A DNA stretch of 64,000 bases from Microglena sp. YARC (lineage: Eukaryota; Chlorophyta; Chlorophyceae; Chlamydomonadales; Chlamydomonadaceae). A model generated the notes under the pieces. The model was not told where the DNA came from and searched no databases. It saw nothing but the letters and a program-made list of their open reading frames with translations. The stretch lies in contig CM039463.1 in the NCBI GenBank assembly GCA_022414725.1, positions 25,090,832-25,154,831 of the forward strand. Direction: 5' to 3'. Numbering within the stretch: the first letter of the stretch is position 1; every line of letters starts with the position of its first letter. The position numbers were made by a program, and so were the translations under genes. Below, in pieces: positions 1 through 64,000 of the stretch.

Positions 1-429
1 TGGTTGCCCCCCCCCCCCCCACCACCACCACCACCACCATTGCGCATGGACACACCATCGGTAAAACGATTGTTTGGGGTTCAGTTCACCAGTGTTTTTT
101 CGTTTTTGCCCCTCTTGTCACGGTTGGGCAAGTCCCTTTAACCTATTTAGGCTACTCCTGGACTGTAACCACATGCATACAACATGACATTGAGTAGGTC
201 CCACTTTAGTAGTTCCCATCCAATTACATTCCCATTGTCGGCTGGCTATCTGCATGTGATGATAACATCCAGGCGTGTGTGTACTGCACTGACGCAGAGG
301 TTGATATTCCCCATGTACTCAGCAATACAGCCCCCTTATATGCCTTGCGCCAATGATGTTTTTTCCACCCGCAGTTGAGTATGGCAAGATGAGACCATGT
401 ATGCTCCCTACCCGGATGACTATGATACT
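1..429. other. Non-coding start of window, ORC2 intron
   Basis: The window opens with a C run and CCA repeats. About 120-178 holds a copy of the roughly 50-bp dispersed repeat described at 51431. Near 369-415 there is a degenerate copy of the start of the ORC2 exon at 790 (same order of bases after a 'gcag' acceptor-like site), but substitutions put a stop in the exon frame, so it is a decayed duplicate. No other gene is seen. Confidence 0.5.
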
Positions 430-789
430 ACTACACAATAGCCTGTCTGCTGTTTTGCCTGTCCACCTGTCACCAATTGCAATTTCACCTGACACTAATT
501 GCGTGTCTGTTGTTTTGCCAGTCCACCTGACCCCAATTGCCTGTCTGTTGTTTTGCCTGTCCACCTGTCACCAATTGCAATTTTTACCTGACACTAATTG
601 CCTGTCTGTTGCTTTGCCTGTCCACCTGTCACCAATTGCCATTTCCACATGACAACAATAGCAAGTCTGTTGTTTTGCCTGTCCGCCTGACCAATTGCCA
701 TTTCCACCTGACAACAATTGCCTGTCTGTTGCTTTGCCTGTCCACCTATCACCAATAACCTGTCTGCTGTGTTGCCTGTCTACCTGCAG
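430..789 (+). repeat. Pyrimidine-rich tandem array ending in an ORC2 splice acceptor
   Basis: Imperfect units of 60-70 bp built on TGTTTTGCCTGTCCACCTG are repeated about six times and run directly into the real 3' splice site at 788-789. Each unit carries a polypyrimidine stretch, so the array looks like tandem duplication of the intron's own acceptor region. Confidence 0.7.
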
Positions 790-3700
790 TTGGGTGTGGC
801 AAGATGTGACCACGTATGCTCCCTACCTGGATGAGACCATGGATGTCCCCAACCCCCTAGCAGGTGAGCGCTGCAGGAATATGAGTGTATGTATGTAGTG
901 AATGAAATAGAAGTGGATGTATGAAATAGGAGTGTCTGTATGTAGTGAATGAAATAGAAGTGGATGTATGAAATAGGAGTGTGTGTATGTATGTATGAAG
1001 TGCATGAAATAGAAGTGTATGATTTAGGAGTGTATGTAGTGTATGTATGTGTGAAATAGGAGTGTATGTATGTAGTGCATGGATGTCCCCAACCCCCTAG
1101 CAGGTGAGCGCTGCAGGAATATGAGTAGGGGTCAGCTATGTCATATAATATTAGTGAATAAATAATATTATATAATATTAGATAATATTAGTTGGACGAG
1201 CCATCTCAACAGAATTTCAAATTTATTTGAAAAACTAATATTATTGTGACGCTTTAATTATATTAGTTCATATTAGTTTTTCAAACACTTACACTAAATA
1301 TGAGTGTATGTACAATTGTTAACAATCTATTTGGACCCAGAGGCATTGCCTAAGGCAGTCAGACTCCTAAGGGGTCACAATTAAATATTTGGTTTAATTA
1401 GGCTGGTTAAAAACCTACCAGTGGGCCCCTTATCCTTATGGGTTTAAGATATAAGATACATGTAGTGTATGTATGTAATTTCAATTGAAATTGTTACATC
1501 TGTGTAATACAGTTACTCACAGGACGTGAAGTGAAGGACACCACAGCGGAAGCCAGAGCTAGCTATAGTCAACGTGTATGTATGTATGTAGTGTATGAAG
1601 TGAATGAAATATAAGTGTAAGTATAGTGTATGAAATAGGAGTGTGTGTATTTAGTGTGTATGAAATAGGAGTGTGTGTATTTAGTGTGTATGAAATAGGA
1701 GTGTGTGTATTTAGTGTGTATGAAATAGGAGTGTGTATGAAATAGGAGTGTGTGTATTTAGTGTGTATGAAATAGGAGTGTGTATGAAATAGGAGTGTGT
1801 GTATTTAGTGTGTATGAAATAGGAGTGTGTATGAAATAGGAGTGTGTGTATTTAGTGTGTATGAAATAGGAGTGTGTGTATTTAGTGTGTATGAAATAGG
1901 AGTGTGTATGAAATAGGAGTGTTTGTATTTAGTGTGTATGAAATAGGAGTGTGTGTATTTAGTGTGTATGAAATAGGAGTGTGTATAGTAGTGTGTATGA
2001 AATAGGAGTGTGTGTATTTAGTGTGTATGAAATAGGAGTGTGTGTATTTAGTGTGTATGAAATAGGAGTGTGTATAGTAGTGTGTATGAAATAGGAGTGT
2101 GTGTATTTAGTGTGTATGAAATAGGAGTGTGTGTATTTAGTGCATATGAAATAGGAGTGTGTGTATTTAGTGTGTATGAAATAGGAGTGTGTATAGTAGT
2201 GTGTATGAAATAGGAGTGTGTGTATTTAGTGCATATGAAATAGGAGTGTGTAAAGTAGTGTGTATGAAATAGGAGTGTGTATAGTAGTGTGTATGAAATA
2301 GGAGTGTGTAAAGTAGTGTGTATGAAATAGGAGTGTGTAAAGTAGTGTGTATGAAATAGGAGTGTGTAAAGTAGTGTGTATGAAATAGGAGTGTATAAAG
2401 TAGTGTGTATGAAATAGGAGTGTGTAAAGTAGTGTGTATGAAATAGGAGTGTGTAAAGTAGTGTGCATGAAATAGGAGTGTGTAAAGTAGTGTGTATGAA
2501 ATAGGAGTGTGTATGAAATAGGAGTGTGTAAAGTAGTGTGTATGAAATAGGAGTGTGTAAAGTAGTGTGTATGAAATAGGAGTGTGTAAAGTAGTGTGTA
2601 TGAAATAGGAGTGTGTAAAGTAGTGTGTATGAAATAGGAGTGTGTAAAGTAGTGTGTATGAAATAGGAGTGTGTAAAGTAGTGTGTATGAAATAGGAGTG
2701 TGTAAAGTAGTGTGTATGAAATATGAGTGTGTATAGTAGTGTGTATGAAATAGGAGTGTATGCATTTAGTGTATGAAATAGGAGTGTATTCACGTAGTGT
2801 AGCTATGAAGTGTATGAAATAGGAGTATATGTAGTTTATGAAATAGGAGTGTATGTAGTGTATGAAATAGGAGTGTATGAGTGGATGTATGAATGATACA
2901 GTATTCATGGGTTGCCAGGTAGGCTGCAAAGACTTGCCCAACCTCAGGTTCGGATAGCATATGCTGTACGTATGTGATAGCATAGGTGATCTATACGTAT
3001 TTATTGGTAAGAAACATATGTGATAGCATATGCTGTACGTATGTTCCCATCCCGGGGTGGCCAAGTAGGCGAGGAGTACTATCCCTACTTCAGGATCATA
3101 CAGTTTTTGCTGTATGTATGATGTATTTGTGCTGTATGTGTGATGTATTTGTGCTGTATGTATGATGTATTTGTGCTGTATGTATGATGTATTTGTGCTG
3201 TATGTATGATGTATTTGTGCTGTATGTATGATGTATTTGTGCTGTAGGTATGATGTATTTGTGCTGTATGCATGATGTATTTGTGCTGTAGGTATGATGT
3301 ATTTGTGCTGTAGGTATGATGTATTTGTGCTGGATGTATGATACAGTCCAGGGGTAGCGAAATAGGCTAACGGGACCTGTTTAACCACCAATGCTCGTCC
3401 TGCTTTTGCTGGACAAGTCTTTAAACAGTCGAATCCGCTTCGAATGCTCCCTGGAAGGTTTCTTGGGATACATGGGAAGACTTGGAATTGGAAGACGGTG
3501 AGCAGCCCAGAGGTGGCTGAAAAATCAATTCAGCAATCCAAGCCAAGCAAAGCCAAGCCTCTACTTGTGCACCACCAAGCTGATTTCATATTATATCATA
3601 TGATAGATCCTACAATATCGTATGATAGATTGTACGATATCATATGATAGATCACACAATATCGTATGATAGATTGTACGATATCATATGATAGATCACA

Positions 3701-6700
3701 CAATATCGTATGATAGATTGTACGATATCATATGATAGATCACACAATATCGTATGATAGATTGTACGATATCATATGATAGATCCTACAATATCATATG
3801 ATAGATCGTACGATATCATATGATAGATCACACAATATCGTATGATAGATCGTATGATATCGGATGATATATCGTATGATATAACAATAGATCGGATGAT
3901 ATATCGTATGAAATAACAATATATTGTACAATACATCTCACGATACTGTTTGATATATTGCCGGATCATCTTGGAACCAGAATAATATTGACAGCCTTTT
4001 GACAAATAGGACAAATAGGACAAATAGGCTCAACCACTAACGCGTGTCCTGCTCTTCTCTCCTGCACATGTGTCTGGTGAAACATTTCCTGGGTTGTCCA
4101 AGCTCATATATGTTGGGAACGGCAATATGATATCATATGATATCATATGATGCCGGCAGTCTGGCTAGGCTCAAGTTACCAGTTATAAACAATATCATAT
4201 GATGCAATTTGTATGACATCATATGATATCAAACTCGCCTTTGGTCAACATCATATGATATGCCGGTACCTACATATATACAAGCAGAATTCTAGTCCAA
4301 ACAGAATCGTGATGTGTGCCTTCATTCGGAAGGGATGTCATGTGCCTAGGTACTGGCATATCCAGTGTTTCATTTTCGACGACGCGTCGCCATTCCGTTT
4401 TGGGGTGTGGGTGGTAATTCATGCATAGTACCCCAGTTTTGGGGTGTGGGTGGTAATTCATGCATAGTACCCCAGTTTTGAGGTGTGGGTGGTAAGTCAT
4501 GCATAGTACCCCAGTTTTGGGGTGTGGGTGGTAATTCATGCATAGTACCCCAGTTTTGGGGTGTGGGTGGTAATTCATGCATAGTACCCCAGTTTTGGGG
4601 TGTGGGTAGTAATTCATGCATAGTACATGGCCATAACAGCTTGGCTTGGCAACTGTTTGGGTATGTTTTCATGCCAGTGTTTCATTTTTCGACGACGCGT
4701 CGCCATTCCGTCGCCATTCGGTTGAATGCTACACACCCCGGACCCCCCGATATCGTGACGCGCTGCCCCCCGACCCCCCCCATGCTTTGCGCTTTGCGCT
4801 CCGCCATACAAGGGCTACGCAACTATCCTGAAATCAGGGTTGAGTAGCCCAAGTAGCTACTCCACCTGAACTACAGAAATCTGATCTTAAAAACACTGGG
4901 CATATCATATGATGTAGACCAAAGGAGATTGTAATATCATATGTTATCATACAAATTGCATCATATGATATTGTACATAAATTGTAATTTTAGCCCAGTC
5001 AAACTGCCGGCATCAAATGATTATGATGACATGATATCATATCATATTGCTGTTCCTTACATATGCCTAGTGTAGTCAAAGAGGCTACAAGGACTTGTCT
5101 AACCACTAACGCTTGTCTTGCTATTATCTCCTGCGCAGGCTTTTTTTTGCTTGCACTGGGACCAACCACCAATAGGTCACTTGTCTAACCCCTAACACTT
5201 TTCCTGCTCTTTTCTCCTGCCCAGGCTTTCGTTTGCTTGCACTGGGTCCAACCACCAATAGGTCACTTGTCTAACCACTAACGCATTTCCTGATCTTTTC
5301 TCTTGCCCAGGCTTTCGTTCGCTTGCATTAGGGCCAACCACAAATAGGTCGCTTGCTCAACCACTAACGCATTTCCTGCAATTTTCTTCTGCCCAGGCTG
5401 TTGTGGTGAAGCACAAAAAAGCAATGAGTGTGAGAGTGAGAAAGGCACGGTGGTTTAGCGATGGCCCTCCTAGCTGCCATACCACACATACCACTCAAGT
5501 CCAAGCCAGGCCAAGCCAGGCGAGACATTACACTACCCAACACCATACCATACATCTCCTAATCAACGAAACAAATCCTGTGTGTGGAACACAGATTGAG
5601 GGGATTTCCTTAATTATCTATAATATGCTATTTTCTCCTGCCCAGGCTTTCGGTTGCTTGCACCGGGACCAACCACCAATAGGTCACTTGTCTAACCACT
5701 AACCCTTTTCCTGCTCTTTTCTCCTGCCCAGGCTTTCCTTTGCTTGCACTGGGGCCAACCACCAATAGGTCACTTGTCTAACCACTAACCCTTTCCCTGC
5801 TCTTTTCTCCTGCCCAGGCTTTCGTTTGCTTGCACTGGGGCCAACCACCAATAGGTCACTTGTCTAACCACTAACCCTTTCCCTGCTCTTTTCTCCTGCC
5901 CAGGCTTTCGTTTGCTTGCACTGGGGCCAACCACCAATAGGTCACTTGTCTAACCACTAATCCTTTCCCTGCTCTTTTCTCCTGCCCAGGCTTTCGTTTG
6001 CTTGCACTGGGGCCAACCACCAATAGGTCACTTGTCTAACCACTAACCCTTTCCCTGCTCTTTTCTCCTGTCCAGGCTTTCGTTTGCTTGCACTGGGGCC
6101 AACCACCAATAGGCCACTTGCTTGACCACTAACACTTTTCCTGCTCTTTTCTCCTGCCCAGGCTTTCGTTTGCTTGCACTGGGGCCAACCACCAATAGGC
6201 CACTTGCTCAACCACTAACGCTTTTCCTGCTCTTTTCTCCTGCCCAGGCTGCAGTGGCGAAGCACAGCAGCAGAAGGCCGAGTCCGTGCTACGCAGCATG
6301 ATGCCCGCAGCCAGGGACGCATTCAAGCTCCTTGCAGAGTACTTGATCGACGACCCAGAGGCTGAGGGAGCCACCTTCCAGCTTCTGTTCAGGTACATTT
6401 GGCTAGGTTTGGGATGAGGGTGCATAGTAGAGGTACATTGGGCTAGGTCTGGGATGAGGGTGCATAGTAGAGGTACATTGGGCTAGGTCTGGGATGAGGG
6501 TGCATAGTAGAGGTACATTAGGTTCAGGTACATTGGGCTAGGTCTGGGATGAGGGTGCATAGTAGAGGTACATTAGGTTCAGGTAGATTGGGCTAGGTCT
6601 GGGATGAGGGTGCATAGTAGAGGTACATTAGGTTCAGGTACATTGGGCTAGGTCTGGGATGAGGTGGCATAGTAGAGGTACATTAGGTTCAGGTACATTG

Positions 6701-8804
6701 GGCTAGGTCTGGGATGAGGGTGCATAGTAGAGGTACATTAGGTTCAGGTACATTGGGCTAGGTCTGGGATGAGGTGGCATAGTAGAGGTACATTAGGTTC
6801 AGGTACATTGGGCTAGGTCTGGGATGAGGTGGCATAGTAGAGGTACATTAGGTTCAGGTTAACTCCCCCCCCCCACACACACACACCACACCACACCACC
6901 CCACACCACCACTACCACCACCCTTTCACACGCACACACACACCACCACCACACGTGCATGCGCATGCGCACACACACATACTCACAAACATACACACAT
7001 ACCACACACACCATCCCCTTGTACCTAGCTTCCAAGCTCACGTTTTCCATCACACCTTAATTGCATCAGGATGTGTCATAACCAACTCCAACTAACTCCA
7101 ACTAACCCCAACTTAGTGTGCCTCCTCTTTTGTAAGAGTGTCAACACCATTCGAACTGAATCCTCGGTGCCGCTTGCTTGTGTCGGGAGACCCACGTCCT
7201 GGGTTGAAATTGCTTTCATAATAAAACAAGTCCTATGCAGCGTCACATGCGACGCTAAAAAATGGGGAGAGTGTTAGCGACGGAGCGACAGGTGGCAACG
7301 GAGGCGAGGTTGTTACGAGACCGTTGGCTGACGTTTCAGGCTTTGTCTCGGTGGGGCGGTCAGACAAACGGACAACGGGGTAACCCTGGGGGCTCCCGCC
7401 CCCTTGAACAGGGGGCTCCACCAAAAACAAAGCTAACCCCGATGTGCCGTAAGCACTTCATTGTCTCGAAGGAATTCACCTTTGGATGAAAACCCTGACA
7501 TGGTCTGCTCATCCTACTCTACCAGTGCACCCATCATAATGTAACAGATGTCTGAATCGCCACATTGCTTGACTATATTACACCCGCCGTTTATAATGTC
7601 TGGTTTAGGAGCTGATTCTGATGTCTGAATCGCCAAATTGCTTGACTATGTAACACCCGCCGACTATAATGTCTGGTTTCAGAGCTGATTCAGATGTCTG
7701 GATAGCCACATTGGTTTACTATTTTACACCCGCTGACTATGACGTCTGGTTTCGGAGCTGATTCAGATGTCTGAATGGCCACAATGGTTGACTGTGTTAC
7801 ACCTGCTGACAAATCCCTGAATGAATGTGCGTATGTTCAGTAGCCAAAGGCTACCTTTGGATTGTGACATACATTTAAATATGATAAAACAACATAAAAA
7901 TAAACTGATACGTATTGATACATGCATTTAAATATGATAAAACAACATAAAAATAAACTGATACGGATTGATACATGCATTTAAATATGATAAAACAACA
8001 TAAAAATAAACTGATACGGACTGATACATACGTTTAAATATGATACAACAAAATAGAAATAAACTGATACGGATTGTGACATACGTTTAAATAGGATAAA
8101 ACAACATTAAAATAAACTGATACGGACTGATAGATATGTTTAAATATGATAAAACAAATAAAAATAAACTGATACGGACTGATACATAAATTTAAATGCG
8201 ATAGAACGACAGAAAGGCTGTAACATACATGGATAAATACATTTGCATAAAGGGGCTTATAATCGAATTACTTTCCCCCCTATAAATTTGAAGGAAAGGC
8301 ACACAACGAAGTTGTTTAAAAATGTAAAAAACACCTACGCTGGTAAGGGCCGAAAAAGCGGCAGCGGCCCTTACAAGGGCAAGGCCATTAATTATAGACA
8401 CTTCATACTTAGTATTTTTAAGCCCTTCCTATCACGGTCGGGCAAGTCCCTTAAGCCTATTTGGCCTACCCCTGGACTGTAACAGACAGACAGACAGACA
8501 CTTAATATACAGACAGACAGACAGACAGACAGACACTTAATATACAGACAGACAGACAGACAGACCCCTAACATACAACATACAGACAGACACTTCATAC
8601 ACAAATGCTAAATGCTGCAGGATGTGCCGTGAGCGCTTCATCGTCTCCAAGGAAGACACCTTGCGTCATTATCTCACCGAGTTCCAGGACCACGAGTTGC
8701 TGGCGTGGAGGGTGTCTAGTGAAGGTACAGATGTGATGTACATTCCTCTCAAGACAGAGGAGATGCAGCGGGTGGTAGACGAAATATCCGAAATAGTTGA
8801 CTAA
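790..8804 (+). CDS. ORC2: Origin recognition complex subunit 2, C-terminal exons (5' partial)
   Basis: ORC2 is a core subunit of the nuclear origin recognition complex, which marks replication origins and helps load the MCM helicase. Three exons are supported: 790-863, 6248-6392 and 8621-8804, with GT donors, AG acceptors and matching phases (1, 2, then stop TAA at 8802-8804). Exon 1 reads WQDVTTYAPYLDET, matching the conserved 'W.. TTY.PY' segment of ORC2. Exon 2 encodes helical sequence starting in the ESVLRSMMPAARDAFKLLAEY region. Exon 3 holds the winged-helix C-terminus, with RERFIVSKEDTLRHYLTEF and LYIPL-like YIPLKTEEMQRVVDEI. The visible part is about 134 residues; the AAA+ region lies upstream of the window. 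The introns are 5.4 and 2.2 kb and almost wholly repeats. Family assignment is by recognised motifs; no search was run. Confidence 0.85.
838..1126 (+). repeat. Duplicated ORC2 exon end plus donor, with GTATG microsatellite
   Basis: The 49 bases at 838-886 (last 26 bases of the ORC2 exon, its GTGAGC donor and intron start) recur almost exactly at 1078-1126. Between them lie GTATGTATGAAATAGGAGTG units. The second copy would offer an extra 5' splice site but lacks most of the exon. Confidence 0.8.
1127..1590. other. AT-rich spacer in ORC2 intron
   Basis: The stretch 1136-1300 is rich in AATATTA-type palindromic words. A copy of a roughly 75-bp dispersed repeat (GTTACTCACAGGACGTGAAG) sits at 1478-1555; other copies are at 11318-11395 and 11875-11945. 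No coding signal is seen. Confidence 0.5.
1590..2900. repeat. GTATGAAATAGGAGTGTGT minisatellite
   Basis: About 45 units of 18-31 bp share the core TATGAAATAGGAGTGTGT, with variant spacers (TATTTAGTG, AAAGTAGTG, ATAGTAGTG). Open reading frames run through it on the minus strand because the unit lacks stops, giving Tyr/His/Thr-rich repeats with no sign of being a real protein. Confidence 0.9.
3100..3340. repeat. 22-bp minisatellite (TATGATGTATTTGTGCTG)
   Basis: About eleven copies of a 22-bp unit, nearly identical. It is bounded on each side (about 3050-3090 and 3350-3400) by versions of the dispersed repeat described at 51431. Confidence 0.85.
3417..3545 (+). repeat. Dispersed repeat, GACGGTGAGCAGCCCAGAG family
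   Basis: Related copies lie at 59255-59390 (+) and about 63832-63915 (-). They share CTTTAAAC, a GGAATTGG/GGAACTGG block and GAGCAGCCCAGAG-TTGGCTGAAAA. The family is unknown. Confidence 0.6.
3575..3960. repeat. 46-bp satellite of ATATCATATGATAGATC units
   Basis: Eight or so units alternate ATATCATATGATAGATC and ATATCGTATGATAGATTG. The words are themselves palindromic (ATATCATATGATAT), so the array can form many small hairpins. Confidence 0.85.
4113..4272 (+). mobile_element. MITE, TAGGGACCGGCATATCAT family, copy 1
   Basis: A 160-bp element with inverted ends related to TAGGGACCGGCATATCAT, here TTGGGAACGGCA and TGCCGGTACCTA. It is flanked by near-identical 8-bp repeats, CATATATG and CATATATA (4105-4112, 4273-4280), as expected for a hAT-type target duplication. 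It shares its interior with the copy at 9383. Confidence 0.7.
4370..4720. repeat. 39-bp minisatellite between two copies of a GACGACGCGTCGCCATTCCG block
   Basis: Six copies of a unit containing GGTAATTCATGCATAGTACC and CCAGTTTTGGGG lie at 4395-4625. The block CAGTGTTTCATTTT-CGACGACGCGTCGCCATTC occurs on both sides, at about 4360-4400 and 4670-4720, as if the array grew inside a duplicated segment. Confidence 0.8.
4898..5065 (-). mobile_element. MITE, TAGGGACCGGCATATCAT family, copy 2 (inverted)
   Basis: The segment is the reverse-complement counterpart of the elements at 4113 and 9383: GACCAAAGG..., TTGCATCATATGAT and ATGCCGGCA-like blocks appear in opposite order. It is more diverged and its ends are not clean. 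Confidence 0.55.
5115..6247 (+). repeat. 86-bp tandem array, each unit carrying a copy of the ORC2 exon 2 acceptor
   Basis: About eleven units of 86 bp each contain TTTTCTCCTGCCCAGGCT, the same sequence that forms the real 3' splice site at 6230-6250. One interior unit (about 5391-5450) also carries a decayed copy of the exon start (GTGGTGAAGCACA...). The array therefore presents roughly a dozen candidate acceptors before the exon. Confidence 0.85.
6393..6862 (+). repeat. Tandem array repeating the ORC2 exon 2 donor region
   Basis: Units of about 44-65 bp with GGTACATTGGGCTAGGTCTG follow the donor at 6393. Many units also include TTCAGGTACATT, which matches the last bases of the exon (TTCAG) plus the donor, so the exon edge was duplicated with the intron. 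Confidence 0.85.
6863..7015. repeat. CA/CCA-rich low-complexity tract
   Basis: A C run is followed by ACACAC, CCACCA and GCATGCGCATGCGC words. There is no coding signal. Confidence 0.8.
7140..7215 (-). repeat. Dispersed repeat, CACCCCAGGAGGTGGGTCTC family
   Basis: On the minus strand it reads like copies at 52550-52625 (+), 54895-54965 (+) and 51660-51735 (-): an AGGAGGTGGGTCTCC block, then ACACAAGC and GAGGATTCAGTT. About 65 bp; no family recognised. Confidence 0.6.
7222..7432 (+). mobile_element. 210-bp dispersed element, CCTATGCAGCGTC family, copy 1
   Basis: It aligns over about 200 bp with 61581-61812: CCTATGCAGCGTC, a GCGTCGC-AA-GCGACGC hairpin, ACCGTTGGCTGACG, CGGACAAACGGACAA, then GGGGGCTCC-GCCCCC-TTGA-GGGGGCTCC. 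The GC-rich inverted words suggest a structured small non-autonomous element. A partial ORC2 exon 3 copy (GATGTGCCGTAAGCACTTCA) follows at about 7440. Confidence 0.65.
7549..7808. repeat. Four-copy tandem repeat, about 67 bp (GATGTCTGAATCGCCACATTG)
   Basis: Four diverged copies include CTATAATGTCTGGTTTCGGAG. There is no open frame. Confidence 0.75.
7860..8205. repeat. AT-rich tandem repeat, about 57 bp (TTTAAATATGATAAAACAAC)
   Basis: Six copies with the shared words AAATAAACTGATACGGA and TGATACAT. It lies in the second visible ORC2 intron. Confidence 0.8.
8482..8595. repeat. GACA microsatellite upstream of ORC2 exon 3
   Basis: Runs of ACAGACAGACAG interrupted by CACTTAATATAC end about 25 bases before the acceptor at 8620. 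The dispersed repeat described at 51431 lies immediately upstream (about 8437-8481). Confidence 0.8.
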
Positions 8805-8975
8805 GTGACCCATTCCAACAACCCCTGGGTGGGGTGGGGGGTGAAGGGCAAGTGTCAAAATATCTCCTGGGTCATAGTCCATGCTGCACGTAGGGGCGAG
8901 GAGGGGTTGTTGGAAGGGGTTTCTTAGAAGTAGTTGTCAAGCAGAACGAAATATCCGAAATAGTTGACTAAGTGA

Positions 8976-9361
8976 GGATAACGCCTGGTGGGGTTGGGTG
9001 GGGGTGGGAGACGGCGGTAGTATGTTTTGGGCTGACTGGCTGATTGACAATGAGGCCGCTTTGCACCAATGGCAGAACTGTGCTGCCGACTCCATCTTCA
9101 TCCCTGGTACACAGAAGAATGAAATTATTAGGCTGAGCAACCAACTTGTAAGTGCGGGTGGGATGTGTGGGTGTGGTGGGGCGTGGTATTAAGGGAGCTC
9201 CGTCTTACGGCGGTAGGGAACGGGCTGATCCTTTACCTGGACAAAGCTACCATGGCGGTCGACAGCGACCGGGAACACTTAAGCGCTCCCGTGGGGATTC
9301 GAACCCGGCACCTACGTCGTTCAAAGAGCTCTGCCATTGAGCCATTCGTTAAACGGAGATT
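8976..9361 (-). mobile_element. tRNA-derived SINE with 13-bp target duplication, interrupted by an insert
   Basis: The right end, read on the minus strand, has pol III box A (TGGCTCAATGGCAGAGC) and box B (GGTTCGAATCC), giving a tRNA-like head; the left end is the GATAACGCCTGGTGGGG tail found in the other copies. GTTGACTAAGTGA occurs on both sides (8963-8975 and 9362-9374), a clear target duplication. The body is split by about 180 bp (8994-9173) bounded by TGGTGGGG on both sides. Related copies: 14681-14870 and 25033-25231; tail fragments at 13462 and 30350. Confidence 0.85.
9022..9147 (+). pseudogene. Exon-like coding fragment inside the SINE
   Basis: The plus strand reads 42 codons beginning MFWADWLIDNEAALHQWQNC, preceded by an AG (GGCGGTAG) and followed by a strong GTAAGT donor. 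It looks like protein-coding sequence of an unknown family; I do not recognise it. It lies in the insert that splits the SINE, downstream of the ORC2 stop, so it may be a captured exon fragment or an exon of a neighbouring gene. Confidence 0.35.
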
Positions 9362-9382
9362 GTTGACTAAGTGACTAGTTGG

Positions 9383-9542
9383 TAGGGAACGGCAAAATGA
9401 TATCATGTCATCATATGATATCATATGATGCCGGTCTGACTAGGCTAAATTTGCCATTTCTATAAAATACAAGATCATATGATGCAATTTGTATGATACC
9501 ATACTCGCCTTTGGTCAACATCATATGATATGCCGGTCCCTA
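9383..9542 (+). mobile_element. MITE, TAGGGACCGGCATATCAT family, copy 3
   Basis: A 160-bp copy with ends TAGGGAACGGCA and TGCCGGTCCCTA, and the shared interior TCATATGATGCAATTTGTATGA then CTCGCCTTTGGTCAACATC. No target duplication is visible here. Confidence 0.75.
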
Positions 9543-9709
9543 GATATACTTCGGCTTAGCTGCCAGCATGGGCAAGTGGGAGCTATACAAAGGAAGCTGG
9601 GCCTGAGGGTTAGAAAGTTGATGAATTATACTTCCCTACACATAGGAGCGTACACCCTTACACACCGCGGTATCATGTGATATCATACTCGCGTTTGGTC
9701 CCTACCAGT

Positions 9710-10146
9710 TTAGCTTGGTTACATTGGCATATCAGCCTGGGTGGTGTCACCGTCTGCAGGTGGTTGAATTGGTTACAAGGTATATCAGCCTTCAGGCTGT
9801 TGACACTGTCTGCTGGTGGTTGAATTGGTTACATGGTATATCAGCCTTCAGGCTGGTGTCACCGTCTGCAGGTGGTTGAATTGGTTACATGGTATATCAG
9901 CCTTCAGGCTGTTGACACTGTCTGCTGGTGGTTGAATTGGTTACATGGTATATCAGCCTTCAGGCTGGTGTCACCGTCTGCAGGTGGTTGAATTGGTTAC
10001 ATGGTATATCAGCCTTCTGGGTGCTCACTGTCTGCAGGTGGTTGAATTGGTTACATGGTATATCAGCCTTCAGGCTGGTGTCACCGTCTGCAGGTGGTTG
10101 AATTGGTTACATGGTCTATCAGCCTATATCTGGTGCTCACTGTCTG
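9710..10146. repeat. 56-bp minisatellite with alternating variants
   Basis: About eight units contain GGTGGTTGAATTGGTTACAT and GTATATCAGCCTTCAGGCTG. Two variants (ending TGTCACCGTCTGCA or TTGACACTGTCTGCT) alternate, giving a dimeric higher-order repeat. Confidence 0.85.
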
Positions 10147-10162
10147 CGGGGGGGGGGGGGGG

Positions 10163-10212
<50 letters not shown>

Positions 10213-10228
10213 GGGGGGGTGTGGGGGG

Positions 10229-10269
<41 letters not shown>

Positions 10270-10298
10270 AGGGGGGGGGGGGGGGGGGGGGGGGGGGG
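10147..10298. repeat. 150-base G tract
   Basis: The tract is almost pure G with isolated A and T bases. It would form G-quadruplexes. The exact length is unlikely to be reliable in any assembly. Confidence 0.85.
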
Positions 10299-10407
10299 AC
10301 CATGGGTAGTGCTAAACATTACTAAGCTACTACATCACACTCCTGAGTACAGAACGTAATCACATGTCGACCTACAATGAACACTGTATAGTTGGGCCCG
10401 AGCCCCA

Positions 10408-10545
10408 TGCAGGTTGTCCCCATGTCTGAGTTCCCTGTGCAGGTGGTGACCCATGCCTGAGCCCCCATGCAGGTGGTGACCCATGTTTGAGCCCCCATGC
10501 AGGTGGTGACCCATGCCTGAGCCCCCATGCAGGTGGTGACCCATG
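10408..10545. repeat. 30-bp minisatellite (GCAGGTGGTGACCCATG)
   Basis: Five units contain CCCCCATGCAGGTGGTGACC; the frames are open by chance on the minus strand. Confidence 0.85.
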
Positions 10546-10829
10546 CATGAACACTGTATAATGAGAAGATAGTGAATAGATGTTGGCAACGCTTAATATA
10601 ATTAGCTGATCAGACTGTTTCTGAAATTTCGCAGACGCCACTGTTTTGGAAATATAGTTGATAATTAGGGACAGTTGTACGGATGTTGATGCCATATAAT
10701 GTATTTTAACGATGTCAGAACATTATAAATGCTGAAGAGCGAGCATGGTGAAGATACATGATAATCATCAATGTCATTAAAGTAAGTATAATGATACTTG
10801 TCTTTTTAAATTTTGAAGTTAAAAATCAT

Positions 10830-11285
10830 CTGCATAGTAGGAGCTCTGGGCCCCACTCGTTTACGATGGGTTGGGGTTTAGTTCACCAGTCCTTGTTTGC
10901 GTCCATTCCCGGCCCCATTAAATCATCTGCACAACACGAACTCCGGGCCCCCATAAATCATCTGCTCAGCATGAACTCCGGGCCCCTGCGATGGGTTGGG
11001 GTTTAGTTCACCAGTCCTTGTTTGCAGTCCTTCCCGGGCCCCCATAAAATCATCTGCAGCAACAACGAAGTCCGGGCCCCATAATCATCTGCTCAGCCAT
11101 GAACTCCGGGGCCCCTGCGTGGGTTGGGGTTTAGTTCACGACAGTCCATGTTTGCAGTTCCTTCCGGGCCCCATAAATCATCTGCAACAACCGAACTCCC
11201 GGGCCCCGCATAAATCATCTGGCTTCAGCATGAACTACCGGGCCCGACTGCGATGGGTTGGGGTTTAGTTCAACCAGTCCTTGTT
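10830..11285. repeat. Noisy tandem repeat (GATGGGTTGGGGTTTAGTTC)
   Basis: Four to five copies of a 90-130 bp unit contain CACCAGTCCTTGTTTGC and ATGAACTCCGGGCCCC. Copies differ mainly by single-base indels in homopolymers, as in unpolished long reads. A related fragment lies at about 70-110. Confidence 0.75.
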
Positions 11286-12800
11286 TTGTATTCAAAAGTC
11301 CTTCTCAATATTGAAATTTGAAATTGTTACATTCCGTGGTAATACCGTTACTCACAGGACCGTGAAGTAAGGACACCATAGCTAAGTCGCTTCTCAATTA
11401 CTGAGGTTGGGCAAGTTATATTAGCTATTTGGCTACGCCTTTAGCGGCTAGACTGTAAAACACACAGCATGGGTTTAAACAGTTTCAAGACATGTCAAGT
11501 CCTAGGTGAATATACACGTTTTCTAGATTTTTGATTGTCTGGGCTGCTCAGGCGTTGCCAATTCTAGTTTATGTATGAACTTGAACTATGAAATTTGGTT
11601 TACCGGTACAATAAGCTTCGGCGCGGGAATTTGGCTGATTGCCGTCTGGGCAGTAACTTGAACTTGGTTACTCGAACTTGAAGTTGTTGACATAGCCTTC
11701 AGAGGCAATTTTGATGCTTGCTGTCTTCGCAGTAAAAGAACATTAACTAGTGGGTGTGGGGGGGGGGGTGGGGGGGGGGGGGGGGGGCCATCGCCCCCTA
11801 GTCTTAAGATTATGTCAATGTGATTGCGGGGCTCACTCATACATTCGCGGAACGGCAATGTTGAAATGAAAATAAAATTGTTACATCCGAGTACATTGCG
11901 CCACTCTCAAGACGTGAGGTTAAGGACACCACTGCGACGGCAATGTGATATCATATGATAGGGATGTTACTAGATGGAAGGGTTGCTCCAAAGTCCTTAG
12001 GGCAGCTAAATGCTGCTAAGGCTTGCAAGTATTAGGCCCTGCTCAGCCGCCCCCCCCCCCCCCCCCGCCCCCACACACACACACACACTGACAGAACACA
12101 ACACACGCACACACACACACCCCCGCCCCCCCACAACGCACACAGAAACCACACACAAGGGCGGGTGCACACACACACACAGCACTCCACACACACCTGG
12201 CTTGCCAAGTATTGGGCAGCTGGCAGGGGCTGCCTAAAACTTGCCCGGGTACCGCCCAGATAGACCTATGCAGTAGCCTTATCTATGATGGATATGTATG
12301 CGGTAAAGAGCTAGGGGGCGTGAGGAATAGCTGTTTTAAAGGATCGCACGGTTTTAATCGTACAAATCACGAATATCGTGTACCGACTTTTTCTTACAAT
12401 CAGTATGGGACCAGGGGTATTACAGGTAATAGCGTTACAACGTCGCACAGAAGAATTCAAGTAAGGATAACCGCATATTGAAGGAGATAGAAAGTCGATA
12501 ATATTCATGCTCTTTTTATCCGAGAGATATATCTCCTATGTCTACAATTCAGGGCGATATTTTCAATTCCACGGGCCCAGGTCCAGGGCGAATTAAAAGT
12601 AAACCAGGCTTACAAGGCCCTTAAAGTACTCTAGACGACGAAATCAAATCGCCTGGCCTCCGAATACAACGACTTGTTGACGTGACCACTGGAGCTATGG
12701 TCAGGGTAATACAAAGCGGCGTGTGGCAGCGCAATTTCACGCGAGGCACGCTTTTTGGCCCCACAGTGGTTTTTCGCGCAGTTTTTCACCGCCGCTGGTG
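11286..12800. other. Intergenic spacer with two dispersed-repeat copies and C/CA tracts
   Basis: It holds two copies of the 75-bp GTTACTCACAGGACGTGAAG family (11318-11395, 11875-11945), a G run at 11757-11788, and C then CA-rich tracts at 12047-12190. Short open frames in 12200-12500 have no recognisable homology. I see no gene. Confidence 0.5.
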
Positions 12801-13534
12801 AGGCGCAGCGCGCAGTTTGCGGCTTTTTTTGGCACTACAGAAAGCGTGACAGCAATTTAAACAGAAATGTAGTACGCCTGGTATGCACCCGTATGCTGGG
12901 GGAGATGTGAAACCGCGACAATCACTCTGCACCACGTGGTGACTAGTGGTGTTATGCCGCGGGCTAACTGCAATACATGACTGGCCCCTAACACTTGACC
13001 AGTGTCTTTGTTTGTCGTCTACTCTGTACAATACTACCACCTGCTGCCGGTTCATGGCGCTTCCTTCCATACCCTCTATTTCAATGCGGCGGAGTACTCT
13101 ACATAACAACTGAGTTATGCACACGTAGGTCGGGGGGAGAATGCCGACCCACTACCAACTCTCGCATAACGCACTGGCCTACACTGACGGCATGTGTCTT
13201 TTGTTGCGTGGCACTGTAAAATACTCACCTCTGCCGTTCATGCGCTGCCATCCATAACCCTCTATTTCAATCGGGGCGGAAGTCGCCTCCTACATACGGA
13301 GGGAGTAGGCACCCGTAGGTCGGCGAGAGATGACCCACGACCAATCACTCTGCACCACTGGCCGCTACACTGGACCTGGCGTCTCTCCTGAGAGCACTGT
13401 GTTGAAAGGGCAGACAAGCTCCCTATCCCTGCTCAGTAGGGAATGGAGTCTAAGGAATAGTACTGATAACGCCTGGTTGGGCGTGGTATTAAGGGAGCGC
13501 CGCCTCATGGCAGTAGATAACGGGTTGCTACTTT
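12800..13534. repeat. About 210-bp tandem repeat left of the N gap
   Basis: Two to three copies share CAATCACTCTGCACCAC, TACCACCTGCTGCCG-like blocks, ACCCTCTATTTCAAT and CACCCGTAGGTCGG. The last part (13462-13534) is the tail half of a SINE. Confidence 0.65.
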
Positions 13535-14534
13535 NNNNNNNNNNNNNNNNNNNNNNNNNNNNNNNNNNNNNNNNNNNNNNNNNNNNNNNNNNNNNNNNNN
13601 NNNNNNNNNNNNNNNNNNNNNNNNNNNNNNNNNNNNNNNNNNNNNNNNNNNNNNNNNNNNNNNNNNNNNNNNNNNNNNNNNNNNNNNNNNNNNNNNNNNN
13701 NNNNNNNNNNNNNNNNNNNNNNNNNNNNNNNNNNNNNNNNNNNNNNNNNNNNNNNNNNNNNNNNNNNNNNNNNNNNNNNNNNNNNNNNNNNNNNNNNNNN
13801 NNNNNNNNNNNNNNNNNNNNNNNNNNNNNNNNNNNNNNNNNNNNNNNNNNNNNNNNNNNNNNNNNNNNNNNNNNNNNNNNNNNNNNNNNNNNNNNNNNNN
13901 NNNNNNNNNNNNNNNNNNNNNNNNNNNNNNNNNNNNNNNNNNNNNNNNNNNNNNNNNNNNNNNNNNNNNNNNNNNNNNNNNNNNNNNNNNNNNNNNNNNN
14001 NNNNNNNNNNNNNNNNNNNNNNNNNNNNNNNNNNNNNNNNNNNNNNNNNNNNNNNNNNNNNNNNNNNNNNNNNNNNNNNNNNNNNNNNNNNNNNNNNNNN
14101 NNNNNNNNNNNNNNNNNNNNNNNNNNNNNNNNNNNNNNNNNNNNNNNNNNNNNNNNNNNNNNNNNNNNNNNNNNNNNNNNNNNNNNNNNNNNNNNNNNNN
14201 NNNNNNNNNNNNNNNNNNNNNNNNNNNNNNNNNNNNNNNNNNNNNNNNNNNNNNNNNNNNNNNNNNNNNNNNNNNNNNNNNNNNNNNNNNNNNNNNNNNN
14301 NNNNNNNNNNNNNNNNNNNNNNNNNNNNNNNNNNNNNNNNNNNNNNNNNNNNNNNNNNNNNNNNNNNNNNNNNNNNNNNNNNNNNNNNNNNNNNNNNNNN
14401 NNNNNNNNNNNNNNNNNNNNNNNNNNNNNNNNNNNNNNNNNNNNNNNNNNNNNNNNNNNNNNNNNNNNNNNNNNNNNNNNNNNNNNNNNNNNNNNNNNNN
14501 NNNNNNNNNNNNNNNNNNNNNNNNNNNNNNNNNN
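13535..14534. other. Assembly gap of exactly 1000 N
   Basis: A round-number N run is a scaffolding placeholder. The sequence on its right (14541-14745) repeats that on its left (about 13327-13534) with more single-base deletions, so the gap may not represent missing DNA. Confidence 0.95.
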
Positions 14535-14680
14535 CCGGAGGAATGACCCCACGACCAATCACTCCTGCACCACTGCCCTACACTACCTGCGTTTCTCCTG
14601 AGAACACCCTGGTGAATATGGCAGACAAGCCTCCCCTATCCTGCTCAGTTAGGATGGAGTCTAGGAAATAGTACTTGATA

Positions 14681-14870
14681 ACGCCTGTTGGGCGTTGGTA
14701 TAAGGAGCCCCGCCTCATGCAGTAGATAACGGGTTGCTCTTACCTTGGACAAAAGCTACCATGGCGGTTGACACGACCGCAAACAATGAAGTGCACCCTA
14801 GGGGTTCGAAACCCGCCACCTCATAGTTTCGACTGCTCTTACCATTGAGGCCAGCCGTCAAAAGAGTGGA
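14681..14870 (-). mobile_element. tRNA-derived SINE, second copy (noisy)
   Basis: It has the GATAACGCC tail at the left, GACAAAAGCTACCATGGCGG in the body and a box-B-like GGGGTTCGAAACCC on the right, with many small indels relative to the copies at 9182 and 25033. Confidence 0.75.
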
Positions 14871-14879
14871 GAGTCATAA

Positions 14880-15840
14880 GATTCGCTCAAGGCCAGGACA
14901 ACCAAAAAAAGTTGAGGAGTTCGATACCACCACCCTTTCCTACTGTCTATTGCTCCCATATAAAAGGTGATGGTCTAGGCAGCTGTCTACTGTCCTGTCT
15001 CCGGCCAATGATTTGCGAGTTTATGTAACGATCCTCTCTCACCCTTTCCTACTTGCCAATAGGGAGGGTATGAAACGGGAGTACTGAACCACCAATCGCT
15101 TCCTCCCACAAACTTGACATTCCTCAATCACTGGATGGAGTCCCCAAATAAAGCTCAAGGCCATCACACACAAAAAGTCGAGGAATTCAAAACCCCCACC
15201 ACACTCCCCTACTGTCGCCAGTAGGGAGGGTATGAAACGGAGTTACTGAACCACCAATCCAGTTCTCCCACAACTCACAGTCCTCATCTCTGGAACCATC
15301 CGATTGAGGGGATCGAAACCCCACCACCCTTTCCATACTTGTCGCAGTAGGGTGGGTATGAAAGGGAGTTGACTGAAACCACTGCAATTCATATTGCTCG
15401 CCACATACTCTTCACATCTCTATTCATGCGACATCGCATTGAGGGAATCGAACCCCACCACCGTTGTCTTTTCCTACTGTCGGCCTGAACGTAGGGTGGT
15501 ATCGAAACGGGAGTTACTGACACCAATCAGCTTATCCACACCGTCCTCGAATTCGTCTGGAGTCGGAATGATTGAGGGGATTCGACACCACCGACTCCTT
15601 TCCTACTGTGGCAGTAGGTGGGTATGAAACTGATGAGGAGTATACTGAATGCACCAATAAGCTTCTTCCCCACAACTTTTACATCCTCAATCATCGTCCC
15701 GTTCCGCTTGGCAGTTCCGAATGGTACGGACAAGGAGGGTTCGCCTAAATACTCAAGCGATAGCATTGTGAGATTCCTTGGGTCCTTGCCATCCGATTGC
15801 CCGCTTAGGGGTGAACAACTGCATTTGGGTAATGTAACTT
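14880..15840. repeat. Noisy tandem repeat of about 150-190 bp
   Basis: Five or so copies share ATTGAGGGGATTCGAA, CCCACCACCCTTTCC, TACTGTCGCAGTAGG, GGTATGAAACGGGAG and CACCAATCAGCTTC. Copies differ by frequent 1-base indels. No gene is seen. Confidence 0.7.
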
Positions 15841-15849
15841 ACGTCGCCA

Positions 15850-16290
15850 TTAGTATTGTTTTGGGGGGGCGGGGTGGGGGGGTTGGATGAAATGGAGGGG
15901 GGCGATGTATGTGATGATCGGTGGGGTGGGTTGCTCTGAGGTTGGGTGTGGGTTGGGTTGGGTTTGTGCGTTTGGTTCTGGGTGGGGTGGGTTGGGGTTG
16001 GTTTTGGCTTGGGTTGGGGTTGGTGGGTTGGGTTGGGTTGGGTTGGGTTGGGTTTGGGTTGGGTTGATTTGGGGGGTTAGTGGATGGTGATGGTGCAAGG
16101 TGAGTTACCTGTGAAGGGCTGCATTGTTTGGATGCTTGTCATCAGGTGGGTTGGGGCTTCATTGATAGCCATGCAGGGCCTATAACTCCGCTGGGAATGG
16201 GCGTGGAGAGGGGGGTGAGGGTGAGGGGTGGGGGGTGAGGGGTGAGGGGGGCAGTGGTGATGGGGTACTTGGTGACGTTACTGTTGGTGG
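15850..16290. repeat. GGGTT-rich low-complexity tract
   Basis: GGGTTGGGTTGGGTT runs at 15930-16075, then GGTGAGGGG words to 16250. It is not a canonical algal telomere (TTTTAGGG or TTTAGGG). Confidence 0.75.
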
Positions 16291-16680
16291 TACGTTTGTT
16301 GATGGGTTAACAGGTGACTGTTACACGTTGATGTACAGGTGTTACACTGTTTGCATGGTACAGGTGACGTTACACTGTTGAGTGTGGTACAGGTGATGTT
16401 ACTACAGCTAGTTGATAAGGCGATACAGGTGAACGTTACCACTGTTGATGGTACAGGTGATGTACACTGTTTTGATGGGATACAGGTGACGTTACACTGT
16501 TGATGTAACAGGGTGCTGGTCCGATGATGGTACAGGTGACTTACATCTGTTGATGGTACAGGTGACGTTACACTGTTTGGTATGACGTTACAGCTGTTGA
16601 CTGTTTGATGGTAACAGGTGACGTTACCTGTTGATGGTAGCATGGTGACGTTACACTGTTGATGGGGTGAACATGTATAT
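16290..16680. repeat. 26-bp minisatellite (GATGGTACAGGTGACGTTAC)
   Basis: About fifteen units with many indels; each carries ACAGGTGACG, a donor-like word. Length variation looks partly like sequencing error. Confidence 0.75.
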
Positions 16681-16684
16681 ATGA

Positions 16685-17184
16685 ATGTTACAGTCCCTGG
16701 TGTGGGTGTGGGTGGTGGTGGTGGTGGGTGGTGGTGGTGGGGTGGCAGGATGAAGTGGGGGTGATATGTCAGTGTGTGGGTGGTGGTGGGTGGGTGGTGG
16801 GTGGTAGGTGGTGGGTGGTGGTGTGGCGTGGGTGGGGTGGGTGGTGGTGGTGGTGGCAGTGTGATGGGGGGTGATAGGGGGTGTTGTAGTGTGTGGGTGT
16901 GGTGGGTGGTGTGTGGGTGTGGGTTGGTGGGTGGTGGGTGGTAGGTGGTGGGTGGTGGTGGTGGTGGGCTGGGTGGTGGGGTGGTGCGTGGTGGGGTGCA
17001 CAAGGTGATGGGGGTGATATGGTCAGTGTGTGGGAGTGTGTGAGGTAGTTTGTAGTGTATAGTTTATATTAGTGTAATGGTGGTGTTCGTCATGGTGGTG
17101 GTGGTTAGGGTGTGGGGCCCTTATCGAGGGTGTTGTGTGTGGGTGGGGTTGTGAGTGAAGTGGGGGTGTATGTATGTATGTATG

Positions 17185-17217
<33 letters not shown>

Positions 17218-17270
17218 GTATGTACTGTCCTCATGTATGTATGTATGTATGAATGTTACAGTCCAGGTGT
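16685..17270. repeat. GGTGGT-rich tract and ATGT microsatellite
   Basis: A GGTGGTGGTGGGTGG low-complexity stretch runs to about 17030, followed by (TATG)n at 17165-17260. A copy of the dispersed repeat described at 51431 follows at about 17253-17305. Confidence 0.75.
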
Positions 17271-17339
17271 GGGCGGGAAATAGTAAAGGGACGTGCCCAA
17301 CCAGTGACAGGAAGGAGAACAGGAAAAAGCATTGATGAA

Positions 17340-17620
17340 GTGAACGTTTTACGATGGGGCTGAGTTTGTGTCGCTAAGAACAGCGTGATAATTTAATTCT
17401 GCACTTATAATTACCTGGGGCGAACGAACAGTGCTACAAGTGATGATAGAATTTAATTCGACAATTATAATAGGGTGCGGCATCGGCGGCGAAGCATCGT
17501 GGAGTGTGGATTATTTAATTCTACCAATTATAAGTACCTGGGCGAACAAAGCAGTGCTACAGTGATGAATTTAATTATACAATATTAATTACCTGGGCGA
17601 ACGACAGCGTGGCTGTGACG
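17340..17620. repeat. Noisy repeat of about 75 bp (AATTTAATTCTACAATTATAA)
   Basis: Four copies share TACCTGGGCGAACGAACAG and AGTGCTACAGTGATGA. No gene. Confidence 0.65.
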
Positions 17621-17706
17621 GCAGCGGCCGCCACTGGGTGCTCAGGGCATGTAGTGCTGCACCAACCACTTGTAAAAAGTGCTGTGGGCCACTTGCTGGA
17701 GCACAC

Positions 17707-17790
17707 CTGAATTTTGAAGCCTTGCCTTGGACGTGGGCCTCCAGCAGCATGTGCTCCACAATTGAAGCACTGTCCGAGTGCTTCCGTGCC
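17707..17790 (-). CDS. Candidate further exon of the SET-domain gene
   Basis: On the minus strand a pyrimidine-rich CCCCCCCAG acceptor precedes 84 bases coding HSDSASIVEHMLLEAHVQG and a GTGTGC donor follows. It could be a C-terminal exon of the SET gene, whose other exons lie upstream on the same strand. The reading frame could also run on past the donor for about 35 codons. The family match is not clear. Confidence 0.3.
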
Positions 17791-17799
17791 CTGGGGGGG

Positions 17800-18060
17800 G
17801 TGTGGGAGTGGAGAGGTGGGTGGTGGTGGGAGGTGGAGGTGGGTGGTGGGAGGTTAATGGGTGGTGGTGGAGGTGGGTGGTGGTGCGCAGGTGCCTGGTG
17901 GTGGTGGTGGAGGTGGGTGGATGGTGGGGTAAACCCTAAACAATCTAAACGTCCAGTAGCCCAGGATGGAGGTGGGGGGTCCTCCATCCGCCTGGTGGGT
18001 GCTGGTGGTGATGGAGGAGGGGGGGAAGTTGGGTGGGGTGGGGGAAGTTTGCCATTCAAT
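17800..18060. repeat. GGTGG-rich low-complexity tract
   Basis: GGTGGTGGTGGAGGTGGGTG words occur throughout. Both strands are open by composition only. Confidence 0.7.
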
Positions 18061-18586
18061 TAGAAGTAAGCCCACACCAAGTTTAAGGGGGTTTAGGTTT
18101 TTACGGTTTAGTGGTTCAGGCTTTGCATTCAAGGTTTAGGGTTGTTGTGGTTTTTAAGGTTTAGGTAAGTAAGGCTAAGCTTCCTCCTACTAGGTGGAGG
18201 CAGCTGATGTGTTGCCTGTACAGTTAATGATGGCTGTTGGGGCTTGATCGGCCTCCCAATCAGATTGCAACTTCTCCCACCTCAAGCTCTTCGGGCTAAC
18301 TGTATCCTCCGCCCACCCTAACATCTGTTATGATGATCCAGTGTGCCGTTCGCCCCCCGGCGCGTGTAACTTCCCACCCCCTCTAAAAACCCCCGCCCGC
18401 CCCTAAACATTCCCCCGAGCCCACCCCCTAATTTCCCGCGGGAGCCCTCTTAACATCTCCCCGCCCCCCGTAACATCCCTCCGCCCCTAACTTTCATACC
18501 TAGGGTGGAGGTGCACTCCCTGTAAAGCTTAACGGATGGCTGTTGGGGCTTGACGGCCTTCCAATCGAACGGCATCGCCAACAGCT

Positions 18587-20436
18587 TTAACCACCCTGTT
18601 CTCTAGTCTTGCTCCCTCTTTCAAGGGGCAGCTGCGGGCAGAGTAACTGAGTCTTGCAGGACGTGCAGCCCACGCTTGAGGGGGTGTTGTAGAGCACGCC
18701 TGGTGGCAACCCTTGGTGGAGCAGGGCAGCATGCGAACATGGTCCTCTGAGACGCAACGTGAGCACATGCATTTGAAACCCCTGCAGTGGGGCGCATTTG
18801 TTTGTGCGTGTATGCTTGTGTGTTTGTGTGTGTACGCTTGCGTGTGTGTGCTTGTGTGTGCTTGTGTGTATACTTGTGTGTTTGTGTGTGTATGCTTGTG
18901 ATTTGTTCTGGGGCAGGGCAGCATGCAAACGTGGTCCTCTGAGACGCAAAGCGAGCACATGCATTTGAAGCCTGCATCCCGAAGGAAAGGGAGTGTGAGG
19001 TCAATATTTGCGACACATCAACCAGAGCACATGCATTTGAAACCCCTGCAGTGGGATGCATGTTTTGTTGTATGGTGCTTGTGTGTTTGTGTGTGTATGC
19101 TTGTGTCAGTTGTGTGTGTATGCTTGTGTGTTTGTGTGTGTATGCTTGTGTCAGTTGTGTGTGCATGCTTGTGTCAGTTGTGTGTGTGCATGCTTGTGTG
19201 TTTGTGTGTGTATGCTTGTGTGTTTGTGTGTGTATGCTTGTGTGTTTGTGTGTGTATACTTGTGTCAGTTGTGTGTGCATGCTTGTGTCAGTTGTGTGTG
19301 TGCATGCTTGTGTGTTTGTGTGTGTATGCTTGTGTGTTTGTGTATGTATGCTTGTGTGTTTATGTGTGTATGCTTGTGTGTTTGTGTGTATGCTTGTGAG
19401 TTTGTGTGTGTGTGTATGCTTGTGTGTTTGTGTGTGTGTGTATATGCTTGTGTGTTTGTGTGTATGCTTGTGAGTTTGTGTGTGTGTGTATGCTTGTGTG
19501 TTTGTGTGTGTGTGTATATGCTTGTGTGTTTGTGTGTGTATGCTTGTGTCAGTTGTGTGTGTGTATGCTTGTGTGTTTGTGTGTGTATGCTTGTGTCAGT
19601 TGTGTGTGTATGCTTGTGTCAGTTGTGTGTGTGCATGCTTGTGTGTTTGTGTGTGTATGCTTGTGTGTTTGTGTGTGTATGCTTGTGTCAGTTGTGTGTG
19701 TATGCTTGTGTCAGTTGTGTGTGTGCATGCTTGTGTGTTTGTGTGTGTATGCTTGTGTGTTTGTGTGTGTATGCTTGTGTGTGTGTGTGTTTGTGTGTAT
19801 GCTTGTGTGTTTGTGTGTGAATGCTTGTGTGTTTGTGTGTGTATGCTTGTGTGTTTGTGTGTGTATGCTTGTGTGTTTGTGTGTGTATGCTTGTGTGTGT
19901 GTGTGTTTGTGTGTATGCTTGTGTGTTCGTGTGTGTATGCTTGTGTGTTTGTGTGTGTATGCTTGTGTGTTTGTGTGTGTATGCTTGTGTCAGTTGTGTG
20001 TATGCTTGTGTCAGTTGTGTGTGTGCATGCTTGTGTGTTTGTGTGTGTATGCTTGTGTGTTTGTGTGTGTGTGTATATGCTTGTGTGTTTGTGGGTGTAT
20101 GCTTGTGTCAGTTGTGTGTGTGCATGCTTGTGTGTTTGTGTGTGTATGCTTGTGTGTTTGTGTGTGTGTGTATGCTTGTGTGTGTGTGTTTGTGTGTATG
20201 CTTGTGTGTTTGTGTGTGTATGCTTGTGTGTTTGTGTGTGTATGCTTGTGTCAGTTGTGTGAGTATGCTTGTGTCAGTTGTGTGTGTGCATGCTTGTGTG
20301 TTTGTGTGTGTTTGTGTGTGTAAGCTTGTGTGTTTGTGTGTGTATGCTTGTGTGTTTGTGTGTGTATGCTTGTGCATTTGTGTGTGTATGCTTGTGTGTT
20401 TGTGTGTGTATGCTTTTGTGTTTGGGTTTGTATGTT

Positions 20437-20486
<50 letters not shown>

Positions 20487-23400
20487 GAGGTAGGGTGTGT
20501 GTGGCGGTTGGGGGCAGGTATATGTTTATAGCACATTTGGCAATACTTGACTGACTCTGAAACATTGATTCTAGTGCGGATAGATGCGCAAGCGTAAACA
20601 AATTCTTACCCTCCAGCCTGCCCCCCCACACCCACCCCCACCCCCACCCCCACACACAAACACTCCCCCCCACACACCAACTTCCGCCTACCCCCCCCCC
20701 CCCCCCCCCTAACCCTACCCCCCCCCACACACACACACCACCACCACCAACTTCCACCTAAACCCCTGCCCACCGCCAATCCAAGACAACCATTTTTGAA
20801 GAGAGTGCTCTGCCGTAAAGGAGCAGGGTGTGTAAGTCCCAAGTTGCTGATGTAGGACTAAAAGGTCTCCTCGATCTCACACACACACCACCACACACAC
20901 ACCACCACCACCAACTTCTGCCTAACCCCCTACCCACCTATCCTTAAAGAGGGTGCTCTGCCGTAACCGAGCAGGTTGTGTGAGTCCCATGTTGCTGATA
21001 TAGGCGTAGTAGATCTCCTCGCCCTTCTTGATGTCCTTCATAGCAACCATCTTCATATCACACACACACACACCATCACCACTAACTTCTGCCTAACTCC
21101 CTACCCACCTATCCTTGAAGAGGGTGCTCTGCCGTAACCGAGCAGGTTGCGTGAGTCCCATATTGCTTATATAGGCGCAATATATCTCCTCGCCCTTCTT
21201 GAAGTCCTTCATCACAAACATCTTGATTCTCGTGTGGACAGATGAGCAAGTGTGAACAAAGTCTTGACTTCAGCATACTCCCCCCCCCCCCCCCCCCCCC
21301 CCCCCCTACCCTACCCCCCCCAACTTCTGCATATCCCCCCCCAACCCAACCCACTCCACCACCAACAACTTTTGCCTTACCCCTACCCACCGCCACCCCA
21401 AGCCCACCTATCCTTGAAGAGGGTGCTCTGCCGTAACCGAGCAGGTTGCGTGAGTCCCATGTTGCTAATATAGGCGTAGTAGATCTCCTCGCCCTTCTTG
21501 ATGTCCTTCATGGCGACCAACTTCATGTCGCGTGCGCCAGGACGTGCCGCATTGAATGCATTGGGCGAGCATGAGTGCGAGCATTTTGATGCTAGGTAGT
21601 AGAGCCCACTATCCCCGTTGTCATCCATGGTGTGTGCGTTCAGTGAATAGGCAGACACAAACTTGGCAAGGTAGTTAATGTCTACTGTGCCTTTGGTGGC
21701 CTTGTCAAACTTGCTGACAGCCTCTTGGATCGTGGGGTACTGGGGCAATTCAGCTACGTCGATGGTTTGGAAACACTCGAGGGGGTCCCCGGAGTCTGGG
21801 ATGTGTTCTCCGGCCTCCATTGCTTGGAGGTTGCCTGCAAGCACATGGGCAAGAAGTTAACATTGTGTGGTGTGTGTGGGTGTGGTGTGGGTGTGGTATG
21901 GGTGTGTAGTGTGGTGTGTGGTTTGGTGTGTGGTGTGTAGTGTGCGGTGTGTGGTGCAGTGTGGTGTGTGGTGGGGGGAAGTGTGTTGTGGGTGTGTGGT
22001 GTGTAGTGTGGTGTGTGGTGCGGTGTGGTGTGGTGTGTGGTGCGGTGTGGTGTGTGGTGTGGGGCAGTGTGTGGTGTAGTGTGTGGTGTGTGTGTGTGGT
22101 GTGGATTGATGGTTTGGAAACACTCGAGGGGGTCCCTGGAGTCTGGGATGTGTTCTCCGGCCTCCATGGCTTGGAGGTTGCCTGCAAGCACATGGGCAAA
22201 AAAATCACATTGTGTGGTGCGGTGTGGTGGTTTGTGGTGTGGTGCGGTGTGGTGTGCGGTGTGGTGTGTGTGTGAGGTGTGGGTTGATGGTGTGGGTTGA
22301 TGGTTTGGAAACACTCGAGGGGGTCCCCGGAGTCTGGGATGTGTTCTCCAGCCTCCATTGCTTGGAGGGTGCCTGCAAGCACATGGGCAAGAAGTTAACA
22401 TTGTGTGGTGCGGTGTGTGGTGTGGTGTGGTGTGGGGCAGGGTGATGTGGTGTGTGGTGTGGGTCGATGGTTTGGAAGCACTCGAGGGGGTCCCCGGAGT
22501 CTGGGATGTGTTCTCCAGCCTCCATAGCTTGGAGGGTGCCTGCAAGCACATGGGCAAGAAGTTAACATTGTGGAAGCAGTAGGTGGACGTTGTTGAGGCT
22601 TGAGGGATAATCCCTCCTTCTCTACTGTAGTATATCATTCTCAAGTTGAACTGGAGAATGCATCCGGTATATGAGTAGAAGTACTTCATGCATACAGAAA
22701 CATTATAGACAGGTGATCAGTTCATCTAGTGCTTGTTTCATTGTTTATTGTGGTGTGTGGTGTGGTGTGGCGTGGTGTGGTGTGTGGTGTGGTGTGGTGT
22801 GTGGTGTGTCAGTAGAACAGGAGAATGCATCCGGTATATGAGTAGAAGTACTTCATGCAAACAGAAACATTATAGACAGGTGACCAGTTCATCTAGTGTT
22901 TGTTTCATTGTTTATTGTGGTGTGTGGTGTGATGAGGCGTGGTGTGTGGTGTGGTGTGGTGTGTGGCGTGATGTGTGGTGTGGTGTGTCAGTTGAACTGG
23001 AGAATGCACCCGGTATGTGAGCAGAAGTACTTTGTGCATACAGAAACATTATAGACAGGTGATCAGTTTATCTAGTGCTTGTTTCATTGTTTATTGTGGT
23101 GTGTGGTGTGGTGTGGCGTGGTGTGGCGTGGTGTGGTGTGTGGTGTGGTGTGTGTGGTGTGTGGTGTGGCGTGGTGTGGTGTGGTGTGTGGTGTGGTGTG
23201 GTGTGTGGTGTGTGGTGTGGTGTGGCGTGGTGTGGTGTGTGGTGTGGTGTGGTGTGTGGTGTGTGGTGTGGTGTGTCAGTTGAACTGGAGAATGCATCCG
23301 GTATATGAGTAGAAGTACTTCATGCAAACAGAAACATTATAGACAGGTGATCAGTTCATCTAGTGCTTGTTTCATTGTTTATTGTGGTGTGTGGTGTGGT

Positions 23401-26400
23401 GTGGCCTGGTGTGGTGTGTGGTGTGTCAGTTGAACTGGAGAATGCATCCGGTATATGAGCAGAAGTACTTCGTGCATACAGAAACATTATAGACAGGTGA
23501 TCAGTTCATCTAGTGCTTGTTTCATTGTTTATTGTGGTGTGTGGTGTGGTGGTGTGTGGTGTGGTGTGTGGTGTGGTGTGTGGTGTGGTGTGTCAGTTGA
23601 ACTGGAGAATGCACCTGGTATATGAGCAGAAGTACTTCATGCAAACAGAAACATTATAGACAGGTGATCAGTTCATCTAGTGCTTGTTTCATTGTTTATT
23701 GTGGTGTGTGGTGTGGTATGGTGTGGTGTGGTGTGTGGTGTGGTGTGTCAGTTGAACTGGAGAATGCACCCGGTATGTGAGCAGAAGTACTTCATGCATA
23801 CAGAAACATTATAGACAGGTGATCAGTTCATCTAGTGATTGTTTCATGGTTTATTGTGGTGTGTGGTGTGGTGTGGCGTGGTGTGGCGTGGTGTGGTGTG
23901 TGGTGTGGTGTGGTGTGGTGTGTGGTGTGGCGTGGTGTGGTGTGGTGTGTGGTGTGGTGTGGTGTGTGGTGTGTGGTGTGGTGTGGCGTGGCGTGGTGTG
24001 GTGTGTGGTGTGGTGTGGTGTGTGGTGTGTGGTGTGGTGTGTCAGTTGAACTGGAGAATGCATCCGGTATATGAGTAGAAGTACTTCATGCAAACAGAAA
24101 CATTATAGGCAGGTGATCAGTTCATCTAGTGCTTGTTTCATTGTTTATTGTGGTGTGTGGTGTGGTGTGGCCTGGTGTGGTGTGTGGTGTGTCAGTTGAA
24201 CTGGAGAATGCATCCGGTATATGAGCAGAAGTACTTCGTGCATACAGAAACATTATAGACAGGTGATCAGTTCATCTAGTGCTTGTTTCATTGTTTATTG
24301 TGGTGTGTGGTGTGGTGGTGTGTGGTGTGGTGTGTGGTGTGGTGTGTGGTGTGGTGTGTCAGTTGAACTGGAGAATGCACCTGGTATATGAGCAGAAGTA
24401 CTTCATGCAAACAAAAACATTATAGACAGGTGATCAGTTCATCTAGTGCTTGTTTCATTGTTTATTGTGGTGTGTGGTGTGGTATGGTGTGGTGTGGTGT
24501 GTGGTGTGGTGTGTCAGTTGAACTGGAGAATGCACCCGGTATGTGAGCAGAAGTACTTCATGCATACAGAAACATTATAGACAGGTGATCAGTTCATCTA
24601 GTGCTTGTTTCATGGTTTATTGTGGTTTGTGGTGTGGTGTGGTGTGGTGTGGTGTGTGGTGTGGTGTGTTAGTTGAACTGGAGAATGCACCCGGTATGTG
24701 AGCTGAAGTACTTCATGCAAACAGAAACATTAGAGACAGGTGACCAGTTCACCTACTGTTTCTTTCAAACCAGCACTCTCCATGGTTGATTTAATCAAGG
24801 TTGAGTTTTGCGAACTGCGCAGTTCTTTTGTCTGTCATATTTGCTATCGATCTGCAAATCACTGTGCTTATTGACAGGAATGTTTGCTTCTCATTGACAG
24901 GAATTTTTTTTTTTTTTTTTTTTTTTCTTCTCTTTTTTTTTTATATTTCCTAGTTTTGTTCCTAGCTTGTAGCTTGTAGATATGTTTTCCTAGCTTGAAG
25001 CAAGAAAGCACCTAGTGTATGATCAGAAGTAATGATAACGCCTGGTGGGGTGTGTTATCAAAGGAGCCCTGTCTTACGGCGGTAGAGAACGGGCTGCTAC
25101 TTTACCTGGACAGAGCAACCATGCCGGTTGACAGCGACCGCGAACACTAAAGAGCACCCGTAGGGATTCGAACCCCGCACCTTCTTGTTTAAACGAGCTC
25201 TACCATTGAGCCATTTGTCGAAACGGAATAAAGAGCAGAATTACTTAGATGCAAACAGAAAGATTATAGACAGGTGACCAGCTCACCTAGTGTTTCTTTC
25301 AATAAGACCGAAAGAAATGAAATTTGAATTATATCAACCCTTTAATAGACAAACTATAATTTGAAATGAAATTTGAATAGATCAATCTTTTAATAGACAA
25401 ACTAGACTATAGCTTTAACTATAATTCATCACCTTTCTAACCCTCAGGCCCAGCTTCCTATGTGCAGCTCTTATAATTCATCTTCCTATGTGTAACCCCC
25501 TAACAGAAACATTATAGACAGGTGACCAGCTCACTTAGTGTTTCTTTCTATAAGCCCGAAAGAAATGAAATTTGAATTCTATCAACCCTTTAATAGACAA
25601 ACTAGAATTTGAAATGAAATTTGAATTCTATGGACTCAGTAATAAACAAACTGTCATTTAAATTTAAATTTAAATTATATAATCATTTAATAGACAAACT
25701 GTCATTTGATATGAAAATTGAATTCTATCGATCCTTCAATAGACAAACTAGGATCTTATAAATTTATACATTTATAAAAAAAACTCCATAAACTTTCTAA
25801 CCCTCAGGCCCAGCTTCCTATATGAAGGGGTGGACGCTCCTATGTGTAAGGGTGTACGCTCCTATGTGCAAGGGTGTACGCTCCTATGTGCAAGGGTGTA
25901 CGCTCCTATGTGCAAGGGTGTACGCTCCTATGTGTAGGGGTGTATAATTCATCAACTATCTAACCCTCATGCGCAGCTTAATCACGCTTGGGAGTCATTA
26001 AATGCAAAACAAACACTGGACAGTTTGGAACTGGTAACTTGGAGTTGATCTTGATTATTTGAGGCTGGGCGATTCCCTTGAGCCCATTTGGCTACCCCTA
26101 GACTGGAACATAGGGAATGTGATGTACAAAACAGATATACACATGATGTGATTTACAAGTCTCACGAATACGGTAATACACACATGTGACTGTGTATCAC
26201 CTCCTTTTCTATAAATATCCGGGTAAGTATCAGGCATATATTTGCAGAGGTTAGGCAAGGTCCTTTAGCCTATCTAGCTACCCTGGAGTGGAACAAACGT
26301 GCAGTGCCCATCCTGATTAATTGGTAGGGCTCTCATGCAAAAACATAGTACTTCTCACCCTTGGGGATGAAGATTGCAGGGCCCTCATCCAAAACCACCT

Positions 26401-26782
26401 CCCCCATGGCTATGTCTCGATCTGCGAATAGAACTCGCCCTCGCTCTCGACTCTCGGACTCCTGCACAACCACCCCATGCTTCGGAGCCTGCGGCAACTC
26501 GTTCAACCAGCGCAATACTGGATCCCCCGCAGCTTGGCTGGTACCGTCAGTCCCGCCGACCTTCAAGCTTCGGCAGGTCGTGGTATCGACCCTATGATGT
26601 ACCGCCTGACTCCCGCTGGGGCATGCCGCAGTCACGAGAGACGGGGACAAGCATTGCGAGGGCCCTTCAGGTAGCCCCTTAGGTGATAGCGCATTTCGGA
26701 AGCGAGCCTGGGCCCTGTGAAGAGTGGCGACAGGTGGACTTGCTGCTGAAGAAGTGTGCCTCAAAGCTCCCAACGGCCCCAT
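18587..26782 (-). CDS. SET-domain protein, SMYD-like lysine methyltransferase
   Basis: SET proteins transfer methyl groups from S-adenosylmethionine to protein lysines. Three exons fit with matching phases: 26782-26359, 21834-21408 and from 18781. Exon 1 starts at ATG 26782, has an Ala/Ser/Arg-rich N-terminus that could be an organelle transit peptide, and ends in the first SET strands ([20 protein letters not shown]). Exon 2 carries the cofactor-binding core [10 protein letters not shown] and the catalytic-side GEEIYYAYI. Exon 3 has the post-SET cysteines GFKCMCSRC and further CxxC pairs of the SMYD C-terminus. No MYND zinc finger is visible. In exon 3 the frame must shift by one base near 18705 to keep the CTSC segment in frame, which may be an assembly error or decay. 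The 3' end is unresolved; 18587 is the stop in the shifted frame. Introns contain copies of the gene's own exon ends. Confidence 0.75.
18790..20490. repeat. TGTGTGTTTGTGTGTGTATGCT minisatellite with two exon copies
   Basis: About 70 units of 20-30 bp, with a TGTCAGTTGTG variant, fill the intron upstream (on the minus strand) of the post-SET exon. Two partial copies of that exon sit inside, at about 18907-18971 (GFKCMCSLC, with its own acceptor-like CAG) and 19020-19052. The Cys/Val-rich open frames on both strands are only the repeat read through. Confidence 0.85.
20590..20785. repeat. C and CA low-complexity tract
   Basis: CCCCCACCC and ACACAC runs, including a C run at 20693-20709. Confidence 0.75.
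20786..21240 (-). repeat. Three partial copies of SET exon 2 end plus donor
   Basis: Read on the minus strand, about 21235-21113, 21055-20942 and 20860-20788 each repeat the last 60-110 bases of exon 2 (GEEIYYAYI...[14 protein letters not shown]) and run into the intron. They are imperfect (for example [13 protein letters not shown]). Each ends in a GTAGG- or GTGGG-type donor. Confidence 0.8.
21241..21400. repeat. C run and CCA-rich tract
   Basis: A C run of about 28 at 21280-21306 and ACCCCCCC words separate exon 2 from the exon copies. Confidence 0.7.
21845..22565 (-). repeat. Three further copies of SET exon 2 start plus acceptor
   Basis: The first 80-90 bases of exon 2 with its acceptor (GTGCTTGCAG) recur, on the minus strand, at about 22194-22108, 22377-22300 and 22553-22470. 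They are separated by GTGTGGTGTGG tracts. The coding sequence [20 protein letters not shown] is kept in each, nearly unchanged, so each copy offers an acceptor in the correct phase but then runs out of exon. Confidence 0.85.
22566..24770. repeat. Satellite: about 125-bp core plus variable GGTGTGTGGTGTG tail
   Basis: Eleven or so monomers contain GTTGAACTGGAGAATGCA, AGAAGTACTTCATGCA, AACATTATAGACAGGTGATC and TTGTTTCATTGTTTATTGTG. Four-monomer blocks repeat with a period near 760 bp (compare 23079-23750 with 23839-24510), so there is a higher-order repeat. Confidence 0.9.
24903..24945. repeat. Poly-T tract
   Basis: T run of about 25 with an interruption and a second run. Confidence 0.85.
25033..25231 (-). 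mobile_element. tRNA-derived SINE, best full copy
   Basis: On the minus strand: tRNA-like head with box A (TGGCTCAATGGTAGAGC) and box B (GGTTCGAATCC), body with TGTCAACCGGCATGG, and tail GGCGTTATCA. It is inserted in a monomer of the neighbouring satellite: the flanks GATCAGAAGTAA and GAGCAGAATTAC are both versions of the satellite word and may be a diverged target duplication. Confidence 0.85.
25232..25960. repeat. Diverged satellite relatives and a 22-bp minisatellite
   Basis: AACATTATAGACAGGTGACC followed by GAAAGAAATGAAATTTGAATT and TTTAATAGACAAACTA recurs at about 25240-25400 and 25505-25760. At 25820-25945 six units of a 22-bp repeat (AAGGGTGTACGCTCCTATG) follow. This is within SET intron 1. 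Confidence 0.75.
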
Positions 26783-26799
26783 TCGATGACGCCCCTGTC

Positions 26800-27660
26800 T
26801 GATACAGCTGCTGCTGCCGAAATGCCACAGTTCGAAGAGCTGCAGCTGGGCAAAAATATTAAATACGAATGTTCAGCGCAAGAAGCTGGACCCAATCTCA
26901 AAAAGCGCGAGTGGAGTGCCAGACCCCATCCTAAAAAAGTACGAAGACACCCATGGATGATAGGCGCGCCCACCCACCCATCCAGCTCCGGAACCCACAT
27001 AACAGCGATAATCTCGGCCGCCACTTATCATTATGCTGTCGCAGGATGGCAAGTGCATGCCTGATATTGGGTCAAAATGAGCCTTTGGCCGTAGCCCCCG
27101 TTGCCGTTTACAAGAGAATTAAGTAGTCACTCACTTCATTGTAACACAGAGAAAGATGCTTCACGTCTTTCGGCAGAGCAGTGTGCTTTATATGGAGCAT
27201 CACTGGGGCAGAAAGTATCTGGGCAGTGTCACATGGAGGTGACTTATTGAACAGCTAGGCAGATTTAACATAAAGGGGCTAAAGAATCAGAGGCTGGGGG
27301 CTTCTGGGAAGGTGCAGGCTAAAGTAAGTAGTCTGGCACATGAGGCAGAAATGACACTAAGGTCAGGGCAGTGCACGGGGCCCAAGCTGGCGCCGGCACG
27401 GCATTCAAAGTCGAAGTAAGTACATTTTCAGAGACTGCAAAGGCCTATCCATTGGTGTTAGTCTCATGAACATTGGGCATGCTTGGAAAAGGTGAATCAT
27501 CGTCATTAATTTTCTTTTTGTTTTTCTTTTTGTTTAAAGCACAGAGTCTCATACACCCTCGCGGTGTCAAGTAGACTTTAACATGTAATGTAATGTAATG
27601 TAATGTAATTAATGTTTCGATATTTGGTGAGACTTGGGGGCGTGTATTAAAAAGAATCTG
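26800..27660. other. Region upstream of the SET gene, no supported gene
   Basis: This holds the presumed promoter and 5' UTR of the SET gene. A short plus-strand open frame at 26780-26970 (PQFEELQLGKNIKYEC...) is not supported by splice sites or homology. A short TAATG repeat lies at 27590-27612. Confidence 0.4.
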
Positions 27661-27684
27661 ACCCAGCAGAGGATGACAAAAAAG

Positions 27685-27776
27685 TGCCACCAGTGGGGTC
27701 CGAACCCACACAGCTTGCGCTATGCGACATATCAATACCTTAAGTCGCACCCCTCAGACCGCTCGGGCATGGTGGC
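27685..27776 (-). tRNA. trnL-UAA: tRNA-Leu(UAA) with a 10-nt intron
   Basis: On the minus strand the 7-bp acceptor stem GCCACCA/TGGTGGC and the T stem GTGGG/CCCAC pair perfectly, with T loop TTCGGAC. The anticodon stem TGCGA/TCGCA encloses loop CTTAAGG with anticodon UAA and a short intron (about GTATTGATAT) after position 37. A long variable arm (TAGCGCAAGCTGT) is as expected for tRNA-Leu. Box A and box B are present, and a TTTTTT terminator follows directly at 27679-27684. CCA is not encoded. Confidence 0.88.
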
Positions 27777-27879
27777 TCGCTTACCAGCGAGAAGAGATAT
27801 GTAACAAACCATTGGCTTCTTGTTCTAATTAAACTACAAACACAAAATTGTGCTTCCAAAATATTTTGCGTGCCCTTGA

Positions 27880-29150
27880 TTAGTCTTCAGCTCTTTTGCA
27901 ATTGCCCTCTTGTCTTGTGTTTGTTGGGCTTGGTGCTGGGGATTGCCTGCCTCGGCATCCCTCCCCTTCACGCTCCCCTTTACGCTCTTCTTTCCGCCTC
28001 AGGTTGTTTCCTTTTGTTGGACTTGACCTAGTTTGTTTTCAGGTTTGTGGGGGTGCCTTAAAAACCCTCGTGCATCCGTGTTATAAAATTGGATGGTCGG
28101 CAGGCTGTGCTGCTGTCCAGTCTCGGCAGTGATTTGCTGAGTTTATGTAACGAACCCTCTCTCTCTCCCTCTTTTTCTGTTATAAAACTGTCCAGCTGCC
28201 TCGACGCTGTTCAGTCTCGGCATTGATTTTTGCTGAGTATGTTACTATATCCTCTCTCTCTCTTTTGCAATATTTTCTGACCATTTGCTTCTCTCCCAGA
28301 ATGAGCCCCTGATCCTACCTGACAGCCTAGATGACTAGCTTGGATTTGTTCTTGTCCCTTTGTAGCAACCGTCTTGTTTGTGGCGGTGCAGGTGATGGGG
28401 GTAGCTTCTGTTTTCACTTCTCGAGTCTCCGTTTGACTCTTGACTAATTTGACTGCTCTCCTGTGCCCTCTCTCCGTCCTTTAGCTTGATGGTTTCTTGA
28501 CAGATAGGCTTTGGACTCTCTTAGCTTTTCCCCGCTGGTCTTGGTCTTTCGCTTTTCCTCACGCTTTTTATCGTGTTAGTAGTTGTGCTTAGGTTGTTAA
28601 GTGTCCTTTCTTAGCTGTGCTTTTCCTTGTGGCGTTGTCTCTCCTTGTTTGTTTGGTGTTTTTCCTGTGCCTTTTGTCCTTTACGTCTTCTTGTAGAATC
28701 TCGCTGTTTAGGCCTCGGCAACTCTCAGCCCTTCTACAATATACACTTAATTCGCTAGTTTCTCTATGCCTTGGTAGTTCGCTTTGCTTGTTGTCAAGCC
28801 TTTTAATTTGCTCTTTCGTACGCTTTTTTCGAGGTCACCTCCTGGACCAGGTTGTGAGGGGTATGTTGCCCAAACCCTCACTGTCATAAAACTGTTCAGC
28901 TGCCCCGGCGCTGTTCAGTCTCGGCATTGATTTTTGCTGAGTATGTAACTATATCCTCTCTCGAAAATTTTGCCGGAGTTCGAGCCCCGCTGCCGGGAGA
29001 CGGCGGGTGGTTTCTCGAGTCCGACTTTAGGGAGGTGTTGTTTCACTGCTAGGACATGAGCTCCTTGTAATCTTTCTAATCTTTTGCCGAGTTTATGTAA
29101 CGAACCCCCTTTCTCTCTTTGCTGGGGTGGCTGTCCATTCTATCCCTCGA
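27880..29150. repeat. C/T-rich dispersed repeat with internal direct repeats
   Basis: A word of about 85 bp containing TTCAGTCTCGGCATTGATTT, TTGCTGAGT and ATGTAAC-TATATCCTCTCTC occurs at about 28077-28165, 28180-28265, 28875-28960 and partly 29085-29115; a fragment is at 14990-15030. The direct repeats, 690 bp apart, could be terminal repeats of a small non-autonomous retroelement. The short open frame at 28617-28889 has a transmembrane-like composition but no other support. Confidence 0.45.
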
Positions 29151-29205
29151 TTCGAAGTGATCATACACATGTATTATTCTTGTCAGATTAAAGATATAAT
29201 ATAGC

Positions 29206-29624
29206 TAGGGCTGCCAAGCTTTATACCGCCCGGTATTTATTTTACCGTGAACCGTACGATATATCGTGTTTACCGTATGATATATCGTGTTTGGTCCAAA
29301 TAGGCTTTTGCTTGGGCTTGCGACTCGGCAGGTCGGCGGTTCGATTCTCGTCAGAAGCACCTGAGTCTGGGTCAGGGAATTTATACCGTACGATATATCA
29401 CGATAAATCGTACGGTAATAGACCACGATATTACCGTGTTTTTCTATCTCCCTCAGTATTGGTCCATTTGACTTGATTTTAAGTGTATGGACGTGTAAAC
29501 GGTATTTCCTGTTATATCCCCTTGGTCTTACACTGATTTTCCCAAAAGGGTATAAAAATACCGTACGGTATATCACGATATATCGTACGGTAATTAAAAA
29601 TACCGTACGGTATAGACAGCCCTA
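29206..29624. mobile_element. hAT-type MITE, TAGGGCTGYC ends
   Basis: A 419-bp element bounded by an exact 8-bp duplication, AATATAGC (29198-29205 and 29625-29632). Inverted ends start TAGGGCTG and continue with TATACCG, CGGTATTT and ACCGTACGATATATCGTG, with an extra internal copy near 29380-29425. TAGGG-type ends and 8-bp duplications are typical of hAT elements. It has no transposase frame. Confidence 0.85.
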
Positions 29625-29980
29625 AATATAGCATTCCAAGCAAATTGTTTTGGATACTGTTGCATCTGGCTGCTGTCAAGGTAGCTGTGGAAAATTTGAT
29701 GTTAGCATTTGATATGCTTTGGAAGACAATAACTTTCAGCTGAAAACATATGTATGTATGTTACAGTCTCACTGATACAATCACCTTGGGCACATACCTG
29801 CTTTGTTCATTCTGTTTGTTTAACTGCCTTAGCACTATTGCAGAAATGACCATGTCACGGCCATCATCCAGGATTTCAGTGATCAGCCGGTAAGGATGTG
29901 CAACATAAATGGGAGAAATCTAGCTCCATTACTCGACCACCTTGTTGCCTATGACGGCCTTCTAAATCGATAAGCTCGCT

Positions 29981-30098
29981 CCCCAAAATCGATCCAGGAG
30001 CTCACAATGTGTGAGGATGGCACACTCATCCCTCAGGGAGCAGGGCCTACTTAACGAACCATACTCACACATAGTGAGCTCCCCGATCGATTTTGGGG
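29981..30098. repeat. Foldback element, 35-bp inverted arms
   Basis: The arms at 29981-30014 and about 30064-30098 (CCCCAAAATCGATC, then GAGCTCAC, then TGTGTGAG) are near-perfect inverted repeats around a loop of about 50 bases. The RNA would form a strong hairpin. Confidence 0.8.
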
Positions 30099-30285
30099 AT
30101 ATGCACCAACTATTACCAATCTCTCCACCAGTCTTGAACACGTAGACAACTCATCTCTAAGCTGCACAAAGAATAAATTGCCTCCTGTACCAGTATTCTT
30201 GCCACACGTCGCATGAAGGAGTCCCTACCACCTGGAGGGTGACACTTACTATGTCAGCCATGGTGACATTCCCCGGCTGTGGCCT

Positions 30286-30288
<3 letters not shown>

Positions 30289-30342
<54 letters not shown>

Positions 30343-30373
30343 CCCTTTAACACCACGCCCTCCAGGCGTTATA
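30289..30373 (+). repeat. Poly-G tract followed by a SINE tail fragment
   Basis: An uninterrupted G run of about 53 is followed at 30350-30373 by TAACACCACGCCCTCCAGGC, the minus-strand form of the SINE tail in the opposite orientation to the other copies. Confidence 0.6.
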
Positions 30374-30692
30374 TTTCTTCTTCTTCTGACAAAAGCATGG
30401 TTGAAAGTATAATGTGTACCCGCAGCCTCGTTCGCACATAATTCACCTGCATCATCACATTGTCAGAATCAACAATAACCTATTGCCATCCCACTTATGC
30501 TTTCAGGGTCAAAAGAAGGAAATGAGAGAGTTGTGGAAACTTAATAACTTATATCTGCAATCTGGGCCTTCCTCCTCGTTTAACTTGTTCTGCTCATCTC
30601 ATATGTGGCCGGGCCTTTGGGTCAAGCCTACAGGTCAACATGTCTATGGGCCAAGTTGAGCCTACTGATCAGGCTGGGTCCACGAGCCATCG

Positions 30693-30888
30693 CGTTTATT
30701 TTCAGCTACAAGCAAACAGATTCTAGGCAGCTCCCTGATCCAGTCACTGGGCCAAGCCCAAAGATCTCAACAGTACTGGAGAGATGATTATGCCAGCTTC
30801 CAGATGCACTACGTTGCTATGATTTTAGCTGGGTAGCAAGCCAGGGGAGCTGCCTAGAAGCTGCTTCTGTTAGTTGAAAAGAAAAGCT
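30693..30888 (+). mobile_element. MITE, CTAGGCAGCTCC family, copy 1
   Basis: A 196-bp element with inverted ends: left TTTTCAGCTACAAGC...CTAGGCAGCTCC, right GGAGCTGCCTAGAAGC...GAAAAGAAAAGCT. Two more copies of almost the same length are at 58854-59049 and 63114-63307. No open frame. Confidence 0.8.
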
Positions 30889-31119
30889 ATATCCTGGCCT
30901 CATCTGAGACATCATCGAAGACTTCATCTGTGTAAAGCATGCTACACAGTCGCAGTTCACCCCCACGACTGTGGAGGGGGGCTGTTGATGCACTTGTTTT
31001 GTCACAAGTACAACACAGCAGCACAATACAGAAGTACATAACTCAATGCAGTCACCACAGTGGCTGTTGATGCACTTATTTGTCGCTAGCCCTACCAGGC
31101 CCGAGGCTCCAATCGTGAT

Positions 31120-31387
31120 AAGCAAATGCCGCAATGTACCACCCCACCTGTGTAGAGTGATCATAGACATGTACCGCAATGTACCACCCCACCTGTGTAG
31201 AGTGATCATGGACATGTACCGCAATGTACTACCCCACCTGTGTAGAGTGATCATCGACCTGTACTGCAATGTACCACCCCGCCTGTGTAGAGTGATCATA
31301 GACATGTACCGCAATGTACCACCCCACCTGTGTAGAGTGATCATTGACATGTACCGCAATGTACCACCCCACCTGTGTAGAGTGTTC
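31120..31387. repeat. 45-bp minisatellite, left part
   Basis: Six units contain GTACCGCAATGTACCACC and CACCTGTGTAGAGTGATCAT. The array continues at 49745 on the far side of the copia element, so the element inserted into it. Confidence 0.9.
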
Positions 31388-31392
31388 ATAGA

Positions 31393-31775
31393 TATCAGCT
31401 AGAAAGCACTTCGAAGAGTGGAGAGAGATGTATGCAGCGGAGACAGACGCGCCAATCTATACACGGAGACAAGAATAGCGTTACAAGGACAGGCGGACGC
31501 CAAAGAACACCAGCGGTGGGAGAGGCAGATGCCTGTAACCTGACTAGACCCTAAGTCAGGAAACTTAAGCCAGGCACCGGCTATACAGAGTGTGTCAGTG
31601 AGAGACCGATGACGCAGTCAACAGGAAGCTGTCACCGTGTCATGAAGGATGACACAGTCTACGGGAAGCTGACACAGTACAGACAGAAACACTGTCTGGG
31701 CCGATAGTTCTAAGGAAGTACATAAGTAGTCACCAAGTCATAAAACGCGTGAGAGCACCGCAATTCATGCTGACA
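31393..31775 (-). repeat. Copia 3' LTR
   Basis: 383 bp, TATCAGCTAG to GCTGACA on the plus strand, apparently identical to 49357-49739. ATAGA duplication at 31388-31392. Confidence 0.95.
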
Positions 31776-31839
31776 CTCCACCTATGACACAGGTGACATA
31801 CAATACTACCTCTCCACCTATGGCACTGGGGACATAGAA

Positions 31840-32096
31840 CTATATGTAACATATATAAAAAAAAAAATCAAAGAACTCCGAAAAAATCGAGAGAACTTCA
31901 AATGGAACCCAAAGAATTATAGGAAGGAATGAAACAAGGCAAAAAATTCGAAAACAATTTGCCAAGCTAGAAAGAGAGGAAAAACTAATATCAAAAATGG
32001 GTAACAACGGTATAGAAAACCCGATCCGGGAATAGGAACCTAATGCCAAACTTTGATAACGAAAAGAAACTAATATGACCAAATGCAAGGATGACC
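31840..32096. other. Copia 3' untranslated region
   Basis: A/T-rich sequence between the RNase H stop and the 3' LTR, with an A run at 31858-31867. No other feature is seen. Confidence 0.5.
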
Positions 32097-32790
32097 CTAA
32101 GAAGAAGCGGTCATACCTAACATGCGGACAAACCTCCAGAACACAGCAGGATCAAGGGGCTTGGTGAAGGGGTCAGCACAGTTATCCACGGTGTTAACAT
32201 AGGCAACATCCAGTGAACCATCCTCCACCAGCTCCTTGATGTAGTGATGAATAACATCAATGTGCTTGCTGCGAGGGAGTAGCTGCCAGTCATTGGCCCA
32301 ACTCAGAGACCCTAAGTTGTCACCCTGAATGGTAACCAAAGCACAAGGCAGACCCAGATCCACCCTCAATTTCTTCAACCATTGTACCTCCCTGGCAGCC
32401 TGGGACAGGGCCTGATACTCAGCCTCACTAGAGCTAATGGCAACAGTAGGCTGCCTCTTGCTCATCCAGTTCACTATGCACCCCCCAGCTAGCACAGCAA
32501 AGCCAGTCTGAGACCGCCTGTCAGACCCATCATCAGCAAAGGATGAGTCACTAAAGACAGTAAAAGAGAACTCAGGGTTGTGGGTGTAAGTGAGACCCAG
32601 GTGGGAATGTGTTCTCAAATACAAGAGCAACCGCTTGGCAGCCCCCCAGAGAGGGACGGTAGGGTGAGCAGAAAACCTGGACAGGTAGCTCACAGCAAAA
32701 GAAATATCAGGCCTGGTGCAAGTAGCCAGGTATAGCAAAGCACCCACAAGAGAGAGGGTACTGGCTATTAGACGGCAGGGGTTCTCCAGG
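32097..32790 (-). pseudogene. Copia RNase H and end of reverse transcriptase
   Basis: Reads LYLATCTRPDISFAVSYLSR, the conserved RT thumb segment of copia elements, then RNase H with FSDSSFADD (first Asp), SSSEAEYQAL (Glu) and GDN (Asp), and the closing KHIDVIHHYIKE and ADPFTKPL. RNase H removes RNA from the cDNA hybrid. It is in a different frame from the preceding RT; the switch is near a CT run at about 32755-32765. Stop at 32097. Confidence 0.85.
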
Positions 32791-34446
32791 GGCGTCAGAA
32801 ACGGTGGACTTGGCCATGGGGGCAGCAAACCTGGGTGGGGCAGCATCAGTAAGACCAAACTGCTCCACCAGATCAACAATGTAGGTGTGCTGAGAGATGT
32901 TGATCTGAACACACCTGCCTTCAGAATCAAGTGTAACATGCATGTCCAAAGAGAGGAACTGAACCGGAACACCCATCTCTTTGACCTCCCAGCCAGCCTT
33001 TTCCATAGCCTGGATAAGCAACACATACCTATCCAGCTCACTAAAAGCACAGATAAAATCATCAACATAGGTCAGAACATAGCTCCACCCACCATCAGAA
33101 TCCTTCCTAAAATACAGAGCAGGTTCAGCCTTGCACATAGTGAAGCCGTGTGCAACCAGAACCCGCTTGACATCCCTACTCCAAGCCCTGGGTGCCTGCT
33201 TCAATCCATAAAGAGACTTGAGCAGCTTGCACACAAGGGGAACACCGTTGGGACCAAGGTGCTGAAAGCCCTCAGGCTGGCGGCAGTACAGGTCCAGACC
33301 AGGTTCCAGCTTAGCGTTCAGAAACGCAGTTTTGATGTCCAGCTGCCGAACAAACATCTTTCTATGAGTGATGGCAGCCAGGAGCACCCGAAGACCTGCT
33401 TTAGAGGAGACAGGGGCATATACGTCATGAAAATCCAGCCCAGGACGTTGCAGAAAGCCACGTACCACAAAACGTGCCTTGAAGCGTATAGAACCATCAA
33501 CCCCAATCTTCTTCACAAATAACCACCTGCCTGACAGGATCTTTTGCTTACGAGGCTGTGGAGTGAGTACCCAAGTACCATGGGCATGTAGGGAAGCCAT
33601 CTCATCCTTCATAGCAAGAAGCCATTGATCCCTGTCAGGGTTGGTAGGGAGCATGGCAGCTTTATAGGTTAGTTCAGTGGAGGGGGCAACAGATGCTCCC
33701 ACGTACAAGCAGTTTACTTGTACATGAGCAGCGGGGATATCAGCAGTATCAGCAGTAACCGGTAGTAGAGCCCCCAGTGCAGAACTACTGCCTGGTTGAA
33801 CAGGGCCGGCCTTATTTGCCTCTAATTCAACGAAGCCTGGGTCGACCGGAACACCCCAGCCATACGCAGTATCGGAGCCTGACCAATGATCAAGATCATC
33901 ACTTGCACTATCGGCAAAGGCTACATCATCACCCGGGCTCCCGATTAATCTATCAGGAACGGCAGGAGGCGAAGCGCTCACCAACCCCTTCGAGCCATCC
34001 AAGATGATTGGAGCAGGGTGACTATTAGACAATGGACCTATAAGAGGCTCCACTATGATCTGAGATTGTCGTAATCCTAGAGCTTCACCGACGGAATTTG
34101 ACGCAGAGGAGGGCCTGGCGACCCCCTGAGATTCGGCTAAGATTTTATCCGTAGGAACTGCAGAACCTCGCCCGCCCAGTGCATTCTCACGCAATACAGT
34201 ACCAGCAGCCCCTGACCGGGGACGCAGAATCATCCTATGGCCAGGACAGTGGTCAACAATTGGGGAAAGCAAAGGATCTAAGGAATGGACCGCAGCCTCA
34301 GGCATGTGTCCGTTGATAGCGGCAGGGATGCTAGAAACATACGGCGACCCGTCATAGGGAGGAAGCCCAGGAATACAGTTATAGCTAAACTGTTCATAGA
34401 AGAGTACATCACGACTCTCTACTACCTGGCGCAACTTAGGAACCAA
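32790..34446 (-). pseudogene. Copia reverse transcriptase
   Basis: After a long variable linker the frame has KARFVVRGFLQRPGLDFHD, QLDIKTAFLNAKLE (first catalytic Asp) and YVDDFI (the YxDD pair), then LKSLYGLKQAPRAW, all in copia order. The domain copies element RNA to cDNA in virus-like particles. The start is not an ATG context; the frame joins the integrase part through a one-base shift near 34440. Confidence 0.88.
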
Positions 34447-35574
34447 ATAAAATAACCCTTACTCACCAGAGAATACCCAACCAGTCTACCAGATAACGCC
34501 CTTTCGTCCAGCTTGTTACGTTTCTTCCCATTGACTAACGTGACATAGCAGGGGCATCCAAACACACGTAACAACGACACATCAGGCATCACCCCATAAA
34601 AACAACTCATAAGGTGTCTTGCGTCCCTGATTGGGCAGTCGGTTACGAAGGTAACAAGCAGCTAGGAAGGCATAAGGCCAGAAAGACTTAGCTAGCTTTG
34701 ATTCCAGGTGGATACTCCTAGCTATAGACTGCAAGACCCCATTATACCTTTCCACAGTTGCGTTCTGCTGGGCAGTGTACACCAACGATAACTCATGTAC
34801 TGCCCCAACCGATATCAGCCAATCCTCGAACCATTTAACTATAAACTCCTTGGCCCTGTCAGATCTCAGACACTTAAAGGCAAACCCCTGCAGCTGATTT
34901 GACCATCTGAGGATGATCGTTTGGACTGCTAAGGGAGCTTCATCCCTGGTCCTCAAGCACAATACTTCAGCAAAGCCAGAGAATTGGTCTATGAGGCACA
35001 GGATGTAAAACTCCCCACGCAGACCCCTAATATGAACTGGTCCCATGATATCCAAGTGAAGTCGTTGGAGAGGTGCACGGATCTCAGTTTTGCTTTCTTT
35101 AGGAAAAGGGAGACGTTTGCCCTTAGCCTTGTGACAAGCATCACATGGGATCTTACCCAACTTTTGCACTTGACCCAGACTGAGGGGTAAGTTCTTAACC
35201 ATACCACTCTTGACAAGTTTGTGTAAGGCACTATAGCCGGGATGACCCAACCGCCTATGCCACAACCATGCAGGAGTGGTAGGGAGAACAACTCCACCGT
35301 CCTCATCAACATCAAGTGCAAACGCTGGATAATTGTCAGCAACGCTTAAACAACGACTGGAGGTGTGACAAGGCCTACATGCAAACTTGTACACACCATC
35401 ACTGGAGGCAGGGAAGGACCAGAGAACAGAAGAGTCCTGAGTGGCAGTGCAACTAAGACTATCAAAGAAACCTGGCAGTGGAGAGAATGAGCCACAGCAT
35501 TTACTGACAGGAGATTCACCGGACAGTGAGGGATATAAAGAACATTGGTTAGAGTGATTGATGTTGGTAACCAA
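34440..35574 (-). pseudogene. Copia integrase
   Basis: The HHCC domain is visible (WHRRLGHPGYSALHKL, then CDACHKAKGK), followed by the DDE core with HLDIMGP, CLRSDRAKEF and QQNATVERYNGVLQSIARS, and the C-terminal RVFGCPCYV. The frame breaks at about 34600 (an A run beside KTPYELF) and again at 34440. Integrase would insert the cDNA into the host genome. Confidence 0.88.
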
Positions 35575-35756
35575 TCACTACATAACACAATGGATCCCTT
35601 ACCCTCTGACCGTTGAATCACCCCGTCACCAAATCGAACCGTAGGCCCAACAGCAGAAGATTCAAACACAGTGAACAAAGACTTATCACCCGTGATTGAC
35701 ATTCCAGCTCCAGAGTCCACATGCCAGACACCCTCAGAAAGACTAGGGCTACACAC
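35346..35756 (-). pseudogene. Copia aspartic protease
   Basis: Carries WHVDSGAGMSITGD, the DSGA active-site motif of copia proteases, and LTNVLYIPHCPVNLLSV, the conserved flap and helix region. It cleaves the Gag-Pol polyprotein. Its end overlaps the integrase frame at about 35530-35570 in another phase. Confidence 0.85.
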
Positions 35757-35757
35757 G

Positions 35758-37091
35758 TTAGAGAACTTCGTAGTGCAAGAGAATAGGACAGAGCGTACCT
35801 CCTAGTTTCTTGGACATGGCGTACCCATCAATCTGAGCCTGCAAGGAGGACAACTGCTTGCGAGTCAGCGAACCTGGAAGGGCCAAGGCAACGGGCACGG
35901 GTTCAATGCCCGGTGCACCAGCCTTGGCCTTTCGCAGGTGCGGATGTTTCGTCCAGCAACGGTCTCCGAGTGGCTCGTTTTGGAAAGACAGGGGCCCCAA
36001 GTGCAATCCAAGCGCCTCTTGGTAGTCCCGGAACCCTGAGGACCAGGTCCCCTGCCACGCTGAAAAGCAGCATTGGCAGGGACTTGGGGAGGATCGCGGG
36101 ACAACCAGGATGCCTCGATCAGACTTAGGGAGAGACACGTTCAAGAAATCTAATGATCTATATGCTGCCAGACAGGTCCAGTAATCAACAGGCTGGTTCT
36201 GATGCAGTGCGAGACCAAACTGTAGCCGCAGAGAGTCGAAGCGGGGGTGCATGATGCCATTAATAATAGTATGCATGGCATGGCGCTGAGGCTGTGGGTA
36301 TCCCGCACTGCGGAGGTCAGTGCACAAGCCCCGGACCCTGCAAAAGAACACATCCACAGGTTCAGAGTTGTCCATGGTTGCACGCCGAAGCTCAACAAGC
36401 ATGAGAGGGACACGAGCAGCAAGAGCATCAGAACGCTGTCTTCGGATATGCAAAGAAGATATCCCGAGGAGTGGCAAAATCCTGAATACACATTGACCAT
36501 CGCATCCGTCATGTTCGCAAGCATCATAGTGAGACACATGAACTCCTGACGTTCCAGGGGGCAGGGCACTAAAACCCAACAGTGCAGGATCTACACGAGA
36601 CTCACCATGAGAGGCCGAGGTCCAGCAGCAAGAGGATCAGGCACAGGAGCATACGAGGCACGAACCGACATAAAATACTCGACAGCAATGCCAGCATCAT
36701 ATGCGCGCTGATCATCTAAGTTCCTAATGAGATCTAAGGAACGCGCAACACTCGCAACGAGCTCGAAATCAGGCCTAACAGGAACAAAACTGAGAGGGAC
36801 CTTCACATACTGATACCCTCGGAGATCATTGTTCCTACGCCCAATCCCACCAAAGGTAACACCTCCAGGGGAAGGGTAGTTAATCCCTGCCTTCACAGGT
36901 CCTAGAAAAGCACGACACTCATGACCCAGCTCAGAGTAAGCCATCACACGCTTAGGGCGACCCTTTCTATCTAGATTAGCCCGAGTGGCTGCCTCATCCA
37001 GCCTACCGTACAAAGTGCGATCAAGAGAATCTCCAGCATACTGGGCTTGGCGAATAAGTCGGCAGTCCCGCACAGCCAGCCGCACAGGTGG
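35758..37091 (-). pseudogene. Copia gag
   Basis: Two frames, 37091-36591 and 36579-35758, together look like a copia Gag: MAYSELGHECRAFLGP... and then LVELRRATMDNSEPVDVFFC and GLCTDLRSAGYP, resembling the UBN2 Gag core. A CCHC knuckle is not visible. The two parts are offset by one base near 36590. The 5' end is cut by the nested element; a fitting ATG is supplied by the flank at 48366. Confidence 0.7.
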
Positions 37092-38086
37092 TGTTGTCAC
37101 ACGCGATTGCGTGTTTACCTACGTAACACTAAAAGCAAGGGAAATACCTTGTACACGCACACACACACCAAGAGCAGACTCCGACCAGACCTGTGCCCAG
37201 GTAGCCCAGAATCTGGCTGAGTCAACCCGCCGTACATTTCCGCCTAGTGGCCAGCTACCCACAGCTACCTAGGATCGGTTACACATACGCGCCCAGGCCG
37301 CGTCACAAGCGCAGCTTGCGTGACACGCGGGCGCTTGTCTGAACACGAGACATAACAATCCTGTGCCATTAAGCGAATCTCCTTTCGCCCGAGCAAATCT
37401 CCTTTCGCCAGCACAGGCAAAGCCATACCCTAAGGACAGAAGAGTTTATAGTCGATTGAGACGACCAATTCTCTCTCATTCTACTATCAAACCCTTGTCC
37501 AGGTGCGTCGATGCTGTCGTCGGGATAAGTCACTGCTAGGCGCTACTTGCGCACCTACCCCATGCAGTGTTTGCCTTGTCGTGACACCAACCCGTCACGA
37601 CAATCCAATACAACTGTCACGCATCGTGAATAATCATCTTAGGCTCTTGCGCCGCTTGACCCCTGTCGTGCATTGCAATCCCGCCTTGCCGACCTTTTTC
37701 CGGCAAGCTATGTAGACACTCGCGCGTTCACTTAGAAACCGCAGTTTTATCTTCTATTGTTCCTAGAACAAATTGTAACTCATTCTACTATCAAACCCTT
37801 GTCCAGAACCACCACGGATTCAAAGTCTGCGTCTCCAAGCCCCTGTCGTTACCGACTCCCGGAACCTGTCTACCTACGGTCGCCTCCAGTACCCTCCCCG
37901 AGCATTGACAACCCCCGTCTGCCGGACTTCAGAAGGAGACTCCGGTCAACCCCTCTCCTTTCGCCTCGACTCCACAACTGCCGAAAGTCCAACCCCTCGG
38001 AACGGTGAGACGTCACCGTCAGTACTGACGACGGTGCTTCCAACCCCTCGGTAACGCGGCTACCGGAGTACAGAACACCCCATCAC
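37092..38086 (+). other. 5' untranslated leader of the gypsy-like element
   Basis: No gene. A 28-bp direct repeat, with TTCTACTATCAAACCCTTG, lies at 37476-37503 and 37779-37806. GTGACACGCG-type inverted words occur at 37095-37330. It may contain a degenerate LTR, but no matching copy is found near the 3' end. Confidence 0.5.
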
Positions 38087-39440
38087 TTGGTACCCCTTCC
38101 AACAGAAGGATCACAGCTACACGGCGGCAGCGTATCACATACCAAAGCCTGGCTTCTGATGATGAAGAGCTACATTGTCAACATCAAGAGAGACCTTGCA
38201 GTGGAGGAGTTGTGGGAACAGATGATGGTACAGGTCTATGAGAACTCTCAACCATTCGTCTTGTTTACAGACAACAGAGCCGCATGGATCCAGGAGTGCA
38301 ATGCTCTCCAGACACAAAGCTCCTTGAATGGAGTCCTCCAAGTCAACGAGCATGGTCAACCAATCATGAACCCAGCCACTTGGAAGCTGAAGCTCATTCA
38401 TTTCTACGAGCTGGTCAAAACTGGACTAGCACTCGCACTCAAGGTAACCCCTCTCGATGCCAAGGAGGAGTATGAGAAGTTTGACTGCTACGACAATGCA
38501 GGCCTCTTATACCCCATGCCTCGCATCTTGATGTCAGAATTCACAAAGAAGTACGAGGAGTTTGATATCCGGGCTGGACAACCCCATTACCGGGAGGCCA
38601 TGGCCAAGGTGGCCAAACTCCTTGATCGCATGGCCCCACCCTGAAGGAGAACTTTGGCAGCTACAAGGATGTCACCCCCTCGGTTGCTGGGCAATAGCCA
38701 AGCTCTACAAGCTTGACCAAGACCAGCACACCCTGGAAAGGCTGTCTGGCATTGCCAAACTGAAGCATCCAAAGAGAGACGATATGACAGCACAAGGCAT
38801 GCTGCTCTGCGTCTCCAAACCACCAACACAGAGGCCAACTGTCATGCCACGCCAAACGCCTGCTTTTCCCGTCACCCAGGACCCCAGTGCACCCAAGGGC
38901 AATAACGGTGAACCCAAGTCTTCCACAGTTTGCACTACATGCAACATCACTGGACACGATTCCGACACTTGCTACCTGAACAACCCTGGGACCCCTAACC
39001 CATCCTGGTGCCCGAAGAACCCAGCACGGTACGCCATCTGGCGCACCTCAACAATCCAGCAAGGCTTCGCCCCACCACCAACTTTGGACCAGCTCAAATC
39101 TGGAGTGCCTTACTTCCGCTCAGTGCAGGGAGCTGTCCAACACAGCCCGCATACACAAATGCGTAACCCCCCCGCACAGCATTACAGACAGCCACAGACT
39201 CCAGTACAACAGCAATCCTCCCTACCCCTCAAAATCCCAGGTACAAGGGGAAGAACCCACGACCCTTTTCGGCCGGCACCCAGGGAACAACAACCAGAGA
39301 AGCATGGGAGGAACTGGTGGCGGGTATCAAGATGGCTACCAAGGAAAAAACCAAGGCACCCAGGGTGGATACCAAACAAGTTACCAGGGAAACAACCAGG
39401 GCACTCAAGGCAACTACCAAGGGCAAACAAGAAGCGCTAA
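38087..39440 (+). CDS. Gypsy-like gag, capsid and nucleocapsid
   Basis: The first part (38087-38644) begins near ATG 38158 and has helix-rich capsid-like sequence (WKLKLIHFYELVKTGLALAL). One base off, 38640 onward continues (LYKLDQDQHTLERL...) into the zinc knuckle CTTCNITGHDSDTC at about 38931-38972 (C-x2-C-x4-H-x4-C), which binds RNA during packaging. The tail is Gln/Gly-rich with GYQ repeats. The frameshift at about 38640 may be real or an assembly error. Confidence 0.7.
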
Positions 39441-39512
39441 CGACAATAGCATGCAGCAGCACCAACGGCCAGACGTCGTCATGCAACTACACAACAACAA
39501 CACAATCGGCAG

Positions 39513-40178
39513 ATGCAGTTGCAGCAGCAACAGCATAACCAGCAGTTGCATGACACGGTCTTCGCCATTCGTGAGGAACTTCGTTCGCAAAACATCAGCG
39601 GACGCCATGCCCCACACCCCCATGATCAACACAGCCGTAGCAACCAGCCACTACAACTAGAGGCTCCACAAGCTGCGCAATCTGATCTACCAGAACCTGA
39701 CTGGTACAATGCAGCCCTAGTAGTCAGCTTCCGACAAACTCCAGACGCCGAGACACAAGCTAGCTCACAGGCAATTTACAAGCCCACATTTGATCCTTCC
39801 ACTGACGGAACTGGGTCAACAGCTGCCATCCCCCTACCAAGCGCTCGAGTATCACGGCACGTTACCCAAGCCCAGCATCGGGCATCACAAGACCTCCTCA
39901 TGGATGAGATGACAGTCTTGCAACGGGATCTTGATTTGATGTTCAGAGAAGTGCAGAACCTGCACGAGTTCAACAGGGCCTTGCAGGTCAGAGCCACAGC
40001 AGTTGAGACAGCACAGCGCGCAGCTTGTGTCACGCACAACCCAGTGGACACATTTGTACGCGACTACACTGCTTCTGGTCAGCTGAGCCCTTCTACAGCA
40101 ACCTTGCTGCAAGGAACAGAGCCCAGCTACGGTGTACCGTACCTAGCCAACCTGTCCCCAGACTGGCCTCTCGTTTAA
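39513..40178 (+). CDS. Gypsy-like element linker ORF, coiled-coil
   Basis: Encodes a Gln-rich N-terminus (MQLQQQQHNQQLHD) and a helix-forming part (VLQRDLDLMFREVQNLHEF). It lies between nucleocapsid and protease in an element that otherwise encodes one polyprotein, so it is probably a Gag-Pol linker after a frameshift. No known domain is recognised. Confidence 0.5.
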   Translation: MQLQQQQHNQQLHDTVFAIREELRSQNISGRHAPHPHDQHSRSNQPLQLEAPQAAQSDLPEPDWYNAALVVSFRQTPDAETQASSQAIYKPTFDPSTDGTGSTAAIPLPSARVSRHVTQAQHRASQDLLMDEMTVLQRDLDLMFREVQNLHEFNRALQVRATAVETAQRAACVTHNPVDTFVRDYTASGQLSPSTATLLQGTEPSYGVPYLANLSPDWPLV

Positions 40179-40185
40179 GTCCACA

Positions 40186-40571
40186 ACTGGCCTCCTACAG
40201 TGCGTCAACCTTATGGTCCTCGTCGACACCGGCAGTGGTCTCAACTTCATCTCGCAATCTATGGCGGACTCATTGGGACACGATCCTCTCCCATGCCACC
40301 ACAAGACGATTGCGTTCAATGACGTCAAAAGCTCCCTCACCAAGGAGATTCAAATGCCTGTCATTTTTTGCAGCGAAACCCCAACGAGATCAGCGTCAGG
40401 GCAACTTTTGTCATTGCCCCTGACAACACCATCTTCGATGCCCTCATCGGTACCCACTCATGGCCATGCCAGGCATTTCTGCCCTACCTGACATTTCACA
40501 AGAGAAACTCACATTGCGCCCCTTCCTCCACTTGTCCGGCGCAGAGCATACTGCCACAGGTCGCGCTTTGA
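40186..40571 (+). CDS. Gypsy-like aspartic protease
   Basis: MVLVDTGSGLNFISQSMADS holds the DTGS active-site motif of retropepsins. The frame shifts by one base at a T run near 40365 and continues with ATFVIAPDNTIFDALIGTHS, matching the DxLIG motif of the second half. It would process the polyprotein. Confidence 0.8.
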
Positions 40572-41856
40572 CCGTGGACTTGCCATTCAGGCCAGTATCT
40601 CGAACCAAGCAGCTCCCTCCATGCTAGGCCGCCGCCACGAACCAGGGTATGGCCACCCTTCGAGGGACCACCCACCCACCCGACGGAGTCCATCATATGG
40701 AACAAATCTGGACAGACAGCACCCATCGACCTAATGATGGACATCCTCCGCTTCTTCCCCAACCTCCGTCGTCACACGCCATTCAACATGTCCTCCATCC
40801 GATTTTCCCACCCCAACTGATCAGCGTTCTACATGACCCTGCTCATGCATATGGTCACCCATGCGCACAGCATGGAAAGCTACAGCTATGAGACCAACAG
40901 TGACAACACGCTGTACCTTGGAGATGTTAACCTACTCCACAGGTGCATCCTAGACTTGCCAGCTCAGGACAACTTCTCATCTGTCCTCACCTGGGGAAAG
41001 GAACAAGGCCTGCCAATCCGAGTCACCCTCACCCCACGCAGTATGGGGGAAGTGCTCGACCCCAGGAGCATGGAGCACTCCGGGGCATCCCTACACCTTT
41101 CACACCCATTGGTCACCCCAAGTGATCCAATCAGACCTATGACTGACGCTTCTGTGTGCATCCTACCTCAATCCAGGGCACCTACAGTCTGTACTCAAAC
41201 TCCTACCCCTACTTGGATAGTTGCTACACAAGCACCCGCCTCTACCACCTGTCCCAGGTTTCGGTTTGCCGCTGGACGCGTACGCAGTCGTGCAAGGACG
41301 GCAACCTGAGCCCTGTGCTCGCCCCCTTACACAACCAACAACAGCATACTCTCCTCTTCTCTTTCCCTCCAGGATACAGAAGAGCTACAGAGCCACCAAA
41401 ACCGCTGTATCAATTGGTATGACACATCGGCACCCAGCTTGCATTCTACCTCCATCTTCTTGATCCGCAGGCCACCCGTCTACAACAGTGAGGATGACTT
41501 CGAATACGACGCTGCAGCCACCTCTGCTCCTAGCTCTCATCGTTGCCCCACCTCACCCCTGCTGATTACTTGCTCACAATGACCAGCACTCCATCTCCCA
41601 CCCCAGCCGGTGACAACTATAAAGAACCCCAAGACTTCTTCACAACACAGCTGGATGATGTCTACTGGCGACCAGGTCAAGAGTTCCTGGGAGGCCAAGC
41701 AGCAGTTTACCAAGCGTCCACTTCTTGCGCTTTACCAGTGCACCCGGACCCTCCCACTCCAGCTTCACTCCTGCCTGGCCGCCTACAAGGAGGCCTTACT
41801 AGCTGCCTCAGTCACATGGACCCAACTATCTGCAGGAGGGGGGGATTAACAACAGT
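40572..41856 (+). other. Gypsy-like protease-RT spacer with broken frames
   Basis: Open segments (for example 40833-41309, with MESYSYETNSDNTLYLGD) in different frames look coding in composition but are not recognised. A G-rich tract ending GGAGGGGGGGATT lies at about 41834. Confidence 0.4.
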
Positions 41857-43704
41857 ATGCCAGACGGAGCAGTCACACCCAATGCAGATAGAGGGGCCCT
41901 ACATCCAGACTGTGACCTCTTCATTGGTCATCATCGGGATGGCACTGAGGCGCAACGCAAAGAGATGGCAGCCATGCTCAACAGAATGACCCCAGCAGTA
42001 GCGCGGACTATGGAGGATTTGAGAGAGGGATACAAAGGGATTGTGCCTCCTATGCACATAGAGAAGGACAACGACAAGCAGGCATTCACTAGTCCCTACC
42101 GCAAGCCACCTATAGAAAAACTTGCTCAAGACAAAGTCTGCGCTGAATTGCTCCTGCTAGGCTTCATAGAGCCAGCTCCTTCAGCTCAGCATGCAGCAAA
42201 TCCTGTCGTCGCCTTGAAAAAAGGACCTGATGGCCAGCACACTGCGAACAGAGTGTGCTACAACTACAAGGCCATCAACCTCCTGACCAAAGACATGCAC
42301 ACAGGTTTCCCAATTGCAGAGGAATTATTCCAAGACCTGGGTGACTCCAAGTGGTTTACACGAGTAGACCTGCGCTCGGGCTTCTACCAAGTCCACTTGT
42401 CTGCCGGCTGCCAAGATTTCTCAGCCTTTTGGTGGGACAAGCAGCTTTACAGGTTCAAGCGTGTGCCCTTCGGACTGAAACAAGCACCAGCTTACTTCCA
42501 GAAGGTCATGGAAACTGAGTTGGGCAAACGTGGTCTCCTCAAGTTCAGCAAGGTTTTCATTGATGACATTCTGGTCCACAGCGCCACCTTTGCTGATCAC
42601 ATCAAGGACGTGGAAGCAGTACTACAGTGTCTCATCGACATTGGCCTCCGCATACACCCTGACAAGTCCTGCTTCGCACTCGACGCAGTCGATTTCTTAG
42701 GCTTCGATGTCAGCAACCATGGTCTCACCCCGCAAGCAGCCAAAGTCCAAGCTATCCAGGACCTGCCCTACCCAAGCAACCTCAAGGACCTCAAGACCAT
42801 CCTGGGTAAGCTGCGCTACTACGGTTGTTTTTGTGAAAACTTTTCAGCCATAGCCAGACCCCTCAATGACCTCACCAAGAACGATGTCAAGTGGACTTGG
42901 GGACCCGAGCACACAGCAGCCATGGACGCCATTAGGAGGAATATCAGCACACCAGGCAAGGTTTTGCGACGCTTTGACATCAACGCGCGCACCCTCATCC
43001 ACTGTGACTGGAGCCAACATGGATTAGGAGCAGTGCTCGGCCAGCTCGACTCGGAAGGTAACGAATACCTCGTCGCCTGTGCCAGCCGCAGCCTTAACAA
43101 GCATGAAGCAGAATACAGCAGCTTCGAAGGAGAAATGCTGGCTGCTTGCTGGGCTTGCAAGATCTTCCGCGTATATGTCTTCGGACTACATTTCACACTG
43201 GTCACTGATCACCAGCCTCTGCTGTGGATGTTCTCCTCTGCCAACGTCACCGGTGCCATCGCTCGATGGGCATGCATGCTGCAGTCATTTGATTTTGACA
43301 TCATGCACAGACCAGGTGCACAGCATGGCAACGCTGACGCACTGTCTAGGTTTCCCAGCCCCACTGCAGAGGACAACACTGGCGCTCGCATTGACCTGGA
43401 CAGCGACCTATACGCAGCATTTCCAACAGTGCCCACCACCCCTTATGTGCCCCTAGACTTGACACTAGGGCACATCGTGGACTACGTCCTTGACGTCAGA
43501 TCTGTCTTATCCATCTGCACAACACCCTTGCCTGCCGCCGTCACATACATGGCCCAGAATGGCATCACTCTATACGAGATGTGCGGGGGAATGTGTGCAG
43601 GATTGGAACAGCACTGCGCAATGGCATCCAAGTTAACAGGTATATCTACAGCGACATTTCGCCCGCTGCTCAGACAGTCGCCCGCTATAGGACACAAGCT
43701 TTGA
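41857..43704 (+). CDS. Gypsy-like reverse transcriptase and RNase H, running into methyltransferase motif I
   Basis: RT motifs in order: RVDLRSGFYQVHL (first Asp), RVPFGLKQAPAYFQ, and FIDDILVHS (catalytic DD, about 42555-42580). The thumb and RNase H follow, with LIHCDWSQHGLGAVL (Asp), EAEYSSFEGEMLA (Glu), LVTDHQPLLWM (Asp) and GNADALSR. This RNase H style is typical of Ty3/gypsy. After about 65 more residues the frame enters ITLYEMCGGMCAG, motif I of a C5 DNA methyltransferase, before leaving frame at about 43600. The fusion shows that the methyltransferase belongs to the Pol polyprotein. Confidence 0.93.
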   Translation: MPDGAVTPNADRGALHPDCDLFIGHHRDGTEAQRKEMAAMLNRMTPAVARTMEDLREGYKGIVPPMHIEKDNDKQAFTSPYRKPPIEKLAQDKVCAELLLLGFIEPAPSAQHAANPVVALKKGPDGQHTANRVCYNYKAINLLTKDMHTGFPIAEELFQDLGDSKWFTRVDLRSGFYQVHLSAGCQDFSAFWWDKQLYRFKRVPFGLKQAPAYFQKVMETELGKRGLLKFSKVFIDDILVHSATFADHIKDVEAVLQCLIDIGLRIHPDKSCFALDAVDFLGFDVSNHGLTPQAAKVQAIQDLPYPSNLKDLKTILGKLRYYGCFCENFSAIARPLNDLTKNDVKWTWGPEHTAAMDAIRRNISTPGKVLRRFDINARTLIHCDWSQHGLGAVLGQLDSEGNEYLVACASRSLNKHEAEYSSFEGEMLAACWACKIFRVYVFGLHFTLVTDHQPLLWMFSSANVTGAIARWACMLQSFDFDIMHRPGAQHGNADALSRFPSPTAEDNTGARIDLDSDLYAAFPTVPTTPYVPLDLTLGHIVDYVLDVRSVLSICTTPLPAAVTYMAQNGITLYEMCGGMCAGLEQHCAMASKLTGISTATFRPLLRQSPAIGHKL

Positions 43705-45075
43705 CCAACCTCTACCCCCATCTGCTCAAGTCATACGCCTGCGACCATGCCTTCACGACGCTGCCCCAGGATGTGACCAAGATCACACCAGAACAGCTCA
43801 TGACCGCAGCTGTGAACGACCAATCACAGTGGCTCATCATAGCCGGTCCAGAGTGCCAAGACTTCAGCCCAGCAGGAGGCAACAGAGGACTCAAGGGACC
43901 CCGGGCCGCCGTCCTGCAGGCTTGTACCACCGTCATAGGGTACATCCAGCAGCTACAGCATCCTCGGCAACCCCTCTACATCGTGGAGAATGCAGCAATG
44001 CAGCACAACTTTCGATCACAACATATTGCTACCCAAGACTTCAACGCAGTCAACAGAACTCTTGGCCTCCCTATCTGCGTGGATGCTGCAACATTCGACT
44101 CAGGAGCGCACAGACTCCGCAACAAGTGGCAGAACTTGGTTGACCCCCTTGATCTCCAGCTCCAGCTCAACAAGACCCGTCGGACTGCCAACATTTCAGC
44201 CAACGCCTTCTTGGATCCAGGACGGAGCACTACAAGGGTCTACAGATCAGACACAGCCCCTTTTTGCTTAGCAAACAAGATCGGACAAGAGCGCAACGTA
44301 CTGCCTACTCTAGTAGCGTACCCTCTGTCTCGAGCCTTCAGACCTGACAAGCCAGGCAGCATCTACTCTCTCCAGGGCGGCGCATGGTCTGAACCAAACC
44401 CTTCTGAGAGAGAACGCATGCTCGGATACTACACAGGAGCAACAGCAGCACCAGGTCTCACTCAAAACCAGAGGCATATCCTCACAGGCAACAGCATGGA
44501 TCAGCGAGCCTTGGTAGCAATCATCAGAAAGACCTTGGAAATGGCAATCCCTACACGTCTAACATCTATGCTAGAATTTAAGCCAACCCCCAGGCCTGAG
44601 TTGCTACCTTCTCCCAGTCCTGCTCTTCTTCTGACAACTTCTCCCAGCTATCCCAGCAATTCTGGCGGTCGCATATCAGACCCCACGCCTCCGACACGCC
44701 AGTTCTATGGCACTGAGCTTGCTTGCCTGCTGGCAGTCACCAGGAGCAAGACTGTCAAGCCACACATCTGGCCATCAAAACCACCTGCACCAGCCAACAG
44801 CCAACAACCACCAGCCATCAGCCAACAGCCCCCAACCAACAGCCAACAGCCAACAGCCACCGACCCTCAGCCGTTGCAACACTCCCCTCCTTTGCCTCTT
44901 CTACCATCTTCAGCTCCAAGTCCTCCACTCGCCCCAGGCAGACAGTTGGATACTGACCTGCGCCTTGCTGCAATGTCCAAGGACACTGACGGTCTAGACA
45001 TCCACTCTGATCAGTTTGTCTTAGAGTACTTGAGGCGTGGAGTCCTCGGATCCAACTGGACGACATCTCGTACTA
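43555..45075 (+). CDS. C5 cytosine DNA methyltransferase domain of the retroelement
   Basis: C5 methyltransferases transfer a methyl group to cytosine in DNA. Motif I is at the end of the preceding frame (YEMCGGMCAG); the rest is in the frame open at 43581-45263. Counted from 43581: motif II YIYSDI (residues 21-26), motif IV GPECQDFS with the catalytic Cys at residue 92 (codon 43854-43856), motif VI YIVENA (133-138), motif VIII-like HRLRNKW (177-183), motifs IX-X ERERMLGY and LTGNSMD (276-307). The arginine-rich motif VIII and the spacing recall DNMT3/DRM-type enzymes, but GPECQ is closer to the DNMT1-type PCQ, so the subfamily is open. A Pro/Ser/Gln-rich linker with SQQPP repeats follows. 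A one-base shift at about 43600 separates motif I from the rest. Confidence 0.85.
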
Positions 45076-45081
45076 GGCGGG

Positions 45082-46885
45082 TACTGGCAAGATCAAGAAA
45101 GTACAGGCTTGGCGCATCTCCAACTGGAGAAGAGAGAGGATCATACGCATCCTGGCCAACGGCATTGAACGCATCGTCCCAGCCCCCAGCCAGAGGTCCA
45201 TCCTCATTCAGAGGGCCCACGAGACCAGCGGACACTTTGGGGCACGCAGAACAGCTTACTTAGTGGTCAGCTCTTTCTGGTGGCACGGCGTGGTCAAACA
45301 AGTCAAAGCTCTGGTCAAGACATGCAAAATCTGTGACCAAGCCATGGCCTACTTCAACCAGCCAACAGCCACATTGCAATCCCACCCGATTCATGGCCTC
45401 TTCTTCGCTTGGGGAATTGATTTGTCTGGTCCCTACAACAAGACAGCCAGGGGCAACACTATGCTCATGCACGCCGTGGAGTATTTCAGCGCCGCACTCG
45501 TAGTGGTCCCCATCCCAGCCAAGGAGGCCATACATACGGTATACGCGCACTCTCATGGAGTCTTGGCACACTTTGGCGCATATGCGCTCTGCATCTCTGA
45601 CAATGGACCAGAGTTCCAAGGCAAATTCAAGGAACATCTGCTTCACAACTTCATTGACCACAGGACGATCCACCCTAACCACCCTCAGGGCAACGGTTTT
45701 GTGGAGCGAAGCGTAGGTACCATCAAGGCAGCCTTGACCAAGATCTGCTCTGAAAACCTGGCCACTGACACATGGGACATTGACATAGCCAAGGTCGTTA
45801 CAGCGTACAACTGTAGCCCTCAGGAGACTACTAAGTGCGCCCCCTTCACTCTGCTGTACGCCCGGGCTCCCGTCATGAACAACCCTGAGGCACAGCTTGC
45901 CATGACAGCGCCGCTGCCTGACCTGACAGACAGCACACAGGTGCAAGCTCTGACAGACACTCTCCTGGAGCGCGCTCAATGGATCAAGAGAGTCAGCCCA
46001 ACTATTGCCAATCACATAGCAATCGCCCACCACAGGGACACCCTGCGCTACGCAAAGATCAGGGGGGGGGCCTATCACCCTCGCCTACGCAAATTCCAGG
46101 TGGGAGACTTTGTGTACATCCGCCGTCCCAACGTGCGCAACTCCTTGCAGATGGCTGCCCAAGGCATGATCCTGCGCATCATCGACCTCAAACCATCTGA
46201 AGTCGTCGTCTTGCAAGGACGTTGCGGTTGCACCATCACCAACCATGCCCGCAATTTATCTCCTTGCCACCTCCCTAACTTGGATGGCACAATCAGGCCA
46301 GACTTAGCAGTCCCACCCCCCAGCCTAGCCTGCAGCGTCTGCAACTTCCCTGACAACGCAAATTGCATGCTACTCTGCGACGGCTGTGGAGCAGGTTACC
46401 ACACTCACTGCCTTGACCCACCTCTCTCTGCAGTTCCCGTCGAGGACTAGTTCTGCCCCAACTGCAAAGCCAGCGGCATCACTGCAATCCCCGCGGGACG
46501 CATCCCAGAAACACCACAGAAGGAACCTAACCTTTTCCCCACCCCGCAGACTCGCTCCAGAGACAGAGCCGCCCTCGCCTGCGACAAGATGCTTGTCATC
46601 AAACAAGTCAGAGTCCAAGGCGGCCTCGACAAAGCTGTCTGGGGCACTGCCTCCTTCCAAGGACCACTGTCCAGGCCATGGTACTTCAAGCTAACCTACG
46701 ATGACGGCCAAGTCATTAAGCTCACCATGGCTGGACTCAAAAAACTCAACCCACTCCCCACAGGCACACAGAAGCCCTTACCACTCACACCTGTGCTCCC
46801 CTGCCTCAACCGTGCATGCAGGCATCCAACGCACACCATCCTGGCGTCTGAGGACAACCCATCCTGTGAAGTGTACCACACATGA
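45082..46885 (+). CDS. Gypsy-like integrase with PHD finger and Tudor-like domain
   Basis: From about 45082 the frame has the integrase zinc domain (HETSGHFGARR...CKIC) and the catalytic core GIDLSGPYNK (Asp), CISDNGPEFQ (Asp) and HPQGNGFVERSVG (Glu). A C-terminal SH3-like part follows (FQVGDFVYIRRP). Then comes a C4HC3 PHD finger: CSVC, CDGCGAGYHTHC and FCPNC. TAG at 46448-46450 replaces the codon just before FCPNC, where PHD fingers usually have Trp, so it looks like a TGG-to-TAG change. The same frame continues past it to 46885 with WGTASF...WYFKLTYDDGQVIKLT, a Tudor-like fold pattern. PHD and Tudor domains commonly bind modified histone tails. Confidence 0.85.
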
Positions 46886-46933
46886 GCACACTATTGCTCA
46901 CCTCAACTCCTTACATTCCCTCCTACCTCAGGT

Positions 46934-47507
46934 GATGGTTAACACTGCAGAATATCGTGACAGCACCCATGCACTCACATGGGACTTCTTGCCCCGTTAC
47001 GCACCAAATTTCACATCCCATTGGGCACAACGATACAATGGCCAACCACCCCTTGCAGATGATTTACTCTGTCTTGGCCCATGCTACTATGGTGACCTCG
47101 ATAACCCCCAAGGCCATGTCCTTCAACTCCCCACTGAATCTGTCCAACAGTACACTACACGCATTCACTTCCTCCAAGCTGCCTGGCACCACCAGCAAGC
47201 TGACCTGATCACAATTTTCAACAGGGTAGAGGAAACCAGGCGCATTAATGGAGCATACCCATACCCAGTGCATGTACCATATTTCACTCGTCGCCTACCT
47301 GACGTTGAACGCTGGACCCACCTGACTCACATGGTCTACATGCCACCACACATGGACCAAGGGTCAGGTTTAACAACCTATGGCGCCCACCCCCCCTCAG
47401 CCTTCCTGGACTTTGCTTCCAACCCCCCTCCCATCTACTACATGGCAATGCGTCCTCGCTTTATGGAATACATCACCCCACACAACACTCATGTTCCAGT
47501 GGTCTAG
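46934..47507 (+). CDS. Extra 3' ORF of the gypsy-like element
   Basis: A frame of about 190 residues from an in-frame ATG (MVNTAEYRDSTHALTWDFLP) with even coding composition. It is rich in Tyr, His and Pro (YYMAMRPRFMEYITP near the end). It has no recognised domain, transmembrane segment or zinc motif. Gypsy elements sometimes carry an accessory ORF here. Confidence 0.5.
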
Positions 47508-48354
47508 ACACACTCTTACCTACCCACCATACCCACCGTCTGGTTTGGTTATGCAGGCTGTGTAGCAGACAGGCAGCTTGCATAACCCAGACATGCCTTG
47601 TGCCTGTGATGGACCAGTTACGACTAGCCCACAGGTTGTCATGTTTGTTTGTTAATCCATGCGGGAGGGGGGTGTGCAGAGGACATACGTCTTCATTCCT
47701 GGGACAATACACGTCCCAGTGATCGCAACAGTTCTAGGATTCTTTTTGTTTTCTTGCTTCATGTTCCGAGTTGCGTTACATATACGCAACACCATCCCAA
47801 ACTTACTTCAAGACAAGTTTGCAGCCACCACTGGGTTGCTGACTGGAAGCCTCTAGGAGGGACAGTCAGCACTTGCAATATGACCAGATGAGGATTTTCG
47901 CCCAGTTGCATCAACTTCTTTCAACTTGGACACCACGACTTTTTCTACTGGCCACTGTATTACATGCCTCCAGATTTATTCGGCCGGTCCCATACTTGAT
48001 CTTTGTTGACTCTCAAGGTTTTACCTCTTTAAGTAATAGACGTGGCTTTAGTTCCTTTCCGTTTCGACATAACCACCACCTACCTTTTATTCTTCACTCC
48101 GTGCAGAGGGGGGGAAACTAGGTGGTGAGTCCTGCTTTACCATACTCCAACACCAGAATGGATACACCTTCTGTACATACCTTTTTGTGTAACCAGCAAC
48201 ATCAACCCCATCTGCTCGATACCAGCAGCAGGGGGGGGAAGGAGAGATTTCCAGATTTTTTTTCTCTAACAGAATTACAATCAACTCTCCCCGTTACCAC
48301 TTCTCTTTTTTCACTACACTCACTCCCATTCCGTAGTGAAGGGGGGGAATTGCA
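47508..48354 (+). promoter_or_regulatory. 3' untranslated part with repeated polypurine tracts
   Basis: Four G-rich purine tracts occur: GCGGGAGGGGGG (about 47662), GCAGAGGGGGGGAAA (about 48103), GCAGGGGGGGGAAGG (about 48228) and GTGAAGGGGGGGAA (about 48334). They resemble the polypurine tract that primes plus-strand cDNA synthesis; the last lies only 7 bases from the inferred end. No LTR is found. Confidence 0.5.
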
Positions 48355-48358
48355 GTGG

Positions 48359-49356
48359 TAACATACCTATCCTAAGGAGCACGCATACAGCCGTGACAGT
48401 GTGCCATCAAGCAGATGTTCCCAGGATATGCCGGACAGCGTAGGATTCATAGACGGCGGAGGGCCAGGCGCAGGTGGCAGATCCACCGGTGGAGGTGGAG
48501 GGGGCTCCTGCGAGGTGCCAGCAGCAGATCTGTGGACACTCGTGGCAGCAGCCTCGCGAGCCCGAGTATGGTAAGCACCAAGAGCCCGCTCTGCAGGGTT
48601 GCGAGCCTGCTCTGCAAGGTTGAGTAGAGGACCCAAAGGACCAAGAGACGAACTCCGCAGCAAAGACGGCTTGACCACCTCAGGTAGGTCCGGTGGAAGC
48701 GGCGCAAGCAGAGCGGCAGACGGAGGCTTGAAGACCGCAGGAGAAGGTGCCAATTGAGGCTCATACACCGGAGAGACAGTGGAGGTGTGGAAAACCCTAG
48801 TAGCAGAAGAGGGAGTGACTCCACCGAAGTCGCCATTTCTGGCACTCTGTAGATCTTCCATACAATCATCAGAGTAATCTTCCTCTGAGTCGTCAGACTT
48901 GCCGTAAGCATAGCCATCTTCATGGCTATGGAGAGCAAGGTCTACAGTGTCGTAGGTAAAGCGGCATCAGCGGGTGGAGGCGACCTTGCATACTGGATAA
49001 TCTGTGTGGAAACACAGCATAGGCGCATCAGAATATCCTCAACCTCAGGTCGGAGACGTTGGACAAAAGGAGAAGGAGACGGAGAAATGGAGGTATTGGA
49101 GGGGGGGTGGCTTCCATGATGGCGGAAGGAGACTCATCTCCGGCAGCAGAGGCCGCTGGCGCGCAATCATCTAGCCAATCAGTGGGAACACGAATCTTTA
49201 GAGGAAGAATTCGGTCGCATCCATTACTGATAATGACGCTCTCCATACCGCGCGACCAGGAAATACCATTCTGTGGGGTAAGTTTCTCGAAGCCGGCAGG
49301 AGGCCCACGCGGAAGTTGCATTGTAAAGCAGTGGTAGAAGTAATAAGCCCGTAACC
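48359..49356 (-). pseudogene. Copia 5' leader with broken N-terminal ORFs
   Basis: Minus-strand frames at 49321-49028 (PPAGFEKLTPQNG...) and about 48950-48367 (YDTVDLALHSHEDGYAYGKS, then a Pro/Ala-rich tail) have coding composition but need one or two frameshifts to join. They lie between the 5' LTR and gag and are unrecognised. On the minus strand the sequence just inside the 5' LTR (GGTTACGGGCTTATTA) is where a primer-binding site is expected; the tRNA is not identified. Confidence 0.5.
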
Positions 49357-49739
49357 TATCAGCTAGAAAGCACTTCGAAGAGTGGAGAGAGATGTATGCA
49401 GCGGAGACAGACGCGCCAATCTATACACGGAGACAAGAATAGCGTTACAAGGACAGGCGGACGCCAAAGAACACCAGCGGTGGGAGAGGCAGATGCCTGT
49501 AACCTGACTAGACCCTAAGTCAGGAAACTTAAGCCAGGCACCGGCTATACAGAGTGTGTCAGTGAGAGACCGATGACGCAGTCAACAGGAAGCTGTCACC
49601 GTGTCATGAAGGATGACACAGTCTACGGGAAGCTGACACAGTACAGACAGAAACACTGTCTGGGCCGATAGTTCTAAGGAAGTACATAAGTAGTCACCAA
49701 GTCATAAAACGCGTGAGAGCACCGCAATTCATGCTGACA
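49357..49739 (-). repeat. Copia 5' LTR
   Basis: 383 bp, apparently identical to 31393-31775, followed by the ATAGA target duplication (49740-49744). As the 5' LTR it should hold the element's promoter; no element is assigned by eye. Confidence 0.95.
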
Positions 49740-49744
49740 ATAGA

Positions 49745-50075
49745 CATGTACCGCAATGTACCACCCCACCTGTGAAGAGTGATCATAGACTTGTACCGCA
49801 ATGTACCACCCCACCTGTGTAGAGTGATCATTGACATGTACCGCAATGTACCACCCCACCTGTGTAGAGTGATCATTGACGTGTACCGCAATGTACCACC
49901 CCACCTGTGAAGAGTGATCATAGACATGTACCGCAATGTACCACCCCACTTGTGTAGAGTGATCATTGACCTGTACCGCAATGTTCCATCCCACCTGTGT
50001 AGACTGTAGAGTGACCATAGACCTGTACCGCAATGTACCACCACCTGTGCAGAGTGATCATTGACGAGGGAAGTT
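49745..50075. repeat. 45-bp minisatellite, right part
   Basis: Seven to eight units contain GTACCGCAATGTACCACC, continuing the array interrupted at 31387. Confidence 0.9.
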
Positions 50076-51116
50076 TTTGTGTTGTTCATAGTCGATTTTG
50101 TGTTTGCCATCAACAACCGTGTGTAGCATGGCACATTATTGCTGTGATCTACCCTCACCTCTATGGGGAAAGATTATTGATTACTGATTCAGTCGCGATT
50201 AGTCTGACCAAGTTTTGAACCTTTAAACATGCGAAGCTGGCGATGCCCTGCTGCAAAGCATGCTGCACACGTTTCGCAGTCCACCAATGTACCTCTTTGC
50301 CTGGATGTACTTGTCATTTTAAAATAGATGCTACATGGTCACGGGTACATGCACTCTTGTTTTGCAGGTAGCACGAACATGCCCCCATACTCCTCATGTC
50401 ATGATGTGCATCTATAGATGCATGGTTTCCACACAAATGTCTTGCTGTTTCGCGTAGCAGATTCCTATATCCTGTTCATGGAGCATTGATGTTGTACCTG
50501 GTACGCTTTCGCTTTTGGCTTTATAGACGATAAGCACACCACAGTGACCAAGTGCTATCATCATCATCAACAACATCAACGTTTCTTCTCACCCATTTAT
50601 TTATTGATTTGGTTCTGTGTTATTCAAGATTGCAAGCGTAGCAAGTTTTGAACCTTGAAACATGCAAAGGTGGAAAGCATTGTTGAGTTACCGGGCATCT
50701 ATCATTGATGTTTCAAACCAGGGGACTCTGATCTCCAATTTTGTTAGCGGTGCATGATCATTGATTTGTTTATACAAGTTTTTCTGTGCATAGGCATTGA
50801 TTGTTAACTGAGAGGTTAAATGTACATAACCATTCATTGATAACCTCAAAGCTAGCTTTGTGCATATATCAAACGTCGTATGAGCGTTACTGCACATGAT
50901 CATTGGTGTGGTGCCTCCCTGTCTTCCCCAAGATTGCAGATATGCGCGGATCGTGTGGATGTTTGTACATTTATGTTGGACGACATGCACGACCCTAATA
51001 GTGTGAGATCTATACAGTGCTGATCAGTCTGTGCCCATATCAGACCTGCCCACTCCACCATATAATATTCATTCACCATATTCAAGCAAGCAACTTGTAT
51101 TATCGCACTGCCATGC
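50076..51116. other. Spacer with no supported gene
   Basis: Moderately AT-rich unique sequence. TTTTGAACCTT-AAACATGC occurs at 50210 and 50645, suggesting a diverged duplication. No exon with flanking splice sites is found. Confidence 0.4.
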
Positions 51117-51240
51117 ATGAAATTTAAACTTGGTTAGATGGCTCCAGCCACCAATTTGGCTGCTCGCTGTCTAAGACTCTAAGGTAGCAAAAGCAAACAT
51201 ATTTAGCAGGTATCGATATATTCAAAAGATCGTTCATGCT
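51117..51240 (+). repeat. Dispersed repeat, GGCTCCAGCCANCAATTTGG family
   Basis: Shares ATGGCTCCAGCCA-CAATTTGGC, CTGTCTAA and ATTCAAAAGAT with copies at 52023-52140 (+) and about 55395-55510 (-). Unknown family. Confidence 0.6.
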
Positions 51241-51430
51241 TAAAACCCTTGTCAGGAACTACTAGGCTACAGGAGCTCAATAATAAGTAATAAGATGTCC
51301 TCAGAACTCCCGTAACCTAGTAGTTCCTGACAACCCTGGCCCCCAGATGCGGCAGCACAATAGATATACCCTTGTAGAATTAAATTATCGCTGTAGCACG
51401 AACTCAGGGCCCCCGTCGGTTTAAGCCGTT

Positions 51431-51488
51431 CCTATTACGGTTGGGCAAGTCCCTTTAGCCTATTTTGCCTACCCCTGGACTGTAACAT
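51431..51488. repeat. About 50-bp dispersed repeat, TTGGGCAAGTCCCTTTAGCC family
   Basis: Core TTGGGCAAGTCCCTTTAGCC followed by TATTTGGCTACCCCTGGACT and GTAACATAC. Other copies, in either orientation: about 120-178, 2905-2950, 3050-3090, 3350-3400, 8437-8484, 11410-11457, 17253-17305, 26065-26110 and 26250-26300. The GTAACATAC end often abuts a TATG- or GACA-type microsatellite. Confidence 0.75.
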
Positions 51489-51529
51489 ACATACAATACC
51501 CTGGGTGGTTGGGGCTAACTTGTGCTGGC

Positions 51530-52110
51530 TTTCACTCCATTGATGTTACAATCAGAGCTCTGATTCTTGGCCTGCTGCCTGGTAAACAGGGTAACAGTAG
51601 CGTCCACGCCGGCCACACTGCTGGCTGATATAATTCGACCAAGCATTGGCTTTGCAGCTGTACTTGCACTGAATCCTCTGTGGCACTAGTTACACAAGTG
51701 AGGGGTCCCACCTCCTGGGGTGAAAATCCTTTCAAACAAAAAACTGCATTCCTGCCTACCTTCTGCTTTATCTTGCTCGTTTTGGGTGAGGTGCTGGTCC
51801 AGGGTATCTTCCTTGAGCTATGGGGGGTCCCCGTTGGATGTACTGCATGTCTTCAAGCTCAGCTTGCAGGTGGTCTTTTTCAGCACGTACCCTATCCAAT
51901 CGCCTTTTCCACATTTCTTCATTTTGGCTTTCTTTCAAGGCTTCCATGGAAACCTGAGTATAATATGTTGATCATCGTTGGAAGACCCCACTGGAAATTT
52001 TGGTGCAGGCTTGTCCTGGGTCAACTTGAACTTGAACTCGGTTTCATGGCTCCAGCCAGCAATTTGGCCGCTTGCCATCTAAAAGCGGTAAAAGCAATGT
52101 TATCAGGTAT
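51530..52110 (-). repeat. Segment duplicated in inverted orientation at 55395-55835
   Basis: Blocks shared in opposite order include AGGTAGGCAGGAATGC, ATCAGAGCTCTGAT, a coiled-coil coding block near 51800-51950, and GGCTCCAGC-CAATTTGG. The 55-kb copy has lost the open frame. One is either an old inverted duplication of gene sequence or a mobile element with captured coding DNA. Confidence 0.5.
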
Positions 52111-54626
52111 CTGTAAATTCAAAAGATGATTATTCAAAGAAACCGAAGAATATCGTGTTATACTGCTATGTGTGTACTCAACAATCATAATCTTGGAGGT
52201 CCATATAAGCTGGTTGTATGGCAGAGAAAGCAAAGCGTAGTGATATATATATATGCATCAGGATATATTCCAAATCATACACCTCTCGGTGCATGCAACA
52301 AGCATGCAGTAAAAACACGGCTCTGCTCATGCGTGCCTGCAAAGCATGCGGTAAAATCTGGGTGCTTGCCAGGTATACTTATCAGGGAGTCTAAGGGGTA
52401 CATGCCACAGCAAATTCATACAGTCTGGAAGTGTTCAAAGAGAAGTGGTGTCATTAGCCAACCACAGGTATCAAAGGTCTAAAGAAGCTGGGTGTATGAC
52501 ACAGAACAAAGAGACGTGGTGTGCTGAACCAACAGTTTTTTTTTAAGTTGTGAAAGGACTTCCACCCCAGGAGGTGGGTCTCCAGACACAAACCAGCGAC
52601 ACGGGGGATTCAGTTTGAATGGCGTTGCCACTCCTACAAAAGAGTAGGCGCACAGAGCAGGGATCAAAGGTCTATATCAGGGTACTTCAAATTGCCAAAT
52701 TGGCCAGCGCTTTAGCGCACTTGAAAACAAAAAAACTGCGCTTTGTAGTGCAAAAAGCGCAAAAATTGCTTGCTGCGCCCGCAGGGAGTTGCAAAAAACT
52801 GCGCTTAAAGCGCAGAGGGGGTCAAAAAGTCAGCGCTCAAAAGCGCAAAAGCGCGCGCTTTGAATTACCCTGGTCTATATAAGCTGGGGATCGGTGTATG
52901 ACAGAGAACAAATAAACTTGGAGTGCTAAACCAATAGCAGGGATCAAAGGTCCATAGAAGCTGGGTATATGACTAAGAACAAATTGACGTGGTGCTCTAA
53001 ACCAATAGCAGGAATCAAAGGTCCATAGAGGCTGGGTTTCCTGGGTTAACACTGGACTGCCTATGCCAATTTAATGTAATCGAATGATAGATGCTGTAGA
53101 TGAAGAACAGCGTGCTCTGGGTGACAGGCAAATGTTTGGATTGCCTCTTTAGATCATTCACTCATTGACTCATGTCCCATTGTCCCTCCTTGGCTGACAA
53201 TGCATTTAACTTTTGCTGTTCACAATTTCAACAAATTTATGGACATAAATTATCAGCATATTATAAACAGCATGTTACCTGCCACATTGTCCTTTCCTTC
53301 TTCAACGTCTCTTCAGCACTTTTTTGCTGTCTCAAAGCTTGATTCTTGAATTCCTCTAGCACGCGCAGGCGATTGCCATCTACAACATGTGCATGTGTGG
53401 ATACCCTTTGAGATAGGAAAACATGCATGGCTGTAGAAATCAAAGGCAGTTTGGTGGTTGGCCCCAGTGCAAGTAAACGGGCTGCCCACCTCAACCTCAC
53501 CCTCGCAAGAAGGCGTACTATTTATTTATTTACTTATCAAAGGCAGTCTGGGATACAGGTGCTTGTGTATTCATGTAATCATGTCTGTTACTTACTAAGC
53601 TTTCCAACTGCTTAGAGAGCAGAAATCATTGCCCTTCATTTCAACGGAGTACGTTAGGTCGTGAGAGATTAAGTAACTCCAAAACTCAGGAACGCACATG
53701 TTGAATGAAGCTGGGTTAGGTTTTCTTTGTGCACTCCCTCGAGAATCTTGGCCGACTCCTCCTCCTGCTTAAGCTGTGATCTCAACTCGGAGTTCTCTAC
53801 CACGAGCTCTTGCAGGCGATGATTCAATTCCTCAGATTTAGTCGTGGTCACCTGTACATGTGCATTACTGCATAAGGCTTGTAGGAATGCCGGAATTTCA
53901 ATACTTCCTCGCATTTGAAGTGGCGCTGATCAACTCAAGGAACAAATCGAACTGCGAACCGTATGCTTTGGTTCCCAACTCCCAACTACCCTCATGTGAT
54001 AGATACTTGGCTAGTTTTAAGGGAATCGATCGTGTTCCCTTGTAATAGTATACGGTAGTAATTATTTTTTGTATTTGACCTGCATCTATCCCCGGCAATT
54101 CAATGATGATGGTCTGAGTGATCTAGGAAGCCTGAAGAGAGAAGAGGCGAGCTAGCTCCATACCTGTTTGAAATCTCTGTAATCGTCTTGGAGATGAGCA
54201 AGCTCCTTCAGAGTTACGGTGTAGGATTCTGCCGCCTTCATCTGGGTAATTTGTCAGGCAATTCAGACTTCGGATTTTTGGGTGCAGTTATATGGTGCGA
54301 CATGGCATCTAGCATCCTTTTTCATTCGAGTCAGTCTGAGCCTCGTGATCAGGATCAACGTGCTTACATACCTCTAAATTGTAGTCCTCATTGCCTTTCT
54401 GGACTATAGCCAAGTACCTGGAGCTCTCTTCTTTGCTGGCAAGCAGCTCGGCAGATAAATGCTGAATTTGAGCTACTTGGCTTTCAAGATGTTTCTCCGA
54501 TTGAAGTAACTGCAGGCGATCACGTGAACACTGAGCTAGCAAAAGTTTGAACTCCTCTACCAAAGGAGGCTGGGAAGCTTTGTTTGGCGAACCACTCATA
54601 CCGACACGAACATCGGTAGTTGCCAT
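51760..54626 (-). CDS. Coiled-coil protein of unknown function (3' end unresolved)
   Basis: Five exons with matching phases: 54626-54372 (ATG start), 54241-54164, 53851-53698, 53379-53279 and tentatively 51953-51760, all with AG acceptors and GT donors. The product (over 250 residues) is almost wholly charged heptad-type sequence: LQLLQSEKHLESQVAQI, ELNHRLQELVVENSELRSQL, EEFKNQALRQQKSAEE, WKRRLDRVRAEKDHLQAEL. This suggests a long parallel coiled coil, as in cytoskeletal or centrosomal scaffold proteins, but I recognise no family. Exon 5 contains about 25 extra bases that break the frame before LKEDTLDQHLTQNEQDKAE, and it also has a decayed inverted copy near 55550, so it is less certain. No terminal exon was found. 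Confidence 0.65.
52550..52625 (+). repeat. Dispersed repeat, CACCCCAGGAGGTGGGTCTC family
   Basis: Same family as 7140-7215, 51660-51735 and 54895-54965. Confidence 0.6.
52678..52872. mobile_element. hAT-type MITE rich in GCGC words
   Basis: A 195-bp element starting CAGGGTACTTCAAA and ending TTTGAATTACCCTG, with imperfect inverted ends, flanked by an exact 8-bp duplication GTCTATAT (52670-52677 and 52873-52880). Its interior alternates AAAAACTGCGC and AGCGCAAAA words. It has no transposase. It lies in the last mapped intron of the coiled-coil gene. Confidence 0.9.
52900..53050. repeat. Three copies of an about 63-bp repeat (CAATAGCAGGGATCAAAGG)
   Basis: GGGATCAAAGGTC(C/T)ATA-AAGCTGGG occurs at about 52660, 52880-52960 and 53010, plus 52470-52500. 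The hAT element above inserted into one copy. Confidence 0.65.
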
Positions 54627-56345
54627 ACTTTCTACCTCCCACTTTGCCCCTAATGCTACGTGCTACCTCAAGTACGGTTGAGTAAATTTAACTCGCAAAA
54701 ACGGCACTTGGTGAATTCCCAACGACAAATATGCTGCGTACTGTAATTTGATGTGCTATTGATTGCGGGAAATCACCAGCTGCTCAAAATGTCAACTACG
54801 CCTGGGTTTGTTCGAAATATTTGTAGTGACCGAGATGGTTCTATATCGACAAAGTGCGGTACAACTGCTCAACACCAAGGTACCGCCGCTAACCAATATT
54901 TTCACCCCAGGAGGTGGGTCTCCCGAATCCGACACAAGCCAGCTACTTAAAGGATTCAGTTCAGGAACTGGGATATTCCTGGGCAGGGAATATCCATGCT
55001 GTGCCATGTTTTACCTGATGCATCCTATCGTAACATGGCTCCTGCCTGGGGTCACTTGTCTTCTTTGCTTCAGGTACAACAAGCCCATGAGGTAAACAAA
55101 TATGGTACGCGCTGTCCAAATAAATTCCTTGCAGCCTAGAAAAATCAATATTGATGAGAACAACTGGTTATGGAATTCGTGTGGCCAGGTTAACCCTAAC
55201 TGGTTCATAAGAAACACTCCAGAAGTCCCGAGGTTAGTCAACTTATGATTCAGGATTACTATTCAGTCAAAATTCACCAAAATATCACCAAGTTCAATCA
55301 AAATCCAGACATCACGTTTCCTGCCCTGGTTACTGCTAGAATGTTACCTAGTTTCCAATGCATCTTCATGCAAGGAAGACCATCCTCGTCGAAGAAATAA
55401 CCAAGTTCAAGTTCAAGAAGAATCAACGCTTAGTCTCCAAGATCAGCGACGGGGACCAGCCAAATTGCTTGCTGGAGCCATGCAACCAAGTTGAAGCTCA
55501 ACAGGATCAATCAACTCATTACACATAAGTTTTCATGGAAACCTTCAAAAAGCCCGACTGAAGGAAGGTGGCCAAGGTGATCAGACAGAGTACTCGCTGA
55601 AAAATACCCCCTACTTCATGAGCTCAAAGATATGCAATTCATCCTACAGGGAAGACTACACCACCTCGAGGACGGCAACATCAGCTCTGGATTAGCATCC
55701 CATGTTCGGAGAACAGGGTTAATGCAGGTAGGCAGGAATGCGGTGCAACCACAGTTCGGTGACATATCTTTGTTAGAGTTATACCAGCCACGAGTGCATG
55801 CATCAGAGCTCTGATCGACACATATATCAGACTGGAAGCCAACATGAGTTTGTCTCCAGCGCTGTAGGAAAGTCGCTTGCAGTACTGCAGCTGCAACTCT
55901 GTGTTTCGTAGGAGGTGACCAACTCTAAAGTGCAACAGAGGGAACGCGACAAGCCTCCAAATAATATCTAAACAAATCTAGAAAAGCTGGCTAGTATCTA
56001 GATATGACGGATAGTTTTTAAAATGGCTGGTTAGTATCTAGGACTTCTGCACTATGGTAATTACATACTGTACTATGGTCATGAAGTATATGTAGATACT
56101 GCTAGGATCCGGTAATGAAATGAAGAGCTGAGATGGACATGCTCTTGTAATCCTGTTAGAAGTTTGCTTGGACAGGCCAACCCAAGGCCAGCAGCTTCCA
56201 TGCAGTTGCAGAGCTGAACAAGGGGATGTGGAACACACTCTCCAGCACGCAAGCCGCAGTGAAGAGTGTGCATCCTCATCAGGATGGACACAGAAGATGG
56301 GAATAAATCGGGCGAAGATGCTTAGGTGAGGGGACCCCACTGATC
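54627..56345. other. Intergenic region between the coiled-coil gene and SERRATE
   Basis: It holds the putative promoter of the coiled-coil gene, a copy of the GGAGGTGGGTCTCC repeat (54895-54965) and the decayed inverted copy of 51.5-52.1 kb (55395-55835). No supported gene. Confidence 0.5.
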
Positions 56346-59300
56346 TCAGAGGTCACCGTAGTCAAGAACAGCCCTGTTATTCTGGGGGTTGTCCAAATCT
56401 GCGATAGGCAGTCAAGTTTGAAATTCAAGGGGAAGGTCAATTTTTCATGCCTTCATGGTAGAGACCACCTTCATCATGGTAGCAGTGACGATGATGCGCA
56501 CTAAGGTGATAGTGGTTATGTTGATAATGATGCTGGTGATGCTGTTGGTAATAATGATGATGACGGAACAGCAGAGAGCAGTACGGATAGAAAAAACAAA
56601 AACACGTCCACCCATTCCTGACTCACCAAAGTACTCCCTCATTGGGCCGCCGTCCATGCCACGGCCTCCTATGCCCATGCCCATGCTCATGCCACGTCCG
56701 CCCATTCGCCCGCCTCCTCTGGGTCCACCCATGCGTCCCCCTCCTCGGCGCCCGCCCATGGGAAGCATCATTGGTGCAGCAGGGGATGGACCTTGCATCA
56801 TGGGCAAGAAGGGGCCCATGGGACCAGCACCAGGGGCGGGGATGAACATCGCCCCTCCCATGCCCATCATGCCCCCATGCATGCCAGGCATCATGCCTCC
56901 CATGCCCGGCATCACACCCATTCCTCCCATCTCCATCATTCCCATGGGTCCCATGCGTCCGCCGTAGCGTCCGCCGCGACCACGAGGGCCACGGCCCACC
57001 ATGCGTCCTCCTCCGCGTCCCCCTCTCATGCCAGGAGGGCCTCCCTCATAGCCCTCGACAGGGCCCTCGCCCTGGTCGACCTCCTCCACTGGGGGGGGAG
57101 GTTCATGCCGAGGTGGCTCTACCTCGGCGTTCGCTGCCTCCTCCTCCTTGAAGGCCTTGAAGTTTTCGAAGTAAATCTCATCGATAATCTGCGATCAGGC
57201 ATGACAGAACCTCAGGGCACATAAAAATAATGTTTTGTCCAGATTTCAATATCTGACATGGTTGAAAGCCAGGAAATATACAAAAAACTTTCCAGAATTC
57301 GAATCAGCCACGACTCAAAAGATGCCAGTTAAACAGGCATACACAAAAATCCCTTACCGCCTCCACCACGAGGCATGAATAATCAAATTATAATCTACAG
57401 GATCTGCCCACATCCAGGATGCACTCCCATGCATGATTGGCCCTTCCGATCTTTGTTGTCACCCCAAGTGAAAGAATGCCAAGCTGGTTGTGCTGGTACT
57501 TACCCGGTTCTTCTCCTGCATTGTCTTGTCCTCGTGCTTCACCTTAATATGCTTCACAACAAACTTTTTCGCAACGAAGAGCTTCTGGCTGAGCTTGTTT
57601 CCCCACCTGAATGATTGAACAGAGAGAAGTGCTGGATTAATGATACGCAAGGAGTCAATCGGATGGTTCTGGAGTTAGTTGAAATTTGCAATCAGTGAGC
57701 AATTTGTTGGTCAATGGTTTTCACAGGCCCATGAAGCCACTGCTGGTCTGCCTGTAATACAGCTATATTTCAGTCGTTCTATCATGTTGAATGCATTAGA
57801 AGTCAGTGGTATAGGCAATGAACTGCAGTGGCCTTCCACAAGTGCTCAAGAAATTCAGTTGGATATTTTCATATTTCACGATCTCACGCGCTACCCGGCC
57901 CACATGGTGTCAGCTTGAGGACACGAGACAGGGACCCATTCATGCCTTGCAGTTGACTTTGGATTTGATATGGACCTTGGATGGACTTATAATTTAGGAT
58001 GGACTGTCGTGATCATATAATTGTTGAGTAATGCATGAGGGTGGTCAAGTATTACACAGGATGCAGCGGGAGGAGAGGATTTCCAGCTCAGTTGAGTGGG
58101 GTAGATAAGTTTCCGGAGATGGGGAAGATAAACTCCCAGATTTGAGGAAGATAAGTTCCAAGAGACGAGGAAGATAAGTTCCAAGAAATGAGTGAAACAA
58201 GGGGAAGGCAGGGTACACGAGGACATCAAATCCTCCACTCTACCTGTCACTCTCACCCTTCCTGGCAAGAGAGTGGGGCTAGCTATGGGCTATTAGGTAC
58301 TGTAGTTCAGCTACATCCCGCTCATGGTGTCTCATGTGAAGTTCAGCGGCATCAGAACACAGCTTGTTCTGAGAGTTTTGAATATTTGGAAGAGAAAGTG
58401 TCGTAGCAGAAAACAGAAGCTAGACTGACAGATTGAGTGGGAGACGCTTTAGAGTAATCATCATGGTACGTTGAGAAAGAGGCTGGAGGAAGGTGGAAGG
58501 AAGCTGATGTATAACCAAAGGATCTTGACTAAGCCCAAAGCTGGATGGACCTTAAAAGTATTCGGACTATTCGGCTGGAAGCCCAAGCTGTGGAGGAAGG
58601 AAATCCAGAGCAATCCGCAGACCAATTGGCTCCATCGCTGCTGTCTTGGCTTGTGAGGCTGCAATCCTTCAACAGTGATTTGTGGTCCATACTATCAGCC
58701 TTGCCCCCCACCCCCACCACACACACATATACCTAGCCAGTCTTTCAATACAAGCACCTCCTCCCCAATGATAAAAAGCTCCTCTTAAATGAGATTCCAA
58801 CTATGTTTAATACTTCTGGTGGGCGGAAACCCAGATTCTAGCATAACCTCCGCAGCTTTTATTTATGACTATGAGTTGTAGCATCTAGACAGCTCCTTGA
58901 GCCGGCCACTGAGCAACATCCATATGTTCCAGCAATTCTGGACAGCTGTTTGTGTCAACTTTGAGGTGCACCAGGTTGCGTTAGGTTCAGCTAAATAGCA
59001 AGTCAGGGGAGCTGCCTAGAAGCTGCTGCTCGTAGCGGAAAAGAAAAGCGATGATAACTGCACCCTCCATGTTGGGCAAGTACCAAGTAGATCATTCAAT
59101 AACTCTGGCTACCCTGAAAAGCTTTTCACACCTAGGAGCCCCTACGTCACAGTTCCCATTGTATGATTTGTACAGTGTACTTAGGGTGCACTTCATCACC
59201 AGTTATTAGTACAGCAGGGCGCTTCAGGCACCTCCCTCCTGGACCTGGGACCTGGACACGTCTTTAAACTGTCTACTCCGTTTGGCAAGCCCCCTGGTTT

Positions 59301-62300
59301 CTGTGGGTATCGCACGGGGGGATTTGGAACTGGATGACGGCGAGCAGCCCAGAGTTGGCTGAAAAACCATGTAACAATCCAATCCAACCTGATGATAGCA
59401 TATTACCACAGTGATATGACTCTGCCTGCAGCGACCGCCATCAGGACAAATGCGTATGCAGCCACTGCGCAAAAACGTGTAACAATCCAATCCACCTCCC
59501 TCCTGGCTGTCCACAGAGTGATGCTTGTGACGTTTGTAGTATCAGCGCCTCTTTGCGATTCCAATTCACCATTGGTTTTAAATCTAGTTTTGGGAAGCTT
59601 AGCATCAAGAGATATAATAATGGGAATAGAGGAGGCATGGGTGTACGACGGAGACTCGGAAAGCCTCAAGGTTAGCACCTATGTACGAAGAAGAATGATT
59701 TGATAAGTAGGAATATTCAAACCTGCCACAGGGGCCTCTTCAGGCCTTGAGGGCTTGAAGTCGATTTGAAGTTGAATTGCAAAAATGCCTTGAGGGCCTG
59801 AAGTCGGATTGGGTTTGATTTCGAAGTAAAAAATGCCTTGAGGGCGTGGAGTCAAATAGGGTTGAATTCGATTTGTAAGGATGCCTTCAGGGCTCTACTG
59901 GGTTCTACCACGCCGAATATTGTACAGCAGGGCATCAGGTGAGGGAGGGACACCAACAGCATGTACACCGCCATGTACTGCCGAAGCACTGATGTAAGGG
60001 GAGGGTAAACACATGCATGCTGCATGGTTTACCAGGCAAGAACAACAGCAGATGGAGTTGTTTATACTAAGGCGTTCTGTATTTGAAGGTGCGCTTCATA
60101 TACAACAAAGCAAGAGGAAATTAAAAGGAACAATTTGCACACAAATGTATCAAGTCCCTTCCAGCCTACCTGGCCAACCCCAGGTTGCGTACATTTCATG
60201 CAAGGCATGGTTGACCCAAAGCAGACAGACTGACAGACAGACATGTAAGAGAAGCCAAGAAAGAGAAGGCAAGACAAAGAACAAGAACCCCAGAAAAAGG
60301 AAGAGCAACGCACTTGTTATCCGAGAATGAGAGGATCTGGGACTCCACCCACTCTTCCAAAATATCATCAACCTGCACAGGTGTTCCAGAAGTGTAGATT
60401 GTAAGATGACATCACAGATTGAAGAGGCCGTCGGTTGGTAGTTGGCCCCAGCGCATGCGAACGGGCTGCCCTCCTCACGCCTCATAACATTTATCAAAGA
60501 GTCTGTCAAGAACCCTGGTCTTTGACCTGTAATCGGTACCTTTCTCAATCCCATTCTTCCTCCCTCTCTCCCCCAAGCCCTGTCCACGCCCTCCAATTCC
60601 CTCACAGATTTTAGCACCCCTTCTTCCGCCCTCTCACCCTTTTCCGTTGAATGCGCAGCTCCATGGGGTCACCCTCCTCCATGCGACGGTCCCACGTCTC
60701 ATCCACCGTCTTCGACACCAACTCAGCGTCGCGCTCTTCGTCTGCCTTGGCTGCCTCAGCATCAGCTGGGGTGTCGCCAACTGCCACCTCCTCTGGACGC
60801 AATCCCCTGAGCAACCTGTCATTTAACAGGAAAGGGTAGGGGGATCAGAAATGAGCTACTGGTCAATACGCGTCAGCAGGTGCAGCAGGACCTACCCCAG
60901 GAGGTTAAGGCACAGGTAGGGTTGCTTCAGGGAGGTGATGGTGTGTGTGTGTTTGGGTGAGGGGGAATTACGGAGGATGGGCGTGGGGGTGGGGTGGGAA
61001 CAAAGTCAACTTAGCTACAGGTGAGGCAATGCAAAAACACCATATCTTAATTGCGTAGATCATTATACGAACGCACACCCAACATCCACCCATCCAAGCA
61101 CCTGTTTTGTTTGTCCATCTATCAACCCACCCACCTGTCCATCCACACTTTCAACACACATACAAATTGAGCTTTAATAAGCTTATCTGATACATCCCAC
61201 AAGCAGACCTTCTGCACCTACACCACAGCAAGCACGCACCTGCAAGCAATCAGCCTCTGTGGGAACTCTCCACCCTGGAGCTCATACCCAGCGTAGTAGT
61301 CGATACCATGCACACGCCAGAGGTACGTGAGAAGCACATCCATCCGACCCGTCATCTCAGCCAAGTTAGCCTCATCCACGTCAACAGCATCGGGATCCTT
61401 TGTATCTTCCTTGTCAGCCACCTTTTTGGGAGTAGCGGCATCCCCATCCGCCATGGGGGCATCGCCCTCTGCAGGAGCTGCGGTATCGCCCTCTGCATGG
61501 GAGAACAAATAAAAACATAGATAAATAATACGCCTTATGACAGGTGGTGGTGTGGTGAGGTGAGGCGTGCTAGTTGTAGTAAAAACAAGTCCTATGCAGC
61601 GTCGCAAGCGACGCGGAAAATTGGCGGAGTGTGTTGGCAACGGAACGAAAGGTGGCAACAATGGAGCTGACCGAAGCGAGTTAGTTACACGACCGTTGGC
61701 TGACGTGTCGGGCTTTAATTTTTGTTTTTTTCCGGTCGGACAAACGGACAAATGGGTAAACATGGGGGCTCCTGCCCCCTTGAGAGGGGGCTCCGCCAAA
61801 AAGGTTTTGGGTTTAGCAGTCGACCAGCGCGGAGCCCGGAAGGCTCGGGGGGGCATTTCTACTAGGTTAGCCACACCCATGCGTCGCCATGCAGTGAAAG
61901 GCAGGAGCCTCCAGGGTTACTTTTTGCCTGTTTATATGTAACCCTGGTCCTAACAAAGTCGTAAACCCTGGCTTCAATCTGTTTGTTAGGCAACACCAAT
62001 TCTCCGCGACGCCAATTTGGACAGAAACAAAGCATTGAATTTACGTAGTACCAAGGACTTCCAAGCAGCATTTGGGGTGCTACTAACAGCTTTTTGGTCC
62101 CCAAAAGCAACCCCAAAACACCAAGGTACTCAATGTAGCACTTGCATATATATTAGTAGCACATTAAAGAAAACCCTGCAAGGGGCGGTCACACCTTTCT
62201 TTTCCTCTGGGGAGGCATCTTCAGCAGGGGAATCTTTTGCTGCAGCTGGTGCTGCGGAAGCACCAGGGAACCCAGGCAGCAGTGCATTCTCACGAATCCC

Positions 62301-63577
62301 TTTCTCAGAATCCAGCCTGTGTGAAGTAGTGATACGCACACATGAGTTGTGTATGAAAACATGTACATTAAGCATGCTGACACAGAAGTCTGTCGCACGC
62401 GAGCATGAGTTGTGTATGAAAGCATGTACATTCAGCATACTGACACGGAAGTCTGTCGTTTGCGCACATGAGTTGGATAAGAAGGCATACACGTCATGCA
62501 TGCAAACACAACAGTCAGTGATGGAGACACTTGAGTCAGTCAGTGCTTTTTATTTCAGATTTCTGAAGGCCTGGTTAAGAAGCTACCCACACCTAATTTC
62601 AAGATTGCTGCGCAGCCATCGCATGCCGGAGCGCGGGGGATTCGTGCGTAGCCATACAACAACGGAATGGCAACGCAGTGGCGACGCGTCGCCAAAAGAA
62701 AAAAAACTGCAGTTGGTGGTTCAGTAGAGAGAATAGGGACTACAGGTATGCAGCAGGGGTGGGCGCTACCAATGTTTCATGTTCCTACACTATTGACACT
62801 CCACCAATTCCATTCTACGGTACGTGGTGGGAGTTGACAGCCAGGGATCCCCCCAACTGAATGGCTTGCGCTAAATAGAAGGATGAAGACTAGATGATGG
62901 GCATGCTCATTACCCCCCCAGATTATGAGCATTCCCATCATTGTCATCTCCACGGACACAAAGCTACCACATGCGCATGCTCACACAATTTGGCAGCTAA
63001 CGCTCCGGCACTTGCAACTCTCATATTTACTATCTCACTAACCGGCGAGCCCCACACTCGCAAACACTTGTAGCCCCACATTCACACGCACTTGCAAATC
63101 CCAACAATATCATAGCTTTTCTTTTCAGCTCCGGGCAACAGCTTCCAGGCAGCTGCCCTGACTGGCTATAGATCCAAACCAAACATGACTTAGTGTTCCT
63201 TGAAGCAGACACAATCAGCTGTCCAGAACTGCTGACAAATTTGGGTTTTATTCAGTTGCTGGCTCAAGGAGCTGCCTAGAAGCTACTGCTGATAGCTGAA
63301 AAAAGCTCTGATCAATACATTGCATAACATTGTCATCAACAGGCCATAGTGGGCCCAACACAAGCCCGCTCCACAACATCCGGAAGGGGTCTTCCTTGGC
63401 AATACCATGGCACTCACTTGCGAATAAGCTTGGCAGCTAGTTTCAGGTCAGTGGCCACACGAGTTGGACGCCAACACATAGAGGGGGCGAAGATTGACTC
63501 TTCTGCTGGCTCATCTGTTGGTGCCTCAGTGACAGCTTCACCACCTTCTGCTGGAGCTGCGCCATTTTCAGTGGCAC
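56346..63577 (-). CDS. SE: SERRATE/ARS2 homologue (5' partial)
   Basis: SERRATE/ARS2 is a nuclear RNA-processing factor that links the cap-binding complex to microRNA processing and other RNA fates. Eight exons with fully consistent phases: 63577-63418, 62316-62195, 61492-61240, 60815-60638, 60372-60314, 57606-57504, 57188-56627 and 56398-56346 (stop TGA). The product (about 500 residues here) has the hallmark LLTYLWRVHGIDYY, the zinc-finger helix FVVKHIKVKH, IIDEIYFENFKAF, a Gly/Met/Arg-rich tail with RGG and GRG repeats, and the family C-terminus DLDNPQNNRAVLDYGDL. Oddly, the finger region lacks the usual cysteine(s) before it (KWGNKLSQKLF), leaving only the two His. The first exons lie beyond 64000. 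Introns hold MITEs and a small dispersed element. Confidence 0.88.
58080..58200. repeat. Short tandem repeat of GATAAGTTCC(A)AGA units
   Basis: Four units of about 28 bp (GAGGAAGATAAGTTCCAAGA) within the SERRATE intron. Confidence 0.7.
58854..59049 (+). mobile_element. MITE, CTAGGCAGCTCC family, copy 2
   Basis: 196 bp, inverted ends AGCTTTTATTTATG...CTAGACAGCTCC and GGAGCTGCCTAGAAGC...GAAAAGAAAAGC; interior TTCTGGACAGCTG matches the other copies. Inside the 2.7-kb SERRATE intron. Confidence 0.85.
59255..59390 (+). repeat. Dispersed repeat, GAGCAGCCCAGAG family, second copy
   Basis: Related to 3417-3545; ends with AACCATGTAACAATCCAATCC. Fragments with CGTGTAACAATCCAATCC recur at about 59475. 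Confidence 0.6.
59730..59900. repeat. Three- to four-copy repeat of about 55 bp (ATGCCTTGAGGGC)
   Basis: Units share ATGCCTTGAGGGC-TG-AGTC and GGGTTTGATTTCGA-GTAA. Non-coding. Confidence 0.65.
61581..61812 (+). mobile_element. 210-bp dispersed element, CCTATGCAGCGTC family, copy 2
   Basis: Second copy of the element at 7222-7432, with the hairpin word GCGTCGCAAGCGACGC intact and the closing GGGGGCTCC/GCCCCC hairpin. It lies in the SERRATE intron between 62195 and 61492, close to exon 61492. Confidence 0.65.
62640..62705. repeat. GGCGACGCGTCGCC block
   Basis: A short inverted word (TGGCGACGCGTCGCCA) like the block flanking the 39-bp minisatellite at 4380 and 4690. Confidence 0.5.
63114..63307 (-). 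mobile_element. MITE, CTAGGCAGCTCC family, copy 3
   Basis: 194 bp, ends AGCTTTTCTTTTCAGCT and AGCTGAAAAAAGCT; interior CAGCTGTCCAGAA is the reverse complement of copy 2, so it sits in the opposite orientation. Confidence 0.85.
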
Positions 63578-63589
63578 CTGCTGCATGGG

Positions 63590-63790
63590 ATATGGAGGTG
63601 GGTGTGTGGGTGTGTGGGGGACAGTAACTGCATGGGTGAAGGTGGGTGGATGTGTGTGTGGTGGGGGGAACAGTAAATGCAGGTGTGAAGGTGTGTGGGG
63701 GTGTGTGGGGGGAACAGTAACTGCATGGGTAAAGGTGGGTGGGTGGGTGGGTGGGTGCAGTGGGTACAGTAAAGAAACGCTTAACTCAAC
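63590..63790. repeat. GGTGTGTGGG low-complexity tract beside a SERRATE acceptor
   Basis: Three diverged units contain GGGGACAGTAACTGCATGGGT-AAGGTGGG. At 63795-63805 ACCTGCTGCAT repeats the acceptor region of the exon at 63577, another instance of a duplicated exon edge. Confidence 0.65.
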
Positions 63791-64000
63791 CTAATGCACC
63801 TGCTGCATAGGATGCGAGCATTTGATTTTTAATTGTTACATGTTCAGCCCACTCTGGGCTGCTAATGGTCTTCCAACTCCAATCTACCCTGTGCGATAAT
63901 CACGGAAACCAGGGATCACACTAAGCAGATTAGCTGCATGGATGCAAGAACAGGGTTTAAGGGTCTGGCCTTTTGGGTTTAGGGTTCTGGGACCAGAGTC

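Follow-up and report, generated by a model that had tools for sequence, protein, structure and literature searches.

A putative DNMT3-type cytosine methyltransferase as a regular Pol domain of a Ty3/gypsy-like retroelement family in a chlorophyte

The Pol polyprotein of a Ty3/gypsy-like retroelement family in a chlorophyte is predicted to include a C5-cytosine methyltransferase of the DNMT3 type as one of its regular domains, the order being reverse transcriptase (RT), RNase H, DNMT, integrase and PHD finger, and on balance it is probable that this enzyme methylates newly made cDNA of the element. The reading draws on the domain order, the single open frame of natural copies, conserved catalytic residues, a predicted DNMT3 fold, selection and the many copies. 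A preliminary description of this DNA had proposed that a C5 methyltransferase is built into a gypsy-type Pol, where it would separate RNase H from integrase, and the order, the relatives and the fold bear this out.

In the window, by which we mean the whole stretch of 64,000 nucleotides that was analysed, G000:C2:25090832-25154831, the element (Table 1) has the Pol order RT-RNase H-integrase with a DDE integrase that is characteristic of the Ty3/gypsy type, with the DNMT between RNase H and integrase, and its TG...CA ends and short target-site duplication are those of a Ty3/gypsy LTR element. Two plain identical LTRs are absent, the window copy having block A at one end and block B at the other. 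These blocks were identified by BLAST across eight 29.8-kb regions: a B-GC-A junction lies 3' of the coding part in four of them (C5, C4 and two on C1), and block A was unrecognised by BLAST in the other four, all diverged copies. The C5 copy reads A-B-GC-A-coding-B-GC-A-B, i.e. with an extra A-B upstream, and is flanked on both sides by CTGG, a duplication made less certain by the simple-repeat flank. Its 3' side thus has the order A-coding-B-A-B, which recurs partly in C1b; the window copy is A-coding-B only and also lacks about 2.5 kb that follow block A on C5 and C4. A repeat search for plain LTRs in nine 9.9-kb loci found none, because the terminal repeats fall outside those pieces. On its Pol sequence the element is called gypsy-like, as KnitGypsy-Dnmt3 was by its authors. 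An inverted pair of element copies lies within 30 kb at G000:C1:193638000-193667800 (6.7-kb inverted match, 99.6%).

Table 1. Features of the element copy in the window
Feature	Position	Strand	Basis or remark
4-base target-site duplication GTGT, left	37091..37094	.	flank sequence
Ty3/gypsy-like element, terminal block A to terminal block B	37095..48398	+	ends TGTCAC...GTGACA; boundaries recur in other copies
Terminal block A	37095..38101	+	BLAST against other regions
Gag-like CCHC zinc knuckle CTTCNITGHDSDTC	38931..38972	+	sequence
Retroviral-type aspartic protease, LVDTGSG at 40219-40248	40147..40488	+	Asp_protease_2 E 0.0015, below cut-off
Reverse transcriptase	42253..42708	+	PF00078 E 1.3e-22
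RNase H	42898..43290	+	PF17917 E 8.3e-30, PF17919 E 5.2e-24
Predicted DNMT3-like C5-cytosine methyltransferase domain	43540..44576	+	one frameshift after motif I
Integrase, H2C2 zinc-binding and DDE core, third frame	45161..45928	+	PF17921 E 6.8e-13; rve E 7.8e-5, below cut-off
PHD finger, C-terminal side of integrase	46331..46480	+	PF00628 E 9.3e-8; in-frame TAG
4-base target-site duplication GTGT, right	48399..48402	.	flank sequence

The gypsy element is nested within a minus-strand copia-like element (31393-49739; RVT_2 E 6e-46, gag_pre-integrs, rve), whose 383-base LTRs (31393-31775 and 49357-49739) are mutually identical and which in turn interrupts a tandem array with a 45-base unit (31129-31392 and 49740-50065). 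The 383-base repeats were considered as LTRs of the gypsy element and rejected, since they belong to the surrounding element; because they are identical, the gypsy insertion is probably recent. In the empty-site comparison the joined flanks match L031 on one side only, the junction being unspanned. Elsewhere in the window, at 1600-6900 and 16000-25000, there are dense tandem repeats (periods of 29, 22, 86, 55 and 150-290 bases), partly with strong GC skew.

Motif I of the methyltransferase (43564-43608) shares the open frame 41803-43704 with RT and RNase H, as the preliminary description had noted, and it is followed, in a second frame (43494-45263), by motif IV (GPECQ with the catalytic Cys, 43845-43877), motif VI (VENAA, 43971-44000), a motif VIII-like stretch (HRLRNKW, 44103-44135), motif IX (44403-44456) and motif X (LTGNSMD, 44481-44516). 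By sequence and alignment, motifs I, IV, VI, VIII, IX and X are thus collinear in the order expected of C5 methyltransferases, in the conventional numbering. These positions, together with the C-terminal end of RNase H at about 43353 (GNADALSRF) and the H2C2 motif at 45218-45265, roughly delimit the domain given in Table 1. The originally proposed extent of 43555..45075 consequently stands for its first part, and its last part, 44577-45075, is instead a Pro/Gln/Ser-rich linker. The integrase follows in a third frame (45077-46450), whose TAG (46448-46450) breaks the PHD finger; from this stop and the frame changes in methyltransferase and integrase it follows that the window copy is dead, probably a dead member of the family recently inserted into the copia-like element. 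Other copies in the same genome are open over the methyltransferase stretch, and many further ones are likewise broken. Behind the PHD finger, the stretch 46637-46726 (VWGTASFQGP...YDDGQVIKLT) resembles by eye a Tudor/agenet-type fold, the frame 46451-46882 giving no Pfam match.

The assignment to the DNMT3 type relies on profiles, conservation and predicted structure taken together. Single sequences match PF00145 weakly (E 0.0048 to 0.00047) and under the curated cut-off, but 13 of the 17 rows of alignment A1 reach E<=0.01, the best at 9.8e-9. The best profile match is DNMT3, and the confidently predicted fold likewise appears nearest to DNMT3 (DNMT3B 28.4, DNMT3A 28.3, 4dkj 25.5, HhaI 24.5 and DNMT1 22.6, among Foldseek's 1000 best). 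Across 81 full-length relatives, which are partly non-independent, the query and its closest matches being mostly one family of copies, 57 alignment columns are conserved at >=90%. Chance matches to the motifs were rejected on the relatives, the conserved columns and the predicted fold.

One feature of the active site leaves room for a different function. The residue preceding the catalytic Cys is Glu in 54 and Pro in 17 of the 81 domains, i.e. other than Pro in 64, and since Glu is usual here the activity could be altered. The domain might then have been kept for a non-methylating or RNA-directed role, either binding the DNA or RNA genome or methylating element RNA or the primer tRNA, a reading with which the lack of signal from the KnitGypsy DNMT in yeast, inconclusive according to its authors (PMC5890265), would agree. 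We regard it as unlikely, given that the catalytic Cys and the Glu-Asn pair are invariant and Arg-x-Arg is present at 100%/99% in these same domains, and that the best fold and profile are those of DNMT3, a DNA enzyme, DNMT2 scoring much lower in the profile search (E 0.0095).

How regular the domain is can be judged from the copies and relatives. In the genome searched (568 Mb, 2390 contigs) the methyltransferase stretch has at least 104 matches, with the best 74 of 20513 candidates scored, and an intact copy of the same order, sought genome-wide, is found at L009:2549-7255, where RT, RNase H, methyltransferase and integrase share a natural open frame of 1569 aa. P0002, a protein of 1768 aa in a public environmental assembly, has 99% identity across the domain and runs on into an intact PHD finger (PF00628 E 9.8e-11). 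No copy lacking the methyltransferase segment was established among the matches listed: by eye, 36 of the 42 well-matched integrase copies (>=80% identity over >=230 of 256 aa, from at least 154 integrase matches overall) have a methyltransferase match directly upstream, and for the remaining six (two on C1, one each on C3, C4, C5 and C6), which have none among the matches listed, the number of candidates scored (74 of 20513) may be the reason.

The full domain orders of 103 proteins, including the query, are 50 RT-RH-MT-IN-PHD, 14 RT-RH-MT, 14 MT-IN-PHD and 9 RT-RH-MT-IN (RH, RNase H; MT, methyltransferase; IN, integrase), followed by 5 RH-MT-IN-PHD, 3 RT-MT-IN-PHD, 2 MT-IN and 2 RT-MT-PHD, with single instances of MT-RT-RH-IN (P0091), PHD-RH-MT-IN (P0099), MT-PHD and MT (P0102). 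The order RT-RNase H-DNMT-integrase is kept in relatives down to 37% identity (P0088). P0091, a distant relative of 1777 aa (34% identity), has the methyltransferase ahead of RT and not behind RNase H, and is a real exception unless its gene model is wrong; on the odd orders of P0091 and P0099, the place of the DNMT is therefore not fixed in all relatives. Three named relatives come from the chlorophyte Haematococcus lacustris, and eleven EukProt matches, being 94.9-100% identical over 84-905 aa to loci of this genome, probably derive from this species or a near relative.

Selection on the DNMT appears about as strong as that on RT and integrase. Among nine copies of the genome (36 pairs, Nei-Gojobori, kept if dS > 0.15 and unsaturated) the median dN/dS is 0.057 for the methyltransferase domain (15 pairs), 0.047 for RT (23), 0.064 for integrase (29) and 0.088 for RNase H (26), the linkers following and preceding the domain giving 0.208 (18 pairs) and 0.193 (6 pairs); dS often approaches saturation, and individual pairs run up to 0.96 (DNMT), 0.54 (RT) and 0.74 (integrase). 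De Mendoza et al. (PMC5890265) give ratios of a similar size for their elements. In the 48 proteins that have every domain, distances in the DNMT tree are correlated with those of integrase (Mantel r 0.75) and RT (0.63), the value for RT against integrase being 0.54 and the null maxima 0.22-0.29. Because the DNMT distances track those of integrase and RT, the domain has mostly travelled with the element. The disrupted window copy and the weak single-sequence Pfam scores would suit a functionless fragment of a host methyltransferase that adjoins one copy or was captured by it, but with so many integrase copies carrying the domain, its order kept among distant relatives and its dN/dS low, such a passenger was rejected and seems extremely improbable.

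A cellular source of the domain was also looked for. Among 21 matches at E<=1e-5 (8000 candidates scored) there is no named cellular DNMT and hence no named donor. Four of the 21 (P0104-P0107) consist of nothing but a DNMT domain and stretches aligning to Pol linkers, and may be pieces of Pol or free-standing genes; of the other 17, 11 also match RT, RNase H, integrase or PHD and 6 are short, with the DNMT match alone. The genome contains a second, unrelated, multi-copy C5 methyltransferase, e.g. L036:174-1400 (G000:C1:58885300-58886700), which by eye accounts for about two dozen of 123 PF00145 rows (open frames of 406-416 aa, mostly profile positions 4-165); the one copy read resembles HhaI and phage methyltransferases, and the enzyme may belong to a different mobile element or to an insert of viral origin. 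In the environmental protein P0102 (1952 aa; 17 member sequences) a C5 methyltransferase with 26% identity to the gypsy domain follows the Gag zinc knuckle and precedes the protease/integrase part of a copia-type Pol (Pol_BBD, gag_pre-integrs, rve, RVT_2), which looks like a separate arrangement.

What the enzyme would do can be outlined as follows. The protease of the element would cut Pol, and the methyltransferase, produced and packaged with Pol, would mark new double-stranded cDNA, probably at CG, in the particle before or at integration; the PHD finger would help integrase to read histone H3 tails at the target. Copies methylated in advance would resemble host DNA and could be quietened early, with less damage to both host and element. 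The PHD finger is nearest, among PDB sequences, to those of KMT2D (3.4e-16), UHRF1 (from 2.3e-12) and KDM5A (1.3e-11), all of which bind H3 tails, among others, and PF00628 is listed for 66 of 102 relatives (counted by eye). The presence in the same Pol of a finger similar to H3-tail readers would also suit offence instead of stealth, with the enzyme, once freed from Pol, methylating DNA or chromatin of the host near the insertion, as a shield against nucleases or, with the PHD finger, to shape the site; we think this quite unlikely, as a domain located within Pol would more readily act on cDNA inside the particle.

The element is depleted in CpG (o/e 0.52) with an excess of TpG/CpA, and between copies the transition rate at CpG sites is 2.5 times that at other C/G, a comparison in which the pairs are non-independent and two copies are represented twice. 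Both fit CG methylation in this genome, whichever enzyme writes it. Since the depletion is similar in five other stretches of the window, it is no demonstration of self-methylation.

The host looks like a chlorophyte, as had been supposed from the sequence. In a small tree of 20 sequences, taken without its support values, plastid RbcL (L035) groups with Batophora, Trentepohlia and euglenoid plastids, apart from mosses and seed plants, the chlorophyte Chaetomorpha falling outside this group on a long branch; the nearest named match is Batophora (89% identity, among the best 120 of 7690), and the C-terminal DTIDKL presumably fits chlorophytes. Cytosine methylation is normally a weapon of the host against transposons. 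With retroelements keeping a methyltransferase in green algae, Klebsormidium and Symbiodinium, the question of why a transposon would methylate DNA becomes testable, the more so as the affected group includes common laboratory algae. More tentatively, green algae may harbour an old and broad clade of retroelements whose core Pol enzymes include one of the DNMT3 type, under constraint like that of RT and integrase and paired with the PHD finger as writer and reader of silencing, and which may even be the main surviving source of DNMT3 shaping host methylation; this last suggestion arises because DNMT3 was, according to PMC9998398, found in no green alga of the MMETSP transcriptomes. Such elements would offer a route for DNMT3 to persist in, or return to, lineages that lost it.

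Among known systems, the catalytic domains of DNMT3A and DNMT3B share about 20-22% identity with the family, which differs in often having Glu before the Cys and in the PHD finger lying elsewhere in the polyprotein; no ADD, PWWP or chromodomain is listed in the family proteins scanned for domains. Chromovirus-type gypsy elements bear a chromatin-reader domain on their integrase, and the family is alike in having a reader C-terminal to integrase, here a PHD finger instead of a chromodomain. The chromodomain-integrase fusion is described in PMC12542154. Ty3/Gypsy and DIRS elements encoding DAM and DCM, enzymes not separated in that account, are known from green algae and charophytes (PMC6338049); PMC12344493 treats ChloroDNMTs as a separate lineage and, with reference to de Mendoza et al. 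2018 (PMC5890265), mentions DNMT3 in streptophyte and dinoflagellate elements of the LTR Copia and DIRS types; the cited paper itself has Gypsy. In the literature searched, Repbase and subscription papers lying outside it, there is no description of a DNMT-bearing gypsy family of this order in chlorophytes, and the Haematococcus genome paper (PMC7617258), searched as text, mentions neither retrotransposons nor methyltransferases. SymbioDIRS-Dnmt3 and SymbioLINE-Dnmt of Symbiodinium are likewise retrotransposon-borne, the former in the Pol frame with RT, and SymbioDIRS DNMTs methylated CG in yeast (PMC5890265), but these are dinoflagellate elements of the DIRS type with a tyrosine recombinase or LINEs, whereas here there is a DDE integrase and a 4-base duplication.

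KnitGypsy-Dnmt3 of Klebsormidium nitens is the same kind of thing as this element: as described in PMC5890265, it is an LTR gypsy element with a Dnmt3-related DNMT in its Pol frame, under purifying selection (Ka/Ks < 0.2), and with DIRS-like terminal repeats in the order A-coding-B-A-B, seen here on the 3' side of one copy, that on C5, and partly in another. The two, compared by description and not by sequence, differ in that its host is a charophyte, and the word PHD is absent from the main text of PMC5890265. To that description the present family adds a chlorophyte host, its own breadth, a methyltransferase usually placed between RNase H and integrase, a PHD finger at the C-terminal side and junctions of split repeats. 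Given that KnitGypsy-Dnmt3, too, has DIRS-like repeats and a gypsy Pol containing a Dnmt3, the two elements are at least as likely to be related by descent or transfer as to stem from separate captures.
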